A stretch of DNA of 64,000 bases, taken from positions 116,588 through 180,587 of the forward strand of contig JAHDRA010000012.1 in assembly GCA_018433525.1 (NCBI GenBank), written 5' to 3'. This DNA is from Paludibacteraceae bacterium (lineage in GTDB: Bacteria; Bacteroidota; Bacteroidia; Bacteroidales; Paludibacteraceae). Under the pieces are notes generated by a model. The model did not search any database. It worked only from the letters and a program-made list of their open reading frames with translations, and had not been told where the DNA came from. The translations under genes were made by a program, and so were the position numbers. Within the stretch, counting starts at the first letter, position 1, and each line of letters begins with the position of its first letter. Below, one piece after another: positions 1 through 64,000 of the stretch.

Positions 1-226
1 TTGTATTTCTGATGGTTGCATGTTTCTAACAATAATTTACTGCAATAATGACATAATTGTCTGACAAAATTAGTGAAAATAAAAGGATTTTGTTTATTCC
101 ACATCATGAAAAAGTCTAATAAAAGAATTTATTTCCCAATTTTTGATTGCCGAATTTGAAAAATGTTGTTTTTTGGAATTGAGAAAAAGAAATTTAAAAC
201 GAAGAAAACAAATTATTGGAAAAAAT

Positions 227-265
227 TTTGAAGGTAAAAAAATTTGTGTAATTTTGGTCAACCAA
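227..265 (+). promoter_or_regulatory. Promoter and single operator of the GntR regulator
   Basis: A Bacteroidetes-type promoter can be read: TTTG at 227-230, an 18-base spacer, and TAATTTTG (TAnnTTTG) at 249-256. The palindrome TTGGTCAACCAA at 254-265 overlaps the end of the -7 box. Its half-sites (TTGGT/ACCAA) have the TGGT-N-ACCA form typical of FadR-subfamily GntR operators. The same palindrome recurs at three other promoters in the window, so autoregulation of the downstream gntR gene is likely. The rest of 1-359 shows no gene. Confidence 0.7.
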
Positions 266-359
266 TTAAACGGGTTAAAAAATAATTTTAAAATTTTTCC
301 TTTTTTTCGGCAGATAAATATTCGGAACAAATAAGTCAACAGAAAAAACTACAAATATT

Positions 360-1103
360 ATGATGGAAGATAATTTTATCCGATTGATGAAAGCCCAGCA
401 AAAATCGCCTGCAGATGAAGTAATCAATAAAATTAAAGAATTAATTGAGTCAGGTGAATTAAAACCCGGAGATCGATTGCCTGCCGAAAGGAAATTGGCA
501 AGCGACTTTGGTTTTGGGCGGACACACATTCGCGAAGCATTACAAAAACTCGAATTTTATGGCATCGTAAAAACACTTCCACAGAGTGGAACTATTCTCA
601 ATGGGCTGGATATAAATTCATTAAACGGCTTGCTTTCTGATGTTTTAAATCTTCAGAGTTACGATTTTTATTCGTTGGTTGAAACCAGATGCATCCTCGA
701 AATGAATGCCATTCGGCTATGTGCCGAAAGACGTACCGAAGAAGACATTGAGGCAATGGAAAAATCTCATCAGAATTTTATCAAATTCCATAATGATGAA
801 ATTTTACGTGTCAGTTACGACTTTGCTTTTCACCGCAACATAGCAGAAGGCAGTCACAATCCGGTCATCAAATCCATGCTTATGACCATTATTCCGGATA
901 TTCTCATCATCTACAATAAAGAAAGGGTATGTAATACCGACCCTTTTGTAGTAATTAAAGAACACGCCGAAATGATCAATGCAGTGAAAATGCAAAATGG
1001 AGAATTGGCCTCATCCTTGCTTTACCAACATGTGCAAGGCGTTATGACTCTCGCTCGCACGAAACTTGAAAACTTAAAAGTGAAAAGTTTGAGTATGGCT
1101 TGA
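360..1103 (+). CDS. FadR-subfamily GntR transcriptional regulator of the alginate locus
   Basis: This is a 247-residue DNA-binding regulator. An N-terminal winged helix-turn-helix (about residues 17-88) carries the GntR signature GDRLPAERKLA followed by RTHIREAL. The C-terminal helical FCD ligand domain (about 100-235) has the expected metal-site pattern: DFAFHRNIA, then HAEMINAV, then the histidine of QHVQGV. Family members normally respond to a small organic acid, and here the inducer is probably an alginate breakdown product such as DEH or KDG (inference). The gene lies just upstream of SusC and points the same way. TTGGTCAACCAA palindromes occur at its own promoter and at three others in the locus, so it is the obvious regulator, most likely a repressor because the sites cover the -7 boxes. 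Confidence 0.88.
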   Translation: MMEDNFIRLMKAQQKSPADEVINKIKELIESGELKPGDRLPAERKLASDFGFGRTHIREALQKLEFYGIVKTLPQSGTILNGLDINSLNGLLSDVLNLQSYDFYSLVETRCILEMNAIRLCAERRTEEDIEAMEKSHQNFIKFHNDEILRVSYDFAFHRNIAEGSHNPVIKSMLMTIIPDILIIYNKERVCNTDPFVVIKEHAEMINAVKMQNGELASSLLYQHVQGVMTLARTKLENLKVKSLSMA

Positions 1104-1157
1104 GATATCTAAACTGAATCGTTAAGACTTCCTTAGACTCAACTTAAATGGAATAAA

Positions 1158-1191
1158 GCTGCTCTCAAATTGTTAAAAAGGCAGTTTTTTT
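1158..1191 (+). terminator. Weak intrinsic terminator after gntR
   Basis: A short CTGC...GCAG stem with a long A-rich loop is followed by seven T residues (1185-1191), 55-88 bases after the gntR stop codon. The stem is short, so this is a tentative call. Confidence 0.3.
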
Positions 1192-1275
1192 ATTCTCAAC
1201 AAGTCTGAAAATATGTTTTGCAACATATTTCGTAAAATAACCTGAAAAAAATTTTTTTTTATTATAAAAACACCG

Positions 1276-1307
1276 TATTTTTGGTCGACCAATAATTGGT
1301 TGACCAA
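1276..1307 (+). promoter_or_regulatory. -7 box and tandem GntR operators upstream of susC
   Basis: TATTTTTG (TAnnTTTG) lies at 1276-1283. The perfect palindrome TTGGTCGACCAA (1281-1292) overlaps its end, and a second copy, TTGGTTGACCAA, follows at 1296-1307. The two centres are 15 bases apart. No clear TTTG -33 element is present; T-rich sequence occupies that place (1252-1260). About 70 bases upstream, ATATGTTTTGCAACATAT (1211-1228) is an imperfect inverted repeat, and this stretch resembles the sequence upstream of the second PL6 gene near 16036. The leader to the susC start codon is about 125 bases and shows no other element. Confidence 0.72.
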
Positions 1308-1413
1308 TTTTTTTGTCTTATAAAGAATGAAATCAAAACAATAATAATTTACTCATTTTCAATAAAAATACAAAGATTTATAGTAAAACAGATTCGTATA
1401 AAACCATAAAAAC

Positions 1414-4400
1414 ATGAAAAGAACAAAAAAACCAAAATTCTTAAAGAGAGAAGTTCTTGTATTAATAGCATTATTTATTAGTACAATCAGTGCATTTTCT
1501 CAAATTAAAGTTACTGGAACAGTGTTGGACACTAAAAGAGAACCATTAATTGGTGTCAATATTACTGTAAAAGGCTCCAGGACGGGGACAATTTCAGATT
1601 TCAATGGCAAATTCAACATTGACGTCCCCGATAGACAATCAGTACTGGTTTTTTCTTATATTGGCTACAAAACAATAGAAAGAACAATACCTGCCAGTGG
1701 ACAACTTACTGTTATTTTGGAAGAAGAAACCCAAACCATTGACGAAGTTGTTGTTGTAGCTTATGGCACTCAAAAAAAATCTCACTTGACAGGAGCTGTC
1801 TCTTCTTTAAAAAACGAGAAAATGGATGAAATTCCGGTTTCCAGAGTAGATCAGGCGTTACAAGGTAAAATTGCCGGCGTTCAAATCAATAATGTAAATC
1901 CAGAAGCCGGTGCAGCTCCAAAAATTCGTGTTCGTGGCTTGGGTTCCATCAGTGCAAGCAGTGATCCATTGATAGTAATAGATGGATTTCCAGTTCCCGA
2001 TGGCTTATCGATGGTTAGCATGGCAGATGTTCAGTCTGTTGAAGTGTTGAAAGATGCTTCCTCTGCAGCATTGTACGGTTCAAGAGCCGCAGGAGGAGTC
2101 ATACTGATCACCACAAAAAGTGGAGAAATTAACAAACCCAAATACAATTTCAAAATGTATTCAGGTTTTCGGAATCCATTGAAACTTCCAGACATGTTAA
2201 GTACTGAAGAATATGTGGCTCTTTTGTATCGTGAAGCTGACATGAGAAAGCTGGATCCTGCCGTTAATGGAATAGCCACCGAGACAATGGCATTTAATAA
2301 AATAACAGAACCTGAAAAGGCAGGCTACCTGATTATGAAATATTTGGATGATCAACCTACCGATTGGCTCAATGAAGGGTTGAGAGATCGTGGAACCATG
2401 CAGAATTACCAACTGAGTGCTTCAGGAGGTGATAAAAATTTGAAATATTTTGTTTCGGGAAACTACGTAAATGAAGATGGGATCATGTTGAACAGTACTT
2501 ATGACAAATTTACTTTTAGAGCCAAATTGGATGCCAAGTTATCTAAAGCAGCCACTTTAGGAGTAAATCTTTCACCTACTTATAGCCGACAAGAACGACC
2601 TGCTGTGGATTTAACTGATTATATGCGATTCCCGTCTTGGCTGCCAATCAGGCATAACGAAGCCACCGCTGCCTTAACCGGTAAAGTTGCTGGAGATTAT
2701 GCTCAGCCAAGCGACTTTAATGGCATTAATATTAGCGGTATAGGCTACAACAATGAGGTTTGGAGCTTGCCGGGAGTTACGGTTTGGAATTCAAGTAATC
2801 AGAATCCTGTCTCCATCAGGGAACGAACCAGTATCTTTACTGACGACTACAGATTTCAGGGTAATATTTATTTGACTTTAAATCTATTACCCGGATTACA
2901 ATTCAAAACTTCCAATGGAGCATATCTTTTATTTAGAGAATACAACAAAAAAGAACAAACCTCTGCCAACAAGGCAGGAAATCCAAATTCCCTTACCCGA
3001 CAACTGACTACGCATAGGGAATTACTTTCTGAAAATACCCTGAACTACAATAAGAAAATCAGCAATCACGAATTTGATGCCTTATTGGGTTTCACCATGC
3101 AACAAACCAATGACAATTATAACAGGATTGTAGGTACCAATTTCCCCGACGAACAAATTCTTTCTTTCAATCTTGCTTCTCAAATTCTATTGGACAGTCC
3201 TTCTATTGATGGAACAACTTCTTTTTATTATACCGAATCGCTGGTTTCTCTCTTAGGCCGTCTTAATTATGCTTATCTTGGCAAATACATGATGTCAGCC
3301 AGTTTTAGAGCAGATGGGAGCTCAAAGTTTTACAAAGGTAATAAATGGGGTACATTCCCCGCATTTTCAGCAGGGTGGCGTGCTTCTGAAGAGAAATTCA
3401 TGAAGAATTTTGAATGGCTATCCAATTTAAAATTACGCGTCAGTTATGGGTTAACAGGAAATAACAACATTCCTCAATATGCTTACATGAACAGTATCAA
3501 CACCAGCAACTATGTGCTGGGTTCAGGAAATGGAACGTTGGTACAAGGAATGGTTTCTAACAGTTCTTCGTTAGGGAATCCCGATATTACTTGGGAACAA
3601 ACATCCGAAGCCAATTACGGAATAGATTTTGGCTTTTTGAACAGCAGACTGAACTTTTCGATAGAATATTATAATTCCAATACGATTCAATTATTACTAC
3701 AACAACCTGCCATGTATATTACCGGGCATCAATCTTATTGGAACAATATTGGGAAGGTAAACAACAAAGGAATAGAAATAGAGCTCAATACGACCAATAT
3801 CGCTAATAAAAAATTTACATGGAAAACTTCAGCGAATTTTTCCACCAACAAAAATAAGCTCTTAAATTACGGAGACAAGGAATATGAAGATAATTTCGGA
3901 GAAAGGAGTGAAGTATATCGTGCCATAGTGGGAGAGCCGGCCATTCAGTATTACGGTTATAAAACCGATGGCGTATATACAACTTTTGAAGAAGTAGCAG
4001 CAGCAAAGGCCTTAAAAGATAAAAACGGCAATCCGTTTACTTACACCAAATTTGCACCTATTGTAGGAGGAATTAAAGTAGTGAATATCAATGGCGACAA
4101 TAAAATTGATACCGAAGACCGTACTGTTTTAGGAGATCCATTCCCTGATTTTACATGGGGAATAACCAATACTTTTACTTATAAAAACTTTGATTTAAGT
4201 TTTTTGATTCAAGGCGTTCAAGGCATTGACATTATCAATGGCAATGTAAATTATAATGAACAACTGCGCTACAACAAGGCTTACACCAACAATCGATATG
4301 TGAGTCCCATGTTTCCAGGAGATGGAAAAACCGTTTATTCCAATACTACTTCTGGTAGCGATTTGATGTTGACTGACTACTGCATAGAAGATGGTTCTTA

Positions 4401-4653
4401 TGGCGCAATTCGTGATTTCACTTTAGGATATACTTTACCTCAAAACTTATTGAAATCATTGAAATTAAGAAATTTAAGAGTATATTTTTCTGCCGAGAAT
4501 TTGGTTTATATCATGGCACCGAGTTATAGAGGTATTAATCCTGAAGCAAGGAGAACAGCTAGCAATTACACTAGCCCATTGGTAGACGGTTATCAACGTG
4601 GTGCTTTCCCTTTGAACAGAACTTTTACGGCAGGATTGGATATTAATTTTTAA
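1414..4653 (+). CDS. SusC/RagA-type TonB-dependent outer-membrane transporter
   Basis: This is a 1079-residue outer-membrane transporter that would import oligo-alginate using TonB energy. A signal peptide (about 1-30, ending AFSQ) precedes a carboxypeptidase-regulatory-like beta-sandwich (about 32-108: VTGTVLDTKREPLIGVNI). The TonB box region EVVVVAYGTQKK is followed by a plug domain (about 120-235: ALQGKIAGVQI, RVRGLGSI, DPLIVIDGFP, VEVLKDASSAALYGSRAAGGVILITTK). The rest is beta-barrel ending in ...GLDINF. Length and order are typical of the SusC family. It is the first gene of the main operon, directly before its SusD partner, and is preceded by tandem operators. Substrate assignment rests on the neighbouring PL6, PL17 and PL38-type lyases. 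Confidence 0.95.
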   Translation: MKRTKKPKFLKREVLVLIALFISTISAFSQIKVTGTVLDTKREPLIGVNITVKGSRTGTISDFNGKFNIDVPDRQSVLVFSYIGYKTIERTIPASGQLTVILEEETQTIDEVVVVAYGTQKKSHLTGAVSSLKNEKMDEIPVSRVDQALQGKIAGVQINNVNPEAGAAPKIRVRGLGSISASSDPLIVIDGFPVPDGLSMVSMADVQSVEVLKDASSAALYGSRAAGGVILITTKSGEINKPKYNFKMYSGFRNPLKLPDMLSTEEYVALLYREADMRKLDPAVNGIATETMAFNKITEPEKAGYLIMKYLDDQPTDWLNEGLRDRGTMQNYQLSASGGDKNLKYFVSGNYVNEDGIMLNSTYDKFTFRAKLDAKLSKAATLGVNLSPTYSRQERPAVDLTDYMRFPSWLPIRHNEATAALTGKVAGDYAQPSDFNGINISGIGYNNEVWSLPGVTVWNSSNQNPVSIRERTSIFTDDYRFQGNIYLTLNLLPGLQFKTSNGAYLLFREYNKKEQTSANKAGNPNSLTRQLTTHRELLSENTLNYNKKISNHEFDALLGFTMQQTNDNYNRIVGTNFPDEQILSFNLASQILLDSPSIDGTTSFYYTESLVSLLGRLNYAYLGKYMMSASFRADGSSKFYKGNKWGTFPAFSAGWRASEEKFMKNFEWLSNLKLRVSYGLTGNNNIPQYAYMNSINTSNYVLGSGNGTLVQGMVSNSSSLGNPDITWEQTSEANYGIDFGFLNSRLNFSIEYYNSNTIQLLLQQPAMYITGHQSYWNNIGKVNNKGIEIELNTTNIANKKFTWKTSANFSTNKNKLLNYGDKEYEDNFGERSEVYRAIVGEPAIQYYGYKTDGVYTTFEEVAAAKALKDKNGNPFTYTKFAPIVGGIKVVNINGDNKIDTEDRTVLGDPFPDFTWGITNTFTYKNFDLSFLIQGVQGIDIINGNVNYNEQLRYNKAYTNNRYVSPMFPGDGKTVYSNTTSGSDLMLTDYCIEDGSYGAIRDFTLGYTLPQNLLKSLKLRNLRVYFSAENLVYIMAPSYRGINPEARRTASNYTSPLVDGYQRGAFPLNRTFTAGLDINF

Positions 4654-4697
4654 TTAAGGAGCTTTTTATTATGACCATACTAAATAAAAATACAAAT

Positions 4698-6236
4698 ATG
4701 AAAAATAAAATATTTATTACAGCAATTTCGCTGTGTGGATTCTTTTTGACAAGTTGTGAAGACTTCCTTACGGACAAGCCTGAGTCAGTACTTACACAGG
4801 TTGATTTCTATACAACCCCTATACGAATCAATCAGGGAGTAATCGGCTGCTATGCTGGCCTCGCAAATATACAGAAAGATGAATGGATGTATACCGAACT
4901 CAGGAGCGACAATTCATGTCAAAGTGAAACAGGCTCGAGTGCAACAATCAGAATTGATCAAACCGATATAGCTTCTTTTAGGCTTTCTCCAAGTTTACCT
5001 GCTTTGCGCGATTACTGGTATAAAATTTTCCAGAATATTTCCAATATTAACGCAGTGCTACCTTCTGTAAGAGACAATAGTTATGTTGCAAATGAATCAC
5101 TCAGAGCACAATATGAAGGTGAACTTTTGTTTTTGAGAGCTTATCATTATTACACGCTGGTCAATTTGTTTGGCGATATGTTTAAAATAACCAAAGTTAT
5201 CGGGCCAAATGAAGCAAAAAAAATTCCTCGTTCGCCGGTTTCTGAAATCTATAATGAAATAATTATTCCCGATTTGAAAAAGGCAGTTGAAGAATTACCT
5301 TCCACCTACTCAGCAACAGACTTGGGAAGAGCCACCAAGTGGGCAGCCAAAGGAATGTTGGCCAAGGCTTACATGATGTTGGGCGGAAAGGATAATTTAT
5401 CATTGGCTAAAAAAGAATTGGAAGACATTCTAACACTATCGCCACATGGTTTGTTAACTGGTACAGGTGCTTATGCAAATATTTTCAGTATTAGCAACGA
5501 AATGAACAAGGAAATAATTTTTGCCGTACGATACAAAGGCGGTAGTTCCGGCATTGGTTCACCATTCTGGGGCACTTTTGCACCTTTGGGTTCTGCAAAC
5601 TTATTCTTAAAAATCGGAACACCGCTTGGTTATAATAATCCCACTTATGAGTTGATGAACTTGTTCAATGCAAATCCAAATGATACTCGTAAGGATGCTT
5701 GTTTCAAAGTATGGAATAAATCGTCAACTGTTTCAGTGCCTTATATTTCCAAATATATGGATGCATCTATGACCCAACCGCTTCAAAGTGAAAATGACTG
5801 GATTATTTTACGTTTTGCCGACATAAAATTGCTTTATGCCGAAATTTTGGCTCAGGACGGGAATTTTGCAAATGCGCACAATCCGCTTAATGATGTCAGA
5901 GCAAGAGCCGGACTAGATGGAATTGGTCCTTTTGGTTCAAAAGAAGAAGCTTTAGATGCTGTATATGCCGAAAGACGCTTGGAGCTTGCATTTGAGAATC
6001 AGCGCTGGTTTGATTTGCTTCGCATGGCTAAATCGTATGACAATCCGGACAAACCGATGGAGATTTTAAGGAGACATACCTTTGAAACAGATTGGGCAGT
6101 GCTTTATTCAAAATACAATCCCATGCAACCGCCTGAAGAAAGATTTTATATCAAGGAAAGGTTGTTGCTCCCGATTCCACAAGCTGAAATCGACACCAAT
6201 AATGAAATGGTAATTCCTCAAAATCCAACCTATTAA
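4698..6236 (+). CDS. SusD/RagB-family surface glycan-binding lipoprotein
   Basis: This cell-surface lipoprotein forms the lid of the SusC channel and binds the incoming glycan. I start it at 4698 (MKNKIFITAISLC) rather than at the ATG at 4671, because 4698 gives a clean lipoprotein signal with the lipobox LTSC and a following EDFL, the usual SusD start. Family features are the TPR-like helices (FLRAYHYYTLVNLFGDM, LGRATKWAAKGMLAKAYMML), the RFADIKLLYAEILA helix and the C-terminal ERRLELAFENQRWFDLLR motif. Length, about 512 residues, is normal. The gene follows susC by 44 bases, so the two are cotranscribed. Confidence 0.94.
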   Translation: MKNKIFITAISLCGFFLTSCEDFLTDKPESVLTQVDFYTTPIRINQGVIGCYAGLANIQKDEWMYTELRSDNSCQSETGSSATIRIDQTDIASFRLSPSLPALRDYWYKIFQNISNINAVLPSVRDNSYVANESLRAQYEGELLFLRAYHYYTLVNLFGDMFKITKVIGPNEAKKIPRSPVSEIYNEIIIPDLKKAVEELPSTYSATDLGRATKWAAKGMLAKAYMMLGGKDNLSLAKKELEDILTLSPHGLLTGTGAYANIFSISNEMNKEIIFAVRYKGGSSGIGSPFWGTFAPLGSANLFLKIGTPLGYNNPTYELMNLFNANPNDTRKDACFKVWNKSSTVSVPYISKYMDASMTQPLQSENDWIILRFADIKLLYAEILAQDGNFANAHNPLNDVRARAGLDGIGPFGSKEEALDAVYAERRLELAFENQRWFDLLRMAKSYDNPDKPMEILRRHTFETDWAVLYSKYNPMQPPEERFYIKERLLLPIPQAEIDTNNEMVIPQNPTY

Positions 6237-6263
6237 AAATTTTCAAACAAAAATTTTATCGTC

Positions 6264-6863
6264 ATGAAAAATATAAAGAAATTTTCCTTATTCTTTTTAT
6301 TCATCGGATTAATTGGAGCATCGTGTTCAACCGACGAAGAAAACACAGTAGTTCCAAAAACATTGGAACAATACAAACAGGATTTCAGTCAATTTGTGTC
6401 GGCAGAAAAAACTAAAGTTCAAAATTGTAAAATGGGTTACAATAAAGGAGATTTTAAATACTCGAGCGATTCAACAAATTTCAAAACATATTGTGCAGAT
6501 TATTTGAATGTCTTGATTGCTGCAGAAGCAGTTTTAGCAAAATCAGATTTAACTATAGCTGATATTGTTAAGGCAAATGGAACTTTAGCATCGCCAGGTA
6601 AATTATTTAACAGCAGTTTATGGATCTCTGACAGACGTCCTCTGAATGATGCAATAATTGCAGCTCAAGAGTTATTAGCTGCTACACCTGAAGGTACTGA
6701 TCCCGGACAAGCACCAGCAGAAGCAAGAACAGCTTTTACCAATGCCATTACAGCAGCCAAAAAAGTTAGAGATTCGTCTTATACAATTGAGCGACAAGTA
6801 CAAGAGGCGGTTCAAAAATTGGAAGAAGCTAAAAATGCCTTTTTGGCAGCCATTATTCATTAA
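6264..6863 (+). CDS. Small helical lipoprotein of the SusCD operon
   Basis: This is a 199-residue lipoprotein with a signal peptide and lipobox (IGASC, Cys near residue 20). The mature part appears mostly helical and contains two stretches resembling FIVAR-type helical repeats: ...LNDAIIAAQELLAATPEGTDPGQ... and ...FTNAITAAKKV.../VQEAVQKLEEAKNAFLAA. It sits directly after SusD, where most loci encode a large SusE/F-like surface glycan-binding protein. It is much smaller than those and shows no beta-sandwich features. A surface or scaffolding role is an inference from position only. Similar short lipoproteins occur in Bacteroidetes loci, but I cannot name a defined family with confidence. Confidence 0.8.
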   Translation: MKNIKKFSLFFLFIGLIGASCSTDEENTVVPKTLEQYKQDFSQFVSAEKTKVQNCKMGYNKGDFKYSSDSTNFKTYCADYLNVLIAAEAVLAKSDLTIADIVKANGTLASPGKLFNSSLWISDRRPLNDAIIAAQELLAATPEGTDPGQAPAEARTAFTNAITAAKKVRDSSYTIERQVQEAVQKLEEAKNAFLAAIIH

Positions 6864-6889
6864 TTTTCCATCATAACTATTTAAATTTA

Positions 6890-9277
6890 ATGAAAAAAAC
6901 ATTCGGCATTTTATTATTCATGTTTCTCCCATTTTCGGTGATATTGGGAACAAGTTATAAAGTAATGAACTTGGATCAATTTAATGAAAAATCCAAATTG
7001 CTACTACCCGGCGACAGCATCATTTTGAGCAATGGAGTTTGGAAAGATGCTCAATTGGTATTCAAGGGAAATGGGGAGAAAAACAAATACATTTATCTTC
7101 TGGCTGAAAATTCGGGGAAAGTCAGTTTGGAAGGAGAATCGTGCTTGAGAATGTCGGGAAACTGGTTGTATGTTTCCGGTCTTGTATTTCGAAATGGACA
7201 CACTCCAAGAAAGACGGTAATTGAGTTTAGAACTGGCTCCAAAGAATATGCCTTTAATTCAGTTTTAGCCGAATGTGTCGTTGACCAATTCAACCAAAAA
7301 GTGAAAGATTCAACCGACCATTGGATTGCCCTTTATGGACAAAAAAACACGATAAGAAATTGTTATTTTGCCGGCAAAACAAATCTGGGAACCACTTTAA
7401 TCGTTTGTCCCGATGACGAAAACTCCATCAACAATCAACATTTGATTTATAGAAATTACTTCGGTTTTCGACCTCGTCTCGGTTCCAATGGTGGAGAAAC
7501 CATTCGTATTGGTACCAGTGAAGTTTGCACCAACAGTTCAGAGACAATAGTAAAAGGGAATTATTTTGAACATTGCAGTGGAGAAACGGAAATTATATCC
7601 AACAAATCTACAGATAATTCATTCCTTAATAATACTTTTTACGAATGCGAAGGTAGTTTAGTGCTTCGTCACGGAAACAATGCTACAGTAGCAGGTAATT
7701 GGTTTATTGGTAATGGTAAAGCTTTTACCGGAGGAATAAGGGTTATCAATGAAGGACATAAAATTTTCAATAATTATTTTTATCGTTTGGCTGGAGATGA
7801 TTTCCGTTCGAGTTTGGCTATTATGAATGGCATTCCTAATTCACCAGCCAATGGTTATGCTCCTGTAAAAAATGTAATAGTTGCCAATAATACGTATTAT
7901 GATTGTACATCTCCTTGGTCATTTGGAGTAGGATTTGGATTTCGAAACCGCATTGCAAAACCTGAAAATACCTTGTTATTGAATAATTTGGTTTATTGCC
8001 CAAATACCGATGAACTGATTAAATATTACGACCAGATGGACGGTATCATGTTGGACAACAATATTTTGGTGAATAGCAAGGGGAACCTGGAAATGAAAGG
8101 AACGGTAAAAGGTGAAATTTTTCAATCAAAAATGAACGATTTAGAGATTGTATATACCAATACAACAGCTAAAAGACTTGCTTTTATTAAAGAAGACATT
8201 TTGGGACAAGTTAGAACAACTCCTGTTATCGGCGCTTTTCAGAACAATATCGTAAATCCGACTATAGCAATGGCAACAAAACATAATTGTGGTCCTGAAT
8301 GGTATAGAAATAAGATAACCGAAACTACAAAAACAGAAAAACGTTTTGGGAAAGCCACAGTTGTAGAAGCAGGACTTGATTTACTTTCCAAAGCTGTAAA
8401 AAATGCCGGCGATAACGATACCTTGTTACTGATGCCAGGAGAACATGTAGTTACAAAAAAAATGGCTATTAACCAAAATTTGGTTATTCGCTCAGCTGAC
8501 AATAAGGTAAAACCAATCATAATTATGAAAGCCGACAAGGAAAATGCTTACATGTTCGAAATCTCAAATAATGTAAAGCTACAACTTGAAGGTGTGAAGA
8601 TTGATGGTAACAGTGAATCGAATTTCCCAACCAAATACGCCTTTATTTCTTCTCGTGAAGGTGCTGCGCATTTTTCTTTAATAGTGAATCAATGCGAAAT
8701 TTCTGGTTTTAACGTAAAAACTGGTAGCATTTATCGCGCTTACAAAGGTTCATATGCTGACTCAATAGTGGTAACCAATACAGTGATGAAAGACTGTTTT
8801 CGTGGTTTTAGTCTGAGCGAAGAAAAAGATGATAAAGGGACATACAATGCAGAAATAGTAAAATTTGAAAATTCGGTTTTCGACAATTTTACCCAACACG
8901 CTTTGGACTATTACAGGGGAGGGAATGACGAATCTACTTTGGGAGGTTTTCTTTTTGTAAATCATTGTGTTTTTAACAATATCGGCCAAGACGAAAAACA
9001 GTCCATGCTAAAGCTAAACGGTATTGTGAATGTTTCCATTGCCAATTCTATTTTTTCCAACTCAATGGCAAAGACAAGTGTCAAACTTTCAGGTAATAAA
9101 AACATAATTCAGAACTGCTGTTTTTATAATTGTCCGGCACCAAAAGTAGAAAACGGAGCTGTCTCACAAAATCTTTATTTCGACAATCCCCGATTTGAGA
9201 AAAAAAGTTTTCTCCTTTCAAAGAAATCTCCTTTAATAGGGAAAGCTACTGACGGAGGAAATATTGGTTTGAGATAA
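6890..9277 (+). CDS. PL6-family two-domain alginate lyase (periplasmic)
   Basis: This is a 795-residue lyase that cleaves alginate by beta-elimination. A signal peptide (about 1-20) leads into a right-handed parallel beta-helix of family PL6 (about 22-450). The catalytic pair is visible: Lys239 in IISNKS and Arg260 in VLRHGN. They are 21 residues apart, the spacing of Lys220/Arg241 in the Glaciecola enzyme AlyGC. Acidic residues in GETIRIG and GETEI fit the Ca2+ site. A second beta-helix domain fills about 470-795 (GLDLLSKAVKNAGDNDTLLLMPGEH onwards), also as in AlyGC. There is no T9SS sorting domain and no lipobox, so a periplasmic site is likely. It is cotranscribed with SusCD. Confidence 0.88.
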   Translation: MKKTFGILLFMFLPFSVILGTSYKVMNLDQFNEKSKLLLPGDSIILSNGVWKDAQLVFKGNGEKNKYIYLLAENSGKVSLEGESCLRMSGNWLYVSGLVFRNGHTPRKTVIEFRTGSKEYAFNSVLAECVVDQFNQKVKDSTDHWIALYGQKNTIRNCYFAGKTNLGTTLIVCPDDENSINNQHLIYRNYFGFRPRLGSNGGETIRIGTSEVCTNSSETIVKGNYFEHCSGETEIISNKSTDNSFLNNTFYECEGSLVLRHGNNATVAGNWFIGNGKAFTGGIRVINEGHKIFNNYFYRLAGDDFRSSLAIMNGIPNSPANGYAPVKNVIVANNTYYDCTSPWSFGVGFGFRNRIAKPENTLLLNNLVYCPNTDELIKYYDQMDGIMLDNNILVNSKGNLEMKGTVKGEIFQSKMNDLEIVYTNTTAKRLAFIKEDILGQVRTTPVIGAFQNNIVNPTIAMATKHNCGPEWYRNKITETTKTEKRFGKATVVEAGLDLLSKAVKNAGDNDTLLLMPGEHVVTKKMAINQNLVIRSADNKVKPIIIMKADKENAYMFEISNNVKLQLEGVKIDGNSESNFPTKYAFISSREGAAHFSLIVNQCEISGFNVKTGSIYRAYKGSYADSIVVTNTVMKDCFRGFSLSEEKDDKGTYNAEIVKFENSVFDNFTQHALDYYRGGNDESTLGGFLFVNHCVFNNIGQDEKQSMLKLNGIVNVSIANSIFSNSMAKTSVKLSGNKNIIQNCCFYNCPAPKVENGAVSQNLYFDNPRFEKKSFLLSKKSPLIGKATDGGNIGLR

Positions 9278-9307
9278 ATTTTTGTTATTTCAGGAGAAAT
9301 ATTCATT

Positions 9308-10492
9308 ATGATAAAAGCTAAACGAGTTTCGATTTTTTTCTTAATATTCATTTTTTTGTATCCCATTTCTCTTTCAGCGAAAAATCCGCTGAAAGAGAAA
9401 TGGGTGCAAACCGCAATTCAAAGATCCGAAGAACAATTGTCGGCTGCTATTGTACAATTCAGGGATTCCAATAAAACACCCAGAACATTCGAAAACGGGA
9501 AAATAGTTTTAGTGTCCTACAAAGACTGGACAAGTGGTTTTTTCCCTGGAAGTTTATGGTATATTTACGAACTTACTGGTAACAAAAAATTTGAAAAAAC
9601 TGCTGAGCATTTTACCACTTTACTTAACAAAGCACAGTATCGTACTGATACCCACGACTTGGGATTCATTTTAAATTGCAGCTATGGAAATGCCTATAGA
9701 ATTACAAAAAACACGGATTATAAAACGGTTCTTATCAACGGAGCAAATTCATTAATGAAACGTTATCATCCTAAAGTTGGTTGCATCAAATCATGGGATT
9801 TTGGCAACTGGCAATATCCAGTAATTATAGATAATATGATGAATTTGGAGTTTCTGATGAATGTTGGGAAAATGACAGATAACCAGCCAATGATAAATGC
9901 AGCAATTTCTCATGCGGATAAAACGATGAAAAATCATTTTCGTTCAGATTTTAGCTGTTTTCATGTAGTGGATTATGACACCTTAACAGGGAAAGTGATT
10001 AAAAAACAAACTCATCAAGGATTTAATGACAGTTCATCATGGGCAAGAGGACAATCTTGGGCGCTATATGGTTTTACCATGATGTTTCGTGAAACAGGGA
10101 AAGTTGAGTATTTACATCAAGCAGAAAAAATTGCTTCTTTTTTATTAAATCATCCTCGATTACCCAAAGACAAAATACCGTATTGGGATTTCGATGCACC
10201 CAATATCCCCTTTGAACCACGCGATGCTTCCGCTGCTGCCATTATGGCATCTGCTTTGATTGAACTTAGTACTTTTGTAAAAGACAAACCCGAATATTTT
10301 AAAACAGCTACTATCATTCTTAAAAATTTGTCATCAGATAAATATCTATCTAAAAAGGGGAAAAATGGTTTTTTTATTCTTAAACATTCTACAGGAAACT
10401 ATCCTGCAAAAAGTGAAATTGATGTTCCTCTCTCGTATGCTGACTATTATTTTTTAGAAGCTTTGCAGCGATACCTTGAATACAAGAAATAA
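9308..10492 (+). CDS. GH88-family unsaturated uronyl hydrolase
   Basis: This is a 394-residue (alpha/alpha)6-barrel hydrolase. GH88 enzymes release the 4,5-unsaturated uronic acid from the non-reducing end of lyase products by a hydration mechanism. The signal peptide covers about 1-24 (SLSAK). Two aspartates match the family's essential pair: Asp117 in TDTHDLGF and Asp175 in VIIDNMMNL. Other family stretches are SSSWARGQSWALYGF and PRDASAAAIMASAL. No sorting domain is seen, so it is probably periplasmic. GH88 is not required for plain alginate, whose oligomers PL17 can finish, so it hints at a wider or mixed substrate. A perfect 18-bp inverted repeat lies inside the start of the coding region (9362-9404). 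Confidence 0.88.
   Translation: MIKAKRVSIFFLIFIFLYPISLSAKNPLKEKWVQTAIQRSEEQLSAAIVQFRDSNKTPRTFENGKIVLVSYKDWTSGFFPGSLWYIYELTGNKKFEKTAEHFTTLLNKAQYRTDTHDLGFILNCSYGNAYRITKNTDYKTVLINGANSLMKRYHPKVGCIKSWDFGNWQYPVIIDNMMNLEFLMNVGKMTDNQPMINAAISHADKTMKNHFRSDFSCFHVVDYDTLTGKVIKKQTHQGFNDSSSWARGQSWALYGFTMMFRETGKVEYLHQAEKIASFLLNHPRLPKDKIPYWDFDAPNIPFEPRDASAAAIMASALIELSTFVKDKPEYFKTATIILKNLSSDKYLSKKGKNGFFILKHSTGNYPAKSEIDVPLSYADYYFLEALQRYLEYKK
9362..9404 (+). repeat. Perfect 18-bp inverted repeat in the early GH88 coding region
   Basis: The arms CCCATTTCTCTTTCAGCG (9362-9379) and CGCTGAAAGAGAAATGGG (9387-9404) are exact reverse complements with a 7-base loop. They code for the end of the signal peptide and the first mature residues (YPISLSAKNPLKEKWV), 54 bases after the start codon. 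In mRNA this would be a very stable hairpin inside the reading frame. Confidence 0.9.
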
Positions 10493-10585
10493 CTTAGGAA
10501 GTTATCGAAAATTTTTTGTTATCAAATTGATTAACAAAATATTAATGTTAAATTTTGAATTAATCTTAAAAATCAAAAGAACAAA

Positions 10586-11689
10586 ATGAAAAACAAATAT
10601 CTCATCATTCCAACGATAATTATATTTACTTCCTTCACTCTAAAGTCTCAAACTTTATTGGAAGCTAACGGACCGGGGAATACCTATGAATTGATTAACA
10701 GCATTTTTGCTCCAAATGGCGGTAATGTAGTAGAAACGCCCGATTGTGCTCATCCGGAATTTGGTCGTCATATTGCGGAAGTTTGGGATGAAGATTTACA
10801 AAAATATGTCTTTGAATTTTATATTCATGTAACCCCTGATAATGACCGTTGTATAAATTTTGACCGGCAAAGGGTAGAAATTAAAACGTATGAACCATCA
10901 CCGGAAAATTTAAAAGGAACAAGTGGAGAAACAGTGGTTTACAAGTGGTTTTTTAAAATTCCTACTGGATTTCAACCTTCCTCCAATTTCACTCATCTTC
11001 ATCAGATAAAGCCTGTGGGAGGAGATGAAGATACGCCAATCTTTGCTTTAACTGCCCGAAAGGGGAATCCAAACAGATTGGAACTAAATTATTACGAAAG
11101 TTCCAATCAAAGTGCAATCAAATTAAAAACTATTTACCTCTCATGGTTAGAAAATTCTTGGGTGGAAGTTACAGAACGAATAAAAATCGATCCTGAAAAT
11201 GGGAATTATGCCATCACCATCAAAAGGATTAATGATGGTATTGTTTTATTGGATTACGAAAATCAACATTTACTAACTATCCGACCTGATAATAATTTTA
11301 TTCGTCCCAAATGGGGAATTTATCGAAGTCTTTTGTCCAGCCAGGATTTAAGGGATGAATCCGTACGCTTTGCCGATTTTTCGATTGAAGAAGTAAATTC
11401 AACAGCTTTAAATAAAACCATTTTGGAAAATTCCAATTTTTCTTTTTTTAACGATTCAAAGAACAAAAAATTAAAAGTCAATTTTACCTTAAACCAGCCT
11501 TCGGACGTAGCATTTAGTTGCATGTTACTTAATGGCCAACGGGCAAAAGAGTTTTCCTCCTATAAAAATTTACCGGTTGGAGAGCACCAAGCATATTTAG
11601 ACTTTGGAAATATGTTGCCAGGTATTTATCTTTTAAGCATGAAAACCTCTTACGGAGTGATATCGAAAAAAATGCTTATTCAGCCTTAG
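10586..11689 (+). CDS. T9SS-secreted jelly-roll polysaccharide lyase (PL7/PL13/PL20-like fold)
   Basis: This is a 367-residue secreted protein with a signal peptide (about 1-21, ending LKSQ). Its single domain (about 22-265) looks like a beta-jelly-roll lyase. The strands DRQRVEIKTY, FTHLHQIKP and RPKWGIYRS fall in the order of the R-x-E, QIH and YxKAGIY strands of jelly-roll lyases such as PL7, and of heparin-lyase-I-like and glucuronan lyases. I cannot choose the exact family. A T9SS type A sorting domain fills about 285-367 (LPGIYLLSMKTSYGVISKKMLIQP). The enzyme should therefore be exported to the cell surface or medium as an endo-acting lyase. It lies 93 bases after the GH88 gene. The 10493-10585 gap is AT-rich with no clear signal. 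Confidence 0.7.
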   Translation: MKNKYLIIPTIIIFTSFTLKSQTLLEANGPGNTYELINSIFAPNGGNVVETPDCAHPEFGRHIAEVWDEDLQKYVFEFYIHVTPDNDRCINFDRQRVEIKTYEPSPENLKGTSGETVVYKWFFKIPTGFQPSSNFTHLHQIKPVGGDEDTPIFALTARKGNPNRLELNYYESSNQSAIKLKTIYLSWLENSWVEVTERIKIDPENGNYAITIKRINDGIVLLDYENQHLLTIRPDNNFIRPKWGIYRSLLSSQDLRDESVRFADFSIEEVNSTALNKTILENSNFSFFNDSKNKKLKVNFTLNQPSDVAFSCMLLNGQRAKEFSSYKNLPVGEHQAYLDFGNMLPGIYLLSMKTSYGVISKKMLIQP

Positions 11690-11809
11690 AAATTCAGAGG
11701 CAATAATATAATTTTTTTGATGTCTGAAAGTCAGTAGAAAACACAATTTTTTTTTAAAAACTTTTGGAAGAAAATCAACATTTGAATTTTCATCAACTTA
11801 CCGCTTATT

Positions 11810-12760
11810 ATGGAAAGTATTACAAGAAGAGAATTCTTAAAAAGAAGTTTGTTGACAGTCGGGACCCTGCCGCTGTTAGGTTTAAACGAAAAATTGTGGG
11901 CAATGAGCAGTAGTCAGGAAAAACTTCCGGTTTGCATTTTTTCCAAACATCTTCAATTTCTCGATTGGAGGTCGTTGGGTGAAAAAGTAACCGAAATGGG
12001 ATTTGCTGGCATCGATTTGACCGTTCGTAAGGATGGACATGTCGAACCGGCTGCTGTTGAAACGGATTTGCCAAAAGCTGTGGACGAGATTAAAAAGGGA
12101 GGCTCAACTTGTGTAATGTTATCAACAACAATAGAGAATGTTCATAACGAACAGGACAGAAATGTGATAGAAAGTGCAGCAAAATGTAACATTCCATTCT
12201 ATCGAACGAACTGGTTCAAATATCCTGCCGATAAATCGCAACCCGAAGCTTTGGAAATGTATGCTTCCAATTTGAAAGAAATGAGTGAATTGAATCGAAA
12301 ACTGGGAATCGTGGGTTGTTATCAAAACCATGCCGGAACGCTTGTAGGCGCTTCTCTTTGGGAAGTTTACAAAATGCTCGAAAAAGTGGATAAGGATTAT
12401 TTCGGCGTACAGTACGACATTCGTCATGCAATGGTGGAAGGTGCCAATTCGTGGATCAATGGTTTTGAATTGATTCGATCACAAATAAAAACCATTGTAC
12501 TGAAAGATTATAAATGGGGACAGGTAAATGGCAAGTGGAAAGTTGTCAATACTCCGATTGGTGAAGGAATGGTTGATTTTAAAAATTATTTCAAGCTTTT
12601 GAAAAAATATCATATCAACGTTCCTATTTCCATGCATTGCGAATATGATTTGGGTGGTGCCGAAAAAGGAAATCGAAAAATATCGGTTTATCCGCAAGTA
12701 GTATTTGACGCCATGACAAAGGATTTAAGAACCATTCAACAACTTTGGGAAGAAGCATAA
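11810..12760 (+). CDS. Secreted xylose-isomerase-like TIM-barrel protein with Tat-type signal
   Basis: This is a 316-residue protein of the sugar phosphate isomerase/epimerase (AP endonuclease family 2) TIM-barrel superfamily. The N-terminus has a twin-arginine motif, TRREFLKRSLL, followed by a hydrophobic stretch and LWAMS, so it is probably exported folded. The barrel runs from about 35 (LPVCIFSKHLQFLDW). Likely metal-site or active-site stretches are GCYQNHAG, FGVQYDIRHAM, IVLKDYKWG and ISMHCEYDLGG. Relatives are common beside sugar-degradation operons, but most have no proven reaction. Here it lies between two lyase genes, so action on a uronate mono- or disaccharide in the periplasm is possible (inference). 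Confidence 0.78.
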   Translation: MESITRREFLKRSLLTVGTLPLLGLNEKLWAMSSSQEKLPVCIFSKHLQFLDWRSLGEKVTEMGFAGIDLTVRKDGHVEPAAVETDLPKAVDEIKKGGSTCVMLSTTIENVHNEQDRNVIESAAKCNIPFYRTNWFKYPADKSQPEALEMYASNLKEMSELNRKLGIVGCYQNHAGTLVGASLWEVYKMLEKVDKDYFGVQYDIRHAMVEGANSWINGFELIRSQIKTIVLKDYKWGQVNGKWKVVNTPIGEGMVDFKNYFKLLKKYHINVPISMHCEYDLGGAEKGNRKISVYPQVVFDAMTKDLRTIQQLWEEA

Positions 12761-12798
12761 ACGATTTAACGTTGATTTGAAAAATAAAACTCAAACAA

Positions 12799-15072
12799 AT
12801 GAATTACAATCAGTTGAAAATTTTAATTTCCGCCATTTGCTTATTTTGTGGATCATTCCTTTTCGGTCAGCAACGAATTCCAGCTAATGCGGTTATTTCT
12901 ACAGAACATTTAGCTCAATATCTGAATGACAGTGTAAAAAACAAACTGACGAAAAATGGGAAAATCACTGAAACTGACTTAGCCGAATATTTTCGACAAA
13001 AGTTTGCCGAACGTTTCTTTTATGACTGGCACACTGTACCTGCACGTTTTGAGCAGTACAATCAATTGTACGACAGCAAATCAGGTCATTTAAGTCGTGC
13101 CAGGGAACTGATGACCGACTTTTTAGCAACAACTCCCTGGCTTTTACCGTTCAATCATCCCAACGGCGAAGCGGTAAAACCACATCCTTTTCAACATCTT
13201 GCCCGTCAGCATAAAATGGTAGATGTTGGATTTGCCTATTTTTACGATAAGAAAAATCCGGTGTATTTTCAATATTTTCTCAATCAGCGAAATTCACTGA
13301 TTGATGCATTGCAAACCGGAAAATATGAAAAAGTGGAAGGCGGCAATGGAGTTTTTGAGGTTTTTATTACCGGCTATCGGGTATTAAACTGGTTGACGGT
13401 TCACAATTTGTTTTTGGGAGAAAAAATTTACAGCGATCATGATCAGCTTGTTACGATTGCCACCTTATTACAACACGGCGAAAATCTTTATGAAAACAAT
13501 CCAAAATACCGACCAGGGAACCACCAAACGCGTGGCATGTCCGCATTGGCAATGCTATCCATTCTTTTACGCGATTTCAAGGGAACAGATTTATGGTATC
13601 AGCGTTCAATGAGCATTTTGGAAGAACATTTGACAAGGGAAGTAAATCCGGATGGTTTCCAGTTTGAACGTTCGGTTCATTATCACATGGGTGATATTGA
13701 AAATTATTTTTATGTATATCAACTCGCACAAATCAGTCAAATTCAAGTGAGTCAAGTGTGGAAAAACAAATTACAATCACTTTTTACGACACTTGCCAAA
13801 ATTGCATATCCCGATAAATCCGCTCCGGTTTTGCAGGATTGCACTGATAGAACATGGGCAGAATCCGAAGATATTTCTGAAACCATGACACTTGGGTATT
13901 TACTTTTTAAAAATCCTGAAATGGGCTATTTTGCTCAAAATCGGGTAGATGCAGGAATGTTTTGGTTCCTACAGGATACACAATTAAATCTGTTGAATGC
14001 CATTGAAAAGAAAAAACCTTCGTTTGGTTCCCTTTCATTTCCGGACTCACGCTATTATGTGATGCGGCAAGGCTGGAGCAAAAACGACAAAATGATGATT
14101 ATTAGTGCCGGATTGGATCCAAACAAACCAGACCATCAACATGGTGATATACTCGGCGTACAAGCCATGGCAAATAGTAAAATCATTTTACCTAATTATC
14201 AGGTTTTTTATAAATTATCCGATTTGGAATTATTTAAAAATTCATTAACGAAAAATGTTGCCTTGGTAGACAATGAACTTCAGGGTAAAGAATGGATTCC
14301 CAACAAAGGTAAAACCGGTTTTGGCAAGTTTGGAATATTGCCCAAACCTCAGACCCTTCTTTGGCAAAGCAATAAAGACTATGATGTTTTTGTTGGCAGC
14401 CATGATGGTTTTAAAAATATCGAAGTCGATTATTCGCGTCAGGTTATTTTCGTAAAAAACGATTTTTGGATTGTAAAAGACAATTTTACTTCAGAAAAGC
14501 CACATACTTACAAACAGGTTTGGCAAGGACATTATACAATAGAAAAAAGGCCTGAATTAATACGTTCCGTTTTTCCGGATGCAATGGGCTGTGATATTTT
14601 CCAATTGCTTCCGGTGAGTCAGGTTTCTCAATCGGGTGCAAGAGGTAAACAATGGAGCATTGTTGAAAAAGAGAATGAAAAAGATTTCAATTTTGTTACA
14701 ATCGTTTATCCTTTCAATGGCTACGGCAATCGAATCAACGAACTGGATGCTCAACCGGATTTAAAGGGCTGGAAAGTCAATCAACTTTCGTATGTGGCCG
14801 AAGGAACCCGATTCTGTTCATTAACCAATCAGCAGAATGCTTATTTACTGAATGTCAAAAAAATAAAGCTTAAAAACTTGATAATTACCTTCTTAAAAGA
14901 AACCGATCTTTTTGTTCAGGAAAAAGACAATGCAGTAACGATTTCGGCTTTGGGTTGTCAGCAAGTGCTGGTGAATATTTCGGGATGTAACTCCATCAGT
15001 ATCAATGATAAAACCATTGTAAATTCAGCTACCTTGCATCCTGGCGATAAGCTGATTTGTAAATTGAAATAA
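12799..15072 (+). CDS. Heparinase II/III-like polysaccharide lyase
   Basis: This is a 757-residue lyase-like protein with a signal peptide (about 1-23, ending FGQ). The N-terminal half is an (alpha/alpha) toroid (about 30-400), and the C-terminal half is the anti-parallel beta-sandwich of the heparinase II/III superfamily (about 410-757). Candidate catalytic residues lie in NPKYRPGNHQTRGMSALAML (Asn/His), QFERSVHYHMGD (Tyr/His) and PDHQHGDILGVQAMANSKIILPNYQ. The His in HQHGD corresponds to the superfamily's conserved histidine. No sorting domain is present, so a periplasmic exo-lyase is likely. The exact PL family (PL12, 15, 17, 21, 39 or other) cannot be settled by eye. It differs clearly from the PL17 protein encoded at 27886. 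Confidence 0.75.
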   Translation: MNYNQLKILISAICLFCGSFLFGQQRIPANAVISTEHLAQYLNDSVKNKLTKNGKITETDLAEYFRQKFAERFFYDWHTVPARFEQYNQLYDSKSGHLSRARELMTDFLATTPWLLPFNHPNGEAVKPHPFQHLARQHKMVDVGFAYFYDKKNPVYFQYFLNQRNSLIDALQTGKYEKVEGGNGVFEVFITGYRVLNWLTVHNLFLGEKIYSDHDQLVTIATLLQHGENLYENNPKYRPGNHQTRGMSALAMLSILLRDFKGTDLWYQRSMSILEEHLTREVNPDGFQFERSVHYHMGDIENYFYVYQLAQISQIQVSQVWKNKLQSLFTTLAKIAYPDKSAPVLQDCTDRTWAESEDISETMTLGYLLFKNPEMGYFAQNRVDAGMFWFLQDTQLNLLNAIEKKKPSFGSLSFPDSRYYVMRQGWSKNDKMMIISAGLDPNKPDHQHGDILGVQAMANSKIILPNYQVFYKLSDLELFKNSLTKNVALVDNELQGKEWIPNKGKTGFGKFGILPKPQTLLWQSNKDYDVFVGSHDGFKNIEVDYSRQVIFVKNDFWIVKDNFTSEKPHTYKQVWQGHYTIEKRPELIRSVFPDAMGCDIFQLLPVSQVSQSGARGKQWSIVEKENEKDFNFVTIVYPFNGYGNRINELDAQPDLKGWKVNQLSYVAEGTRFCSLTNQQNAYLLNVKKIKLKNLIITFLKETDLFVQEKDNAVTISALGCQQVLVNISGCNSISINDKTIVNSATLHPGDKLICKLK

Positions 15073-15104
15073 GCAATTAAATGCGATTCAAATACTATTT
15101 AAAA

Positions 15105-16010
15105 ATGAAAAAAATTCTTCTATCCGCTTTATTATTATCCACGTTTGTCATTGGAATTTTAGCACAAGAAAATTCTAATGAATCAGTCAAAAAAGTTCAG
15201 TTTCCGGAAAATTATCAATCGAAATTGGATGTAGTTTATACCCGTGTAAACGGTTGGGACGGTCGTATGGACATTTATTTCAATCCGGCAAGCGAACAGC
15301 CCACACCTGCGGTTATTCATATTCACGGCGGTGGTTGGAATCACGGAACAAAGGAAAGTCAGACCGGTTTCGGTTCATGGTTCAAAGCCGGATTTGCCGT
15401 TATCAATGTTGAATATCGGCTGGTTCAGGTTGCTCCGGCTCCTGCTGCAATCGAAGATGTGCGTTGTGCGCTGACTTATGTGAAAACACATGCCAAAGAA
15501 TTGAATATCAATCCTGATAAAATTGTAATTGACGGAAATTCTGCTGGAGCTCATTTGGCACTTATGGCCGGTTTACTGGAAAACGATCGCAGATTCGATA
15601 CCCATTGTCCCAGTAATATCGACATGAGGGTGGCTGCCATCATTAGCAATTATGCTCCAACTGATTTTTCGGGCAACAATATTGATGCAAAAAAATGGAA
15701 ATCACTGGCAAATTGGTTGGGAGATAAAGTAGATGACAAATCTTTTCGCGAAGCAGTTTCTCCTTTGAGTTACGTTAAAAAAACAAGTCCTCCCGTTTTC
15801 ATTGTTCATGGCAATGCCGACCCAATCATTCCTTATCAGCAATCGGTTGCTTTGCATGAGAAACTTGACCAATCGGGTGTTTACAATGTATTTATTACCG
15901 TCGATGGTGGCGGACATGGTGGCTTTGACAAGGATAAGAAAGCTGAAATCAGCCTTGCGTTGAAGGAATTTCTTTCAAAAACCATTTTTTCTGAAATAAA
16001 TGAAAAATAA
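15105..16010 (+). CDS. Secreted alpha/beta-hydrolase esterase
   Basis: I start this esterase at 15105 (MKKILLSALLLSTF), where a good signal peptide begins, rather than at the ATG at 15081. The fold is the BD-FAE / carbohydrate-esterase type. An oxyanion-hole motif HIHGGGWNHG is followed by the nucleophile elbow GNSAGAH (Ser146), the acid Asp239 in GNADPIIP, and His271 in GGGHGGFD. All three catalytic residues are present. It probably removes O-acyl groups, perhaps acetyl groups from alginate (inference). The esterase domain encoded at 21342 is a close relative sharing the HGGGWNHG and GGGHGGF motifs. It lies 32 bases after the heparinase-like gene and closes the first operon block. Confidence 0.85.
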   Translation: MKKILLSALLLSTFVIGILAQENSNESVKKVQFPENYQSKLDVVYTRVNGWDGRMDIYFNPASEQPTPAVIHIHGGGWNHGTKESQTGFGSWFKAGFAVINVEYRLVQVAPAPAAIEDVRCALTYVKTHAKELNINPDKIVIDGNSAGAHLALMAGLLENDRRFDTHCPSNIDMRVAAIISNYAPTDFSGNNIDAKKWKSLANWLGDKVDDKSFREAVSPLSYVKKTSPPVFIVHGNADPIIPYQQSVALHEKLDQSGVYNVFITVDGGGHGGFDKDKKAEISLALKEFLSKTIFSEINEK

Positions 16011-16019
16011 GCGTAATCT

Positions 16020-16031
16020 TTGGTCAACCAA
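16020..16031. promoter_or_regulatory. Upstream GntR operator site
   Basis: TTGGTCAACCAA is identical to the operator at the gntR promoter. It begins 9 bases after the esterase stop codon and 84 bases upstream of the tandem operator of the next transcription unit, about eight helical turns. It could support repressor looping or act as a weak separate promoter-operator (a near-match TAATCTTTG overlaps it). Confidence 0.6.
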
Positions 16032-16074
16032 TTCCATGTTTTACAACATATTTTGAAAAATAACTGCTAAAATA

Positions 16075-16130
16075 TTTGTATTTGAAACAAAAACGCATTA
16101 TTTTTGGTCGACCAATAATTGGTTGACCAA
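16075..16130 (+). promoter_or_regulatory. Promoter with tandem GntR operators for the second block
   Basis: TTTG (16075-16078), a 20-base spacer, and TATTTTTG (16099-16106) form a Bacteroidetes promoter. Operators TTGGTCGACCAA (16104-16115) and TTGGTTGACCAA (16119-16130) overlap and follow the -7 box, with the same 15-base phasing and sequence as upstream of susC. A TTG codon at 16119 could open the reading frame, but it lies in the operator. The ATG at 16146 is the sensible start. Confidence 0.78.
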
Positions 16131-16145
16131 TTGAAAGGGATTAAA

Positions 16146-19145
16146 ATGGATATTCACACCCAACTAAATTCCCAAACAAATGAATGTTCTAACAAAAAAA
16201 GAATTAAAACAGTAATCGGATTTATTATTCTGATGAATTTCATGCTATTCCTAAGCAAACCGCTAAGTGCTCAAATTGTGCTGAATACTTCTTTTGAAAA
16301 TTCCGAAAATTTTATTTTAGGGAATGTCAATAATCAAAATAATTGGAAAGTAACCTCAGGGATGGGTGCAATCACCAATGATGTGAATTATGTAAAAACA
16401 GGTGTGCAAGCATTGCACCTTTACTCTGCCGGCACTACGCTTCAAACGGATTTTATTCCTTATACTTCGACTGCTACAGGATTAAGTGGGGATGTTTATA
16501 TTGATTTCTGGATAAATATTAAATCACTACCTACTGCCAATTTTAGCATTACAGGGTACGATTTGGGCACATACACCAGTCGCAATTTTATGTTGGAATT
16601 TCTTCCGTCGGGGAAAATAAAATTGTACGACGGTAGTTCTGGCTGGTCGACACAGCCACTTTATGCTACCAATACATGGAAAAGAATTTCGATAAAAATC
16701 GACAATACAGGCACCAAATGTCAATATGCCATTGATGGAGTTGTTCAGAATAAACTGTTTGCATTCAGAGAAATAAAGGGAGACGCTACCTCGTTTGATT
16801 TCCATTCCATTCGATTCTCAATGAATGCAGGGACGGCTGATATTGCTGTGGAAGATATATATATTGGCACAACACCGATAGCGGATGTAACTTTTCAGAG
16901 CTCTTCAACCGATAGAACCATCAGCATTACTCAACCCTCATATGGAACGATTTCGCTAATGCCTTCAAAATCGGTTTATCAATTAAACGAGCAGGTTACA
17001 GCTTCCATATCGATCCCTGAACACTATCTTTTCACAGGTTGGACGGGAGATTTAAGCGGTGCGAATAATCCGATTTCTTTTATAGTCGATAAAAATTATT
17101 CCATTGGCGCAACAGTAATTATTGATCCGTCCAATCCACCTGCTCAATATCCTGTCAATATTACGCAACCAACTGGGGCAACGATAGTATTATCACCTCA
17201 ACAATCGAATTATTATGAAGGAACTAGTGTCAAAGCAACGATAACTTTGCAATCAGGATATCAATTCAACGGATGGACGGGAGATTTAAGCGATACAACC
17301 AATCCCATTACTTTTGTTGTATCAGGACCAATAAACATTGGTGCATTAGTTTCAGAAATTCAAGTTTCTTCCATAACACGCACAGTATCTACCGTTGCAC
17401 AATTCAAAGATGCATTAGCTAATATGAATCCTGGTGATACTATTTTGGTGTTGGATGGAACTTATAATCTCGGTGGCATTAAAATAACACGTGGAGGCTC
17501 AGCTTTAAAACCAATTTTAATAAAATCGAAAAATCTTTTCGGAGCAAAAATTACTGGTGCTTCTTATTTCAATCCACAGGGACAAAGCTATGTAACTTAC
17601 GAGGGTTTTAAATTTGAACTCAGTCCAGTAAGCACTATTTTCAAAATGGAAGGTTGCAGTTATGTGCGTATTACTAGAAACTGGTTTACCATGAATTCTG
17701 ATGCTACAAAAAACTCGAAATGGATAACAATAGGCGAAATATGGGAGAATGAAATTTGCAGAAGCCATCACAACAGAATTGATCATAATCTTTTTGAAGG
17801 CAAACATGATATAGGAGCGTTACTTGTCATTGATGGTAGTCATGGAACAGTTCCTGCTATTTCACAACACGACAAGATTGATCATAATATTTTTAGAGAT
17901 AATACGCCTCGCGTGGATAATGAAAAAGAAACAATCCGTATCGGTGTAAGCGATTTGAGCAACCTCAATGCTTATACGGTAGTGGAATATAATTTATTTG
18001 AAAATTGCGATGGAGATCCTGAAATTATTTCGATAAAAAGCAATTGTGATACCATTCGGCACAATACTTTTCGACGTTGCCTTGGGACCATTTGTTTACG
18101 TCAAGGCCGAGGTAGTGTAGTGGAGGGTAATTTCATGTTTGGAGAAAATAAAACCGCACTTTTCAATGGAGGAATTATTGGATGTGGTGGTGTAAGGATG
18201 TATGGATTAAACCACAAAATCTTCAACAATTATTTTGAAGAACTTACTGGTGACAAATGGGATGCAGCCTTAACAATTACTAATGGAGATGTAACCAATT
18301 CATCTACCAGTCTGTCCAGTCATTTTTTACCTGAAAATATTATCATTACCAACAATACATTAATCAACAATGTATCGAATATAGAAATTGGTTTCGATAA
18401 CAACGGTTCTTATAGAAAACCTCCTATAAACTGTATGATTGCCAACAATATTATTACGGCCATAGCCAATCCATTGGTAAAATATTATAGTTCAGCTTCA
18501 CTGGCAGGCGTATCTTTTGTAAACAACATTTTGTATCCGACTGAAACTGCTACCATTGGCTTAACAAGTTACAACGATACACAAGTAAAAAATATTGATC
18601 CACAAATGATTGTTACTGATTGTAGAGCTTTCGATCAGGATTGTGAAAATAAATTACCTTTCTCGCTTTATAAATTGACTGTTTCTAGTCCTGCTGTAAA
18701 TGCTTCTACTGCTTATGATTTTGTTACGACTGATTTTGAAGGACAACCGGCAATTGGAATAAGAGACATTGGAGCAGACGAATACAATATTGCTTTCCCG
18801 GTCGTTAACGGTCCAATGGATGAAACAAGTGCAGGACCAGAAGCACCTGAAAATTATACCTATGAGCTAAATGAAATTGTAGGATGGAAAAACATTGTAA
18901 ATAATGAAATTTCTGTAATGCCAAATCCTTTCAATGGTACTACACAATTGACAATTCACAATACCAAAGCCGGGAAAATAAGTGTAAATCTATACAATAC
19001 TCTGGGTGAACAAATTCAACAAAATGAAATAGAAGCAAACGAAGGAATGGTGCAAATGAAAATTTCAACAAAACAAAAAGGTTTGCTGTTTTGCCTTATC
19101 CAGTTACCGAATAAAACATTTAGTCTAAAATTTATTTCTAAATAA
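16146..19145 (+). CDS. Modular PL6 alginate lyase with binding domain, two B-repeats and T9SS signal
   Basis: This secreted lyase has about 999 residues. After an atypically long N-terminal signal region (hydrophobic part VIGFIILMNFMLFLS, ending SAQ) comes a LamG/jelly-roll module (about 45-245). Two tandem InlB-type bacterial repeats follow (about 250-320 and 325-405, each with the FxGWTGDLS motif). The PL6 beta-helix (about 415-880) has the catalytic pair Lys631 (ISIKSN) and Arg652 (CLRQGR), again 21 residues apart, with Ca2+-site acids in ETIRIG and DGDPEI. A T9SS type A sorting domain ends the protein (about 915-999, MPNPFNGTTQL...). It should act at the cell surface on polymeric alginate. 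It is the first gene of the second, operator-controlled block. Confidence 0.87.
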   Translation: MDIHTQLNSQTNECSNKKRIKTVIGFIILMNFMLFLSKPLSAQIVLNTSFENSENFILGNVNNQNNWKVTSGMGAITNDVNYVKTGVQALHLYSAGTTLQTDFIPYTSTATGLSGDVYIDFWINIKSLPTANFSITGYDLGTYTSRNFMLEFLPSGKIKLYDGSSGWSTQPLYATNTWKRISIKIDNTGTKCQYAIDGVVQNKLFAFREIKGDATSFDFHSIRFSMNAGTADIAVEDIYIGTTPIADVTFQSSSTDRTISITQPSYGTISLMPSKSVYQLNEQVTASISIPEHYLFTGWTGDLSGANNPISFIVDKNYSIGATVIIDPSNPPAQYPVNITQPTGATIVLSPQQSNYYEGTSVKATITLQSGYQFNGWTGDLSDTTNPITFVVSGPINIGALVSEIQVSSITRTVSTVAQFKDALANMNPGDTILVLDGTYNLGGIKITRGGSALKPILIKSKNLFGAKITGASYFNPQGQSYVTYEGFKFELSPVSTIFKMEGCSYVRITRNWFTMNSDATKNSKWITIGEIWENEICRSHHNRIDHNLFEGKHDIGALLVIDGSHGTVPAISQHDKIDHNIFRDNTPRVDNEKETIRIGVSDLSNLNAYTVVEYNLFENCDGDPEIISIKSNCDTIRHNTFRRCLGTICLRQGRGSVVEGNFMFGENKTALFNGGIIGCGGVRMYGLNHKIFNNYFEELTGDKWDAALTITNGDVTNSSTSLSSHFLPENIIITNNTLINNVSNIEIGFDNNGSYRKPPINCMIANNIITAIANPLVKYYSSASLAGVSFVNNILYPTETATIGLTSYNDTQVKNIDPQMIVTDCRAFDQDCENKLPFSLYKLTVSSPAVNASTAYDFVTTDFEGQPAIGIRDIGADEYNIAFPVVNGPMDETSAGPEAPENYTYELNEIVGWKNIVNNEISVMPNPFNGTTQLTIHNTKAGKISVNLYNTLGEQIQQNEIEANEGMVQMKISTKQKGLLFCLIQLPNKTFSLKFISK

Positions 19146-19185
19146 GAATTCACTTTACAAATTCACAATTTAAAATCTAACAATT

Positions 19186-21276
19186 ATGAAAAAAATTACA
19201 TTACTTATCACAATGATTGCCTTGACATTTATGGCAAATGGAACCGTTTATCTAGATGAAACATTTAACTATCCAGAGGGTAGTAAACTAAAAGATAATT
19301 CAGGTTGGACAACGTATGGAACAATTGGTGGTTGGCCAGACGATTTTGTTATTGGAAGCTCTACTTTAACTTACTCTAATTCAGGTGGCAGCTATATTCT
19401 ATCTGGTCAGGGGAAAGCTATGGTATGTAATTATTTGGCAAATTATTCTCCCAATTCCACTAATTATTGCGTTTATAGAAATTTTAATTCATCAGCGTTA
19501 ACTACTGGAACTGTTTATGCTGCTTTTTTGTACACTCCTAATTCAGTTTCTCAATCACAAAGTCAATCCCCTATTATTAGTTTAAGTACTCCAAGCTCAA
19601 ATACTGGTGTTCAAGTTTGGGTAGGGAAAGGAGCAGTTAATACTTCATATTTTCGATTTGGTACAACAAGAGGAAGTACAAGTAGTGGAGACATCAAATG
19701 GTCTACTACAGAATATTCTGATGTAAGCGCCACCTATTTTATTGTTCTTAAATATGATTTAGACAATAAAGTATCGTATATTTATATCAATCCTACCATT
19801 GGGTCTGCATCAGAACCAATTGCTGATGCAAGTGACGCAATTTCCACAAGCAGTACAAAAACCTCATTACAGACATTGCAATTTAAAGTACAAGGTGCAA
19901 GTAAGGAAATATACAAATTAGGTAATGTTAGAATTTGTTCAACTTGGTCAGAAGCAGTAGCAGCGCAATCAACAGCCAACCCACTTCCTGCCCCATCGGT
20001 TGGTACTCCTTCCGATGCCACAGCTAATGGGTTTACGGCTAATTGGTCGCCGGTTGAAAACGCAATAGGATATGATGTAAAAGTTTATTTGGGGCCTAAT
20101 TTAATTAGCACCATTATTGTTAGCGGGCAGTCTACTTCAAGTGTTGAGATAACGGGCTTAATGTCAGGAATGACTTACACTTATCAAGTTGTTGCCAAAG
20201 GAGACGGTGTAGCTTATAGCGATTCTGATCCTTCAGCTTCTTCTTCTGAAATTACAACCCTCGATCCTTATGCCACCGATGCTATTCATACCGATTTCGA
20301 TGATGGCACATGGGGAGAAATTGCAAGTAGTACCCCGTCTTCAGGTTCTTATCCAACCTATTCGGTAAATGGATTTAATCTAACGGCTGCTACCTTGTGT
20401 GTAGGTTCAATGAGAGGAATCAAAGGAGAATCGCATGTCAATAGGATCGCAATCGATAAATTGGCTAATGGTGGGAATGTAGCTCTTCCAACGGTCAATG
20501 CTTTCAAACAAATTGAAATTCACGCTACGGCTGGTACTGCAGGAAACGGCTTCCAGTTAAAAGAATTCAATCCAAGTACCAATTCGTGGTCGGCTATTGG
20601 TTCTCCTTACGTTTATGATGCCAATTCGAAAGCTGCAGGCACCGATTCCATTTATATTATTTCTTTGGAAAAAACTTCACCGACTAAACTCAGAATTGAA
20701 AATCCCACCAATGGAGTGATTTATATTTGGCAAATTATTACTCGCAATACCAATCCCGTTTTGTTGGCTAAACCGGTTGTTTTGGATGCATCCAATGTTA
20801 CCTCGTCAGGAGCTACAGCTAATTGGACTCCGGTAGAAAATGCAACAGGCTATAAAATTTATGTTTATCAAGGATCAACGTTAATTGAAGGAGCGCCATT
20901 CAGTGTTAGTGGGCAAACCATTAACAGTTTTGATATAACCAATTTGTCTGCATCCACAGCATATTCTTACAAGGTTCAAGCCATCGGGGATGGGGATATA
21001 AATTATTCTGATTCATTCCTTTCTTCTGCTATTGAATTTACAACGTTGATTACTGGAATGGATAATTTAAAAAATAATCCGAATATCACTGTAGTAAATA
21101 AAAAAATTGTTTGTCCCGAAACGGGCGATATACGTATTTTCAATATGCAGGGAGGCTTGATAGAATCGGTAAGAAATGTCAAAACTGTTCAGACTGACCT
21201 GCCTTCAGGAATTTATATTGTTAAATTCAACAATCAAAATGGTGAAACCAAATTCCAAAAAATCGCTATTCAATAA
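19186..21276 (+). CDS. T9SS-secreted multidomain binding protein with two FN3 domains
   Basis: This 696-residue protein has no recognisable catalytic domain. Its order is: signal peptide (about 1-20); LamG-like jelly roll (about 21-262, VYLDETFNYPEGSKL to KLGNVRICSTW); fibronectin type III (about 265-360, TANGFTANWSPVENAIGYDVKV); a roughly 155-residue module (about 366-521, FDDGTWGEIASSTPSSGSYP onwards); a second FN3 (about 525-620, ANWTPVENATGYKIYV); and a T9SS type A sorting domain (about 625-696). The 366-521 module recurs in the next protein. The domain mix suggests a surface carbohydrate-binding protein that may replace SusE/F-like proteins, but this is inferred only from layout and position. 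Confidence 0.75.
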   Translation: MKKITLLITMIALTFMANGTVYLDETFNYPEGSKLKDNSGWTTYGTIGGWPDDFVIGSSTLTYSNSGGSYILSGQGKAMVCNYLANYSPNSTNYCVYRNFNSSALTTGTVYAAFLYTPNSVSQSQSQSPIISLSTPSSNTGVQVWVGKGAVNTSYFRFGTTRGSTSSGDIKWSTTEYSDVSATYFIVLKYDLDNKVSYIYINPTIGSASEPIADASDAISTSSTKTSLQTLQFKVQGASKEIYKLGNVRICSTWSEAVAAQSTANPLPAPSVGTPSDATANGFTANWSPVENAIGYDVKVYLGPNLISTIIVSGQSTSSVEITGLMSGMTYTYQVVAKGDGVAYSDSDPSASSSEITTLDPYATDAIHTDFDDGTWGEIASSTPSSGSYPTYSVNGFNLTAATLCVGSMRGIKGESHVNRIAIDKLANGGNVALPTVNAFKQIEIHATAGTAGNGFQLKEFNPSTNSWSAIGSPYVYDANSKAAGTDSIYIISLEKTSPTKLRIENPTNGVIYIWQIITRNTNPVLLAKPVVLDASNVTSSGATANWTPVENATGYKIYVYQGSTLIEGAPFSVSGQTINSFDITNLSASTAYSYKVQAIGDGDINYSDSFLSSAIEFTTLITGMDNLKNNPNITVVNKKIVCPETGDIRIFNMQGGLIESVRNVKTVQTDLPSGIYIVKFNNQNGETKFQKIAIQ

Positions 21277-21341
21277 CTTATTAACCAAGCAATCATGTCT
21301 GCATGAAAAAATGCAGATATGAAACTTGGAACATAAAGCTT

Positions 21342-23693
21342 ATGAAAAAAACGGTCAGTGTATTTCTCTTTATTCTATTTGGTGTTTTCATATTGAATGC
21401 CACAGAATATCAATTTCAGGAAGGATTTTCTCTATCCACACCTTCAGGTTGGATTCGGCAGTGTAATTCTACCAGTTCGCTTAATCATACCGGATTAACT
21501 TTTTCCGGTATGTATGCAGCCAAGTTTGATACTACAGGCTCGGGAAGATACAATAAAAATCTGATTAGTCCTGAAGTTTCGGGTGCTGATACGCTTTCAT
21601 TTTATGTTTCGAAGAATGCAAATGCTACTTATATGACTTTGTACGTAGGAAAAGTAATAGGTAATGACACCACTATTCTTCAGACCTATGATTCTTTCAC
21701 TTTTCCAAATAAATCGGCTACACCCGGTTTTTCAAAAATAACTTTACCAATCAATGATGCCGGAACATTTAAGATTATATTTTATGCTACCGCTTCTACA
21801 GATCCAAATTATGTAAATGCCGGCTGGTTTGTGGTCGACGACATTGAACTTACGAAATATACCGGTGAAGTAATTCCTCCAGTTGATCCGACTGTGGATA
21901 AAATTCTGACCGAATTTGGAGATGGAACTTGGGGCATTGTTACAACAACTCCGTACACTTCAGGGAGTTATCCAAGTTCGACCATAAAAGGCTTTAATTT
22001 GGTGAAAGCATACCTGTATACTGGTTCGGTAACTTGCGCTACGGGAGACAAACATGTGAATCGTATTTTGCTGGATAAAAGTTCACAAGGTGCAGCCGTT
22101 GAATTTCCTACCTTAAACACAGTCGGAGAATTGGAAATTCATGCGGCCACTGGAACAGATGCCATGAGTTTTCGACTGGAGGAACAAGTGAATAGTCAAT
22201 GGCAAGTAATAGGTATTTACACTACGCGTAAATCGCCTGACAGCATTTATGTCATTCCGCTTTTGAGAAACAGTGCTACCAAACTGAGAATAGCTAATAA
22301 TACAGGTAGCGGATTGTATATTTATAAAATTATATCCCGAACTTATCAGGAAGCTACAGAATTGACCTTACGCAGTTCTTCTCCTGTCGAAGGTGAAGTA
22401 GTTTATTCCAATCTGAAGAAGAATATAATTCTGACTTTCAATAAAAATGTACATATTGGTATGGGAACTATTCTATTAAATGGCGTTTCAATTCCTTTGG
22501 AATATTGCCAAATCGTTGACAACGTAGTTACCATTCCTGTCACATTTACTACCACACCTGGAGTTAATAAAGATTATACGTTGATTATATCGACGGGTTT
22601 ATTTGTTGAAGTGGGAAATGCTGCAAATCAATCGAAAACTATTACAATACATTTTCAAACTTTGAAATCAGTGGCTTATCCTTCCAACTATAATGGATTG
22701 ACCGATGTTGTTTATAAAAACGTAAACAGCGAAAATACCCGTATGGATATCTATTATCCGTTAAATCCTCAAGCACCCGTTCCGGTTGTAATAAATATGC
22801 ATGGAGGCGGATGGAATCACGGGTACAAAGAAGATCAGGGAGGTTTTAATCTCTATTTCAATAGGAGTTACGCAGTAGCCAATGTAGAGTATCGAATGAC
22901 GGGCGAAGCAACTGCACCTGCGGCAGTGGAAGATGTTCGCGGAGCGATGATGTATTTATTGAATCATGCAAAGGAATTGAATATCGACCCAATGAAAATT
23001 ATATTTCAGGGTGGTTCCGCCGGCGGTCATTTAGCCTTGATAAGCGGTTACCTTGAAAACAATCCGTTATACGATAACGATTGTGTGCTTCATGGAGGAA
23101 ATTATAAAATAATGGCTGTAATCGATAAATATGGACCCGCCGATTTGAATAATTTCATGTTTTATACTTCGTTGGTCAATTGGTTAGGCCCGCATTCCAC
23201 GGATCAAAATTTTATCAATTCCATTTCGCCGATTAATTATGTGAATGCAAACACACCGCCGACTTACATTATTCACGGTGATGCCGATCCTACGGTTCCT
23301 TACAGTCAGTCGGTTACATTGCATAACGCTTTGGATGCAGCGGGAGTAAAGAATCAGTTTACAACAGTTCCGGGTGGAGGCCATGGAGGTTTTCCGGATG
23401 CTTACCATACTCAAATGGAAAATGAGATTAAGGCATTTCTAACTGAAGTTGAAAATAATCAAACAAATGGAGTGAAAAATATTGACGGAAACAAAAATAC
23501 TGTTTTTTCTATTTCAGGCAGAAATTTATCTATTCTTATTGAAGCAAAAACATTGACAAATGTGTACGATTTTATGGGGAAAAATATCATAAAAACGGAA
23601 GATAAAAATATAACATTGCATAGCCAAGGCATTTATTTGTTAACAGTTGAAAATAAAAACGAAAAATTTGTTTCTAAAATAATAGTTAAATGA
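21342..23693 (+). CDS. T9SS-secreted esterase fused to binding modules
   Basis: I start at 21342 (MKKTVSVFLFILFG), which gives a proper signal peptide. The modules are: a choice-of-anchor-like beta-sandwich (about 20-175); the same roughly 150-residue module found in the preceding protein (about 186-335, FGDGTWGIVTTTPYTSGSYP onwards); an SbsA-type Ig-like domain (about 340-445, SSSPVEGEVVYSN...ILTFNKNV); an alpha/beta-hydrolase esterase (about 445-710); and a T9SS sorting domain (about 715-784). Catalytic motifs are MHGGGWNHG, Ser559 in GGSAGGH, the Asp of GDADPTVP and His681 in GGGHGGFP. It is a surface-targeted relative of the esterase encoded at 15105. Its stop overlaps the next start (ATGA), showing translational coupling to the PL38-like gene. 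Confidence 0.82.
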   Translation: MKKTVSVFLFILFGVFILNATEYQFQEGFSLSTPSGWIRQCNSTSSLNHTGLTFSGMYAAKFDTTGSGRYNKNLISPEVSGADTLSFYVSKNANATYMTLYVGKVIGNDTTILQTYDSFTFPNKSATPGFSKITLPINDAGTFKIIFYATASTDPNYVNAGWFVVDDIELTKYTGEVIPPVDPTVDKILTEFGDGTWGIVTTTPYTSGSYPSSTIKGFNLVKAYLYTGSVTCATGDKHVNRILLDKSSQGAAVEFPTLNTVGELEIHAATGTDAMSFRLEEQVNSQWQVIGIYTTRKSPDSIYVIPLLRNSATKLRIANNTGSGLYIYKIISRTYQEATELTLRSSSPVEGEVVYSNLKKNIILTFNKNVHIGMGTILLNGVSIPLEYCQIVDNVVTIPVTFTTTPGVNKDYTLIISTGLFVEVGNAANQSKTITIHFQTLKSVAYPSNYNGLTDVVYKNVNSENTRMDIYYPLNPQAPVPVVINMHGGGWNHGYKEDQGGFNLYFNRSYAVANVEYRMTGEATAPAAVEDVRGAMMYLLNHAKELNIDPMKIIFQGGSAGGHLALISGYLENNPLYDNDCVLHGGNYKIMAVIDKYGPADLNNFMFYTSLVNWLGPHSTDQNFINSISPINYVNANTPPTYIIHGDADPTVPYSQSVTLHNALDAAGVKNQFTTVPGGGHGGFPDAYHTQMENEIKAFLTEVENNQTNGVKNIDGNKNTVFSISGRNLSILIEAKTLTNVYDFMGKNIIKTEDKNITLHSQGIYLLTVENKNEKFVSKIIVK

Positions 23694-24868
23694 AAAAGTT
23701 ATTTCCTTGTTTGATAGGATTGCTGATTTTGCTTTCAGTATTGAATTTACAGGCTCAGCCAAGAATATGGAATTTGAATCAGATAGACCATGCAAAAAAC
23801 TCTAACTCTGAAGTAGTGAAAGCCGTGATTCGGGAAGCCGATAAAAATTTGTCGGCAACGATTGCTACGGTGATGGATAAACCTTTGACACCGGCAAGTG
23901 GAGATAAGCATGATTATATGAGCATGGGGCGTTACTGGTGGCCTAATCCGAATACGAAAGATGGATTGCCATATATCCGAAAAGACGGTGTTTCTAATCC
24001 TGAACTCGAAAAATTTGATCGAAATCCGCTTTCCAAAATGACTCGAAGTGTCATTATCTTGTCGCTTGCCTATCATTTGACCAATAATGAGCAATATGCC
24101 CAAAAAGCAGTGGAGAATTTAAAAAAATGGTTTCTCGATAAAAAAACAAGAATGAATCCGAACATGGAATTTGGGCAAACCATTCCGGGACGCAACAATG
24201 GAAAGGGGCGCGGAGAAGGTGTCTTGGACAGTTATTCATTTGTCGAAATGCTCGATGCGGTTGAATTGCTGAAATCTTCCAAAAAGTTTCCGAAGGAAGA
24301 TCAAACAGCTTTGAAAGATTGGTTTTCGTCGTACTTGAACTGGATGTTGACTTCCGAAATCGGTCAGGAAGAATATAATGCCAAAAACAATCATGGAACT
24401 GCTTTTGACGTGCAAGTAGTGAGATATGCTTTATTTACAGAAAATAACGAAGTTGCGGACAAATTTGTAAAAACTTTTCCGGAAAGAAGGATTTTCTCCC
24501 AAATAGAGCCCAATGGTGCACAACCCTTAGAATTACAACGAACAAAAGCATTTGGTTATTCGGTATATAATCTGACCCATTTTATGGATATGGCTTTCAT
24601 AGCAAAATCCATGAATCAAGATATTTTTCATGCTATTTCTAACGATGGAAGAAGTATCACAAAGGCAATAGAATTTTTGCTCCCTTATTTAGGAAAATCT
24701 CCTACTGAATTTCCCTATCAGCAAATTGAAGAGTGGGATAAAGTTCAAATAGACTTTTGCTGGGTATTGAAAAGAGTCGATATTCCGATGGGAACAGATA
24801 ATTATAAAAATTTTTATTCTAAATATTTGCCGGATAATGGAAAAGACTTGAATTTTTTGATTTATTAA
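23690..24868 (+). CDS. Alginate_lyase-superfamily polysaccharide lyase, PL38-like
   Basis: This is a 392-residue (alpha/alpha)-toroid lyase with a signal peptide (about 1-23, ending LQAQ) and no sorting domain, so probably periplasmic. The Alginate_lyase fold is marked by HDYMSMGRYWWPNP, GRNNGKGRGEGVLDSYSF and AKNNHGTAFDVQ. Asn233-Asn234-His235 would neutralise and abstract at the uronate. Length and sequence style fit the PL38 lyases known from Bacteroides alginate and glucuronan loci better than PL5 (inference). The start codon overlaps the preceding esterase gene by 4 bases. Confidence 0.78.
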   Translation: MKKLFPCLIGLLILLSVLNLQAQPRIWNLNQIDHAKNSNSEVVKAVIREADKNLSATIATVMDKPLTPASGDKHDYMSMGRYWWPNPNTKDGLPYIRKDGVSNPELEKFDRNPLSKMTRSVIILSLAYHLTNNEQYAQKAVENLKKWFLDKKTRMNPNMEFGQTIPGRNNGKGRGEGVLDSYSFVEMLDAVELLKSSKKFPKEDQTALKDWFSSYLNWMLTSEIGQEEYNAKNNHGTAFDVQVVRYALFTENNEVADKFVKTFPERRIFSQIEPNGAQPLELQRTKAFGYSVYNLTHFMDMAFIAKSMNQDIFHAISNDGRSITKAIEFLLPYLGKSPTEFPYQQIEEWDKVQIDFCWVLKRVDIPMGTDNYKNFYSKYLPDNGKDLNFLIY

Positions 24869-24900
24869 ATAATAATGTTTCACTTTTAAATTTATTCATT

Positions 24901-25938
24901 ATGAAAAAGTTAATTTTACTACTTTCGCTCTGTGTTGCCATTTTTACGGCAAATGCACAAATCTTTACGGAGTATTTTCAAACTGCACCTATTGGTGGTA
25001 ATTTGGAAGGGTATAATGATTGGCATGTTTCTCCTAAATCTTCAGAAGCTTACGGTGTGAGTCCCAAAATTGCTGAGGGGGCTTTGTTTTACACCGGTTA
25101 TGCAGGTTCTAATATTGGTAATGTAGCAGTATTGGATTCTGCAGTGGGTGCAACAAGCGCTACACAAAGAATCTCTACAAAAATTGTAAAATTTGGGAGC
25201 GATACTTTGAAAGCTGTAGTTGGAGAAAAAATCTACACGGCATTTTTGGTCAATATTTCCAGCCACAGCTATCGCTCTTACCGCGATTTTTTTACTTATG
25301 AAGGTTCAAAAACTTCCTCCAGTATGACACGTGGAAGAGTTTTTGCAAAAGTAAGTGCAGATGGCTCAGAACTTTTTGTAGCTGTTACAAAGAATTCTTC
25401 TACTGCTGCTGATTATGTAGAGTCTACTTCTATTCCGGGATTAACTTTGTATCCCGATGTTAATCATTTATTTGTTTTAGTTTATGAAACAATCGCAGGT
25501 GATAGCAATGACAAAATTACGCTGTACATCAATCCGGATTTAACAAAATCGGAAGCCGAACAAACCAACAAGTTGGTTGCTATAGATACTCAAACAGATT
25601 ATAGTGCCACTGCCGGTTTGGGAATCAATCTGCGCCAGCGAGGAATTAGTGCTCAAATTGGTGGCATACGGGTTGGAAAATCATGGGATAAAGTTCTTGT
25701 GGAAGGCGCCAATGCTGTCAATACACCCAAAAATAGTAGCGCTGCCATTTGGACCAGCGGTAAAAATATTCTGACCAACACAAGAGGAACAATAAAAATA
25801 TTCAATCTTGCCGGAGCAGAATTAATTTCAGCCCAAACGGATGGGTGCTTGACGACCAACCTGTCAAAAGGTTTATATATCGCTCAGTTTAACGGTATTG
25901 ATGGACATACAGCTGTATCAAAAATTTCTTTGAATTGA
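24901..25938 (+). CDS. T9SS-secreted LamG-like surface protein
   Basis: This is a 345-residue protein with a signal peptide (about 1-20, ending ANAQ), a concanavalin/LamG-like jelly roll (about 21-258) and a T9SS type A sorting domain (about 265-345, IKIFNLAGAELISAQ...GLYIAQFN). The jelly roll follows the same pattern as the first module of the protein encoded at 19186 (opening acidic/aromatic strand, FLV strand, LYINPD, IGGIRVGKSWDKV). No catalytic residues are recognised. A glycan-binding surface role is an inference. A perfect 11-bp hairpin follows the gene (25990-26020). Confidence 0.68.
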   Translation: MKKLILLLSLCVAIFTANAQIFTEYFQTAPIGGNLEGYNDWHVSPKSSEAYGVSPKIAEGALFYTGYAGSNIGNVAVLDSAVGATSATQRISTKIVKFGSDTLKAVVGEKIYTAFLVNISSHSYRSYRDFFTYEGSKTSSSMTRGRVFAKVSADGSELFVAVTKNSSTAADYVESTSIPGLTLYPDVNHLFVLVYETIAGDSNDKITLYINPDLTKSEAEQTNKLVAIDTQTDYSATAGLGINLRQRGISAQIGGIRVGKSWDKVLVEGANAVNTPKNSSAAIWTSGKNILTNTRGTIKIFNLAGAELISAQTDGCLTTNLSKGLYIAQFNGIDGHTAVSKISLN

Positions 25939-25989
25939 GTTTAATTCAATGATATTTAATTTATTTTTCATTGCTTAAGCATTCTATCA

Positions 25990-26020
25990 GGGAAAACAGA
26001 AAAAAACAATCTGTTTTCCC
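25990..26020 (+). repeat. Intercistronic 11-bp hairpin
   Basis: GGGAAAACAGA (25990-26000) and TCTGTTTTCCC (26010-26020) are exact reverse complements with a 9-base A-rich loop. The hairpin sits 17 bases before the next ATG. No long T run follows directly, so it may be an mRNA-stability or attenuation element rather than a full terminator. Confidence 0.7.
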
Positions 26021-26036
26021 TACTTAAAAAAATTTT

Positions 26037-27782
26037 ATGATTTTAACTTCATCGAACCCAAGCGGCAGACTATTTTTACTAATAACTTTCTTTATGAGTT
26101 TTACCATCGTAAATGCTCGACAAACGACGGTTACTTCAGCTTCGGAAATCAACAATGGCAGTTGGTCGGCGGGAGACACGATTGTTATGAAAAACGGCAC
26201 ATGGACCAATCAATCCATATCTTTCAGAGGTACCGGGAATGAATCGCAACCAATTGTACTGATGGCAGAAACTCCTGGTAACGTAATTTTGAATGGAACT
26301 TCAAAACTCCAATTTTCCGGTAAATACATAGTTGTCAGCGGACTTTATTTCAAAGATGGAAACTTGAGTGGTTCGGATGTTATTTCATTCAGAACCTCTT
26401 CTTCTCAACTTGCCGAAAATTGCAGACTAACGAATACAGCCATAGAAAATTATAATCCTTTAGACAGTACCGTTGACAGCAAATGGGTTTCTATTTATGG
26501 AAAAAACAATAAAGTGGATCATTGTTCATTTGTAAATAAGACCAATTCCGGAACTTTAATGGTAGTTTGGCTTACCAGTGGAATAACAGTGAATCATGAA
26601 ATTTCAGAGAATTATTTTGGGTATCGAAATGCCAATCTCGATGCGAATGGCAACGAACTGAACGGACAGGAAATCATTCGCATAGGCGATAGCTCTACCT
26701 CAATGACAATCGCCGCAGTAACAGTCAAGAATAATTTTTTTGAACATTGTAATGGCGAAATTGAAACGATTTCGAATAAATCGTGCGGAAATACGTATTA
26801 TAACAATCTTTTTTACGAATGCAAAGGTATGCTTACATTACGTCATGGGAATGGATGTACCGTGAAAGGAAATTACTTTTTTGGCAATGGAATTTCTAAT
26901 ACCGGAGGGGTAAGAATTATTGGAGAAAATCACAACGTTTATAATAATTATTTTGAAAATTTGCGTGGTACAAATTATCGGGCAGCACTTTGCATTGTTC
27001 GTGGAAAAGAAAATTCGGCACTGAACGAATATTTTCAAGTAAAAAATGCAACCGTAGTTTTCAATACTTTCGTCAACTGCTCACAGGCTTTCAGAATCAA
27101 TTACAACAGCAGCTCATCACTGACTATGCCTCCAATCGGAACGGTCATTGCCAACAACCACGTTTATAATACCTCTTCATCGTATTACAACGTAAGCATT
27201 GATTTGACAAATGCAACTGGAATGGATGTAACTTGGTCAAACAATTTGATGAATATTGGACGATACACAAATTTTACTTATGACGAAAATCAAGTAATAA
27301 CAGGTAAAGATGCAAAAATGATTCCTGTAAGTACTCCTATTCCCATGTATGAGCCATCAATAGGTTCGGAATTGGTAAATTATGTAACGGCCGATTACCC
27401 AGAAATCATCAACGATATAAGAGGCAGAGAAAGAAACAGCACCGCAAAATTGCCGGGTGCAAGCGAAATAAATGGTACAGTTTCTTCATCCATGCCAGTT
27501 AAAACTTTAGTAGGTGCTTCTTTTTATAATAACCCAAACACCGGTATAAAAAATACCAATACTTCATTCAAGCCATTTACATGGCTTATCCAACAACATC
27601 AGATAATTTTCAATAGTTTTGAGACTGGAAATCTATATTTGGTCGATATGTCGGGAAAAGTACTGTTAAATTGGTTGGTTCCACTTAACACACAACTTAT
27701 TACCAAAACCTTAGAAAAAGGGATTTACTTGATGGTGTTTAAAACTCCGAACAAACAATACACCGAAAAAATTATTTTTTGA
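26037..27782 (+). CDS. PL6-family alginate lyase with T9SS sorting domain
   Basis: This is a 581-residue lyase with a signal peptide (about 1-27, ending VNA), a single PL6 parallel beta-helix (about 30-480) and a T9SS sorting domain (about 505-581, FETGNLYLVDMSGKVLLNW). Catalytic Lys248 (ISNKSC) and Arg269 (TLRHGN) keep the 21-residue spacing of the family. EIIRIGD and GEIETI supply the Ca2+-site acids. It lacks the second beta-helix of the 795-residue PL6 and the extra modules of the 999-residue one. The three PL6 proteins thus form a graded set: periplasmic two-domain, surface modular and surface single-domain. Confidence 0.88.
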   Translation: MILTSSNPSGRLFLLITFFMSFTIVNARQTTVTSASEINNGSWSAGDTIVMKNGTWTNQSISFRGTGNESQPIVLMAETPGNVILNGTSKLQFSGKYIVVSGLYFKDGNLSGSDVISFRTSSSQLAENCRLTNTAIENYNPLDSTVDSKWVSIYGKNNKVDHCSFVNKTNSGTLMVVWLTSGITVNHEISENYFGYRNANLDANGNELNGQEIIRIGDSSTSMTIAAVTVKNNFFEHCNGEIETISNKSCGNTYYNNLFYECKGMLTLRHGNGCTVKGNYFFGNGISNTGGVRIIGENHNVYNNYFENLRGTNYRAALCIVRGKENSALNEYFQVKNATVVFNTFVNCSQAFRINYNSSSSLTMPPIGTVIANNHVYNTSSSYYNVSIDLTNATGMDVTWSNNLMNIGRYTNFTYDENQVITGKDAKMIPVSTPIPMYEPSIGSELVNYVTADYPEIINDIRGRERNSTAKLPGASEINGTVSSSMPVKTLVGASFYNNPNTGIKNTNTSFKPFTWLIQQHQIIFNSFETGNLYLVDMSGKVLLNWLVPLNTQLITKTLEKGIYLMVFKTPNKQYTEKIIF

Positions 27783-27821
27783 AGAAGTAAAACACAAGAG
27801 GAATTAAAATATTTAAAAAAA

Positions 27822-27874
27822 TTTGGATACTGCAATTAAAACAGTAATTTTGTCGACACTAATTGGTCGACCAA
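27822..27874 (+). promoter_or_regulatory. Promoter and GntR operator for the PL17-kdgF-transporter block
   Basis: TTTG (27822-27825), a 19-base spacer, and TAATTTTG (27845-27852) form a very good Bacteroidetes promoter. A degraded first half-operator with the GTCGAC core overlaps the -7 box (about 27849-27860), and the perfect palindrome TTGGTCGACCAA follows at 27863-27874. The ATG at 27886 lies 12 bases downstream of the operator, which is why I reject the upstream in-frame ATG at 27823. Confidence 0.75.
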
Positions 27875-27885
27875 TCTATTTCGTT

Positions 27886-30108
27886 ATGAAAAAAAACAAC
27901 AAAACAGCTAAAAAAATTTTTTCTTCATTGATATTCATTGGTCTATCTGCTTTAATATCAGCTTCGGGTCAACATCCGAATCTGCTGCTGACTAAGCAGG
28001 GAGTAAAAGAAATACAAGCATCACTGGGAAAATATGCCAACTTTGACAAGTCGGTAAACGAATTAAAAGCGATCGCCGATAAAGCATTGAATTCCGAAAT
28101 TATTGTTCCGTTGCCATTGAATGAAGGTGGTGGATATACACACGAAAAGCACAAGAATAATTACTATGAAATGAATGCAGCCGGAACGATGTACCAAATT
28201 TCGGGTAAAAGCGAATATGCTGAATTTGTTCGGAAAATGCTGATGAAATATGCAGAATTATATCCTACTTTAGGATTGCATCCATCCAAAAGATCAGAAA
28301 CACCGGGTAAAATATTCTGGCAATTGCTGAACGATTGTGTCTGGCTATTCCATACTGCTCTCGCTTACGATTGCATTTACGATTATCTAAATTCCTCTCA
28401 AAAGACAAACCTTGAAAAAAATCTCTTTCGCCCTATGGCAGAATTTATCTCGAACGGGAGTCCGGCCAACAATGAGGTTTTCAACAAAATGCACAACCAC
28501 GGCACATGGGCTACAGCTTCGGTAGGTATGATCGGATATGTTATGGGTGATAAAAATCTGGTTGAAAAAGCCCTTTATGGTTCTAACAAAGACAATAAAT
28601 CAGGATTTATACGTCAGTTGGATGTATTATTTTCGCCAGATGGCTATTATACAGAAGGACCTTATTATCAACGTTATGCTATTTGGCCATTTATGGTTTT
28701 TGCTCAAGTGATTGAAAACAATCAGCCCGAATTGAAAATTTTTAGTTATAGAGACAGTGTTTTGTTAAAAGCAACCAATACTTTGATTCAGTGTGCTTAT
28801 AATGGAAATATTTTCTATTTGAACGATGCTTTAAAAAAAAATTATAAAACACAAGAAATAGTTTACGCAGTCGATATTGCCTATAAAAATAATCCAAAAA
28901 ATACTTTTCTACTTGATATTGCACAACAGCAAAAATCATTCATCGTATCGGATGCGGGCATTGCTACAGCAAAGTCGCTGAATATTGTGAAATATGAACC
29001 TTTACAGTTTCACTCAGTTCTTTTGCGAGATGGAGCTAATGGCGATGAAGGAGCATTAGGCATTATCAGAGCAGGGAAAAAAGATAAAACACAAATGTGT
29101 CTTACCTTCAAAGCAACTTCTCATGGATTATCACATGGTCATTACGATAAACTGTCCATTTCTATGTATGATGGAGGAAATTTCGTTTTAACCGATTATG
29201 GCGCTGTCCGCTTTCTGAATATAGAACCGAAAAGCGGTGGAAATTATGCAAAAGAAAATCATTCCTGGGCTGCACAAACCATTGCCCATAATACCGTAAC
29301 AGTAGATGAAACAAGTAATTTTAATGGCAATATTAAAGTTTCCTCTCTTCATCATTCAGATATTCAATATTATGACTTTTCAAGTAATCAAATACAAATC
29401 ATTTCCGGCTGCGAAAACAATGCCTATAAAAATGTGAAAATGCAGCGAACTGTAGCTGTAATCGAGAACAAAACATTTTCGTATCCAATTGTCATAGATA
29501 TTTTTAGAATCATCTCCGACTCTACACATACACTTGATTTCCCTTTTTACTATAGAGGTCAAATGATTTCTACCAATATTCAATATCAAAAATTTACTGC
29601 TCAATTAAATCCATTGGGAACGAAAAATGGTTATCAACATCTTTGGGTTGAGGCAATCGGGAAAAACGAAAAACCGGTTACTCAGTTTACGTGGGTTGAA
29701 GGAAATAGATTTTATACGATTACGACATTAGGTAATTCAAACACAGAATATCTGATGACACGTACAGGAGCTGGTGACCCAAATTTTAATCTCAGAAATG
29801 AAACTGCATTTATGATGCGCCAACCTATGGTAAAAAAACACACATTTGTCTCAGTAGTTGAGCCACATGGGTTTTATGATGAAAACAAGGAAATTACAGA
29901 AAATTTTGAAACCTCAATAAAAAATGCTGAACTTTATGCTGATAATGACGAATATTCGGCAGTAAAAATATCAACTGTTGAAAACAATACATTTCTTCTG
30001 ATTGCGCTGAATAAAGATTTTAATAAAGACAGGGAGCATTCAATAAAAATAGATAACCAAACAGTTGAATTCAGAGGCAATTATTACTTCACAGAATTAA
30101 CAAAATAA
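27886..30108 (+). CDS. PL17-family oligo-alginate lyase
   Basis: This is a roughly 740-residue exolytic lyase that turns alginate oligomers into the unsaturated monouronate. A signal peptide (about 1-28, ending SASGQ) is followed by the (alpha/alpha) toroid (about 30-365) and the beta-sandwich domain (about 370-740). Residues match those shown to matter in the Saccharophagus enzyme Alg17C: Asn204-His205 in MHNHGTW, Tyr261 in GPYYQRYA (56 residues later, as in Alg17C His202/Tyr258), and His417 in SHGHYDK. No sorting domain is present, so periplasmic. It leads the third block, directly before kdgF, the transporter and the SDR, so monomer production and use are under one operator. Confidence 0.92.
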   Translation: MKKNNKTAKKIFSSLIFIGLSALISASGQHPNLLLTKQGVKEIQASLGKYANFDKSVNELKAIADKALNSEIIVPLPLNEGGGYTHEKHKNNYYEMNAAGTMYQISGKSEYAEFVRKMLMKYAELYPTLGLHPSKRSETPGKIFWQLLNDCVWLFHTALAYDCIYDYLNSSQKTNLEKNLFRPMAEFISNGSPANNEVFNKMHNHGTWATASVGMIGYVMGDKNLVEKALYGSNKDNKSGFIRQLDVLFSPDGYYTEGPYYQRYAIWPFMVFAQVIENNQPELKIFSYRDSVLLKATNTLIQCAYNGNIFYLNDALKKNYKTQEIVYAVDIAYKNNPKNTFLLDIAQQQKSFIVSDAGIATAKSLNIVKYEPLQFHSVLLRDGANGDEGALGIIRAGKKDKTQMCLTFKATSHGLSHGHYDKLSISMYDGGNFVLTDYGAVRFLNIEPKSGGNYAKENHSWAAQTIAHNTVTVDETSNFNGNIKVSSLHHSDIQYYDFSSNQIQIISGCENNAYKNVKMQRTVAVIENKTFSYPIVIDIFRIISDSTHTLDFPFYYRGQMISTNIQYQKFTAQLNPLGTKNGYQHLWVEAIGKNEKPVTQFTWVEGNRFYTITTLGNSNTEYLMTRTGAGDPNFNLRNETAFMMRQPMVKKHTFVSVVEPHGFYDENKEITENFETSIKNAELYADNDEYSAVKISTVENNTFLLIALNKDFNKDREHSIKIDNQTVEFRGNYYFTELTK

Positions 30109-30119
30109 ATTACACAGAT

Positions 30120-30464
30120 ATGAAAACAAGAAGTTTAAATTTTTTACATGCGTCGCAAATTAAACCGGAAATCACTGGTGAAGGTATTTCAAGACAAATT
30201 TTGGGATACGATGGTCAAATCATGATGGTAAAAGTCCATTTTAAAAAAGGAGCGGTCGGTTATATTCATGAGCACTTTCATTCACAAACTACTTATGTAG
30301 CCAGTGGCAAATTTGAAGTTTCGATAAATGGCGAAAAACAGATTTTGGAGGCTGGAGACGGCTTTTATATCGAACCCGACGCTCCACACGGAGCAATATG
30401 TCTGGAAGATGGAATTTTGATCGATGTTTTCAGCCCAATGAGGATGGATTTCTTAAAAATATAA
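30120..30464 (+). CDS. kdgF: KdgF-type cupin, unsaturated uronate linearising protein
   Basis: This is a 114-residue single-domain cupin without a signal peptide, so cytoplasmic. KdgF proteins speed the conversion of the 4,5-unsaturated monouronate ring form to the open 5-keto (DEH/DKI) form. The metal ligands are plain: His50 and His52 in YIHEHFHSQ, Gln56, and His90 in DAPHGA, the set described for KdgF. The gene lies 11 bases after PL17 and 4 bases before the transporter gene, as expected for alginate or pectin monomer use. Confidence 0.88.
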   Translation: MKTRSLNFLHASQIKPEITGEGISRQILGYDGQIMMVKVHFKKGAVGYIHEHFHSQTTYVASGKFEVSINGEKQILEAGDGFYIEPDAPHGAICLEDGILIDVFSPMRMDFLKI

Positions 30465-30468
30465 ATAT

Positions 30469-31932
30469 ATGAAAATCAAAGGATTGCGTTGGTGGATTAT
30501 TGGATTAATTATGGTCATAACCATCATTAACTATCTGGATAGAGGTACATTGAATTACATGTGGGTAACGAATGTCGAATATTCCATAGTTGATCAGTTT
30601 TCAACCAACACTAAAAATTACGAAGCCGTTTTTTTGAAAGAAAAAAACAGTTATTTGCTGAAAAACAAAAAGGGAGAAACAGCAGAAGTGATTTCATCTC
30701 ACTTATTGGAGAAAAAAGATAAAAAAGTAGTGGTGAACAGAGAAGGGATAGCTTATGATTTAGGCATCATCGATAAAAATACCACACCTGATGAAGCATC
30801 AAAGAAAGCTAAAGGAATTTTAGGAACTATTACCATATTTTTTATGATTGCCTATGGTATTAGCCAGTTGTTTTCGGGTAAAATGTACGACAAAATTGGT
30901 ACGCGAAAGGGCTTTGTCATATCAGCTGCTATCTGGGGAATGGCAGATGCGCTAACTTCTTTGGCAAAAGGAAAATTTTCACTTACCGCTTTCAGAATGA
31001 TGCTTGGATTGGGGGAAGCTGGCCCGTGGCCCGGGGCAGTAAAAAGCAATGCCGAGTGGTTCCCTCAAAAAGAAAGAGCTTTTGCACAGGGACTTTTTAA
31101 TGCAGCAGCTTCAGCCGGTTCAATCCTTGCTCCTATCATAATTTTAATGCTTTACTTGTTGCTGGGATGGAGACTTACTTTCCTGATTGTTGGTTCTTTA
31201 GGACTTATCTGGATTATTCCCTGGCTGATAATCAACAAAAAAGGACCAAAAGATCATCCCTGGATTACGGAAAAAGAACGTGAATACATTCTTACCGGCC
31301 AGCCCGAAGCTCAACACGTAAACGAAAAAGGGAAAAGTTGGAAAGAATTACTATCAAATAAAAAGAATTATTCTGTTATTTTAGGTCGTTTTTTTCTCGA
31401 TCCCATCTGGTGGATGTTTGTAACGTATCTTCCACTTTATTTGGTTGAACAATTCAATCTGAATATCACGGAACTGGCTTTTTCTGCATGGGTGCCCTAT
31501 TTTGGAGCCATGATAGGAAGTCTAACCGGTGGTTGGTTCTCAGGTTACCTAATTCGCAGCGGAAAAACCGTTGACAAGGCCAGAAAAATAGCAATGATAG
31601 TTGGAGGATTAATAATTATTCCTTCCGTAATAGCTTCTGTATTGGCTTCCAATGCAATATTGGCAGTCGTTTTAATGGCATTTGTATTGGGTGGCTTCCA
31701 ATTTACAATGACCAACATTCAAACTATTCCAAGTGATTTACACAGTGGGCCATCAGTTGGTTCTTTAGCAGGATTGGGTGGAGCAGCAGCCGTACTCGGA
31801 ACCATTTTGGCCATTTTATTTTCTGCACAAATTACCAGTTGGCCATTACTTTTTGGTTTGCTGGCGGCGTTGGTACCGTTGTCGTTAGGATCAATATTTT
31901 TAACGGTAGGAAAAATAGAACACATAAAATAA
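30469..31932 (+). CDS. MFS hexuronate/DEH-type transporter
   Basis: This is a 487-residue inner-membrane transporter of the MFS, closest in style to the anion:cation symporter (ExuT-like) group: NYLDRGTLNY in TM1, AYGISQLFSGKMYDKIGTRKGF between TM2 and TM3, and LGLGEAGPWPGAVKSNAEWFP in TM4. The likely cargo is the unsaturated uronate or DEH, judged by the neighbours (inference). An insertion of roughly 80 polar residues (about 36-115, VEYSIVDQFSTNTKNYEAVF... to ...PDEASKKAKG) separates TM1 from TM2 and would face the periplasm. Ordinary ExuT-like proteins have only a short loop there. Confidence 0.85.
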   Translation: MKIKGLRWWIIGLIMVITIINYLDRGTLNYMWVTNVEYSIVDQFSTNTKNYEAVFLKEKNSYLLKNKKGETAEVISSHLLEKKDKKVVVNREGIAYDLGIIDKNTTPDEASKKAKGILGTITIFFMIAYGISQLFSGKMYDKIGTRKGFVISAAIWGMADALTSLAKGKFSLTAFRMMLGLGEAGPWPGAVKSNAEWFPQKERAFAQGLFNAAASAGSILAPIIILMLYLLLGWRLTFLIVGSLGLIWIIPWLIINKKGPKDHPWITEKEREYILTGQPEAQHVNEKGKSWKELLSNKKNYSVILGRFFLDPIWWMFVTYLPLYLVEQFNLNITELAFSAWVPYFGAMIGSLTGGWFSGYLIRSGKTVDKARKIAMIVGGLIIIPSVIASVLASNAILAVVLMAFVLGGFQFTMTNIQTIPSDLHSGPSVGSLAGLGGAAAVLGTILAILFSAQITSWPLLFGLLAALVPLSLGSIFLTVGKIEHIK

Positions 31933-31953
31933 TCAATTAAAAATATTATAATT

Positions 31954-32706
31954 ATGAAATTAAAAGGAAAAGTTGCCATCATAACTGGTGGAGCTAGGGA
32001 TCTAGGAAGAGCAGTATCAATTAAATTGGCTTCTGAAGGAGCAAAAGTTGTTGTCAATTATTTTGACAATCTCGAAGATGCTAAAGAAACTTTGAAAATG
32101 ATACAGGAAAATGGTGGTGAAGGTATTATCGTTCAAGGCGACATGACAAAAGCAGAGGAAGTAAAAAAATTATTTGATGCCGGTATAGCTGCTTTTGGAA
32201 ATAGAATTGACATACTGGTCAACGTAGTTGGCGGTATTTGTGGAAGAAAAGAAATCACCGAGCAAGATGAAGCATGGTATAATCTTTTAATGGATGTGAA
32301 CATGAAAAGTTGCTGGCTTTGTACCCGCGAAGTTGTTCCCCATATGACAAATGGCGGCGCGATTGTGAATTTTTCGTCACTCGCAGCCAGAGACGGTGGC
32401 GGACAAGGAGCTTCCATGTATGCCTCGGCAAAAGGTGCTGTCATGACTTTCACTCGTTCCATGGCTAAGGAATTGGGACCAAAAGGTATTCGTGTGAATG
32501 CTGTTGCTCCGGGTACAATAGCTACTTCTTTCCATGACAGATTTAATACACCGGAAAACAGGGAAAAAATGAAAGCAATATATCCGCTTCGACGGGAAGG
32601 CGATGCCGGAGACATTGCCGACCTTGTATTATTTCTTGTTTCGGATGATTCCGATTATATCACAGGAACTAACATTGATATTAATGGAGGAATCTTTTTC
32701 TCTTAA
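31954..32706 (+). CDS. SDR-family oxidoreductase, probable DEH reductase
   Basis: This is a 250-residue classical short-chain dehydrogenase. The cofactor motif TGGARDLG and the catalytic set Ser (NFSSLAA), Tyr-x-x-x-Lys (YASAK) and the tail GTNIDINGG are all present. In alginate loci such an SDR reduces DEH (4-deoxy-L-erythro-5-hexoseulose uronate) to 2-keto-3-deoxygluconate with NAD(P)H. The context (kdgF and transporter just upstream) supports that role, but sequence alone cannot separate it from a KduD-like enzyme. The gene ends the alginate locus and is followed by a strong terminator. The kinase and aldolase for KDG must be elsewhere. Confidence 0.82.
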   Translation: MKLKGKVAIITGGARDLGRAVSIKLASEGAKVVVNYFDNLEDAKETLKMIQENGGEGIIVQGDMTKAEEVKKLFDAGIAAFGNRIDILVNVVGGICGRKEITEQDEAWYNLLMDVNMKSCWLCTREVVPHMTNGGAIVNFSSLAARDGGGQGASMYASAKGAVMTFTRSMAKELGPKGIRVNAVAPGTIATSFHDRFNTPENREKMKAIYPLRREGDAGDIADLVLFLVSDDSDYITGTNIDINGGIFFS

Positions 32707-32732
32707 GATAGAATATAGTTAGATTGTGTTAT

Positions 32733-32775
32733 AAAAAGCTCCTGTTGAAGTAGTGCTATCAATAGGAGCTTTTTT
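32733..32775. terminator. Bidirectional intrinsic terminator
   Basis: AAAAAGCTCCT (32733-32743) pairs with AGGAGCTTTTTT (32764-32775) across a 20-base loop. T tracts on both strands let it end both the alginate locus (+) and trmD (-), which converge here. Confidence 0.85.
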
Positions 32776-32788
32776 CATTACGTAAAAA

Positions 32789-33475
32789 TTATTCCTCCAA
32801 CAAATCGGGACGACGTCGCCGCGTTCGTTCTACCGACTGTGCGTGTAGCCATTGTCGGATATTGGCTTCATGACCCGATAGCAAAACATCCGGAACTTTC
32901 CAACCTTTATAATCTGCCGGACGAGTATAAACCGGCGGCGCCAACAAGTTGTCCTGAAACGAATCAAGCAAAGCCGAAGTTTCATCTCCAATAGCACCCG
33001 GCAACAGACGGACAATAGCATCAGTCATGATGGCTGCAGGAAGTTCACCCCCTGTGAGCACATAATCTCCCACACTGATTTCGCGTGTAATCAAATGATC
33101 GCGCACCCGCTGATCAACACCCTTATAATGACCGCAAAGAATGATGATATTTTCACATAGAGAAAGCTGATTGGCAATTTTTTGATTAAACATTTCTCCA
33201 TCAGGCGAAGTGTAAATAATTTCATCATAATTTCTTTCTTGCTTGAGTTTTGAAATTACTCGATCGATAGGTTCAATTCTCAATACCATTCCGGCACTGA
33301 AACCAAAGGCATAGTCGTCAACATTTCGTCGTTTATCGTAACTGTAATCGTGCAAATTGTGTACGAAAATCTCCACCAAATGCTTTTCCTGTGCTCTTTT
33401 TACAATGGAATGATTCAATGGACTTTCCAACAATTGTGGAACAGCAGAAATAATATCAATTCGCATTTTTCCCAT
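32789..33475 (-). CDS. trmD: tRNA (guanine-37-N1)-methyltransferase
   Basis: This is a 228-residue SPOUT (deep trefoil knot) methyltransferase that makes m1G37 in tRNAs reading CNN codons, preventing +1 frameshifting. Signatures are [21 protein letters not shown] at the start (an atypical 'IISAVP' where many have 'IFTLFP'), [14 protein letters not shown], and the knot motif [16 protein letters not shown]. The C-terminal DNA/RNA-binding-like tail has [16 protein letters not shown]. The start could be either of two Met codons four residues apart (33475 or 33466). It converges on the alginate locus. Confidence 0.95.
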
Positions 33476-33509
33476 AAATCGATAATCATTTTACATTCGA
33501 GCTTTCCCT

Positions 33510-34424
33510 TTATATTTCATACACGCCCATATCCTGCCCTGCAATAACCTGTTGAAAAACGGAAGCAGCTTCATTCAAAAGCACAGACTGGTCAGCATAA
33601 CGCGCTGAATAATGTCCGATAATCAATTTCCCCACTTCGGCTTTTTTTGCAATTTCGGCTGCCTGAAGTGCTGTGGAATGAAGCGTCTTATCTGCCCTCA
33701 CTATATCTTCTTCCAAAAAAGTAGCTTCATGATACAGACAATCTACCTGACGAATAATGGGCACAATACTTTCGTCGTAAGCCGTATCAGAACAATAGGC
33801 AAAACGCTTGGGAGGGACATTTTCATAAGTTAGTCGCTTATTCGGAACAACTTCCCCATCTTCGGTAACAAAATCCTCTCCCTGCTTGATTTTATGCAAC
33901 TGCGAAACAGGGATACGGTAGAAATCGATCATTTCTCGTATCAAATGTCTTTCGAGCGGTTTTTCTTCAAACAGAAAACCACAAGTTGGCACCTTGTGTT
34001 TCAGCGGGATGGTCGAAACTTTTACCGTACGATCCTCATAAATCAGTTCGTTCACTTGTGGATTGAATGGATGGAAAAACAATTGAAAGGGGGTTTCAGC
34101 AGAAAAATAGTGCAAAGGAACGTCCATTATTTTTTCCAAGTCGGGATGAGCATGTATATGTAGATCGGCTGTACGATGTAACATGGAAAAAGAAGAAATC
34201 AGTCCCAACAAACCCAGACAATGATCACCATGTAGATGAGAAATAAAAATGTGCCCCAAGCGATTGGTTTTCAGTCCCATTTGTCGAAGTCTGATTTGAG
34301 CACCTTCTCCGCAATCAATCAAAAACTGCTTTTCGCGCAAGTCGAGTAAAAAAGAACTTGGAAAATTTTTTTTGGTAGGCAAAGCCGAACCACAACCCAG
34401 AATAGTAAACGTTGCTTTTGGCAT
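33510..34424 (-). CDS. rnz: Ribonuclease Z
   Basis: This is a 304-residue metallo-beta-lactamase-fold endonuclease that matures tRNA 3' ends. The zinc motif is FISHLHGDHCLGL (HxHxDH), with further ligands in YCSDTAYDE and GHYSARY. The N-terminus FTILGCGSALPT and the STALQAAEIAKKA region fit the bacterial short form. It lies 34 bases upstream of trmD on the same strand, so a tRNA-maturation pair is likely cotranscribed. Confidence 0.95.
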   Translation of the reverse strand: MPKATFTILGCGSALPTKKNFPSSFLLDLREKQFLIDCGEGAQIRLRQMGLKTNRLGHIFISHLHGDHCLGLLGLISSFSMLHRTADLHIHAHPDLEKIMDVPLHYFSAETPFQLFFHPFNPQVNELIYEDRTVKVSTIPLKHKVPTCGFLFEEKPLERHLIREMIDFYRIPVSQLHKIKQGEDFVTEDGEVVPNKRLTYENVPPKRFAYCSDTAYDESIVPIIRQVDCLYHEATFLEEDIVRADKTLHSTALQAAEIAKKAEVGKLIIGHYSARYADQSVLLNEAASVFQQVIAGQDMGVYEI

Positions 34425-34490
34425 GATTGATTTTTCAAAAAAAGAAAAAACCTTTTGGCATGTTTTGCTTTAACGCTTGAACCAGAAAAT

Positions 34491-35243
34491 TTAAACTTTT
34501 GTTTTCTTTTTCAATTCAAAATCGCGTCCCAGATATTTTTCACGGACAATCGGATTTTCGGACAATTCAAGAGCAGAACCCTGAAACATGATTCGCCCAT
34601 CGAAAAGCATATAGGCACGATCGGTGATGGCCAATGTTTCATCTACATTGTGGTCGGTTATCAGAATACCTATGTTTTTATCCTTCAATTTCCAAACAAT
34701 ATCCTGAATATCCTGAACAGCAATAGGATCAACTCCGGCAAACGGCTCGTCAAGCAAAATAAAACGCGGTTCGATAGCCAAACAGCGTGCTATTTCGGTT
34801 CTTCTCCGCTCCCCACCCGACAAACGGTCACCAATGTTTTTTCTCACATGTTCCAGATTAAATTCTTCTATCAATGTTTCCAATTTTTTTTTCTGATATT
34901 CTTTAGTGAATTTTGTCATTTCCAGCACCGATTTAATATTGTCTTCTACCGTCATTTTTCTGAAAACGGAAGGTTCTTGGGCCAAATATCCGATACCGCT
35001 TTGTGCACGTTTATAAACAGGATATTTTGTTATATCGATGTCGTTTAAGAAAATTTTACCGGCGTTAGGCGTTACCAATCCCACAACCATGTAAAAAGTA
35101 GTCGTTTTGCCGGCACCATTCGGTCCCAACAAACCTACAATTTCACCTTGCCGAACTTCAATGGAAACATCATCTACTACGGTTCTTTTGCCGTAACGTT
35201 TTACCAAATGTTCGGTGCGCAGCACCATTTCATCATTGCTCAT
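34491..35243 (-). CDS. lptB: LPS export ABC transporter ATPase
   Basis: This is the ATPase of the Lpt bridge that moves LPS from the inner to the outer membrane. I start it at 35243 ([18 protein letters not shown]), as the ATG at 35264 adds an untypical MQLQKIV. The Walker A ([11 protein letters not shown]), signature ([13 protein letters not shown]), Walker B ([13 protein letters not shown]) and H-loop (ITDHNV) motifs are all intact. The characteristic LptB stretch [19 protein letters not shown] is present. About 250 residues, normal length. Confidence 0.93.
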
Positions 35244-35430
35244 AACTATTTTTTGAAGTTGCAAATTTACACTTTTTTATCTTGACAATCAAACGAATTT
35301 TTTTCGATTGCAGCAATCCTTTGTTGGATGCTGTACCTAAATTGTGGTAGATAAAATACATTTTCAATGGTATTTACGTGCAGTTGAAAGAGAAGTAATT
35401 TTGCTGTACAAATTCTAATAAAAAAACATC

Positions 35431-35886
35431 ATGAAAGTTGAAATATTTTGCCCGATTACAAATAAAATCACTGATGAGAGCGTCGCCCGATTGAATGCCG
35501 GGTTTACAGTTGTGTTATTACTGTCTTATTTTGTAACTTCAAATATTGTCCCGGTAGTTTTCCTGTTGCTTGATTTCACTGCTCGAGCTATAGAACGACC
35601 CGAATGGAGTATTTTATCAAAGACGTCAAAATGGATATTAAAAAAGTTGCAAGTCGAATCAAAATTAATCAATGCCGGACCAAAAATTTTTGCAGCACGC
35701 ATTGGCAGCTTTTTCAGCCTCATCACGATTCTGTTTTTCTTGCTGAAGTTACCATCCATCAGCATTGCCCTTGCAGCCGTATTTTTTGTCTTTGCTTTGT
35801 TGGAATCGGCATTTAATTACTGTGTAGCCTGCAGAATTTATCCTTTCATTTATCATGCTCTACAAGCAAAAGATAAAGAGAAATGA
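35431..35886 (+). CDS. DUF4395-family membrane protein
   Basis: This is a 151-residue inner-membrane protein that opens with FCPITNKITDESVARLNAG, the typical start of DUF4395 proteins. Three or four hydrophobic segments are visible (about 26-48, 87-105, 106-125). Cys9 precedes the conserved PITNKI. Its function is unknown. It is transcribed away from lptB and toward the antiporter gene. Confidence 0.8.
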   Translation: MKVEIFCPITNKITDESVARLNAGFTVVLLLSYFVTSNIVPVVFLLLDFTARAIERPEWSILSKTSKWILKKLQVESKLINAGPKIFAARIGSFFSLITILFFLLKLPSISIALAAVFFVFALLESAFNYCVACRIYPFIYHALQAKDKEK

Positions 35887-35914
35887 AAAAAATATCAGGA
35901 ATGAAGAAACTTTT

Positions 35915-37411
35915 CTAAAACTCCTTGTCTACACCCAGTTTCTTGAATGTTTCTTTCATGATTTCGTCATTATCGGCAATCAACAGTACCGTATCTCCGA
36001 TTTCCAGTTTGGTATTTCCTCGAGGAACAAAAAAATGATCGTTCCGCTTAATCATTACTGCCAGCGTTTGATCGGGCAAGGTGATATCCATCAGTTTACG
36101 ACCTTTTTGCAACATTTCTTCGGTAACAGTGATTTCGCTTATGGCCGATTTAATATCCTCAGGCAAATCTATGTCAAATTCCTTCAACTTGGGTTTATCT
36201 TTGGAAGGCATGGATAATTTCAGCAGACGTGCAACAAAAGGAATGGTAGAACCTTGAAGCACCAACGAAAGAATTGTGATGAAAAAAACTATGTTGAACA
36301 TCATTCTGGCTTGCGGTATTCCGCTCATCAAGGGATAAGTAGCAAAAATTATCGGTACAGCGCCTCTCAACCCGACCCATGAAACAAAAAGTTTACTTTT
36401 AAAATTAATTTTTCTGAAAGGAGAAAGGAGAATAAAAACCGAAATGGGACGCGAAATTACAATCATGGACAATCCAATCAATATCCCTGCTCCAGCTATG
36501 GGAAGAAGTTCATGAGGATTGACCAAAAGCCCAAGCGTTAGGAACATAATTATTTGAAACAGCCATGTTAGTCCATCAAAAAATTTAAGGCTGCTTTTTT
36601 TGTGGACAAATCGCTGATTGCCAATAAAAAGCCCTCCAATATATACAGCCAGATAACCGTTTCCGCCCAAAATAGAAGTAAAACTGTAAAGAAAAAACAG
36701 AAACGAAAGTAAGAGTACAGAATATAATCCTTCATAATCCAATCGAATCCGATTGATAATGAAAATGACCATTTTCGATAAGATATACCCACAAATCGCG
36801 CCAATGATAAATTGACGAAAGAAAAAGGCTACTACTTCACCTGAACTAATATCGGAAGATTGTAAAAGTTGTATGAAAATAATCATCAACAGATAAGCAA
36901 TAGGGTCATTGCTACCGCTTTCCAATTCAAGCAAAGGACGCAAGTTGTGTTTGATGGACAATTTTTTGGAACGCAGAATAGAAAAAACCGAAGCTGAATC
37001 GGTAGAAGACATGATGCTGCCCAAGAGCATCGACTCCAATAAGCTGAAAGTAATGGCAGTGAAAAGATGATTTGTCAACCAGTAGATGAAACATCCTGTA
37101 ATAAATGCAGTCAGCAATACGCCAAAAGTGGACAGAATGATGCCTTGCCAAAGAACTGGTTTTATTTCCGAAAAACGGGTATCCATACCGCCGGAAAATA
37201 AAATAATATTCAAAGCCACCACCCCAACCAGCTGAGCTTGTTTGGGAGAATTAAACTCTATCCCCAATCCATCGCTTCCGGCAAGAATACCTATAAGCAA
37301 AAAAAGCAACAACGCCGGGACTCCAAAACGATAACCCGTTTTACCGGCTACAATACTTAAAATAAGAAGAACAGAAGCAACCAGAAAATAAAATTCAACT
37401 GCAAGTTCCAT
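35915..37411 (-). CDS. K+(Na+)/H+ antiporter, CPA1/NhaP2 type, with TrkA-C domain
   Basis: This is a 498-residue membrane antiporter. Twelve to thirteen hydrophobic segments fill about 1-390. The acidic motif LESGSNDPIAYLL and the STDSASVFSILRS stretch are those of the cation/proton exchanger core. A cytoplasmic TrkA-C (RCK-C) domain (about 415-490, MDITLPDQTLAVMIKRNDHFFVPRG) would regulate transport through ligand binding, as in NhaP2/CvrA. The likely role is K+ efflux and pH homeostasis. Confidence 0.88.
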   Translation of the reverse strand: MELAVEFYFLVASVLLILSIVAGKTGYRFGVPALLLFLLIGILAGSDGLGIEFNSPKQAQLVGVVALNIILFSGGMDTRFSEIKPVLWQGIILSTFGVLLTAFITGCFIYWLTNHLFTAITFSLLESMLLGSIMSSTDSASVFSILRSKKLSIKHNLRPLLELESGSNDPIAYLLMIIFIQLLQSSDISSGEVVAFFFRQFIIGAICGYILSKMVIFIINRIRLDYEGLYSVLLLSFLFFLYSFTSILGGNGYLAVYIGGLFIGNQRFVHKKSSLKFFDGLTWLFQIIMFLTLGLLVNPHELLPIAGAGILIGLSMIVISRPISVFILLSPFRKINFKSKLFVSWVGLRGAVPIIFATYPLMSGIPQARMMFNIVFFITILSLVLQGSTIPFVARLLKLSMPSKDKPKLKEFDIDLPEDIKSAISEITVTEEMLQKGRKLMDITLPDQTLAVMIKRNDHFFVPRGNTKLEIGDTVLLIADNDEIMKETFKKLGVDKEF

Positions 37412-37615
37412 TTCATAATTCGTTGATGTTCTAACAAACTTAAGATTTTTTTCAAAGAATTAAAGTCGTCTATCAAACAAGTTGGTTTGTGTACCAAAAA
37501 CCTACTAAATACAAATGGGGTTCATCGATTTTAAAAAAATATGGAAAAAACTTTTCTTCAAGATTTTACTACCTTATCGTGGCTTTTGTGTAGAAAAACA
37601 AATAATTTTTTAAGA

Positions 37616-37714
37616 AACCCACATGTATTACATACACAAACACGAAGGAATATAATTTCAGACATGTGAGTTCCTCAGAACATAAAAATAAATTATATTC
37701 TGATGGAATTAACC
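37616..37714. repeat. Dispersed ~100-bp structured repeat, copy A
   Basis: This copy lies just downstream of glyS in the 315-base gap 37412-37726. It has an outer pair AACCCACATGT (37616-37626) / ACATGTGAGTT (37662-37672) and an interleaved pair GAATATAATTT (37648-37658) / AAATTATATTC (37690-37700). It is closely related to copy B at 60919, with a compensatory change in the outer stem. The rest of the gap shows no gene. Confidence 0.8.
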
Positions 37715-37726
37715 TTTAATCCGTTT

Positions 37727-39268
37727 TTACAGTTGTTTCAAGAGTTTTTTCATACTGCCTTTTTCGTTCAGAATAGCAGATAATGCTTCGATTTTTACAC
37801 GTTCCTGTTTCATGGAATCCCGATAACGAATGGTAACAGTTTCATCTTCAAGCGTTTGATGATCGACTGTAATACAGAATGGTGTCCCAATTGCATCCTG
37901 ACGACGATATCGCTTTCCAATGGAATCTTTGTCGTCATAAAAACATTTAAAATCGAATTTCAAATCTTCAAAAATTTTATGTGCCACCTCAGGCAGTCCA
38001 TCTTTTTTAATTAACGGAAAAATTCCGATTTTTACGGGAGCCAATACCGGCGGAAGTTTTAATACCACACGCGTTTCACCATCTTCGAGTTTTTCCTCTG
38101 TATAAGCAGAAGCCATAATGGAAAGAAATGTTCTGTCCACTCCGATAGAGGTTTCAATCACGTAGGGAGTATAAGATTCTTTCAATTCCGCATCGTAGTA
38201 TTTCAAATTTTTCCCCGAATATTTTTCGTGATTTTTCAAATCGAAATCGGTACGGGAATGAATCCCTTCAATTTCTTTAAAACCAAAAGGCAATTCAAAT
38301 TCAATATCGGTAGCAGCATTGGCGTAATGTGCCAGCTTGTCGTGGTCGTGAAAACGATATTTGTGATCGCCCAAGCCCAAAGCTTTGTGCCATTTCATTC
38401 GATATGCTTTCCAATATTCGAACCATTTCATTTCCTCACCCGGCCGAACAAAAAACTGCATTTCCATTTGCTCGAATTCCCGCATTCGGAAAATAAACTG
38501 ACGCGCCACAATTTCATTTCGGAAGGCTTTTCCTATTTGTGCAATACCAAAGGGAATTTTCATCCTTCCGGTTTTCTGGACATTCAGAAAATTAACAAAA
38601 ATTCCTTGTGCCGTTTCTGGACGTAAATAAATTTTCATGGCACTGTCGGCATTGGAACCCATTTCGGTAGTGAACATCAAATTAAACTGGCGCACTTCCG
38701 TCCAGTTTTTTGTTCCACTTACCGGACAAACAATTTCATTGTCGATAATAATTGCTCGCAATTCTGCCAAATCGTTATCGTTTAAAGCTTTAACATATCG
38801 ACGATGGATTTCATCACGTTTTGCCTGATGCTCCTTCACCCGCTCATTGGTAGCCCGAAAGAGGTTTTCATCGAAATTTTCGCCAAAACGTTTGGCTGCT
38901 TTTTCCACTTCCTTTTCGAGTTTTTCATCATATTTGGCTATCAATTCCTCTATGAGCACATCGGCACGATAGCGCTTTTTACTGTCTTTGTTGTCAATCA
39001 GCGGATCATTGAAAGCATCCACATGTCCCGAAGCTTTCCACGTCGTGGGATGCATAAAAATAGCCGCATCGATACCCACTACATTTTCATGAAGCAAGAC
39101 CATACTGTCCCACCAATATTTTTTGATATTGTTTTTAAGTTCTACACCATTTTGTCCATAGTCATAAACAGCACTCAATCCGTCGTAAATTTCACTCGAC
39201 GGAAAAACAAAACCATATTCCTTGCAATGAGCAATCAGTTTTTTGAAAACATCTTCTTGTGAAAGCAT
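37727..39268 (-). CDS. glyS: Glycine--tRNA ligase, single-chain type
   Basis: This is a 513-residue class II aminoacyl-tRNA synthetase of the dimeric (alpha2) type, charging tRNA-Gly. Motif 2 is seen as GKAFRNEIVARQFIFRMREFEQMEMQFF and motif 3 as IETSIGVDRTFLSIM. The N-terminal SSEIYDGLSAVYDYGQNGVELKNNIK and the C-terminal anticodon-binding fold (about 400-513) are typical. The start at 39268 gives MLSQEDVFKKLIAHCKEYGFVFPSS, the usual N-terminus. Confidence 0.96.
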   Translation of the reverse strand: MLSQEDVFKKLIAHCKEYGFVFPSSEIYDGLSAVYDYGQNGVELKNNIKKYWWDSMVLLHENVVGIDAAIFMHPTTWKASGHVDAFNDPLIDNKDSKKRYRADVLIEELIAKYDEKLEKEVEKAAKRFGENFDENLFRATNERVKEHQAKRDEIHRRYVKALNDNDLAELRAIIIDNEIVCPVSGTKNWTEVRQFNLMFTTEMGSNADSAMKIYLRPETAQGIFVNFLNVQKTGRMKIPFGIAQIGKAFRNEIVARQFIFRMREFEQMEMQFFVRPGEEMKWFEYWKAYRMKWHKALGLGDHKYRFHDHDKLAHYANAATDIEFELPFGFKEIEGIHSRTDFDLKNHEKYSGKNLKYYDAELKESYTPYVIETSIGVDRTFLSIMASAYTEEKLEDGETRVVLKLPPVLAPVKIGIFPLIKKDGLPEVAHKIFEDLKFDFKCFYDDKDSIGKRYRRQDAIGTPFCITVDHQTLEDETVTIRYRDSMKQERVKIEALSAILNEKGSMKKLLKQL

Positions 39269-39487
39269 ATCAACATTATTTTAGTTATCATTCCATCAAA
39301 TCGTAATTCGATTTTTTTTATCCAATACCTTTTTTCGGTGAAAAAAATTTCAAGGATAAAAGTTTCCCTGAAAGAAATGCAAAATTACAGCTTTTTTTAT
39401 ATTTTTGTTGATTCAAGCCGATAAAAAAGTTTATTAATTCGCTAAATTCATTCTGAAAATCAACGAAACAGATATTTATCAACCCAC

Positions 39488-40411
39488 ATGATACAAAATA
39501 CAGGTATTTCCCTCAAACAAAAAAATATGATTAAACACTCATCATGTAGATTCGGCTTAATAAAGCCTTCTCTAATTGCTGGAATTTTAATTATTGTCTG
39601 TTTTTCGATAAATGCACAAAGTTCAAATCAATCCGAAAAAGCGTTAACAACTTCCACTAACACCTTTGGATTTTCTACCATCAACATGTTGGATTCGTAC
39701 CTTTCGCCATTGAAATACAGCGGATCCGGATTTCGTTACGAAAACGACAACAGAAAATTTGTTTCTCCGGAAAATATCAGTCTTTCAAAAGAAAACCATT
39801 TCAAGATGAATTTTGGTTTGACGGAAAACCCTGCTCAAACGAGCGAAATGTGGTATTTGGGAATGAATTTTTCTTGGGGAATGCATCATCATTTTTATAT
39901 CAATGAAAATCTTTTATTGCTTGCCGGATGTCTTTGGGATCTCGACTTTATGGGAAAAACCAATAGCCGCAATCAGAATAATCCGTTCAATATTGATCTT
40001 GGTACCAACCTGAATCTTTCAGGGGAAGCTGTTTATCGCATCAGAACACCGAAACGCATGCTCCGTTTGGGATTTTCCATGCAGGCGCCTTTTATCGGAG
40101 TGATGTTTGTACCTGAACAGGGAGCTTCGTATTATGAAATTTTTGAATTGCAAAATTTTTCTAATACATTGCATTTCACCTCATTACACAACAAACTGTC
40201 GCTCACTGAAAATCTATCGCTGGATATTCCTTTCAATCACACTACTTTACGTTTTGGTTTTAGAAACGAAAATTTAAAGTTTGAAGCCAATCAAATGATA
40301 TTTAAAAGAAACGATTTAAGTTTTCATGTCGGATACATTTACGATTTTTACAAGTTTGAAGGAACAAAAAATCGGGCGCCTTCTGGTTTCAACAGCACTT
40401 ATAACTACTAA
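39488..40411 (+). CDS. Secreted or outer-membrane protein of unknown function
   Basis: This is a 307-residue protein. A hydrophobic segment (about 28-42, LIAGILIIVCFSINAQ) with an AQ cleavage-like end marks a signal peptide; the true start may be the second Met (39527). The mature part is rich in alternating, aromatic-ended strands (FKMNFGLTEN, MWYLGMNFSWGMHHHFYI, MLRLGFSMQAPFIGV), which suggests an outer-membrane beta-barrel. I do not recognise the family. It precedes the S41 peptidase lipoprotein by 15 bases, so the two are probably cotranscribed. Confidence 0.7.
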   Translation: MIQNTGISLKQKNMIKHSSCRFGLIKPSLIAGILIIVCFSINAQSSNQSEKALTTSTNTFGFSTINMLDSYLSPLKYSGSGFRYENDNRKFVSPENISLSKENHFKMNFGLTENPAQTSEMWYLGMNFSWGMHHHFYINENLLLLAGCLWDLDFMGKTNSRNQNNPFNIDLGTNLNLSGEAVYRIRTPKRMLRLGFSMQAPFIGVMFVPEQGASYYEIFELQNFSNTLHFTSLHNKLSLTENLSLDIPFNHTTLRFGFRNENLKFEANQMIFKRNDLSFHVGYIYDFYKFEGTKNRAPSGFNSTYNY

Positions 40412-40426
40412 TCAACAAGTTTTTTC

Positions 40427-41437
40427 ATGAAAAAACATATCATTTTGCTTTCATTCTTGGGAATGCTTTTTCATTCGTGTATGGATGAACCTGTTATTCA
40501 ACCCAATAGTTATGAGGGAAATTTTAATGCTTTATGGGAAATTATCGACTCCAAATACTGTTATCTCGATTACAAAAATATTGACTGGGATTCCATCTAC
40601 ACTGCTTATCATCAAAGGATTCCGTACATAAAAACAGATTTGGATTTTTTTGATTTTCTTGGCAAAATGCTGGAAGAATTAAAGGATGGACACGTAAACC
40701 TTTATTCCGGTTTTGACGTCAGCCGTTACTGGAAATGGTACACCGATTATCCTGAAAATTTCAGTTCGGATATTATTTATTCAGATCGTTATTTAGGTGA
40801 AAACTATAGAATTGCCGGCGGAATGCGTTATCAGAAAATCGATAATGGAAATATCGGGTACATTTATTATGGAGATTTCACCAGCGATTTCAGCGGCACC
40901 AACATTGGCTACATTTTCAAATATTTTTCCAATTGCAAGGGAATTATTCTGGACGTACGAAACAATGGTGGCGGATACATGAGCGGAGCTGAACAATTGG
41001 CTTCCTACTTTTTTACTGAAAAAACGCTCACCGGTTATCTTTGCCATAAAACCGGTCCGGGGCATACCGATTTTTCTACGCCCATCAAATTGTTTACTCC
41101 TGCCAACAAAAATGTTCAATGGTTGAGACCGGTTGTGATTCTTACCAACCGCATGACCTACAGTGCTACCAACGATTTCGTCAACAGAATGAGAAAAGCG
41201 CCTTATGCCATTATTTTAGGCGACAAAACAGGCGGCGGCGGCGGAATGCCGCTTTCAAGCGAAATTCCCAACGGTTGGATGGTCAGAGTGCCTACTTCGC
41301 CCATGTTCGACGCTAACATGCAACATATTGAATGGGGTATTGACCCTGATATAAATATAGCCTTAAAGCCGGAAGATGCCGCAAGAGGCTACGATACACT
41401 GATTGAGAGAGCTGTAGCGTTGATTAAATTTTTATGA
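40427..41437 (+). CDS. S41-family peptidase lipoprotein
   Basis: This is a 336-residue lipoprotein (lipobox LFHSC, Cys18). After a short N-terminal helical cap (LKDGHVNLYSG) comes the S41 (C-terminal processing / tricorn-like) protease core: GYIYYGDF, GIILDVRNNGGGY, ILTNRMTYSATNDF with the nucleophile Ser, and IILGDKTGGGGGMP with the catalytic Lys. No PDZ domain is obvious between cap and core, so this is the short, PDZ-less Bacteroidetes type. The substrate is unknown. Confidence 0.88.
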   Translation: MKKHIILLSFLGMLFHSCMDEPVIQPNSYEGNFNALWEIIDSKYCYLDYKNIDWDSIYTAYHQRIPYIKTDLDFFDFLGKMLEELKDGHVNLYSGFDVSRYWKWYTDYPENFSSDIIYSDRYLGENYRIAGGMRYQKIDNGNIGYIYYGDFTSDFSGTNIGYIFKYFSNCKGIILDVRNNGGGYMSGAEQLASYFFTEKTLTGYLCHKTGPGHTDFSTPIKLFTPANKNVQWLRPVVILTNRMTYSATNDFVNRMRKAPYAIILGDKTGGGGGMPLSSEIPNGWMVRVPTSPMFDANMQHIEWGIDPDINIALKPEDAARGYDTLIERAVALIKFL

Positions 41438-41488
41438 AAAATCGAAAATTGAAATAAATAATCGAAAATAAAATTTTTGTTTGAGAAA

Positions 41489-42028
41489 ATGCAAAAGCTG
41501 AAAGTTACGGAAATGAATCGCTTGACGGTAGAGGAATTCAAAAAAAAAGAAAAAACGCCGCTGATTGTTGTTCTCGATAATGTTCGCAGTCTTCACAATG
41601 TAGGTTCAATTTTCCGCACAGCAGATGCTTTTCTGGTACAGGCGGTCTATTTATGCGGAATAACCAGCACGCCCCCTAACGCCGAATTACACAAAACGGC
41701 ATTGGGAGCAGAAAATTCCGTAGAATGGAAATATTTCGAAGAAACGCATAAGGCCTTGGAAGAACTGCGAATAATGGGATATACAATTTTTGCCATAGAA
41801 CAGGCACGTGAAAGTTTGCCATTAAATTCCATTGAATTGAATCCGGCAAATAAATATGCCATTGTATTGGGGAATGAAGTGAAAGGCGTTCAACAAACGG
41901 TAGTTGATGCCTGCGATGGTTGCATTGAAATACCACAATACGGCACCAAACATTCCCTCAACGTAAGCATTGCCGGGGGCATTGTAGTTTGGGAGTTTTT
42001 TAAAAAATTGATGGAAGAAAGAAATTAA
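41489..42028 (+). CDS. TrmH/SpoU-family RNA 2'-O-methyltransferase
   Basis: This is a roughly 179-residue SPOUT methyltransferase. I start at the ATG at 41489 (MQKLKVTEMNRL) and not at the TTG at 41477. The three family motifs are present: LDNVRSLHNVGSIFRTADAF, YAIVLGNEVKGV and IPQYGTKHSLNVSIAGGIVVWEF. It modifies a ribose 2'-OH in tRNA or rRNA; the exact target cannot be read from the sequence. Confidence 0.9.
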   Translation: MQKLKVTEMNRLTVEEFKKKEKTPLIVVLDNVRSLHNVGSIFRTADAFLVQAVYLCGITSTPPNAELHKTALGAENSVEWKYFEETHKALEELRIMGYTIFAIEQARESLPLNSIELNPANKYAIVLGNEVKGVQQTVVDACDGCIEIPQYGTKHSLNVSIAGGIVVWEFFKKLMEERN

Positions 42029-42655
42029 TTCCCTTTCGGTTTCTTAAACGGGAGTTTAACTTACTCCAAAGATCTTTCGAAATTAGTTGGTTTTAGAACG
42101 AGGGTATAAAATGAATGAGGAAAATCGCTGATAGTAACAAGAAATGAAGAAACCTGTGCCCAAACACCGCAACATGGATTGGCTCATATTTAGAGAGTCC
42201 ATTGAAAAGCACTACCAAATATCATACAAAAAGGCTCAAATTTATAATTTGCGACTTTATAGGTCAAGATTTGAGAAAAATACTTCGCGCATTTAAAAAA
42301 CACATCAAAGATTATTTTGATAGTTGAGAATGAGTATCACCACGCAAGGCTTCTGAAAAAAATTTTTGAACTCAAACAAAAAATTTACATTTTTTTGTTT
42401 CGATACTTACTCCATCCAATTTCAATTCAAAAAGCCCGGTGATTCATAAGAAAATCGATAATTCACATTATGCCTTTAGAATCGCTGAAGTTGAGTAAAG
42501 CAAAGCTTAATCAGAATAGCTACTCATTTTCAAATTCCAAACGAAGAATTATTGACTATTTGTGCAATTTATTATTAAACTAAATATTAAAAAGCAAAAG
42601 AGGCAAAACCGATTTTTGATTTCACCTCTTCCGAAAAACAAAATAAAACTAATAT
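42029..42655. other. Gene-poor gap with one doubtful 50-codon ORF
   Basis: About 620 bases without a convincing gene. A 50-codon ORF (42144-42296, +, starting MKKPVPKHRNMDW) is basic and might be a broken transposase-like fragment, but no family can be shown. The sppA terminator hairpin lies at the right edge. Confidence 0.4.
42598..42630 (-). terminator. Terminator-like hairpin downstream of sppA
   Basis: AAGAGG (42598-42603) pairs with CCTCTT (42625-42630), extended by imperfect inner pairs (TGAAA/TTTTG). On the - strand it is followed by TTTTGCTTTTTAA, and it lies about 26 bases after the sppA stop codon. Confidence 0.55.
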
Positions 42656-44410
42656 TTATCTGATTGTCAACTCATAAGGCAAACGAGCCTGAAGTGCATC
42701 CATTTTATCGAGCTGCTCAATCATTTTAAACATTTGATAATGTTCTCCTAATTTTAGTTTCTCGATGCGTGTTTCCGTTCCATCCGACAATTCTTTCAGT
42801 AGTTTTTCGCTGAAAGTCTCAATTTTAGGAAATTCCTTAATTTGGTAGGAAGTCAGCTTTGCTTTTTTCACTGCCATAGAAATGGCATCGTTTATTGTTC
42901 CCAATTTGTCGACCAGTCCGATTTCCATTGCATCTTTTCCTGTCCAAACGCGTCCTTCAGCAATGGCTTTAATTTGTTCAACCGACATTTTTCTTCCATC
43001 AGCACAACGTTTTACAAACAATTCGTAGCCCCGATTCACATAATTCTGCATCAAATCTCTTTCTTCTGGCCTGAAGGGACGGTTAATACTTATTGCATCG
43101 CTCATTTTATTGGTTTTTACACCGTCAAAAGTTAATCCTATTTTCTTGTCTAACCCTTCAATATTGGGGATAAGCCCAAAAATACCAATAGAACCCGTAA
43201 TGGTATTTGGCTGGGCTACAATGCTGTCGGCTATGCAGGAAATATAATAACCACCTGAAGCGGCATAATCGCCCATTGAAACGATCAATGGTTTCTTTTG
43301 CTTCAACTGACTTAAGGCATGCCAAATTTGTTCGGAGCCGTAAGCACTTCCTCCCGGAGAATTTACCCTGAAAACAACTGCCTTTACTGAATTATCTTTT
43401 GCTATTTCGTTGATGGTTTTTACCAGTTTTTTTGACTTAATTCCATCAGAACCATTGTCAATAGCGCCGGCTGCATAAAGAACTGCAATTTTGTTTCGAT
43501 CATATTTGGAAGCATCGGGAACTTTACACATGGCTTCATGCCCAACATAATTTATGTTGGCAGTTGAATCCTTTAAAAAACCTTTGACAATGAAGTCGAT
43601 TTCATCCTGATATACGAGTGAATCGACCAAAGCATACTGCTTGGCTTTTTCTGTAGGTTGAAAAGTCAGCATTTCATCCGCATAGACATTTAATTTTTCA
43701 AAAGGAATTTTACGACTGTCGGAAACTTCCGAGAGCAATGTATTCCAAATGGAATTGAGATAAACGGTAACCTGTTCGCGGTTAGCATCGCTCATTTTGG
43801 TGTTAACATAAGGTTCAACGGCCGATTTAAAAGTTCCAACTTTCACTACTTGCATTTCGATGCCCAGCTTGTCAAGCGTATTTTTATAAAAAGTTATCTC
43901 GGAGGCCAAGCCTTTCCAATCGAGCATACCCTGTGGATTCAGAAAAATTTTGTCGGCAACCGAAGCGAGGTAATATTCGTGTTGCAGATAATTGTCGGCA
44001 TAAGCCACAACAAATTTTCCGGATTTCTTAAAATCTTTCAGCGCATCCCGTATTTCCTTCATGGAAGCATATCCGGCAGATAAAGTACCGAAATTGAGGT
44101 AAATACCGGCAATATTTTCATCTGTTTTGGCTTTTTGAATATTACTGAGAATATCGTTCAAACCAATGGTGAGGTTGTCTTCATTTCCCATCGCTTGTGC
44201 CAAGACAATGGAGAAAGGGTCTTCTTCCGAACGTTCTACCAAAACTCCATTCAATTTAAGTTCATAAACGGAATTAGGTTTTAATTTTGTTGGAGCACTT
44301 TTTTGTCCGGCTATTCCACCGGCAATTCCAAACAGAATGGCTACCAAAATAATACCGGCCAAAATTACACCCAAAATAGTGGCAAGTGTGTACTTAAAAA
44401 ATTGCTTCAT
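42656..44410 (-). CDS. sppA: Signal peptide peptidase SppA (protease IV), 67-kDa type
   Basis: This is a 584-residue membrane-anchored serine protease that clears cleaved signal peptides. One N-terminal transmembrane segment (about 9-32) precedes two tandem ClpP/crotonase-like domains. The catalytic Lys lies in VKVGTFKSAVEPY of the first domain and the nucleophile Ser in VSMGDYAASGGYYISCIAD of the second, the two-domain dyad arrangement of E. coli SppA. GSIGIFG and INRPFRPEERDLMQ are further family stretches. Confidence 0.94.
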   Translation of the reverse strand: MKQFFKYTLATILGVILAGIILVAILFGIAGGIAGQKSAPTKLKPNSVYELKLNGVLVERSEEDPFSIVLAQAMGNEDNLTIGLNDILSNIQKAKTDENIAGIYLNFGTLSAGYASMKEIRDALKDFKKSGKFVVAYADNYLQHEYYLASVADKIFLNPQGMLDWKGLASEITFYKNTLDKLGIEMQVVKVGTFKSAVEPYVNTKMSDANREQVTVYLNSIWNTLLSEVSDSRKIPFEKLNVYADEMLTFQPTEKAKQYALVDSLVYQDEIDFIVKGFLKDSTANINYVGHEAMCKVPDASKYDRNKIAVLYAAGAIDNGSDGIKSKKLVKTINEIAKDNSVKAVVFRVNSPGGSAYGSEQIWHALSQLKQKKPLIVSMGDYAASGGYYISCIADSIVAQPNTITGSIGIFGLIPNIEGLDKKIGLTFDGVKTNKMSDAISINRPFRPEERDLMQNYVNRGYELFVKRCADGRKMSVEQIKAIAEGRVWTGKDAMEIGLVDKLGTINDAISMAVKKAKLTSYQIKEFPKIETFSEKLLKELSDGTETRIEKLKLGEHYQMFKMIEQLDKMDALQARLPYELTIR

Positions 44411-44719
44411 AAATAATGATTGTTTTGATATTAATATGGCTAAGAAACAATTGATAAAAAAGGAGAAAAATCACTGACAAAAATAGAGTTTAAAGAAAAA
44501 ATACAAGCTATTTCTCAATGCCGAATACGAGTAAATTAACAAGTTCATAAAAAACTTTACAAAGGAAATCAATAATTTTCTCATTTCAAACGATTGAATT
44601 CAAATTTTTTTGAAGCAGCAAAATTTTCTACCCTTTCAGCAAAATGAAAAAGAGAAGCCTTCTTTTAACAAAAAGGTTCCTCTTCTCAAAAAAATTATGA
44701 TAAAATCTCTCGAAATCAA
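44411..44719. other. Intergenic region between sppA and the CoA-transferase gene
   Basis: 309 bases with no ORF of note. It holds the terminator of the CoA-transferase gene (44644-44687) and presumably the sppA promoter in its left part; no clear promoter box was recognised. Confidence 0.5.
44644..44687 (-). terminator. Intrinsic terminator of the CoA-transferase gene
   Basis: GAGAAG (44652-44657) pairs with CTTCTC (44682-44687), with a further CCTT/AAGG helix inside. On the - strand a TTTTTCATTTT tract follows. It lies 33 bases after the stop codon. Confidence 0.75.
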
Positions 44720-46219
44720 TTATTTGAAGTCGTCCCAGTTGGTTCCCAACATGCTTCCCGTTTTTTCGAGCTGAATGTGCATGCCGAAACAGGCTTTCAA
44801 ATTGTTGGGCGTGTGACTTGATCCGGAAATGGCAAGATAATCGCGCAGCATTTGCTTATATTCAGGTGCAACACAGTTTTTGATAATGATTTCAGCTCGC
44901 TCTTTGGGCGTTGTTCCACGTAAATCGGCAATCCCATATTCCGTAATCAGCACATTCACAGAATGTTCGGTATGATCCACATGAGATACCATCGGAACAA
45001 TGCTGCTGATATTTCCGTTTTTGGCAGTGGAAGGAGTGGTAAATATTGAAATAAACGAGTTACGTGTAAAATCCCCAGAACCGCCAATCCCATTCATCAT
45101 TTTAGTGCCAAGAACGTGCGTGCTGTTGACATTTCCGAAAATATCGGCTTCAAGCGCTGTATTGATTGTAATCAAACCCAACCGACGCACCATTTCTGGA
45201 TTATTGGAAATTTCCTGTGGACGCAGCACCAATTTATCCCGGAAAAAATCAATATTTTGATAAATTTTTTGCAATACCGCATCGGTAACTGTCAACGAGC
45301 AACCACTGGCAAATTTTATGTTGCCTTCCAGCATCAATTCAATGACGGCATCCTGTATTACTTCCGTGTACATTTCGAAGGGCGGTATCTCTTCATTTTT
45401 ACCCAAAGAAAACAGTAAAGCATTGGCAATGTTACCTACTCCGGACTGAATAGGTAAAAAATCATGGGGTAGCCTTCCGGCACGAATTTCACCGGCCAGA
45501 AAAGTAGCCACATTGTTGCCAATTTGCTGGGTAACCTCATCCAATGGCGCAAAATCGGAAACTTCATCAGGTAAATTGGTTTCAACAATACAAAGAATTT
45601 TCGCTGGATCAACTTTCAAAATTTCCGAACCAATTCTGTCGGATGGTTTGTAAATGGGAATTTCTCTGCGATAAGGCGGATCCTGAGGTTGATAAATATC
45701 ATGAAACCCTTTCAACTCTTTGGGATGATAATGATTCCATTCCAGAATAATATGATCAGCCATTTCGGCAATAGTGGGTGAAATGCCTACAGCAGCTGTT
45801 AAAACCAGTTCCCCGTTTTCATTCCAGTCGCAGACTTCCAAAATGGCAAATTTTGGCTTTGGCAAAAATCCAAAACGCAATTCCTGAGCCATTGTGGACA
45901 AGTGCAGGTCAAAATAGGGAGCTTTCCCAGCATTGATGGCGTTGCGCATGTCCTTATTCGACTGATAAGGAGTTCTGAACAACACAGCATCTGCTTTTGC
46001 CAATGCCCCATCTACCGATACTCCTGTTGAAGCGCCTGTATACATGCCTATTTTAAATTCTTTTCCTTCTGCATGAAAAGTTTCTGCGCGCCTGGCTATA
46101 GCTACGGGAACAGCTTTGGGGCAGCCCGCAGGCGTAAATCCGCTAAATCCTACTACATCGCCGTGTTGAACATAAGTTGCAGCTTCTTCTGCACTGACAA
46201 ACTTAAATTTATTTTGCAT
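44720..46219 (-). CDS. Acetyl-CoA hydrolase/transferase family (succinate:acetate CoA-transferase-like)
   Basis: This is a 499-residue cytoplasmic CoA-transferase. Family signs are GDVVGFSGFTPAGCPKAVP near the N-terminus, QSGVGNIANALLFSLG, GGSGDFTRNSF and LITEYGIADLRGTTPKERAEIII. Such enzymes swap CoA between acetate and succinate (or propionate) and take part in acetate or propionate formation in fermenting Bacteroidetes. Which acyl donor is used here cannot be judged. Single gene with its own terminator. Confidence 0.9.
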   Translation of the reverse strand: MQNKFKFVSAEEAATYVQHGDVVGFSGFTPAGCPKAVPVAIARRAETFHAEGKEFKIGMYTGASTGVSVDGALAKADAVLFRTPYQSNKDMRNAINAGKAPYFDLHLSTMAQELRFGFLPKPKFAILEVCDWNENGELVLTAAVGISPTIAEMADHIILEWNHYHPKELKGFHDIYQPQDPPYRREIPIYKPSDRIGSEILKVDPAKILCIVETNLPDEVSDFAPLDEVTQQIGNNVATFLAGEIRAGRLPHDFLPIQSGVGNIANALLFSLGKNEEIPPFEMYTEVIQDAVIELMLEGNIKFASGCSLTVTDAVLQKIYQNIDFFRDKLVLRPQEISNNPEMVRRLGLITINTALEADIFGNVNSTHVLGTKMMNGIGGSGDFTRNSFISIFTTPSTAKNGNISSIVPMVSHVDHTEHSVNVLITEYGIADLRGTTPKERAEIIIKNCVAPEYKQMLRDYLAISGSSHTPNNLKACFGMHIQLEKTGSMLGTNWDDFK

Positions 46220-46739
46220 AAAAATTGGTTTATTTAATCTTGAAAATTCGCCGTAAAATTAACAAATATTTCTCAATCCTTCAAGAATTTCAGTGTCATG
46301 GGCACTAAGTTTACTTTTTTATAATTTCTCTAAGCGCATGACAAAATTTTAAAATATCGATATTGATTGTCGAAACTTCCATTTCGTTCTGTCAATAGCA
46401 CTCGAGTACGGTGGATCATGCAGTAGAAGCACAAATATCAACTGAGCAATTAAGTCTTAAAGCTTGTAATCAGCCATAAAAGCCGTATTCGCCGCAATGA
46501 AAAATTGCTGTCGCAGCTGTTTTGAAGCCAAAGGCGAGCTTTTCAAAACAAACGGCCTGAAACCTTACAAACGGCGCAAATAAAGAGGCTAATAAACTTT
46601 ATTCGGGCTAAGTTTATACCCTTACCGAAGTGTTGAACCAAAACTGAAGTTAAATCATTACTTTTGGAAGAGACCAAAGACTTTATAATAAAAAAGTGTC
46701 CTTTGAGGACACCATCTGGTCATTTAAATCAATACAAGA
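46220..46739. other. Intergenic region without a convincing gene
   Basis: About 520 bases, with many stops in all frames. Only a 23-codon ORF on the - strand (start near 46391) was seen, too short to support. The serA terminator is at the right edge. Confidence 0.45.
46690..46712 (-). terminator. Intrinsic terminator of the serC-serA operon
   Basis: GTGTCCT (46696-46702), a 3-base loop, and AGGACAC (46706-46712) form a perfect hairpin, followed on the - strand by TTTTTTATT. It lies 28 bases after the serA stop. Confidence 0.88.
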
Positions 46740-47663
46740 TTATTTTTTATTTACGCGGAAACGTTCATCTCCTGTTTTGAAGAACGACACAATTTGCTTT
46801 GCGGCAGCAATGCCGGCATTAATGTTGGCTTCGGCAGTCTGAGCACCCATTTTCTTGGGTGTCGAAAAATAACGTACGGGAAATTTTTCGGCAAAAACTG
46901 CATGCTGATCAGGCATAATGTCGGTAACATATTTAATATCATTACGCAACTCCATGCAATTTATCAAATCTTCTTCGTTAATCACTTCCTTGCGGGCCGT
47001 ATTGACTATGACTGCACCTTTTGGCAACTTCTGAAGCAAAGAAGCATTGATGGATTTTTTTGTTTCGGGAGTTGCGGGGATATGAATGGAAACCATATCG
47101 CATGAAGCATACAACTCTTCAACAGAAGTGAGTGGAGTAACGCCATCATTTTTAATAACTTCAGCGGGACAATAAGCATCATATGCAAAAATTTGCATAT
47201 CGAAACCTTTTGCTATTCTGGCCACATTTCTGCCAACATTTCCGTAAGCATGAATACCAAGTTTTTTCCCTTTCAACTCTGTTCCTGAAGACCCGTTATA
47301 AAAATTACGCACAGCATAAATCAACAGTCCGAAAACCAACTCGGCAACTGCATTAGAATTTTGCCCCGGCGTATTCATGACACAAATATTTGCCTGGGTA
47401 GCCGCATCAAGGTCAATATTATCATAACCGGCTCCGGCCCGAACAACAATTTTTAATTTCTTGGCTGCCTTTATCACTTCAGCATCTACAATATCACTGC
47501 GAACAATCAAAGCATCGGCATCGGCCACGGCATCAAGCAACTGTTGCTTTTCGGTATATTTTTCGAGCAGGGCAAGTTCGTATCCTGCGGCTTCCACTTC
47601 TGCCCGAATCCCATCCACTGCCACTTTGGCAAATGGTTTATCGGTAGCTACAAGTATTTTCAT
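46740..47663 (-). CDS. serA: D-3-phosphoglycerate dehydrogenase, short form
   Basis: This is a roughly 307-residue D-2-hydroxyacid dehydrogenase. I take the start at MKILVATDKPF (47663); the ATG at 47669 would add two residues. The NAD-binding motif is LGIHAYGNVGRNVA. Catalytic residues are Arg in VVRAGAGYDNID, Glu in NTARKEVINEEDL and a His in the C-terminal DQHAVF region. It lacks the ACT-type regulatory domain of long PGDHs. The pairing with serC, 82-88 bases upstream, supports serine biosynthesis rather than another hydroxyacid. Confidence 0.88.
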   Translation of the reverse strand: MKILVATDKPFAKVAVDGIRAEVEAAGYELALLEKYTEKQQLLDAVADADALIVRSDIVDAEVIKAAKKLKIVVRAGAGYDNIDLDAATQANICVMNTPGQNSNAVAELVFGLLIYAVRNFYNGSSGTELKGKKLGIHAYGNVGRNVARIAKGFDMQIFAYDAYCPAEVIKNDGVTPLTSVEELYASCDMVSIHIPATPETKKSINASLLQKLPKGAVIVNTARKEVINEEDLINCMELRNDIKYVTDIMPDQHAVFAEKFPVRYFSTPKKMGAQTAEANINAGIAAAKQIVSFFKTGDERFRVNKK

Positions 47664-47751
47664 AAGCAAACTTTTTTCTCTCCTTTTTCAATAAAGAAGA
47701 ATTATTTATGTTAATGGTTAAAATTGTAAACAGCTGTTGCTACCAAAAGCA

Positions 47752-48822
47752 TCAATGCAATTTTTCAAATTCCTGCATACAGTCAATCAATGCCTGAACG
47801 CTTTCGATAGGAAGTGCATTGTAAATGGAAGCGCGGAAACCGCCAACAGAACGATGTCCTTTAATTCCTACCATGCCGCGATCGGAAGCAAATTTAAGAA
47901 ATTCGGCTTCCAGCTCCTGATATTCAGGATTCATAACGAAACAAACATTCATGCGTGAACGATCCTCTTTGGCTGCTGTTCCAACAAACAATTTATTGCG
48001 GTCGATTTCATTGTAGAGCAATTCGGCTTTTGCAATATTTTTCTTTTCCATTGCTGCCAAACCACCATTTGCCTTCAACCAGCGCAACGTCTCGAGTGCC
48101 GAGTAAATGGGAAGAACCGGCGGCGTATTGAACATCGAACCATTTTCTATATGAATTCTGTAATCGAGCATAGTGGGGATATGACGAGAAACTTTGCCCA
48201 GAAGTTCTTCTTTTACAATGGCAAAAGCCAAACCTGCAGGTCCCAGATTTTTCTGTGCACCTCCATAAATAACGCCATATTTTGAAACATCTACAGGACG
48301 TGAAAAAATATCGGACGACATATCGGCAACCAAAGGCACCGGAGAATCGATGTCGGTTAAAATTTCTGTTCCGAAAATTGTATTATTGGTTGTAATATGA
48401 AAATAATCGACGTCTGAGGGGATCACATAATTTTTTGGAATATAGCTGAAATTGGCATCTTTAGAAGAAGCAACTTCTATTACTTCTCCGAAACCTTTAG
48501 CTTCCTTGTAAGCCTTGCTTGCCCAAGTACCGGTAAGCAAATAAGCAGCTTTCTTTTCAAGCAGGTTGAAGGGAACCATGCAAAATTGCAAACTTGCGCC
48601 TCCACCCAAAAAAACTACCGAATAACCCGAAGGAATTTCCAACAATTCTTTAAAAAGAGCAATGGCTTCATCCATTACTGCCTGAAAATCCTTAGAACGA
48701 TGGCTAATTTCCAAAATCGACAATCCGGAACCATTGAAATCCAATACCGCTTGTGCTGTTTTCTCAATCACTTCACGAGGTAATATCGATGGCCCCGCAT
48801 TAAAATTATGCTTTTTCATCAT
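47752..48822 (-). CDS. serC: Phosphoserine aminotransferase
   Basis: This is a roughly 356-residue PLP-dependent class V aminotransferase making 3-phosphoserine from 3-phosphohydroxypyruvate and glutamate. I start at 48822 ([15 protein letters not shown]), the usual N-terminus; the ATG at 48885 would add 21 non-conserved residues. Key stretches are [50 protein letters not shown] with the PLP-Lys, and [14 protein letters not shown]. It is followed by serA in an apparent serC-serA operon. Confidence 0.95.
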
Positions 48823-49103
48823 TTCATTAAAAAATTTTTTTGGTTTATAAGTTTCTCCCTTTGAATTTAAAGCACAAAAGTACACAAATTTTAAATTCTT
48901 TCATTTCTTATGGAAAAATTTTTTAGTTTCAATTTTAAATTTTCATATAGGAGTCTCCTCTGAAAAGTTACTCAAAGAGAATTAGTTTTTTAAAGACATT
49001 GAGATAAAAAAGGGTAAAAAATATTCAAAAAAGTTCTTTGAAATTTGCATATATTGTTATATTTCAGTATCTTAGGAGGTTGAAATATGATAAAAAGAGA
49101 TAA

Positions 49104-49193
49104 ATGTTCAGGAAAACAGAAAACGAAATACAATTAGATTTATTTTTTTCGCCCGAAGAACTTATCCCACATTACAGGTACTTATCTCCATAA
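49104..49193 (+). pseudogene. Possible N-terminal transposase remnant
   Basis: In the 534-base gap 48886-49419, a 29-codon ORF reads MFRKTENEIQLDLFFSPEEL and then stops. This resembles the first residues of some DDE transposases of Bacteroidetes insertion sequences (MF-K-....QLDLF). An AGGAGG motif (49074-49079) lies upstream. No further transposase reading frame follows. The call is weak. Confidence 0.35.
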
Positions 49194-49263
49194 TACCTGC
49201 AATGTGGATTATATTGCAAATTATTTAAAATATCGAAACAAAAAAAAATAATCAATAAGAATT

Positions 49264-49283
49264 CCCCGATGCTTGCGTCGGGG
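49264..49283. repeat. REP-like palindrome 1
   Basis: CCCCGA (49264-49269) pairs with TCGGGG (49278-49283). On the - strand the loop reads CGCAAGCA. The stem-loop type (CCCCGACGCAAGCATCGGGG on the - strand) looks like a Bacteroidetes REP-type hairpin, and it could also help end transcription from the modular glycosidase gene. Confidence 0.75.
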
Positions 49284-49326
49284 TAGCTTTTGTTTTTATT
49301 TTTTTGGAAATTTCAGTGGCGAAGCC

Positions 49327-49380
49327 ATAAAATTGGCTTAATACCTCGCCGCAAGCAGCGAGGTATTAAGCCAATTTTAT
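49327..49380. repeat. REP-like palindrome 2, perfect 23-bp stem
   Basis: Positions 49327-49349 and 49358-49380 are exact reverse complements (23 bp, starting ATAAAATTGG) with the 8-base loop CGCAAGCA. It lies 40 bases after the stop of the 1562-residue protein, so it is probably the 3' hairpin of that transcript. Its inner stem and loop match palindrome 1 in the opposite orientation. Confidence 0.9.
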
Positions 49381-49419
49381 AGAATTTCTTTATTTCTCTT
49401 TTTTGAAGAAAATCGGGTT

Positions 49420-52400
49420 TTAAGTGGGGGATTCTTGCTTTATAAATTTCAATGTTTTTGTTCCATTAAGTGTTGAAATACGAAGCAAATACATACCAGG
49501 TTTTAGACTTTTGATATTCAACACTTGCTCATTGCCGGTTATGGCCTGTCGGATATGTATTTTTCCACTCAAATCTAGAACAAAAAACTGTCCAGCCTGA
49601 CTTTGGGGCATGGTCACCCGTAAATAATCTTTGGCCGGATTAGGATGCATTTCCACAATTTCAGCTTCGAAACTGTCGAGAGCTGAAGGTCCCTGATTGG
49701 AAATAACAATACTGACAGTGTCGGCTTTTCCTGATAAATCGGTAGCCGCACATACCACTCTAATGGTTCCGTTTCCGGAGCTTACGCCTGAACCATAAAG
49801 CATTATACCACTTCCACTTTCAACGAAATAAGCTTTAACAGTTTCATTATCAAGTAATGTCCATTTTACTATCTTGCTAAATGCATCCTCAGGTAAAACT
49901 AAAGCACTAAGTGCCAATTTTCCCCTTTTAGTATCAATATAATACTTGTTTTCAGCTTGTGTAATTTTTACAGATGTTACCTTTTTGTAGCTCTGATATA
50001 CAGCAGGTGGGGTAAAGTGCTGATCGTTACCTTCAAAATGGACAATAACAACACTGTATTTAGGCACAGTAATAATAAGACTGTCGGCAAAGTCTGAAAT
50101 TATTTGTTCCTCAACTATTGCTTCTCTGTCATCAAAGTTAGTTCCCGAAATTCGTATCATTTTGCAAATGGAAGAATTTCCAATAAAGTCTGGAATATCC
50201 ACCTGAACCTGATAATCATTTTCAAAATCGCGACTGAAAAGTGCAATCGAATAACTTGTACTATCGGTATAAGCCCTTGCACCTACCGGTTCGATGGTCA
50301 GATCAATCCCCTTTTCATCTTTAATTTTATAGGAAGTAGTGAATTCAGTTTCGAGCATGGAACCAGTACAGTACTTATTAATATACTTTCCGATGGTAAA
50401 TAATGGAAGAGGTTTCAGAGAAATACGGTCTTCGATAATTCGCCATTGTCCACTCTCGAAGGAAAATACTGACACATCGGGCACACCATACAATGGTACC
50501 GTAGTATAATAGTCGGCAAATGTAACAGCTTGACCCAACGACCCGTTGTATGAATCAGTAGTCATATTTCCCTCATACATGTACATTGGAAGTAGTCTAT
50601 TGCAGGTAGCCAGCATTTCGCGCCATTCACTTTTAAGACCTTCCAGATTGGTTTGTAACATTTTAATGGAAGCCTTGTGGTAGTCTAACAGGGATGATTT
50701 AAGCGGAATAGTAGGATCCAGATTAAGATTTCCTCCCATATAACCACTAATTGCAAGTACGTCTCCCTCACCTTTATCTTCGGAAAGCAGAATTTTATGC
50801 AATCCGTAATTTTGACCCGGATAGCGGCCACTGTATGCCACTTTTATTTTATTGGGGTCAAAACCGGCTGTCGACTTCATGGTAGTTGCTGCTGAGCGTG
50901 CCCAGGTTCCGTAAGCAGTATAATCGTTGAAATTACCTGCCTGATGAGCAGCTCCACCCCAAACTTCGTTACCTAGTTCAATTATCAATCCTTTGTTTTT
51001 TGAAAGTAAGTTGCCGTAACCTTCTGCAGTCCGTAATATACCTCCGGCAGTAGTTGCATCTCCGGCTATATATTCCACAAATTTTTTGAACGTGGCAGCA
51101 GGCGACAGGTAAAAATCAGTTTTCGGTCCAACACCAACTGTTATAAATGCTTTAGCATTAAGCTCGTTGGCTAATTCAATCCAGTCGGCATACGAAAAAT
51201 TAGCACCGGTACCAATCCCCGAAGTAAATTTGAAATTTTCCGAATTAGCTTCTATAGCTCCCCAGCGAACATGGGCAGGTTTAAAGTCACGAAGCAAATC
51301 CATAGCCCGTTTCGAAAATTTACTACCTTGAACATATGATCCCTTTTCGACAAACTGAATATTATCAAGATAATACGTTCCATTAGAAGTGGATGTAAAA
51401 TCTAGGTACCAGGTAGATTCAGCTCCTTCGAATGTAGTGGTGAGTTCGACTTCATACATCTGCCAACTCGTAGTCGGAGTGACCGCCACTTTATTGGTAG
51501 TACCTGAAAACATTCCTTTGAGGTCGACATTTATAACTCCTGTAAACGAGGCATCCTTCTTCATTGCGAAACGAACCAGATAAGTATATCGTTTGTCGAT
51601 ACTTGTTTTGATTATACAACGGAAATATCCACCTGCAATGGGGCTCAGTTTGGCAGCGACTTTTCCCTCGTAAGGTGTAGTTAAATCCTTTACAAAACCA
51701 GTATTGAATACTTGTTTATCATAGTACTTCAGATTGTTTACATTCATTGTGTCGGTTTGTGAACCTTCAAAATCGCCAAAAGTAATTAAATTGGCACTAA
51801 GCAAACCAGTTTTTCGGTAATTCAGATTTATGCCAAAACCTTCGAACTTAGTGAGAGGATTAAGTTTTATACTCACTCGTCCTTTTCGGATACCATCACG
51901 TGTTTCATTGGGATCAAAAGCCACTGTTGACACATTATATGCAGCACTTTTAGGTGATTTATTATAATTTGCATCCACAGCTTCCACTGTAAAACTGTAA
52001 TTGCTTTTTTCAGTTAATCCTATCACTAACACAGTAGTATCTTTAACTAATTCATTAACAAGGACATTATTTTGATAAATATTGTAGCCGCGCACTTCGG
52101 TTTCGGCATCAGTAGATTTGTTCCATTTTAGCTTCACCGAAAATGCTGTAACAAATTCGCTGCTGAGATTTGTAGGAACAGTAGGTGGGATATCATCAGC
52201 GATGTAGGTTTTAAAAGTCAAAACTTGGGAAGGATACGAATTATTTTCAGAATCATCTACCGAAACCACATGCACATTGTATGTCCTGCCGGGTGTAAGT
52301 CCCTGTATTTTGTACGATGTTTCTTTTACGGGACTAATGTTAACCAACTCTCCATCAATAAACACATTATATCCCTGAAGGTTGTTGCGGTTATCGGTTG

Positions 52401-54108
52401 AAGGGCTCCAACTAACAAGTACATCTGATAAACCGATGCTTTGAATACTAAAATTTTGCGGAACAGTTGGTTTTACAATATCGTAAAACGGTGCCAGATT
52501 TTCGTTAGAAATGAAACTGAGGGGCGTGCTGGCACTGGTCCACTTTAACCAAAGTGGCTGAGTGTTTACAATATCGCGCCCATATACTTCGAAATAATAC
52601 GGTTTACCTTCTTCGAGCAAATAAGCTTCTGAAGTCCATATGCTGGTAGCTCCTTCTACCAGCGAAGTTAGTTTTGACCAATCACTTTCAGGCCCGCCGT
52701 TCAGGTTCATAAACATATCAAAACCCTCGTTGGAAAATCCCTGAAAATTATAGTACTCTGTTTTTGATGGAATAATATAACCATACATTTTCATCCAAAA
52801 AAAGTCACGAGCCTTGTCTTCTATCGGAGAGTTAGTTGTACAAATTTTCTGATACGAACCTGGTGTGGGAAAATCGTTTTGCGAAGGGCGTGGTTGCCAG
52901 TGTTGAGTATCATATTCCACAAAGTTTGCGCAAGGATTTTTGAATGCCTGAATATCAATCTGCTCATTAAACACAGCTTTATCTTTTCCTCCTCCGGCAG
53001 TGCCACCATCGTCAGTAATAGTAATCTCTATACTCGCTTTGCCTATTTTTCCCTGATCCTTAACATATACAAATGCCACTTTATTACCTTGTTTGTAACT
53101 CACTGAGTCGATGGTTAGTAATTCAGGCGTTGTTGAAACAACTGAAATTGTAACAGTTTGTTTTTTGTCTATTTCACCATCGCTAATTTGTGGTAAAGTG
53201 ATAATTTGCTGACCACGATTAGCATACAGTTTTGACATAATCTGACCCATACTTGGTTCGTTATTAAGAACAGGGTCAATATATTTTTGTACAATTAACG
53301 GTGCGCTTGCCTCCGAAACATTATTTGGCATTGCACCATCTTTTGCCTTAATTGTTACAATAAAAGTGTTGCCTGAGAGTCCGGTTACAGAGTAACTAGT
53401 ATTTTGGGTAGTTCCTCTTAGTTTTCCATCCACGTAAATTTCATAAGTTACAAAACCAACTCCGCCTTCATTATCAACCGATGGAGACCATGTCAGGTCA
53501 AAGGAGCGGGAAGTTACATTCGATGCAACTATATTTGTTGGTACTGCCGGAGGTTGATTATCTATTAACTGTGCAGGAATCGGAAACTCTACAGTTTTCT
53601 CTGTTAAACCACTGCCAAAAGTTGAAGCTTTATCGTAATTTTGTTTGTCAAGGAGTAAATACCAGTTAATATTGTCATTTGAGCCATAGCAGGAAAATCC
53701 CGCGAACCAGCAATCGGGACGGATGGTTATTTTTATACTTGTTGGTACTATCGGAGTAGTATTATCAAGGGTTGCCCATATTGGAAATGGTCTTTCCCGA
53801 AGATATGCCCATGGCTTAGTAATTTCTCCATCGTACATATTTCTACCTGATGTGCCCCATTCGCCCGTAGTCGAAGAAGTTACCAGCGTAGTGTTGGTTG
53901 TGAATTTTGTTATCGGATATGCCGTAGTGCCAACCATCCATTCCACTTCACCAACTTCTAAATAATTAATTGTCGATGTACCTGCCTTATCTACCTGAAA
54001 TTTCAGATACCTGAATGCTGTATTATTTGTTGGTGGAATTTGCTGGGCTTGTAATGCAGTTACAAGCACGATAAACATTGACTGAAAATAAAAGCGTAAT
54101 CTTCTCAT
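49420..54108 (-). CDS. Very large modular T9SS protein with clan GH-A-like glycosidase domain
   Basis: This is a 1562-residue secreted protein. In order: signal peptide (about 1-21); discoidin-like domain (about 25-190, with W-rich strands and FAGFSCYGSNDNINWYLL); FN3 (about 193-280); Ig/cadherin-like region (about 290-390); PA14-like domain (about 400-555, FQGFSNEGFDMFMNLNGG); two FN3 (about 560-735); and a catalytic region (about 745-1360). The last includes a carbohydrate-binding insert and a barrel with Glu1048 in IIELGNEVWGG and Glu1179 in MYMYEGNMT, the acid/base and nucleophile candidates of clan GH-A (GH51-like arrangement). A BIG2-like domain (about 1385-1475) and a T9SS sorting domain (about 1485-1562) end it. 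The exact GH family is unsettled. The GH78 gene lies 139 bases upstream. Confidence 0.75.
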   Translation of the reverse strand: MRRLRFYFQSMFIVLVTALQAQQIPPTNNTAFRYLKFQVDKAGTSTINYLEVGEVEWMVGTTAYPITKFTTNTTLVTSSTTGEWGTSGRNMYDGEITKPWAYLRERPFPIWATLDNTTPIVPTSIKITIRPDCWFAGFSCYGSNDNINWYLLLDKQNYDKASTFGSGLTEKTVEFPIPAQLIDNQPPAVPTNIVASNVTSRSFDLTWSPSVDNEGGVGFVTYEIYVDGKLRGTTQNTSYSVTGLSGNTFIVTIKAKDGAMPNNVSEASAPLIVQKYIDPVLNNEPSMGQIMSKLYANRGQQIITLPQISDGEIDKKQTVTISVVSTTPELLTIDSVSYKQGNKVAFVYVKDQGKIGKASIEITITDDGGTAGGGKDKAVFNEQIDIQAFKNPCANFVEYDTQHWQPRPSQNDFPTPGSYQKICTTNSPIEDKARDFFWMKMYGYIIPSKTEYYNFQGFSNEGFDMFMNLNGGPESDWSKLTSLVEGATSIWTSEAYLLEEGKPYYFEVYGRDIVNTQPLWLKWTSASTPLSFISNENLAPFYDIVKPTVPQNFSIQSIGLSDVLVSWSPSTDNRNNLQGYNVFIDGELVNISPVKETSYKIQGLTPGRTYNVHVVSVDDSENNSYPSQVLTFKTYIADDIPPTVPTNLSSEFVTAFSVKLKWNKSTDAETEVRGYNIYQNNVLVNELVKDTTVLVIGLTEKSNYSFTVEAVDANYNKSPKSAAYNVSTVAFDPNETRDGIRKGRVSIKLNPLTKFEGFGINLNYRKTGLLSANLITFGDFEGSQTDTMNVNNLKYYDKQVFNTGFVKDLTTPYEGKVAAKLSPIAGGYFRCIIKTSIDKRYTYLVRFAMKKDASFTGVINVDLKGMFSGTTNKVAVTPTTSWQMYEVELTTTFEGAESTWYLDFTSTSNGTYYLDNIQFVEKGSYVQGSKFSKRAMDLLRDFKPAHVRWGAIEANSENFKFTSGIGTGANFSYADWIELANELNAKAFITVGVGPKTDFYLSPAATFKKFVEYIAGDATTAGGILRTAEGYGNLLSKNKGLIIELGNEVWGGAAHQAGNFNDYTAYGTWARSAATTMKSTAGFDPNKIKVAYSGRYPGQNYGLHKILLSEDKGEGDVLAISGYMGGNLNLDPTIPLKSSLLDYHKASIKMLQTNLEGLKSEWREMLATCNRLLPMYMYEGNMTTDSYNGSLGQAVTFADYYTTVPLYGVPDVSVFSFESGQWRIIEDRISLKPLPLFTIGKYINKYCTGSMLETEFTTSYKIKDEKGIDLTIEPVGARAYTDSTSYSIALFSRDFENDYQVQVDIPDFIGNSSICKMIRISGTNFDDREAIVEEQIISDFADSLIITVPKYSVVIVHFEGNDQHFTPPAVYQSYKKVTSVKITQAENKYYIDTKRGKLALSALVLPEDAFSKIVKWTLLDNETVKAYFVESGSGIMLYGSGVSSGNGTIRVVCAATDLSGKADTVSIVISNQGPSALDSFEAEIVEMHPNPAKDYLRVTMPQSQAGQFFVLDLSGKIHIRQAITGNEQVLNIKSLKPGMYLLRISTLNGTKTLKFIKQESPT

Positions 54109-54247
54109 ACTATTAATTCTTTTAATTCTTTAGTTAGTTGAAGCAAAGATAATTTTAAATCCTCAAAAAAAACAATACTTTTTTATCCATAAATGATAGT
54201 TAGTTTATATCACTATCAGAACATGGATATAAGTTTTACATTCAAAC

Positions 54248-57067
54248 CTATAATTTATCCCCTGTGCCTGTTAAGCAAGTAAGTTTTAATTTATAGGAAG
54301 CTAATCTGCCTCGTGGTTCAATTTTTACCGGGACACCGGCAGGAGCACTGTATCTAAGAAAAAGTATATCGCCCTGAATCTGCCAATGCACAGTTACCAA
54401 TCCTTTTGGGTGTGGTACCGATCCCTTAGCCCACAATACGGATTCACTTTGTGGACGTATGTATATGGTATCGGGTGATAAATAACCCGGAAATCCCAGA
54501 TCGACACCTAATACCTGCGAGCTCATGTAATAAGTTGGTGAGCTTGACCATGCGTGGCTAATTGTTGATTTCCCGTCGCGATTGAAATCTTCCCAAGTTA
54601 AATCGTTGCCTTCTATCACCATTTTACCCCAGTGTTTGCGAATAAATTTTTCGGCTGTACAAACATTGCCAGCCTGATAAAGAGATGCTAACACATAAAA
54701 ACCGCCATAAGACGTGGTTAGCTGTTTCGAGTTTACCGGTTCGCCGATATTGATAACCGCGTCATTAAACCACTTTTGAATTTGCTCTTCTTGCCTCATG
54801 GAAGGTATTTTCCATACTGATGCCAAAGAACTTGAGATGACATGTCTTGTAGGAAGCACCTTATTGTTTTTAAAACCATCCACAAAATTGCCCGACTTTT
54901 CGTCCCAGCATTTAGTCAGTATAATTTCTTTTATTTCATTCGAAATAGATTTGAATTCAGAAGCATCGGCAGGCTGTCCAAGCATATTTGCTATATGGGA
55001 TAAGTTGTCGGAGGCAGCATAAACATAGGATTGTATAGCCGTTAAGTCAGCCGATTTGTCAATGTTTATCCATTCCAAAAAAACATGATCCAGACGATAG
55101 AAATCATCTTTTTGCCTGCTCTTATGCAATTTTCTCAGGTAGTTGGCGTAAATGGGATAAACTTCACGGGCAAAATCCAAATCGTTGAACTGACGAATAT
55201 ACCAACAGGCAATGATAATATTCAGAACCGTATAGTCAGAGTGAATCGTAGGTGCCAAATCCGAATAAGTTTTACTGTATTGCTGATTAAACATGCGTAT
55301 AGATTGTTTTGCTAATCGAGGATCGCCACTCACTGCTAAAGTTGTTGCTAATTCGGGGAACAAATCGCCTACATAATGACCACGTTCGCGAAATGGTGTA
55401 TCGATATACGTATCTTCGGCACAAACACGCAGGGTACGCCATCCCATTTCCCATATATCATTCATTAGAGGATCGGAACAGCTAAAACTTCCTGTCTTTT
55501 CAAAATCGTAAATCTGACTTTTCAGGCCTGCACTTTTTAGAATTACAGGCTGTGAATGATTGCTTACACCTACTTGTAAATACCTCATCCCGAAAGGACG
55601 GAAAGTTTCGAAATACGAACTTCCATCTGAGATAAAACGGGCAATTGCATTAATTTCGAATCGGTTATATAAAGTTACAAGAGAGTCTTTATTTAAATCT
55701 TCGCTCCAAACTAAATCGAAAACTGTACCTGCGGGAGCTTCTACATTGAGAAATATTCGCCCCAGATGAATTGACCCAAAATCGTAAGTAACAGCTTGAT
55801 GTGTGTTGGCAGGAATAATAATATTTTCAGTTTCGAGTACAGCTATGGGTAATTTTTTCTTGTTTAACCAGGCTATTGCTTTGGCAGGATTCAACATAGG
55901 AGCTGTACCAGATGTATGCAGCCATTTTAATTTCAGCTTTTCGGGATTTTCGGGACACTTATCGTTGGGAACAAAAGTATTAATTTTTTCCTTTTCGATG
56001 GGTTCTGTCAATGCAAAACGTATAGTATCGTTAAGTTTGCGTCGAATCGAAAATTGTAAATCTGCATCGGGAGGGACTGCAAGCATACCATCCAGATTCG
56101 ACCAGATAATTTCCTGTACTGAAAAGTAACTGTTCCAACCTTTTTTTAAACGCACTTTTGCATTACTTCTGAACGGTTTTTCAGGCTGTTTTACACCTTC
56201 GATAAGCTGTCCATTTATCCAATACTTACCCCAACTGAATCCAAAGTTCACATCTTTTTCTTCGTTAGAATAAATATAAGAATAACATAAAATTGCACGC
56301 AAATCGGAAGGGTTTTCGGTGTTTTCGTAATACGAAGATATATTATAGACACATTCGTCGGAGCTTAGGTTAAGTCTGTTCACCACAAATTTCGGCAAAA
56401 TTGCATCATTAGTTAATAACGGAATTGTACGGGGACGTAATTTTCCAAAATAGCTTTGATTCTTTAATAATACGGGTTTCATCCATTTATCAGGTTTTAT
56501 TTTTTCAGCTTTAAAATTATCAGGTTCAGCCAAGTTATCTAAAATTTCAACCGGTCCCTGTGCAAAGGAAAAACGAGGTGAAAAAGGGTTGTAACCTAAT
56601 GCTTTCCTACAAATCCAATTACCTGATGTTGCCAGCGAAACTGTATTGCTTTTATCCTGAATATTGCCCCAGGCAATGAAACCTGCTGTACCCATAGGAA
56701 TCTGATAGGTATGAATGCCGATACTATGAACTTTTACAGCAATTACATTTTGTCCTGTTTTTAAATATGGCGCAATATTTATGCTATCGTAGTATGGCTG
56801 TGTTTCGTAACTACGAATTGGCCCGAAATTAACAAAAGTGCCATTCACAAAAAGATTGTAAAGTGATTTTGCATACAGATAAATGATTGCATTCTGTGGC
56901 ACTTCTATCAATTGGAATTCATTCCGGAAATAGGCATATACATTTCGGCCTTCACCTGTTTGATCAATCCATACATAAGAAGGTTCAACTGTTTGAATTT
57001 TGCTCATGGGAAACAACGTATTAAGTTGAGCCAAAAAAAGAAGTAATATTAAAATTCTGGTTTGCAT
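54248..57067 (-). CDS. GH78-type alpha-L-rhamnosidase
   Basis: This is a 939-residue glycosidase with a signal peptide (about 1-20). N-terminal beta-sandwich modules (about 30-460, AIIYLYAKSLYNLFVNGTFVNFGPIRSYETQPYYDS) precede the (alpha/alpha)6 barrel (about 520-860) and a C-terminal sandwich. The GH78 acid cluster is intact: Asp556, Glu561 and Asp568 in DTPFRERGHYVGD, the same spacing as Asp567/Glu572/Asp579 of the Bacillus enzyme RhaB. The later Glu lies in LTWEDFNRDGKST. It would release alpha-L-rhamnose from plant or algal glycans. No T9SS domain is present, so periplasmic. Confidence 0.86.
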   Translation of the reverse strand: MQTRILILLLFLAQLNTLFPMSKIQTVEPSYVWIDQTGEGRNVYAYFRNEFQLIEVPQNAIIYLYAKSLYNLFVNGTFVNFGPIRSYETQPYYDSINIAPYLKTGQNVIAVKVHSIGIHTYQIPMGTAGFIAWGNIQDKSNTVSLATSGNWICRKALGYNPFSPRFSFAQGPVEILDNLAEPDNFKAEKIKPDKWMKPVLLKNQSYFGKLRPRTIPLLTNDAILPKFVVNRLNLSSDECVYNISSYYENTENPSDLRAILCYSYIYSNEEKDVNFGFSWGKYWINGQLIEGVKQPEKPFRSNAKVRLKKGWNSYFSVQEIIWSNLDGMLAVPPDADLQFSIRRKLNDTIRFALTEPIEKEKINTFVPNDKCPENPEKLKLKWLHTSGTAPMLNPAKAIAWLNKKKLPIAVLETENIIIPANTHQAVTYDFGSIHLGRIFLNVEAPAGTVFDLVWSEDLNKDSLVTLYNRFEINAIARFISDGSSYFETFRPFGMRYLQVGVSNHSQPVILKSAGLKSQIYDFEKTGSFSCSDPLMNDIWEMGWRTLRVCAEDTYIDTPFRERGHYVGDLFPELATTLAVSGDPRLAKQSIRMFNQQYSKTYSDLAPTIHSDYTVLNIIIACWYIRQFNDLDFAREVYPIYANYLRKLHKSRQKDDFYRLDHVFLEWINIDKSADLTAIQSYVYAASDNLSHIANMLGQPADASEFKSISNEIKEIILTKCWDEKSGNFVDGFKNNKVLPTRHVISSSLASVWKIPSMRQEEQIQKWFNDAVINIGEPVNSKQLTTSYGGFYVLASLYQAGNVCTAEKFIRKHWGKMVIEGNDLTWEDFNRDGKSTISHAWSSSPTYYMSSQVLGVDLGFPGYLSPDTIYIRPQSESVLWAKGSVPHPKGLVTVHWQIQGDILFLRYSAPAGVPVKIEPRGRLASYKLKLTCLTGTGDKL

Positions 57068-57119
57068 TCTGATTTCTATTTGTTTTTTTAAATTCTTTAA
57101 TATGCTTTATTTAAAATAC

Positions 57120-57949
57120 ATTTTGTTCCTTAATAAGTCTCAAACAAGTTTCATTTTTATCAATGTCAATTATCCGTATTACATATATATTATCGAAACT
57201 GCAATTTTCGATAACACAGGCATTATTGATACTCAGCTCGTGGTCGGTTTGGTGCCGGAAAACCACATTTCAAATGGTTAATACATTTAGCTACAAACCA
57301 TAACTGAGCTCTGCACCTTCGATAAGGTATTGATTTGTTGCGCTTACCGGCGGTATAACATAAACTTTCCCTTCGAATAAATCTATTCGCCGATTGTATA
57401 TAATTCTTCGAATGTATTATCGATATAAAATTTCCAACCATCTGCTGAATATTCAGCAACAGACGCTGGAATTTTTAGCTTGTCGGGAGAAAAGGATGCT
57501 GTAATTGTTGGTGTTTCGAACCACCAGCTCCATCTGCGCCAGCGCATAGTGGACTCTTTCCAGTAATTATCGGCTATTGCACTGTGAGCTGCAAGTTTTG
57601 AACAACTGAGTGTAAGGCTTCCGTTTAGCTCAGTGATGCTGTCAATATTCATCCATCCACTATTGGGCCAACGGGCAACCAACATCAGCTTTCCGTTTAC
57701 AAACAAATTGGAAGACTTTGATATATTGCCCGATATCAGGATATTATTCTTGTAAGTACTCCAGCCTGTATTGACATTACTTCCACTCACAACAGGTTTT
57801 GGTAGGTTCTGAACGCCAAAAGCATCGAAAATAAGATTCGATGATGAACCATTGCTATTGTCGCCTGATGAAGGTATGTAAATAGTTTTTGGATAAAGCG
57901 CAAAAGCATTTATCAACATTACCAAAAATAAAAATACTTTTTTGTGCAT
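57120..57949 (-). pseudogene. Broken right-handed beta-helix protein
   Basis: An intact N-terminal part (start MHKKVFLFLVMLINAFALYPKTIYIPSSGD at 57949) reads to a stop at 57383, about 189 codons. In another frame of the same strand the homology-like text goes on: IDLFEGKVYVIPP, LIEGAELSYGL, stop codons, then FRHQTDHELSINNACVIENCSF. The last part is a typical parallel beta-helix rung series of large secreted pectin- or polysaccharide-active proteins. So a frameshift near 57390 plus later stops and a deletion have killed the gene. It lies upstream of, and in line with, GH78 and the modular glycosidase. Confidence 0.65.
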
Positions 57950-58176
57950 TCGATTTAAATTAAAATAGATTATTTTTTTTACCACACAGAATACTGTAAT
58001 TTGCATTTTATATCAGCTTTAGATAAAAATGAGACAGAAAGAACAGCAAAGCAAATAGTGGATTTCTTATTCATCGTTGTGCTCGTAATAAAATTAATTT
58101 CGGTAAGTACAAAAATACGTGAAAAAGTAGAGTTTTAATAATCTTTTTTTGACCAATATTGATATTTAAGTTCCAT

Positions 58177-58625
58177 TTACCCATAAAACTCATTGAAATA
58201 TATAAATTTATGTATGAAAAGTATTAACCTATTCGTAACAATGTGCTTAATTTTGTTTGCTGCATCAAAATTTTTTATTTTTATTTCATCCCAAAGACGT
58301 CTTGTTGGATTAACTTCATGACTATAAGTTAATTGCTGTATGAAATGTATATTTCCGAACACTCTTAAACCTTTTGCTTTGTACCATCCTGCTCCATCTA
58401 TCTGCATGATAATTTCAAATTCCTTAAATTCATTGGATACATTTTCTAAAAATAAACTCATCATTTCGGTATTTGCATACAGTAATATTAAAGAACTAAT
58501 GTGGCCTAACTTCAAACATATTCCTGCATAAACATAAAAACTTTCTCTTACCACTTGTTTTGCTACCAGAGGACGAACCTGCTTGGGTGCCCAACAACTC
58601 CTTGAATTATTTACTCTTCTAAATC
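58177..58625 (-). pseudogene. IS630-type transposase remnant (C-terminal half)
   Basis: The open frame of 125 codons, extendable upstream in frame through RSCWAPKQVRPLVAKQVVRES, matches the pattern of IS630-family DDE transposases: YANTEMMSLFL, FEIIMQIDGAGWYKAKGLRV (catalytic Asp region), and NPTRRLWDEIKIKNF (normally ELNPIEHLWDEIK, with the last catalytic Glu). The catalytic NPxExLW motif is altered to NPTRRLW and the N-terminal half is missing, so it is dead. Confidence 0.7.
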
Positions 58626-58647
58626 ATCTTTTTGGTTTGAATTTAAG

Positions 58648-58740
58648 ATACAAATTGTTGACTTGATAAACGCTATGTTTTACCAAGTCAACAATAATTT
58701 AATACAAAAATGGTTTTTTAAAGCTCGACTAATTAACAAT
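58648..58740 (-). repeat. ~90-bp repeat, copy 1 (short copy)
   Basis: This is about 90% identical to 61635-61725. It contains TTGTTGACTTG and CAAGTCAACAA as an internal inverted repeat, then TTTAATACAAAAATGG and TCGACTAATTA. In copy 2 the same sequence joins a group II intron-like segment; here that segment is missing and the repeat abuts the IS630 remnant. Confidence 0.8.
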
Positions 58741-58777
58741 TATAGATTACAAATTCATTGATTAACAAGGCTTTGCA

Positions 58778-58936
58778 TTAGAAACCCTCGCTTCGATGGA
58801 AGCAGATGCCACACATGCAACAGTTACACGTCATTACGAACTTCAACAACAAGGAAAAAAAACTTCTACTAATCCTATTACTTCCATTTTTGCTTGGACG
58901 CGCCGACTGGTAAAGGGCAGAAAACTGGAAAGATAA
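58778..58936 (+). pseudogene. Fragment of NADP-type isocitrate dehydrogenase
   Basis: One frame reads [20 protein letters not shown], then [20 protein letters not shown], then [12 protein letters not shown] and a stop. HxTVTRHY...GKxTSTNPIxSIFAWTRxLxxRxKL is the conserved segment of homodimeric (type II) NADP-isocitrate dehydrogenase. Only about 50 codons remain and both flanks are unrelated, so it is an orphan fragment. Confidence 0.75.
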
Positions 58937-59079
58937 ATAAAAAAATTAACTCTTTCCGAAACATTCTGTTCATATCAATTTTCAAATAATGAAATATTCG
59001 CGTAACCAATTGATAACATTACCCTCTTACTTTTGCCATAGAATTAAAAACAAATTACTAACTAAAAAATTACATTTAA

Positions 59080-60894
59080 ATGAAAACAAATTGGCATCAT
59101 TTAATTTTCGTTGCATTGTTGTGCATAGCAGCAAGTGTATTTTCAGTGAAAGCACAAGGAAAATATACTGCAACAGATTTCCATCAACATACTACTTATT
59201 CTGATGGAAGTTATACGTTTGGCTACATGATGGAAAAGAACAATCATTTTGGATTGGATTGGTGGGTGAACAGTGAACACGGAGGTGGATTTGACAGATG
59301 GGGATTTGCATCCGGAGCCGATTTAGGTACGGAAGTAAGCTGGTCGGAAGCAGGTATCGAAAAGTTGGGGAAAGCAAACGGAGAAAAGATGTGGAGATGG
59401 CAATCGTTGCGCGACTGGTCGTTCAGAGATGTAATGCTTTACAGAAAAGTATATCCAAACAAAACGATTATTCAGGGTTTTGAATGGAATGCACCCGGAC
59501 ATGAACATGTAGATGTTTGTATTATTAACAACCAGTTTGATGAAAACCTAGAGAATTGTCTTCCTATTGCCGAATTTGAATACAAATTTGACAACAATGA
59601 TTCAGATAATTCAAATCCCAATGGTTGGACAAAAGGTACAAATACAGGAAAAGCTAAAACATTGGAAGCCATTCAATGGTTGCAAACGAATTATCCGAAT
59701 ACTTCATGGGTTATTCCTACACACCCCGAAAGAGCCAATGCTTTCAAAATTGAAGATTTTCGTAATATGAACAATGCTGGTCCTTCCGTATGTTTTGGTT
59801 TTGACAGTCAGCCCGGCCATCAGAAAGAACCTAATCGCGGCGGTTATAGAACTACTTCTTATGGAGCTAATGGTGTAGGAGCTACATGGGGAGGAACCGG
59901 ATACTTTGCTGCTAAAGTAGGAGGTGTATGGGATGCTCTGTTGAGTGAAGGACGCAAATGGTGGTTGTTTGCCAACTCTGATTGTCATTTTAATGATAAT
60001 GATTTCTTCCCAGGTGAATATCAGAAAACAAAAGTATTTGTAAGCAATCCTAAAAATCCACAATCGCTCGTTGATGGCCTTCGTTCGGGTAACTCTTATG
60101 TGGTAATGGGAGATTTAATCGATTCATTAAGTTTTACTGTTGGTTCGGCAAAAATGGGTGAAACTTTTGTTACTGCGGATAACAATGTGGTTGTTAATAT
60201 TATTGTGCATGATCCTCAAGTTAATAACATTCATAATACCTATTCTGCTTTAAAAAATCCTGAACTGGATCACATAGACTTGATAGCTGGGAAAGTAACT
60301 TCACTTATTGACCCACAAAGTCCTGATTACAAAGTCGATAGTGTAACAACAACTACTGTAATCGCACGATTTGGCAAATCAGTTCATACTGATGCCAATG
60401 GTATCACGACAATTCCGTGGGAAGATCTTGGAAATGGATATTTTAAAATTACTTACACGGTAAATTTAAATAATCAAAACATGTATTTCCGTTTGCGTGG
60501 AACGCATCACGCTTTCGGAGATCCCAATGCCGAGATAGACGACAAGGGAAATCCTCTGGTTGATCCGTTTGGCCAAAATACTGCCGAAGAAGCTTTTAAC
60601 GACCTCTGGTTTTACAGCAATCCTATTTTTGTAACAAAAAGTAATCAAGCCCGAATTTCTTCTCCTAAATTAGAAAATATCCACATTTATCCCAACCCTA
60701 CAAAAGATATGCTTTTAATTCAGTTTACTGAACCTCAAACAGGCCTCATAAAGTTTGTAGATATGTCAGGTAAATGTGTTCTGCAATCAGAAATCAAAAA
60801 TTCGGTTCAAGAACAAATTTCTTGCAGTTCTTTGCCAAAGGGATTGTATTTTGTAAAAATCAACAACTTAATACAGAAAGTAATATTGGAATAA
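59080..60894 (+). CDS. T9SS-secreted PHP-domain protein
   Basis: This is a 604-residue secreted protein. A signal peptide (about 1-26, ending VKAQ) is followed by a PHP-like metal-dependent phosphoesterase domain (about 30-345). Metal-site stretches are DFHQHTTYSDGS (HxH plus Asp), WWVNSEHGGGF, GFEWNAPGHEHVDV, IPTHPER and FANSDCHFND. A beta-sandwich region (about 350-515) comes next, then a T9SS sorting domain (about 530-604, IHIYPNPTKDMLLIQF). PHP domains hydrolyse phosphoesters. Secreted relatives are common in Bacteroidota, but their substrate is generally unknown. A -7-like TACTTTTG lies at 59028-59035. Confidence 0.8.
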   Translation: MKTNWHHLIFVALLCIAASVFSVKAQGKYTATDFHQHTTYSDGSYTFGYMMEKNNHFGLDWWVNSEHGGGFDRWGFASGADLGTEVSWSEAGIEKLGKANGEKMWRWQSLRDWSFRDVMLYRKVYPNKTIIQGFEWNAPGHEHVDVCIINNQFDENLENCLPIAEFEYKFDNNDSDNSNPNGWTKGTNTGKAKTLEAIQWLQTNYPNTSWVIPTHPERANAFKIEDFRNMNNAGPSVCFGFDSQPGHQKEPNRGGYRTTSYGANGVGATWGGTGYFAAKVGGVWDALLSEGRKWWLFANSDCHFNDNDFFPGEYQKTKVFVSNPKNPQSLVDGLRSGNSYVVMGDLIDSLSFTVGSAKMGETFVTADNNVVVNIIVHDPQVNNIHNTYSALKNPELDHIDLIAGKVTSLIDPQSPDYKVDSVTTTTVIARFGKSVHTDANGITTIPWEDLGNGYFKITYTVNLNNQNMYFRLRGTHHAFGDPNAEIDDKGNPLVDPFGQNTAEEAFNDLWFYSNPIFVTKSNQARISSPKLENIHIYPNPTKDMLLIQFTEPQTGLIKFVDMSGKCVLQSEIKNSVQEQISCSSLPKGLYFVKINNLIQKVILE

Positions 60895-60918
60895 TTAATG
60901 ATTAATTGATTTATATCA

Positions 60919-61013
60919 AACCCTCATGTATTGCATACACAAATACGAATGAATATGATATTCAGACATGAGGGTTCTATCAGACCTTTAAAAAATAAAT
61001 TATATTCTGATGA
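60919..61013. repeat. Dispersed ~100-bp structured repeat, copy B
   Basis: This copy starts 24 bases after the PHP gene stop. The outer stem AACCCTCATGT (60919-60929) / ACATGAGGGTT (60966-60976) is perfect. The later AAATTATATTC (60997-61007) can partly pair with GAATATGATATT (60951-60962). It shares about three quarters of its bases with copy A at 37616. Confidence 0.8.
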
Positions 61014-61082
61014 AAGATTAAATTGTTAAAATTTTTAATAATCTTATTATCAAATATATATAACACTTACGATCAAAAGAGG

Positions 61083-61112
61083 GTGTCCCAAAAGGGCACT
61101 TTCTTTTTCTCT
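61083..61112 (+). terminator. Terminator-like hairpin with T-rich tail
   Basis: GTGTCCC (61083-61089), an AAAA loop and GGGCAC (61094-61099) are followed by TTTCTTTTTCT. It may end the PHP transcript. The GGGTGTCCCAAAAG wording also resembles ends of some insertion sequences, so it could be an IS-end relic. Confidence 0.5.
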
Positions 61113-61128
61113 ACTCAAAAATTTAAAG

Positions 61129-61249
61129 TAAATTAACCCCACACGGTCAATTTCTTGCAGAAAAACGGTCTGTTTCAGTAGAAAAGTATCTAAATTTTGA
61201 TTATTATTAACAATCAGGGAACGGATTCTCTGCAATGTGGGTTAATTTA
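61129..61249. repeat. Imperfect inverted repeat pair
   Basis: TAAATTAACCCCACA (61129-61143) and TGTGGGTTAATTTA (61236-61249) pair except for one extra C, enclosing about 92 bases. This could be the footprint of a small mobile element next to the intron-like remnant. Confidence 0.5.
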
Positions 61250-61250
61250 A

Positions 61251-61718
61251 AAGATTCGGACCTTCTTCTGTTTTTCAACAGAATACTATGTCCTCTGTTG
61301 ACTTCTTGTAAGGCCTAAAATACATCGTTGCATTTCTTGCACTGCTGATGCACCCTACAAGACCTCTCGGGATATAAGATATTAAACTTTCACTGCGTTC
61401 TGCCTGATTTACTCTTCTTGAGTTACGGTTGAATTTCGGGCGTTCCCAATCCATAGCTCGGTTACCCTCTCTTTAGAGCCTTCTATCAGATTTCTGTTCG
61501 TCAAAACGTCAGCTTTGCTAATGGCTTCTTTCAGATTTGAGGTCGCCCGCATCACCCTTGCCATTCGCTAATGTTTCCTATCAACTCGGCACATACCGGA
61601 ACTCGCATCCTGCAAGCTTAATACCATGCCCGACATACAAAATTGTTGACTTGATTAACGCTACGTTTTACCAAGTCAACAATTCTTTAATACAAAAATG
61701 GGCTTTTTAAGGTTCGAC
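61251..61718 (-). ncRNA. Probable group II intron 5' (domain I) remnant
   Basis: Read on the - strand, the segment has the look of group II intron domain I: GTCGAACC at the 5' edge (compare GUGYG), GGGCATGGTATTAAGCTTGC, GCGAATGGCAAGGGTG, GACGAACAGAAATCTGATA and GAGCTATGGATT. No maturase reading frame and no recognisable domains V/VI follow, so it is truncated. The identification is from remembered sequence style of bacterial introns and needs a covariance search. This explains why 61251-61718 holds no protein gene. Confidence 0.5.
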
Positions 61719-61725
61719 TAATTAT
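61635..61725 (-). repeat. ~90-bp repeat, copy 2 (attached to the intron-like remnant)
   Basis: This is the partner of 58648-58740. The internal inverted repeat TTGTTGACTTG / CAAGTCAACAA is conserved. The stop codon of the lipoprotein gene (61718-61720) lies inside this repeat, so the element borders, and may have trimmed, that gene. Confidence 0.8.
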
Positions 61726-62485
61726 TAAATTCCTCATATGTATAAACATAATTTTCATACCAATCACTACCCGAGCGGATTACTTTTTTCACCCTTCCAT
61801 CATCATAAAATTCAAAAGAAATTGCAGTAAAGTTTTCACTGTTTGACCATTGAACTTTAGTATTCAGGTTCTTACATGCTTTTCCGAATAAACCTGTATG
61901 GGCTTGCCAATCAGCGATATAAGTGTCATTAAAAACCTGGTAAATCTTGCCAATATTTTCACCTGTTGAAAATGTAAAATTTTTGACTCTATCACCACGT
62001 GTAAAAGATGTTATATTACCATTAATAATCGTAAATAAAGATTTTAGCTCTGGGGTTCCATAATCTTCATATATTTTGGACATTAATCCGTTGTTATCAT
62101 ATTCAAAGATTACATCACCACCGTCTCCCCAGATATTTTCAATTTTTGAAACATAACCGGCAGCATTCAGAATCCAGGTTCTGTTTTTGTTGGCTTCCTC
62201 ACGGATAAGATTTACTTTTCCGGGCTGACTCCAATCCAGGTTAAACTCTTCAGTCCAATCTTCTCCCGTTTCCACAACTTTTGTTACGCGACCCTGAGCA
62301 TCGTAGGTGTAAGCGTAACTGGTACTGCCTGGACCACTTCCCCAATCATACTCAAATGTCATCGTTTTAATACGCATTTCTTTTGTTTCGTCCGGATCAT
62401 CAATCGGATCTTTCGGATCACAAGAAGTAAAACTAATTAAACTAACACAGGCCATGATAAACAGCCAATAAAAATTCTTTTTCAT
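61718..62485 (-). CDS. Lipoprotein with YD/RHS-like repeats
   Basis: This is a 255-residue lipoprotein (lipobox ISFTSC, Cys near 22, followed by DPKDPIDDPDE). The body has YD-repeat-like strands: YTYDAQGRVTKVVETG, LNAAGYVSKIENIW, FEYDNNGLMSKIYED and FEFYDDGRVKKVIRSG. Similar lipoproteins (DUF4595-like) are common in Bacteroidales, with unknown function. The final codons and stop fall in the intron-associated repeat, so the natural C-terminus may have been longer. Confidence 0.75.
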   Translation of the reverse strand: MKKNFYWLFIMACVSLISFTSCDPKDPIDDPDETKEMRIKTMTFEYDWGSGPGSTSYAYTYDAQGRVTKVVETGEDWTEEFNLDWSQPGKVNLIREEANKNRTWILNAAGYVSKIENIWGDGGDVIFEYDNNGLMSKIYEDYGTPELKSLFTIINGNITSFTRGDRVKNFTFSTGENIGKIYQVFNDTYIADWQAHTGLFGKACKNLNTKVQWSNSENFTAISFEFYDDGRVKKVIRSGSDWYENYVYTYEEFNN

Positions 62486-62533
62486 GATTTCAAATTATTT
62501 AAAGTTCAACAATAGAGATATTTATAATTAAAA

Positions 62534-63541
62534 TTAATTTCCACCTGATATAATGATAAATGCAAGTCCTGAAATAAACAACAGAAACATCAATGCTAAC
62601 AAGACATTCGTTTGTTTATTAGAACCTTTAAATTCCTTCCACACGAAAACACCCCAGATTGCAGCTATCATAGGAGCTCCCTGTCCCAATGCATACGAGA
62701 TAGCCGCTCCGGCTTTACCTGCTGCAATATAGCTCAATGCTGTACCCAGCGCCCAGATCAGACCTCCCAACACACCAACCAAATGGGTTTTCATGTTACC
62801 GTTGAAATAGGCTTTATAGGTCACAGGTTCTCCCTGGAAAGGTTTTTTCATCACCAGTGTATTAAATAAAAAGTTGCTGATAAAAATACCTATCGAGAAA
62901 ATAAAGAATGCTGAATAAGGAGTCATCATGCCTCCTGCCGGTGATTCGAAATTATTCAAATCCATCGCAGCAGCGACAAAACGATAGAAGAAAGCCATCA
63001 ACACACCGGCTAACACCGCCAGCCAGATACCTTTTCTGTTTGATTTTGCCGCGTCATCCTTTTTAATTTTGCCGGCAGCCAGACCATTGAAAATAACAGC
63101 AAGCATAACCAGCACTACCCCGATAAACAGCAATACAGGATCGCCTTTCGGTGCAGAAAAATAGTTTACAAAAACGCCTAACACCAACGCTATTCCCACA
63201 CCCAATGGAAATGCAACAGCTAACCCTGCTAAAGACACCGAAGCAGCAAGGAGAATATTTGCAGCATTAAATACTACTCCCCCCAGTAATGCACTACCGA
63301 TATTAGAAAGTTCAGCCTGTTTCAGGTCAGGAATAAAAGAACGTCCACCTTCCCCGAAACTTCCAAGTGTAAAACCGAGAATGACACTAAAGAGTAATAT
63401 TCCTATTACATAATCCCAGTAAAACAATTCGTAACGCCAGGTTTTGGCTGCAAGTTTCTGCGTGTTTCCCCACGAACCCCAGCAAAACATGGTAATAAAG
63501 CAGAGTAATACTGCAAGTGAATAACTGTTTACAATGAACAT
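62534..63541 (-). CDS. GRP/DMT-type sugar transporter
   Basis: This is a 335-residue inner-membrane protein with about ten hydrophobic helices and the layout of the glucose/ribose porter family in the drug/metabolite superfamily. FCWGSWGNTQKLAAKTWRYELFYWDY occurs in TM1-2, VAFPLGVGIALVLGV follows, and SYALGQGAPMIAAIWGVFVWKEFKG lies near the end. The cargo is probably a sugar or nucleoside but cannot be named. It is 28 bases downstream of the partial gene at the window edge, so the two are probably cotranscribed. Confidence 0.82.
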   Translation of the reverse strand: MFIVNSYSLAVLLCFITMFCWGSWGNTQKLAAKTWRYELFYWDYVIGILLFSVILGFTLGSFGEGGRSFIPDLKQAELSNIGSALLGGVVFNAANILLAASVSLAGLAVAFPLGVGIALVLGVFVNYFSAPKGDPVLLFIGVVLVMLAVIFNGLAAGKIKKDDAAKSNRKGIWLAVLAGVLMAFFYRFVAAAMDLNNFESPAGGMMTPYSAFFIFSIGIFISNFLFNTLVMKKPFQGEPVTYKAYFNGNMKTHLVGVLGGLIWALGTALSYIAAGKAGAAISYALGQGAPMIAAIWGVFVWKEFKGSNKQTNVLLALMFLLFISGLAFIIISGGN

Positions 63542-63569
63542 AATAATGTGTTTTTAGGTAAATAAATAC

Positions 63570-64000
63570 TTAATTATGAAATTTCTTGCTGATATACTTC
63601 ATTGCCGGCATAAAACCCGACTTTAAAAATTCAAATGTATTTTTATGTGTTCTGACACGGTATTCATGTTTATAACCGTTCTCTCTGAGATAAACATGCA
63701 TATAACCATTACCCGGATAGGATTCGCCTGTGGGAGGTGTATCGATATACGACCACATTCTATCCCTTATATTGGGTTTCCCCGTCATCAAAGCGGCTAT
63801 TTCACTCTCTTTCAGCCTTATATTGGCGGTTGTCAATACCCCTACAGTAAATTGTAATGAATCGAATGCTTGTTTTACCACAGCATCGCCGGCACAATGA
63901 TAAACCCACAAAGAACGAAAGTGCCAACCCGGGCGTGCACGACCTGTTTTTTCCATCCGGGGGATGATATAATCCGATAATTTACCGGCATTTTTTGAAG
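63570..64000 (-). CDS. C-terminal part of an unrecognised protein (cut by window edge)
   Basis: The frame is open through the end of the window, so only the last 143 codons are seen (...SKNAGKLSDYIIPRMEKTGR... to ...YISKKFHN). No start codon can be assigned. The visible stretch has WHFRSLWVYHCAGDAVVKQ and YLRENGYKHEYRV. The latter is faintly like the end of esterase-type hydrolases, but I do not recognise the family. It precedes the sugar transporter gene. Confidence 0.6.
   Translation of the reverse strand, partial: SKNAGKLSDYIIPRMEKTGRARPGWHFRSLWVYHCAGDAVVKQAFDSLQFTVGVLTTANIRLKESEIAALMTGKPNIRDRMWSYIDTPPTGESYPGNGYMHVYLRENGYKHEYRVRTHKNTFEFLKSGFMPAMKYISKKFHN

Follow-up and report, generated by a model that had tools for sequence, protein, structure and literature searches.

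Gene content of the locus

The window, meaning the whole stretch of 64,000 nucleotides that was analysed (Paludibacteraceae bacterium, assembly GCA_018433525.1, contig JAHDRA010000012.1), contains a locus encoding SusC/SusD, GntR, three PL6-type lyases, a PL5 lyase, a PL17-type lyase, GH88, MFS and SDR proteins (Table 1). Alginate-lyase families and SusC/SusD are found together, the gene content by which an alginate utilisation locus is recognised, and the alginate setting proposed in the initial annotation of this DNA is borne out both by these genes and by their conservation in relatives. The PL17-type protein scores 704 bits against the oligoalginate lyase model NF042990, below the equivalog cut-off of 1400. 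The second esterase (15081..16010) matches the esterase domain of host protein 2 in relatives at 47-48% and, lacking the module described below, is its natural comparison.

Table 1. Features of the window around the two module copies
Feature	Position	Strand	Domains and basis
SusC- and SusD-like pair	1414..6236	+	PF07715/PF13715 and PF07980/PF14322
PL6-type (chondroitinase B fold) lyase	6890..9277	+	PF14592, E 2e-118
HepC-like protein	12799-15072		match well below NCBIfam cut-off
Second BD-FAE esterase, without module	15081..16010	+	PF20434, E 2.5e-70
PL6-type lyase with T9SS tail	16119..19145	+	PF14592, E 9e-46; TIGR04183 over cut-off
Host protein 1	19186..21276	+	N-terminal ~240-residue domain, FN3, module A, FN3, T9SS type A tail
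Module copy A	20281..20745	+	residues 366-520 of 19186 ORF; BLASTP to copy B; AF2 jelly-roll
Host protein 2	21342..23693	+	N-terminal beta domain, module B, Ig-like-looking domain, BD-FAE esterase, T9SS-like tail
Module copy B	21897..22346	+	residues 186-335 of 21342 ORF; BLASTP to copy A; AF2 jelly-roll
PL5-type alginate lyase	23690..24868	+	PF05426, E 8e-88
PL6-type lyase with T9SS tail	26037..27782	+	PF14592, E 2e-92; TIGR04183 over cut-off
PL17-type oligoalginate lyase (Alginate_lyase + Hepar_II_III_C)	27823..30108	+	PF07940 and PF05426

The protein at 10586-11689, kept in relative loci at 55-59%, has a weak match to PF14099 (Polysacc_lyase; E 1.8e-4, below cut-off) and is possibly a further lyase. 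Two tracts of the locus are identical or nearly identical to the sister genome G831: an exact run of 1356 bases (17567-18922), and a stretch of about 1 kb (~19750-20750) covering FN3 and module A, in which dS = 0 over 260 codons. The remainder of the locus, unlike these tracts, is ~86% identical to G831. Such tracts reflect either recent recombination or strain mixing in the assembly.

Two adjacent host proteins and their shared module

Host protein 1 has PF00041 (FN3) matches in two stretches, one on each side of module copy A, in agreement with the initial annotation, which placed this copy between FN3 domains. No catalytic domain is recognised in it, and no Pfam model covers its N-terminal domain of ~240 residues. 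The first ~260 residues are related, in relatives, to the protein at 24901-25938 (27-30%), a T9SS protein of 345 aa in which Pfam finds only a weak tail; together they represent a further domain of this locus that has no name.

Host protein 2, for which 21342 is a plausible alternative to the first in-frame ATG of its ORF at 21303, carries an esterase domain (PF20434, BD-FAE, E 1.2e-61) with the nucleophile motif GGSAGG, the nearest solved esterases being 6tkx, 6nkf and 6xyc. Copy B had been placed next to this esterase, and it does lie in the same protein, but it is not directly adjacent, because an Ig-like-looking domain of ~100 residues separates them. Both host proteins had been called T9SS proteins: host protein 1 passes the TIGR04183 cut-off of 23 (28.1 bits), whereas host protein 2 falls under it (18.9 bits).

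The existence of a module of ~150 residues common to these two adjacent proteins stands: the BLASTP alignment of copies A and B spans 154 positions, of which 43% are identical and 59% positive (120 bits, E = 4e-40), whereas the top score of copy A shuffled 1000 times is 22.7 bits; by this comparison the repeat is genuine and well outside what chance would give. The motifs DGTWG, SGSYP, GFNL, HVNRI, DK, EIHA, DSIY and TKLRI are present as originally quoted. Among the residues conserved in the module are W12, Y25, H53, N55, R56, K61, H82, K129 and R131, numbered along module copy B. The genome contains exactly these two copies, each with a net charge of ~0, so that the module is not net basic. 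Codon comparison with the sister genome (dN 0.065, dS 0.62) indicates that copy B is under purifying selection.

Sequence-family searches

The module had been described as belonging to no named domain, and this description holds for Pfam, NCBIfam and PDB sequences. In the two host proteins Pfam recognises FN3, a T9SS tail and the BD-FAE esterase domain but has no match over the module, so that the Pfam part of the HMM search proposed in the initial annotation returned no model for it; the MAM, reelin and cleaved adhesin models likewise have no match there. Single copies give only chance-level matches over the module in NCBIfam and PDB-sequence searches, and 31 members of the module family compared with Pfam at E <= 1 match no CBM family model and no family above chance. 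Four profiles of the module family compared with PDB sequences at E <= 10 recover no solved structure, neither 8x8h nor 8wc1 (the nearest structures by fold, see below) among them.

A sequence bridge to 8x8h and 8wc1 through pectate lyases of the same genome and of relatives was also sought and was rejected, since it yielded only a marginal match (E ~0.003-0.006) between the module and residues 371-527 of the genome's own PL1 protein (locus L102); a query made from this region with a short N-terminal stretch of the same protein joined in front had no PDB match.

Predicted fold

Structure prediction, also proposed in the initial annotation, gives a beta-jelly-roll for both copies, with 8x8h and 8wc1 as the nearest solved structures. 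The AlphaFold2 model of copy B, made with 31 relatives, is a confident all-beta jelly-roll (pLDDT 94.3, pTM 0.89), and that of copy A, made with FN3-type relatives, is a beta-jelly-roll with pLDDT 85.8. Copy B matches 8x8h best (Z 15.4, rmsd 2.5, 135 aligned) and 8wc1 next (Z 14.3), with 135-139 residues aligned, so that the fold is shared over the whole modelled domain; then follow reelin repeat 8 (Z 12.9), meprin MAM (12.0) and gingipain K1 (11.2), and CBM4, CBM6, CBM36, CBM22 and CBM35 score Z ~10-11. CBM96 is absent among the copy B fold matches listed, an absence that says little. Copy A also matches 8x8h and 8wc1 best (Z 13.6 and 13.2), with reelin at 12.7. In these models the CBM match therefore leads reelin by a clear margin for copy B and ties with it for copy A. 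Since 8x8h and 8wc1 rank first for both copies, the module is predicted to belong to the CBM/MAM/reelin class of jelly-rolls, the CBM being nearest. This jelly-roll is common to CBMs and to the reelin, MAM and gingipain adhesin domains, and therefore the fold alone proves no sugar binding.

Distribution, architecture and wider superfamily

Among bacterial and archaeal species contigs the module is found at 14 loci, all titled as Bacteroidales, Bacteroidetes or Paludibacter MAGs. Matches are present in 13 of 150 genomes of the family and 10 of 393 genomes of the order; the class sample adds to the genome itself one distant copy and no close one, the phylum sample has a match in the genome itself only, and the module was not found in plasmid records. 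In the samples searched, the close module family is confined to Bacteroidales.

Comparative genomics indicates two types of host. In type 1 the module lies between FN3 domains of a protein that ends in a T9SS tail and has no recognised enzyme; in type 2 one or more N-domains are followed by the module, an Ig-like domain and the esterase. In the tree the FN3-type modules form one clade (support 96/98), and both types are present in several genomes; therefore the types parted before these species did. Module genes adjoin homologues of the PL5, PL6 or PL17-type lyases in 12 of the 16 other genomes examined, the remaining four comprising a short contig, a locus with a GH88 homologue alone, one with a SusC 62% identical to that of the window, and one with no homologue in the stretch fetched. 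Many relative loci have an extra gene directly after the module-esterase gene; the two tested (L004:7798-9387 and L005:7779-9338) encode SASA-type acetylesterases, which are absent from that place in the window.

The module evidently behaves, by the architectures compared, as a discrete domain that is present or absent in otherwise similar esterase proteins. One protein of genome G837 (L071:4185-6041) has the same layout without the module (MAM-like, Ig-like, esterase), and one of the Bacteroidales genome G489 has three module copies in tandem before the Ig-like domain and esterase, although masked bases break its reading frame.

Weak but significant relatives of the module are domains of T9SS proteins with GH43, NAGPA, sulfatase, metallophosphoesterase or M6 peptidase domains, and distant copies are also present in large T9SS proteins where no enzyme domain is recognised. 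The close family and the distant set, which have no sequences in common, match each other in profile-profile comparison (E = 3e-9 over 83 columns). In G837 a 38-kb region (contig C11, 23000-61000; L067 and L068) encodes ~12 proteins with distant module copies, fused to metallophosphoesterase, GH43, NAGPA or sulfatase domains or alone with a tail; judging from its genes, it looks like a separate glycan-degradation locus in which one binding domain is used throughout.

Possible function of the module

The reading favoured here, with a probability of about 0.6, is that the module is a CBM-like accessory domain of putative binding function, which would anchor host protein 2, as an O-acetyl esterase, and host protein 1, as its non-catalytic partner, to alginate, possibly acetylated. 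A carbohydrate-binding nature had been suggested by the initial annotation, and it is supported by the predicted fold, nearest to 8x8h and 8wc1, together with the attachment of the module to carbohydrate-active enzymes in both close and distant hosts. The general features of a CBM are found in it: a discrete non-catalytic domain that accompanies carbohydrate-active enzymes, with a beta-sandwich close to a known CBM. The shared domain, its predicted fold, the locus, its conservation and the two paralogous types are observed; that the module binds a glycan, that this glycan is alginate or its acetylated form, and that the esterase acts as a deacetylase are inferred. In host protein 2 the module would hold the BD-FAE O-acetyl esterase on the polymer cut by the PL5, PL6 and PL17 lyases, and the esterase would then strip acetyl groups that block the lyases; host protein 1, with the module as its central domain, would be a protein that binds glycans and is either secreted or held at the cell surface. 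The esterases make acetylated alginate an attractive ligand: the window encodes two of the BD-FAE type, relatives have SASA, and a recent study mentions esterases as something that bacterial alginate, unlike that of seaweed, could conceivably require (PMC13377030).

Certain observations count against this reading: the reelin, MAM and gingipain adhesin domains of the same fold (Z 11-13) are not general glycan binders, for copy A they tie with the CBM match, both copies are neutral in net charge, the searches revealed no link by sequence to 8x8h or to a CBM, and distant copies are also found in metallophosphoesterase, M6 peptidase and large non-enzymatic T9SS proteins. The rival reading is a structural or protein-protein domain, similar to MAM, reelin or cleaved adhesin, that serves as a spacer or assembly part of T9SS surface proteins and has no affinity for glycans: reelin and MAM reach Z 12-13 and gingipain K1-K3 reach 11, some distant hosts have no recognised enzyme, and the module has no net positive charge. 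Such a role is rather unlikely, however, given that the nearest solved relative is a CBM, that members of the close family stay within a locus for carbohydrate degradation and are found with an esterase, and that tandem copies precede the esterase in G489.

A module that binds a glycan other than alginate, such as another uronate polymer, a glycosaminoglycan-like polymer or an acetylated bacterial exopolysaccharide, is a comparably minor possibility. The family PF14592 was originally described from chondroitinase B, a HepC-like protein and GH88 are also encoded in the locus, and the best fold relative comes from a putative pectate lyase, but in its combination of PL5, PL6 and PL17-type lyases with SusC/SusD, GntR and MFS the locus is similar to alginate loci that have been characterised (PMC11381880). 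It is highly improbable that the similarity of copies A and B stems from a recent local duplication devoid of functional meaning: the two host genes are adjacent, but the tree separates the FN3-type from the esterase-type modules, both types recur in several genomes, and identity between the types is only ~43%.

A bolder form of the favoured CBM-like reading, put forward tentatively and with the odds against it, is that the module founds a new CBM family for acetylated (bacterial) alginate, that this Bacteroidales system targets the alginate of bacterial exopolysaccharide rather than that of algae, and that the module places a deacetylase on chains that still resist the lyases. The module forms a new sequence family (in relation to Pfam, NCBIfam and PDB sequences) within a known kind of module, for which the CBM-like function is likely. 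It is a candidate sugar-binding family, with no Pfam or NCBIfam profile, that is found joined to an esterase in loci of the alginate type. Should acetylated alginate prove to be its ligand, it would offer a handle on the attack of Bacteroidota on the bacterial alginate of biofilms and sludge, and could serve as a probe for this form of alginate. The wider superfamily, with its GH43, sulfatase and phosphodiester glycosidase hosts, would then gain a first functional lead.

Comparison with known systems

The MAM, reelin repeat and gingipain cleaved adhesin domains have the same jelly-roll arrangement as the module (Z 11-13), but differ from it in scoring lower than 8x8h and 8wc1 against copy B and in having no sequence match. 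The CBM4, CBM6, CBM22, CBM35 and CBM36 jelly-rolls belong to the same beta-sandwich class at somewhat lower scores, likewise with no Pfam match. CBM96 is, like the module, a beta-sandwich tied to alginate degradation (PMC9971899); it binds through a positively charged groove (PMC9971899), whereas the module is net neutral. The CBM113/UKD domain of CelAly, which binds alginate gel and cellulose and is related to CBM96 and CBM80 (PMC13235733), is likewise an accessory domain in an enzyme from Bacteroidota. The closest counterpart of both copies by fold is the structure titled 'carbohydrate binding domain of a putative pectate lyase' (8x8h, 8wc1), by its title a domain of a polysaccharide-lyase protein, non-catalytic like the module; it is 13-15% identical to copy B and has no sequence-profile match to it. 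The locus in the window resembles the characterised alginate PUL of Bacteroides eggerthii, which comprises PL6, PL17, GntR, MFS and a CE20 (PMC11381880).
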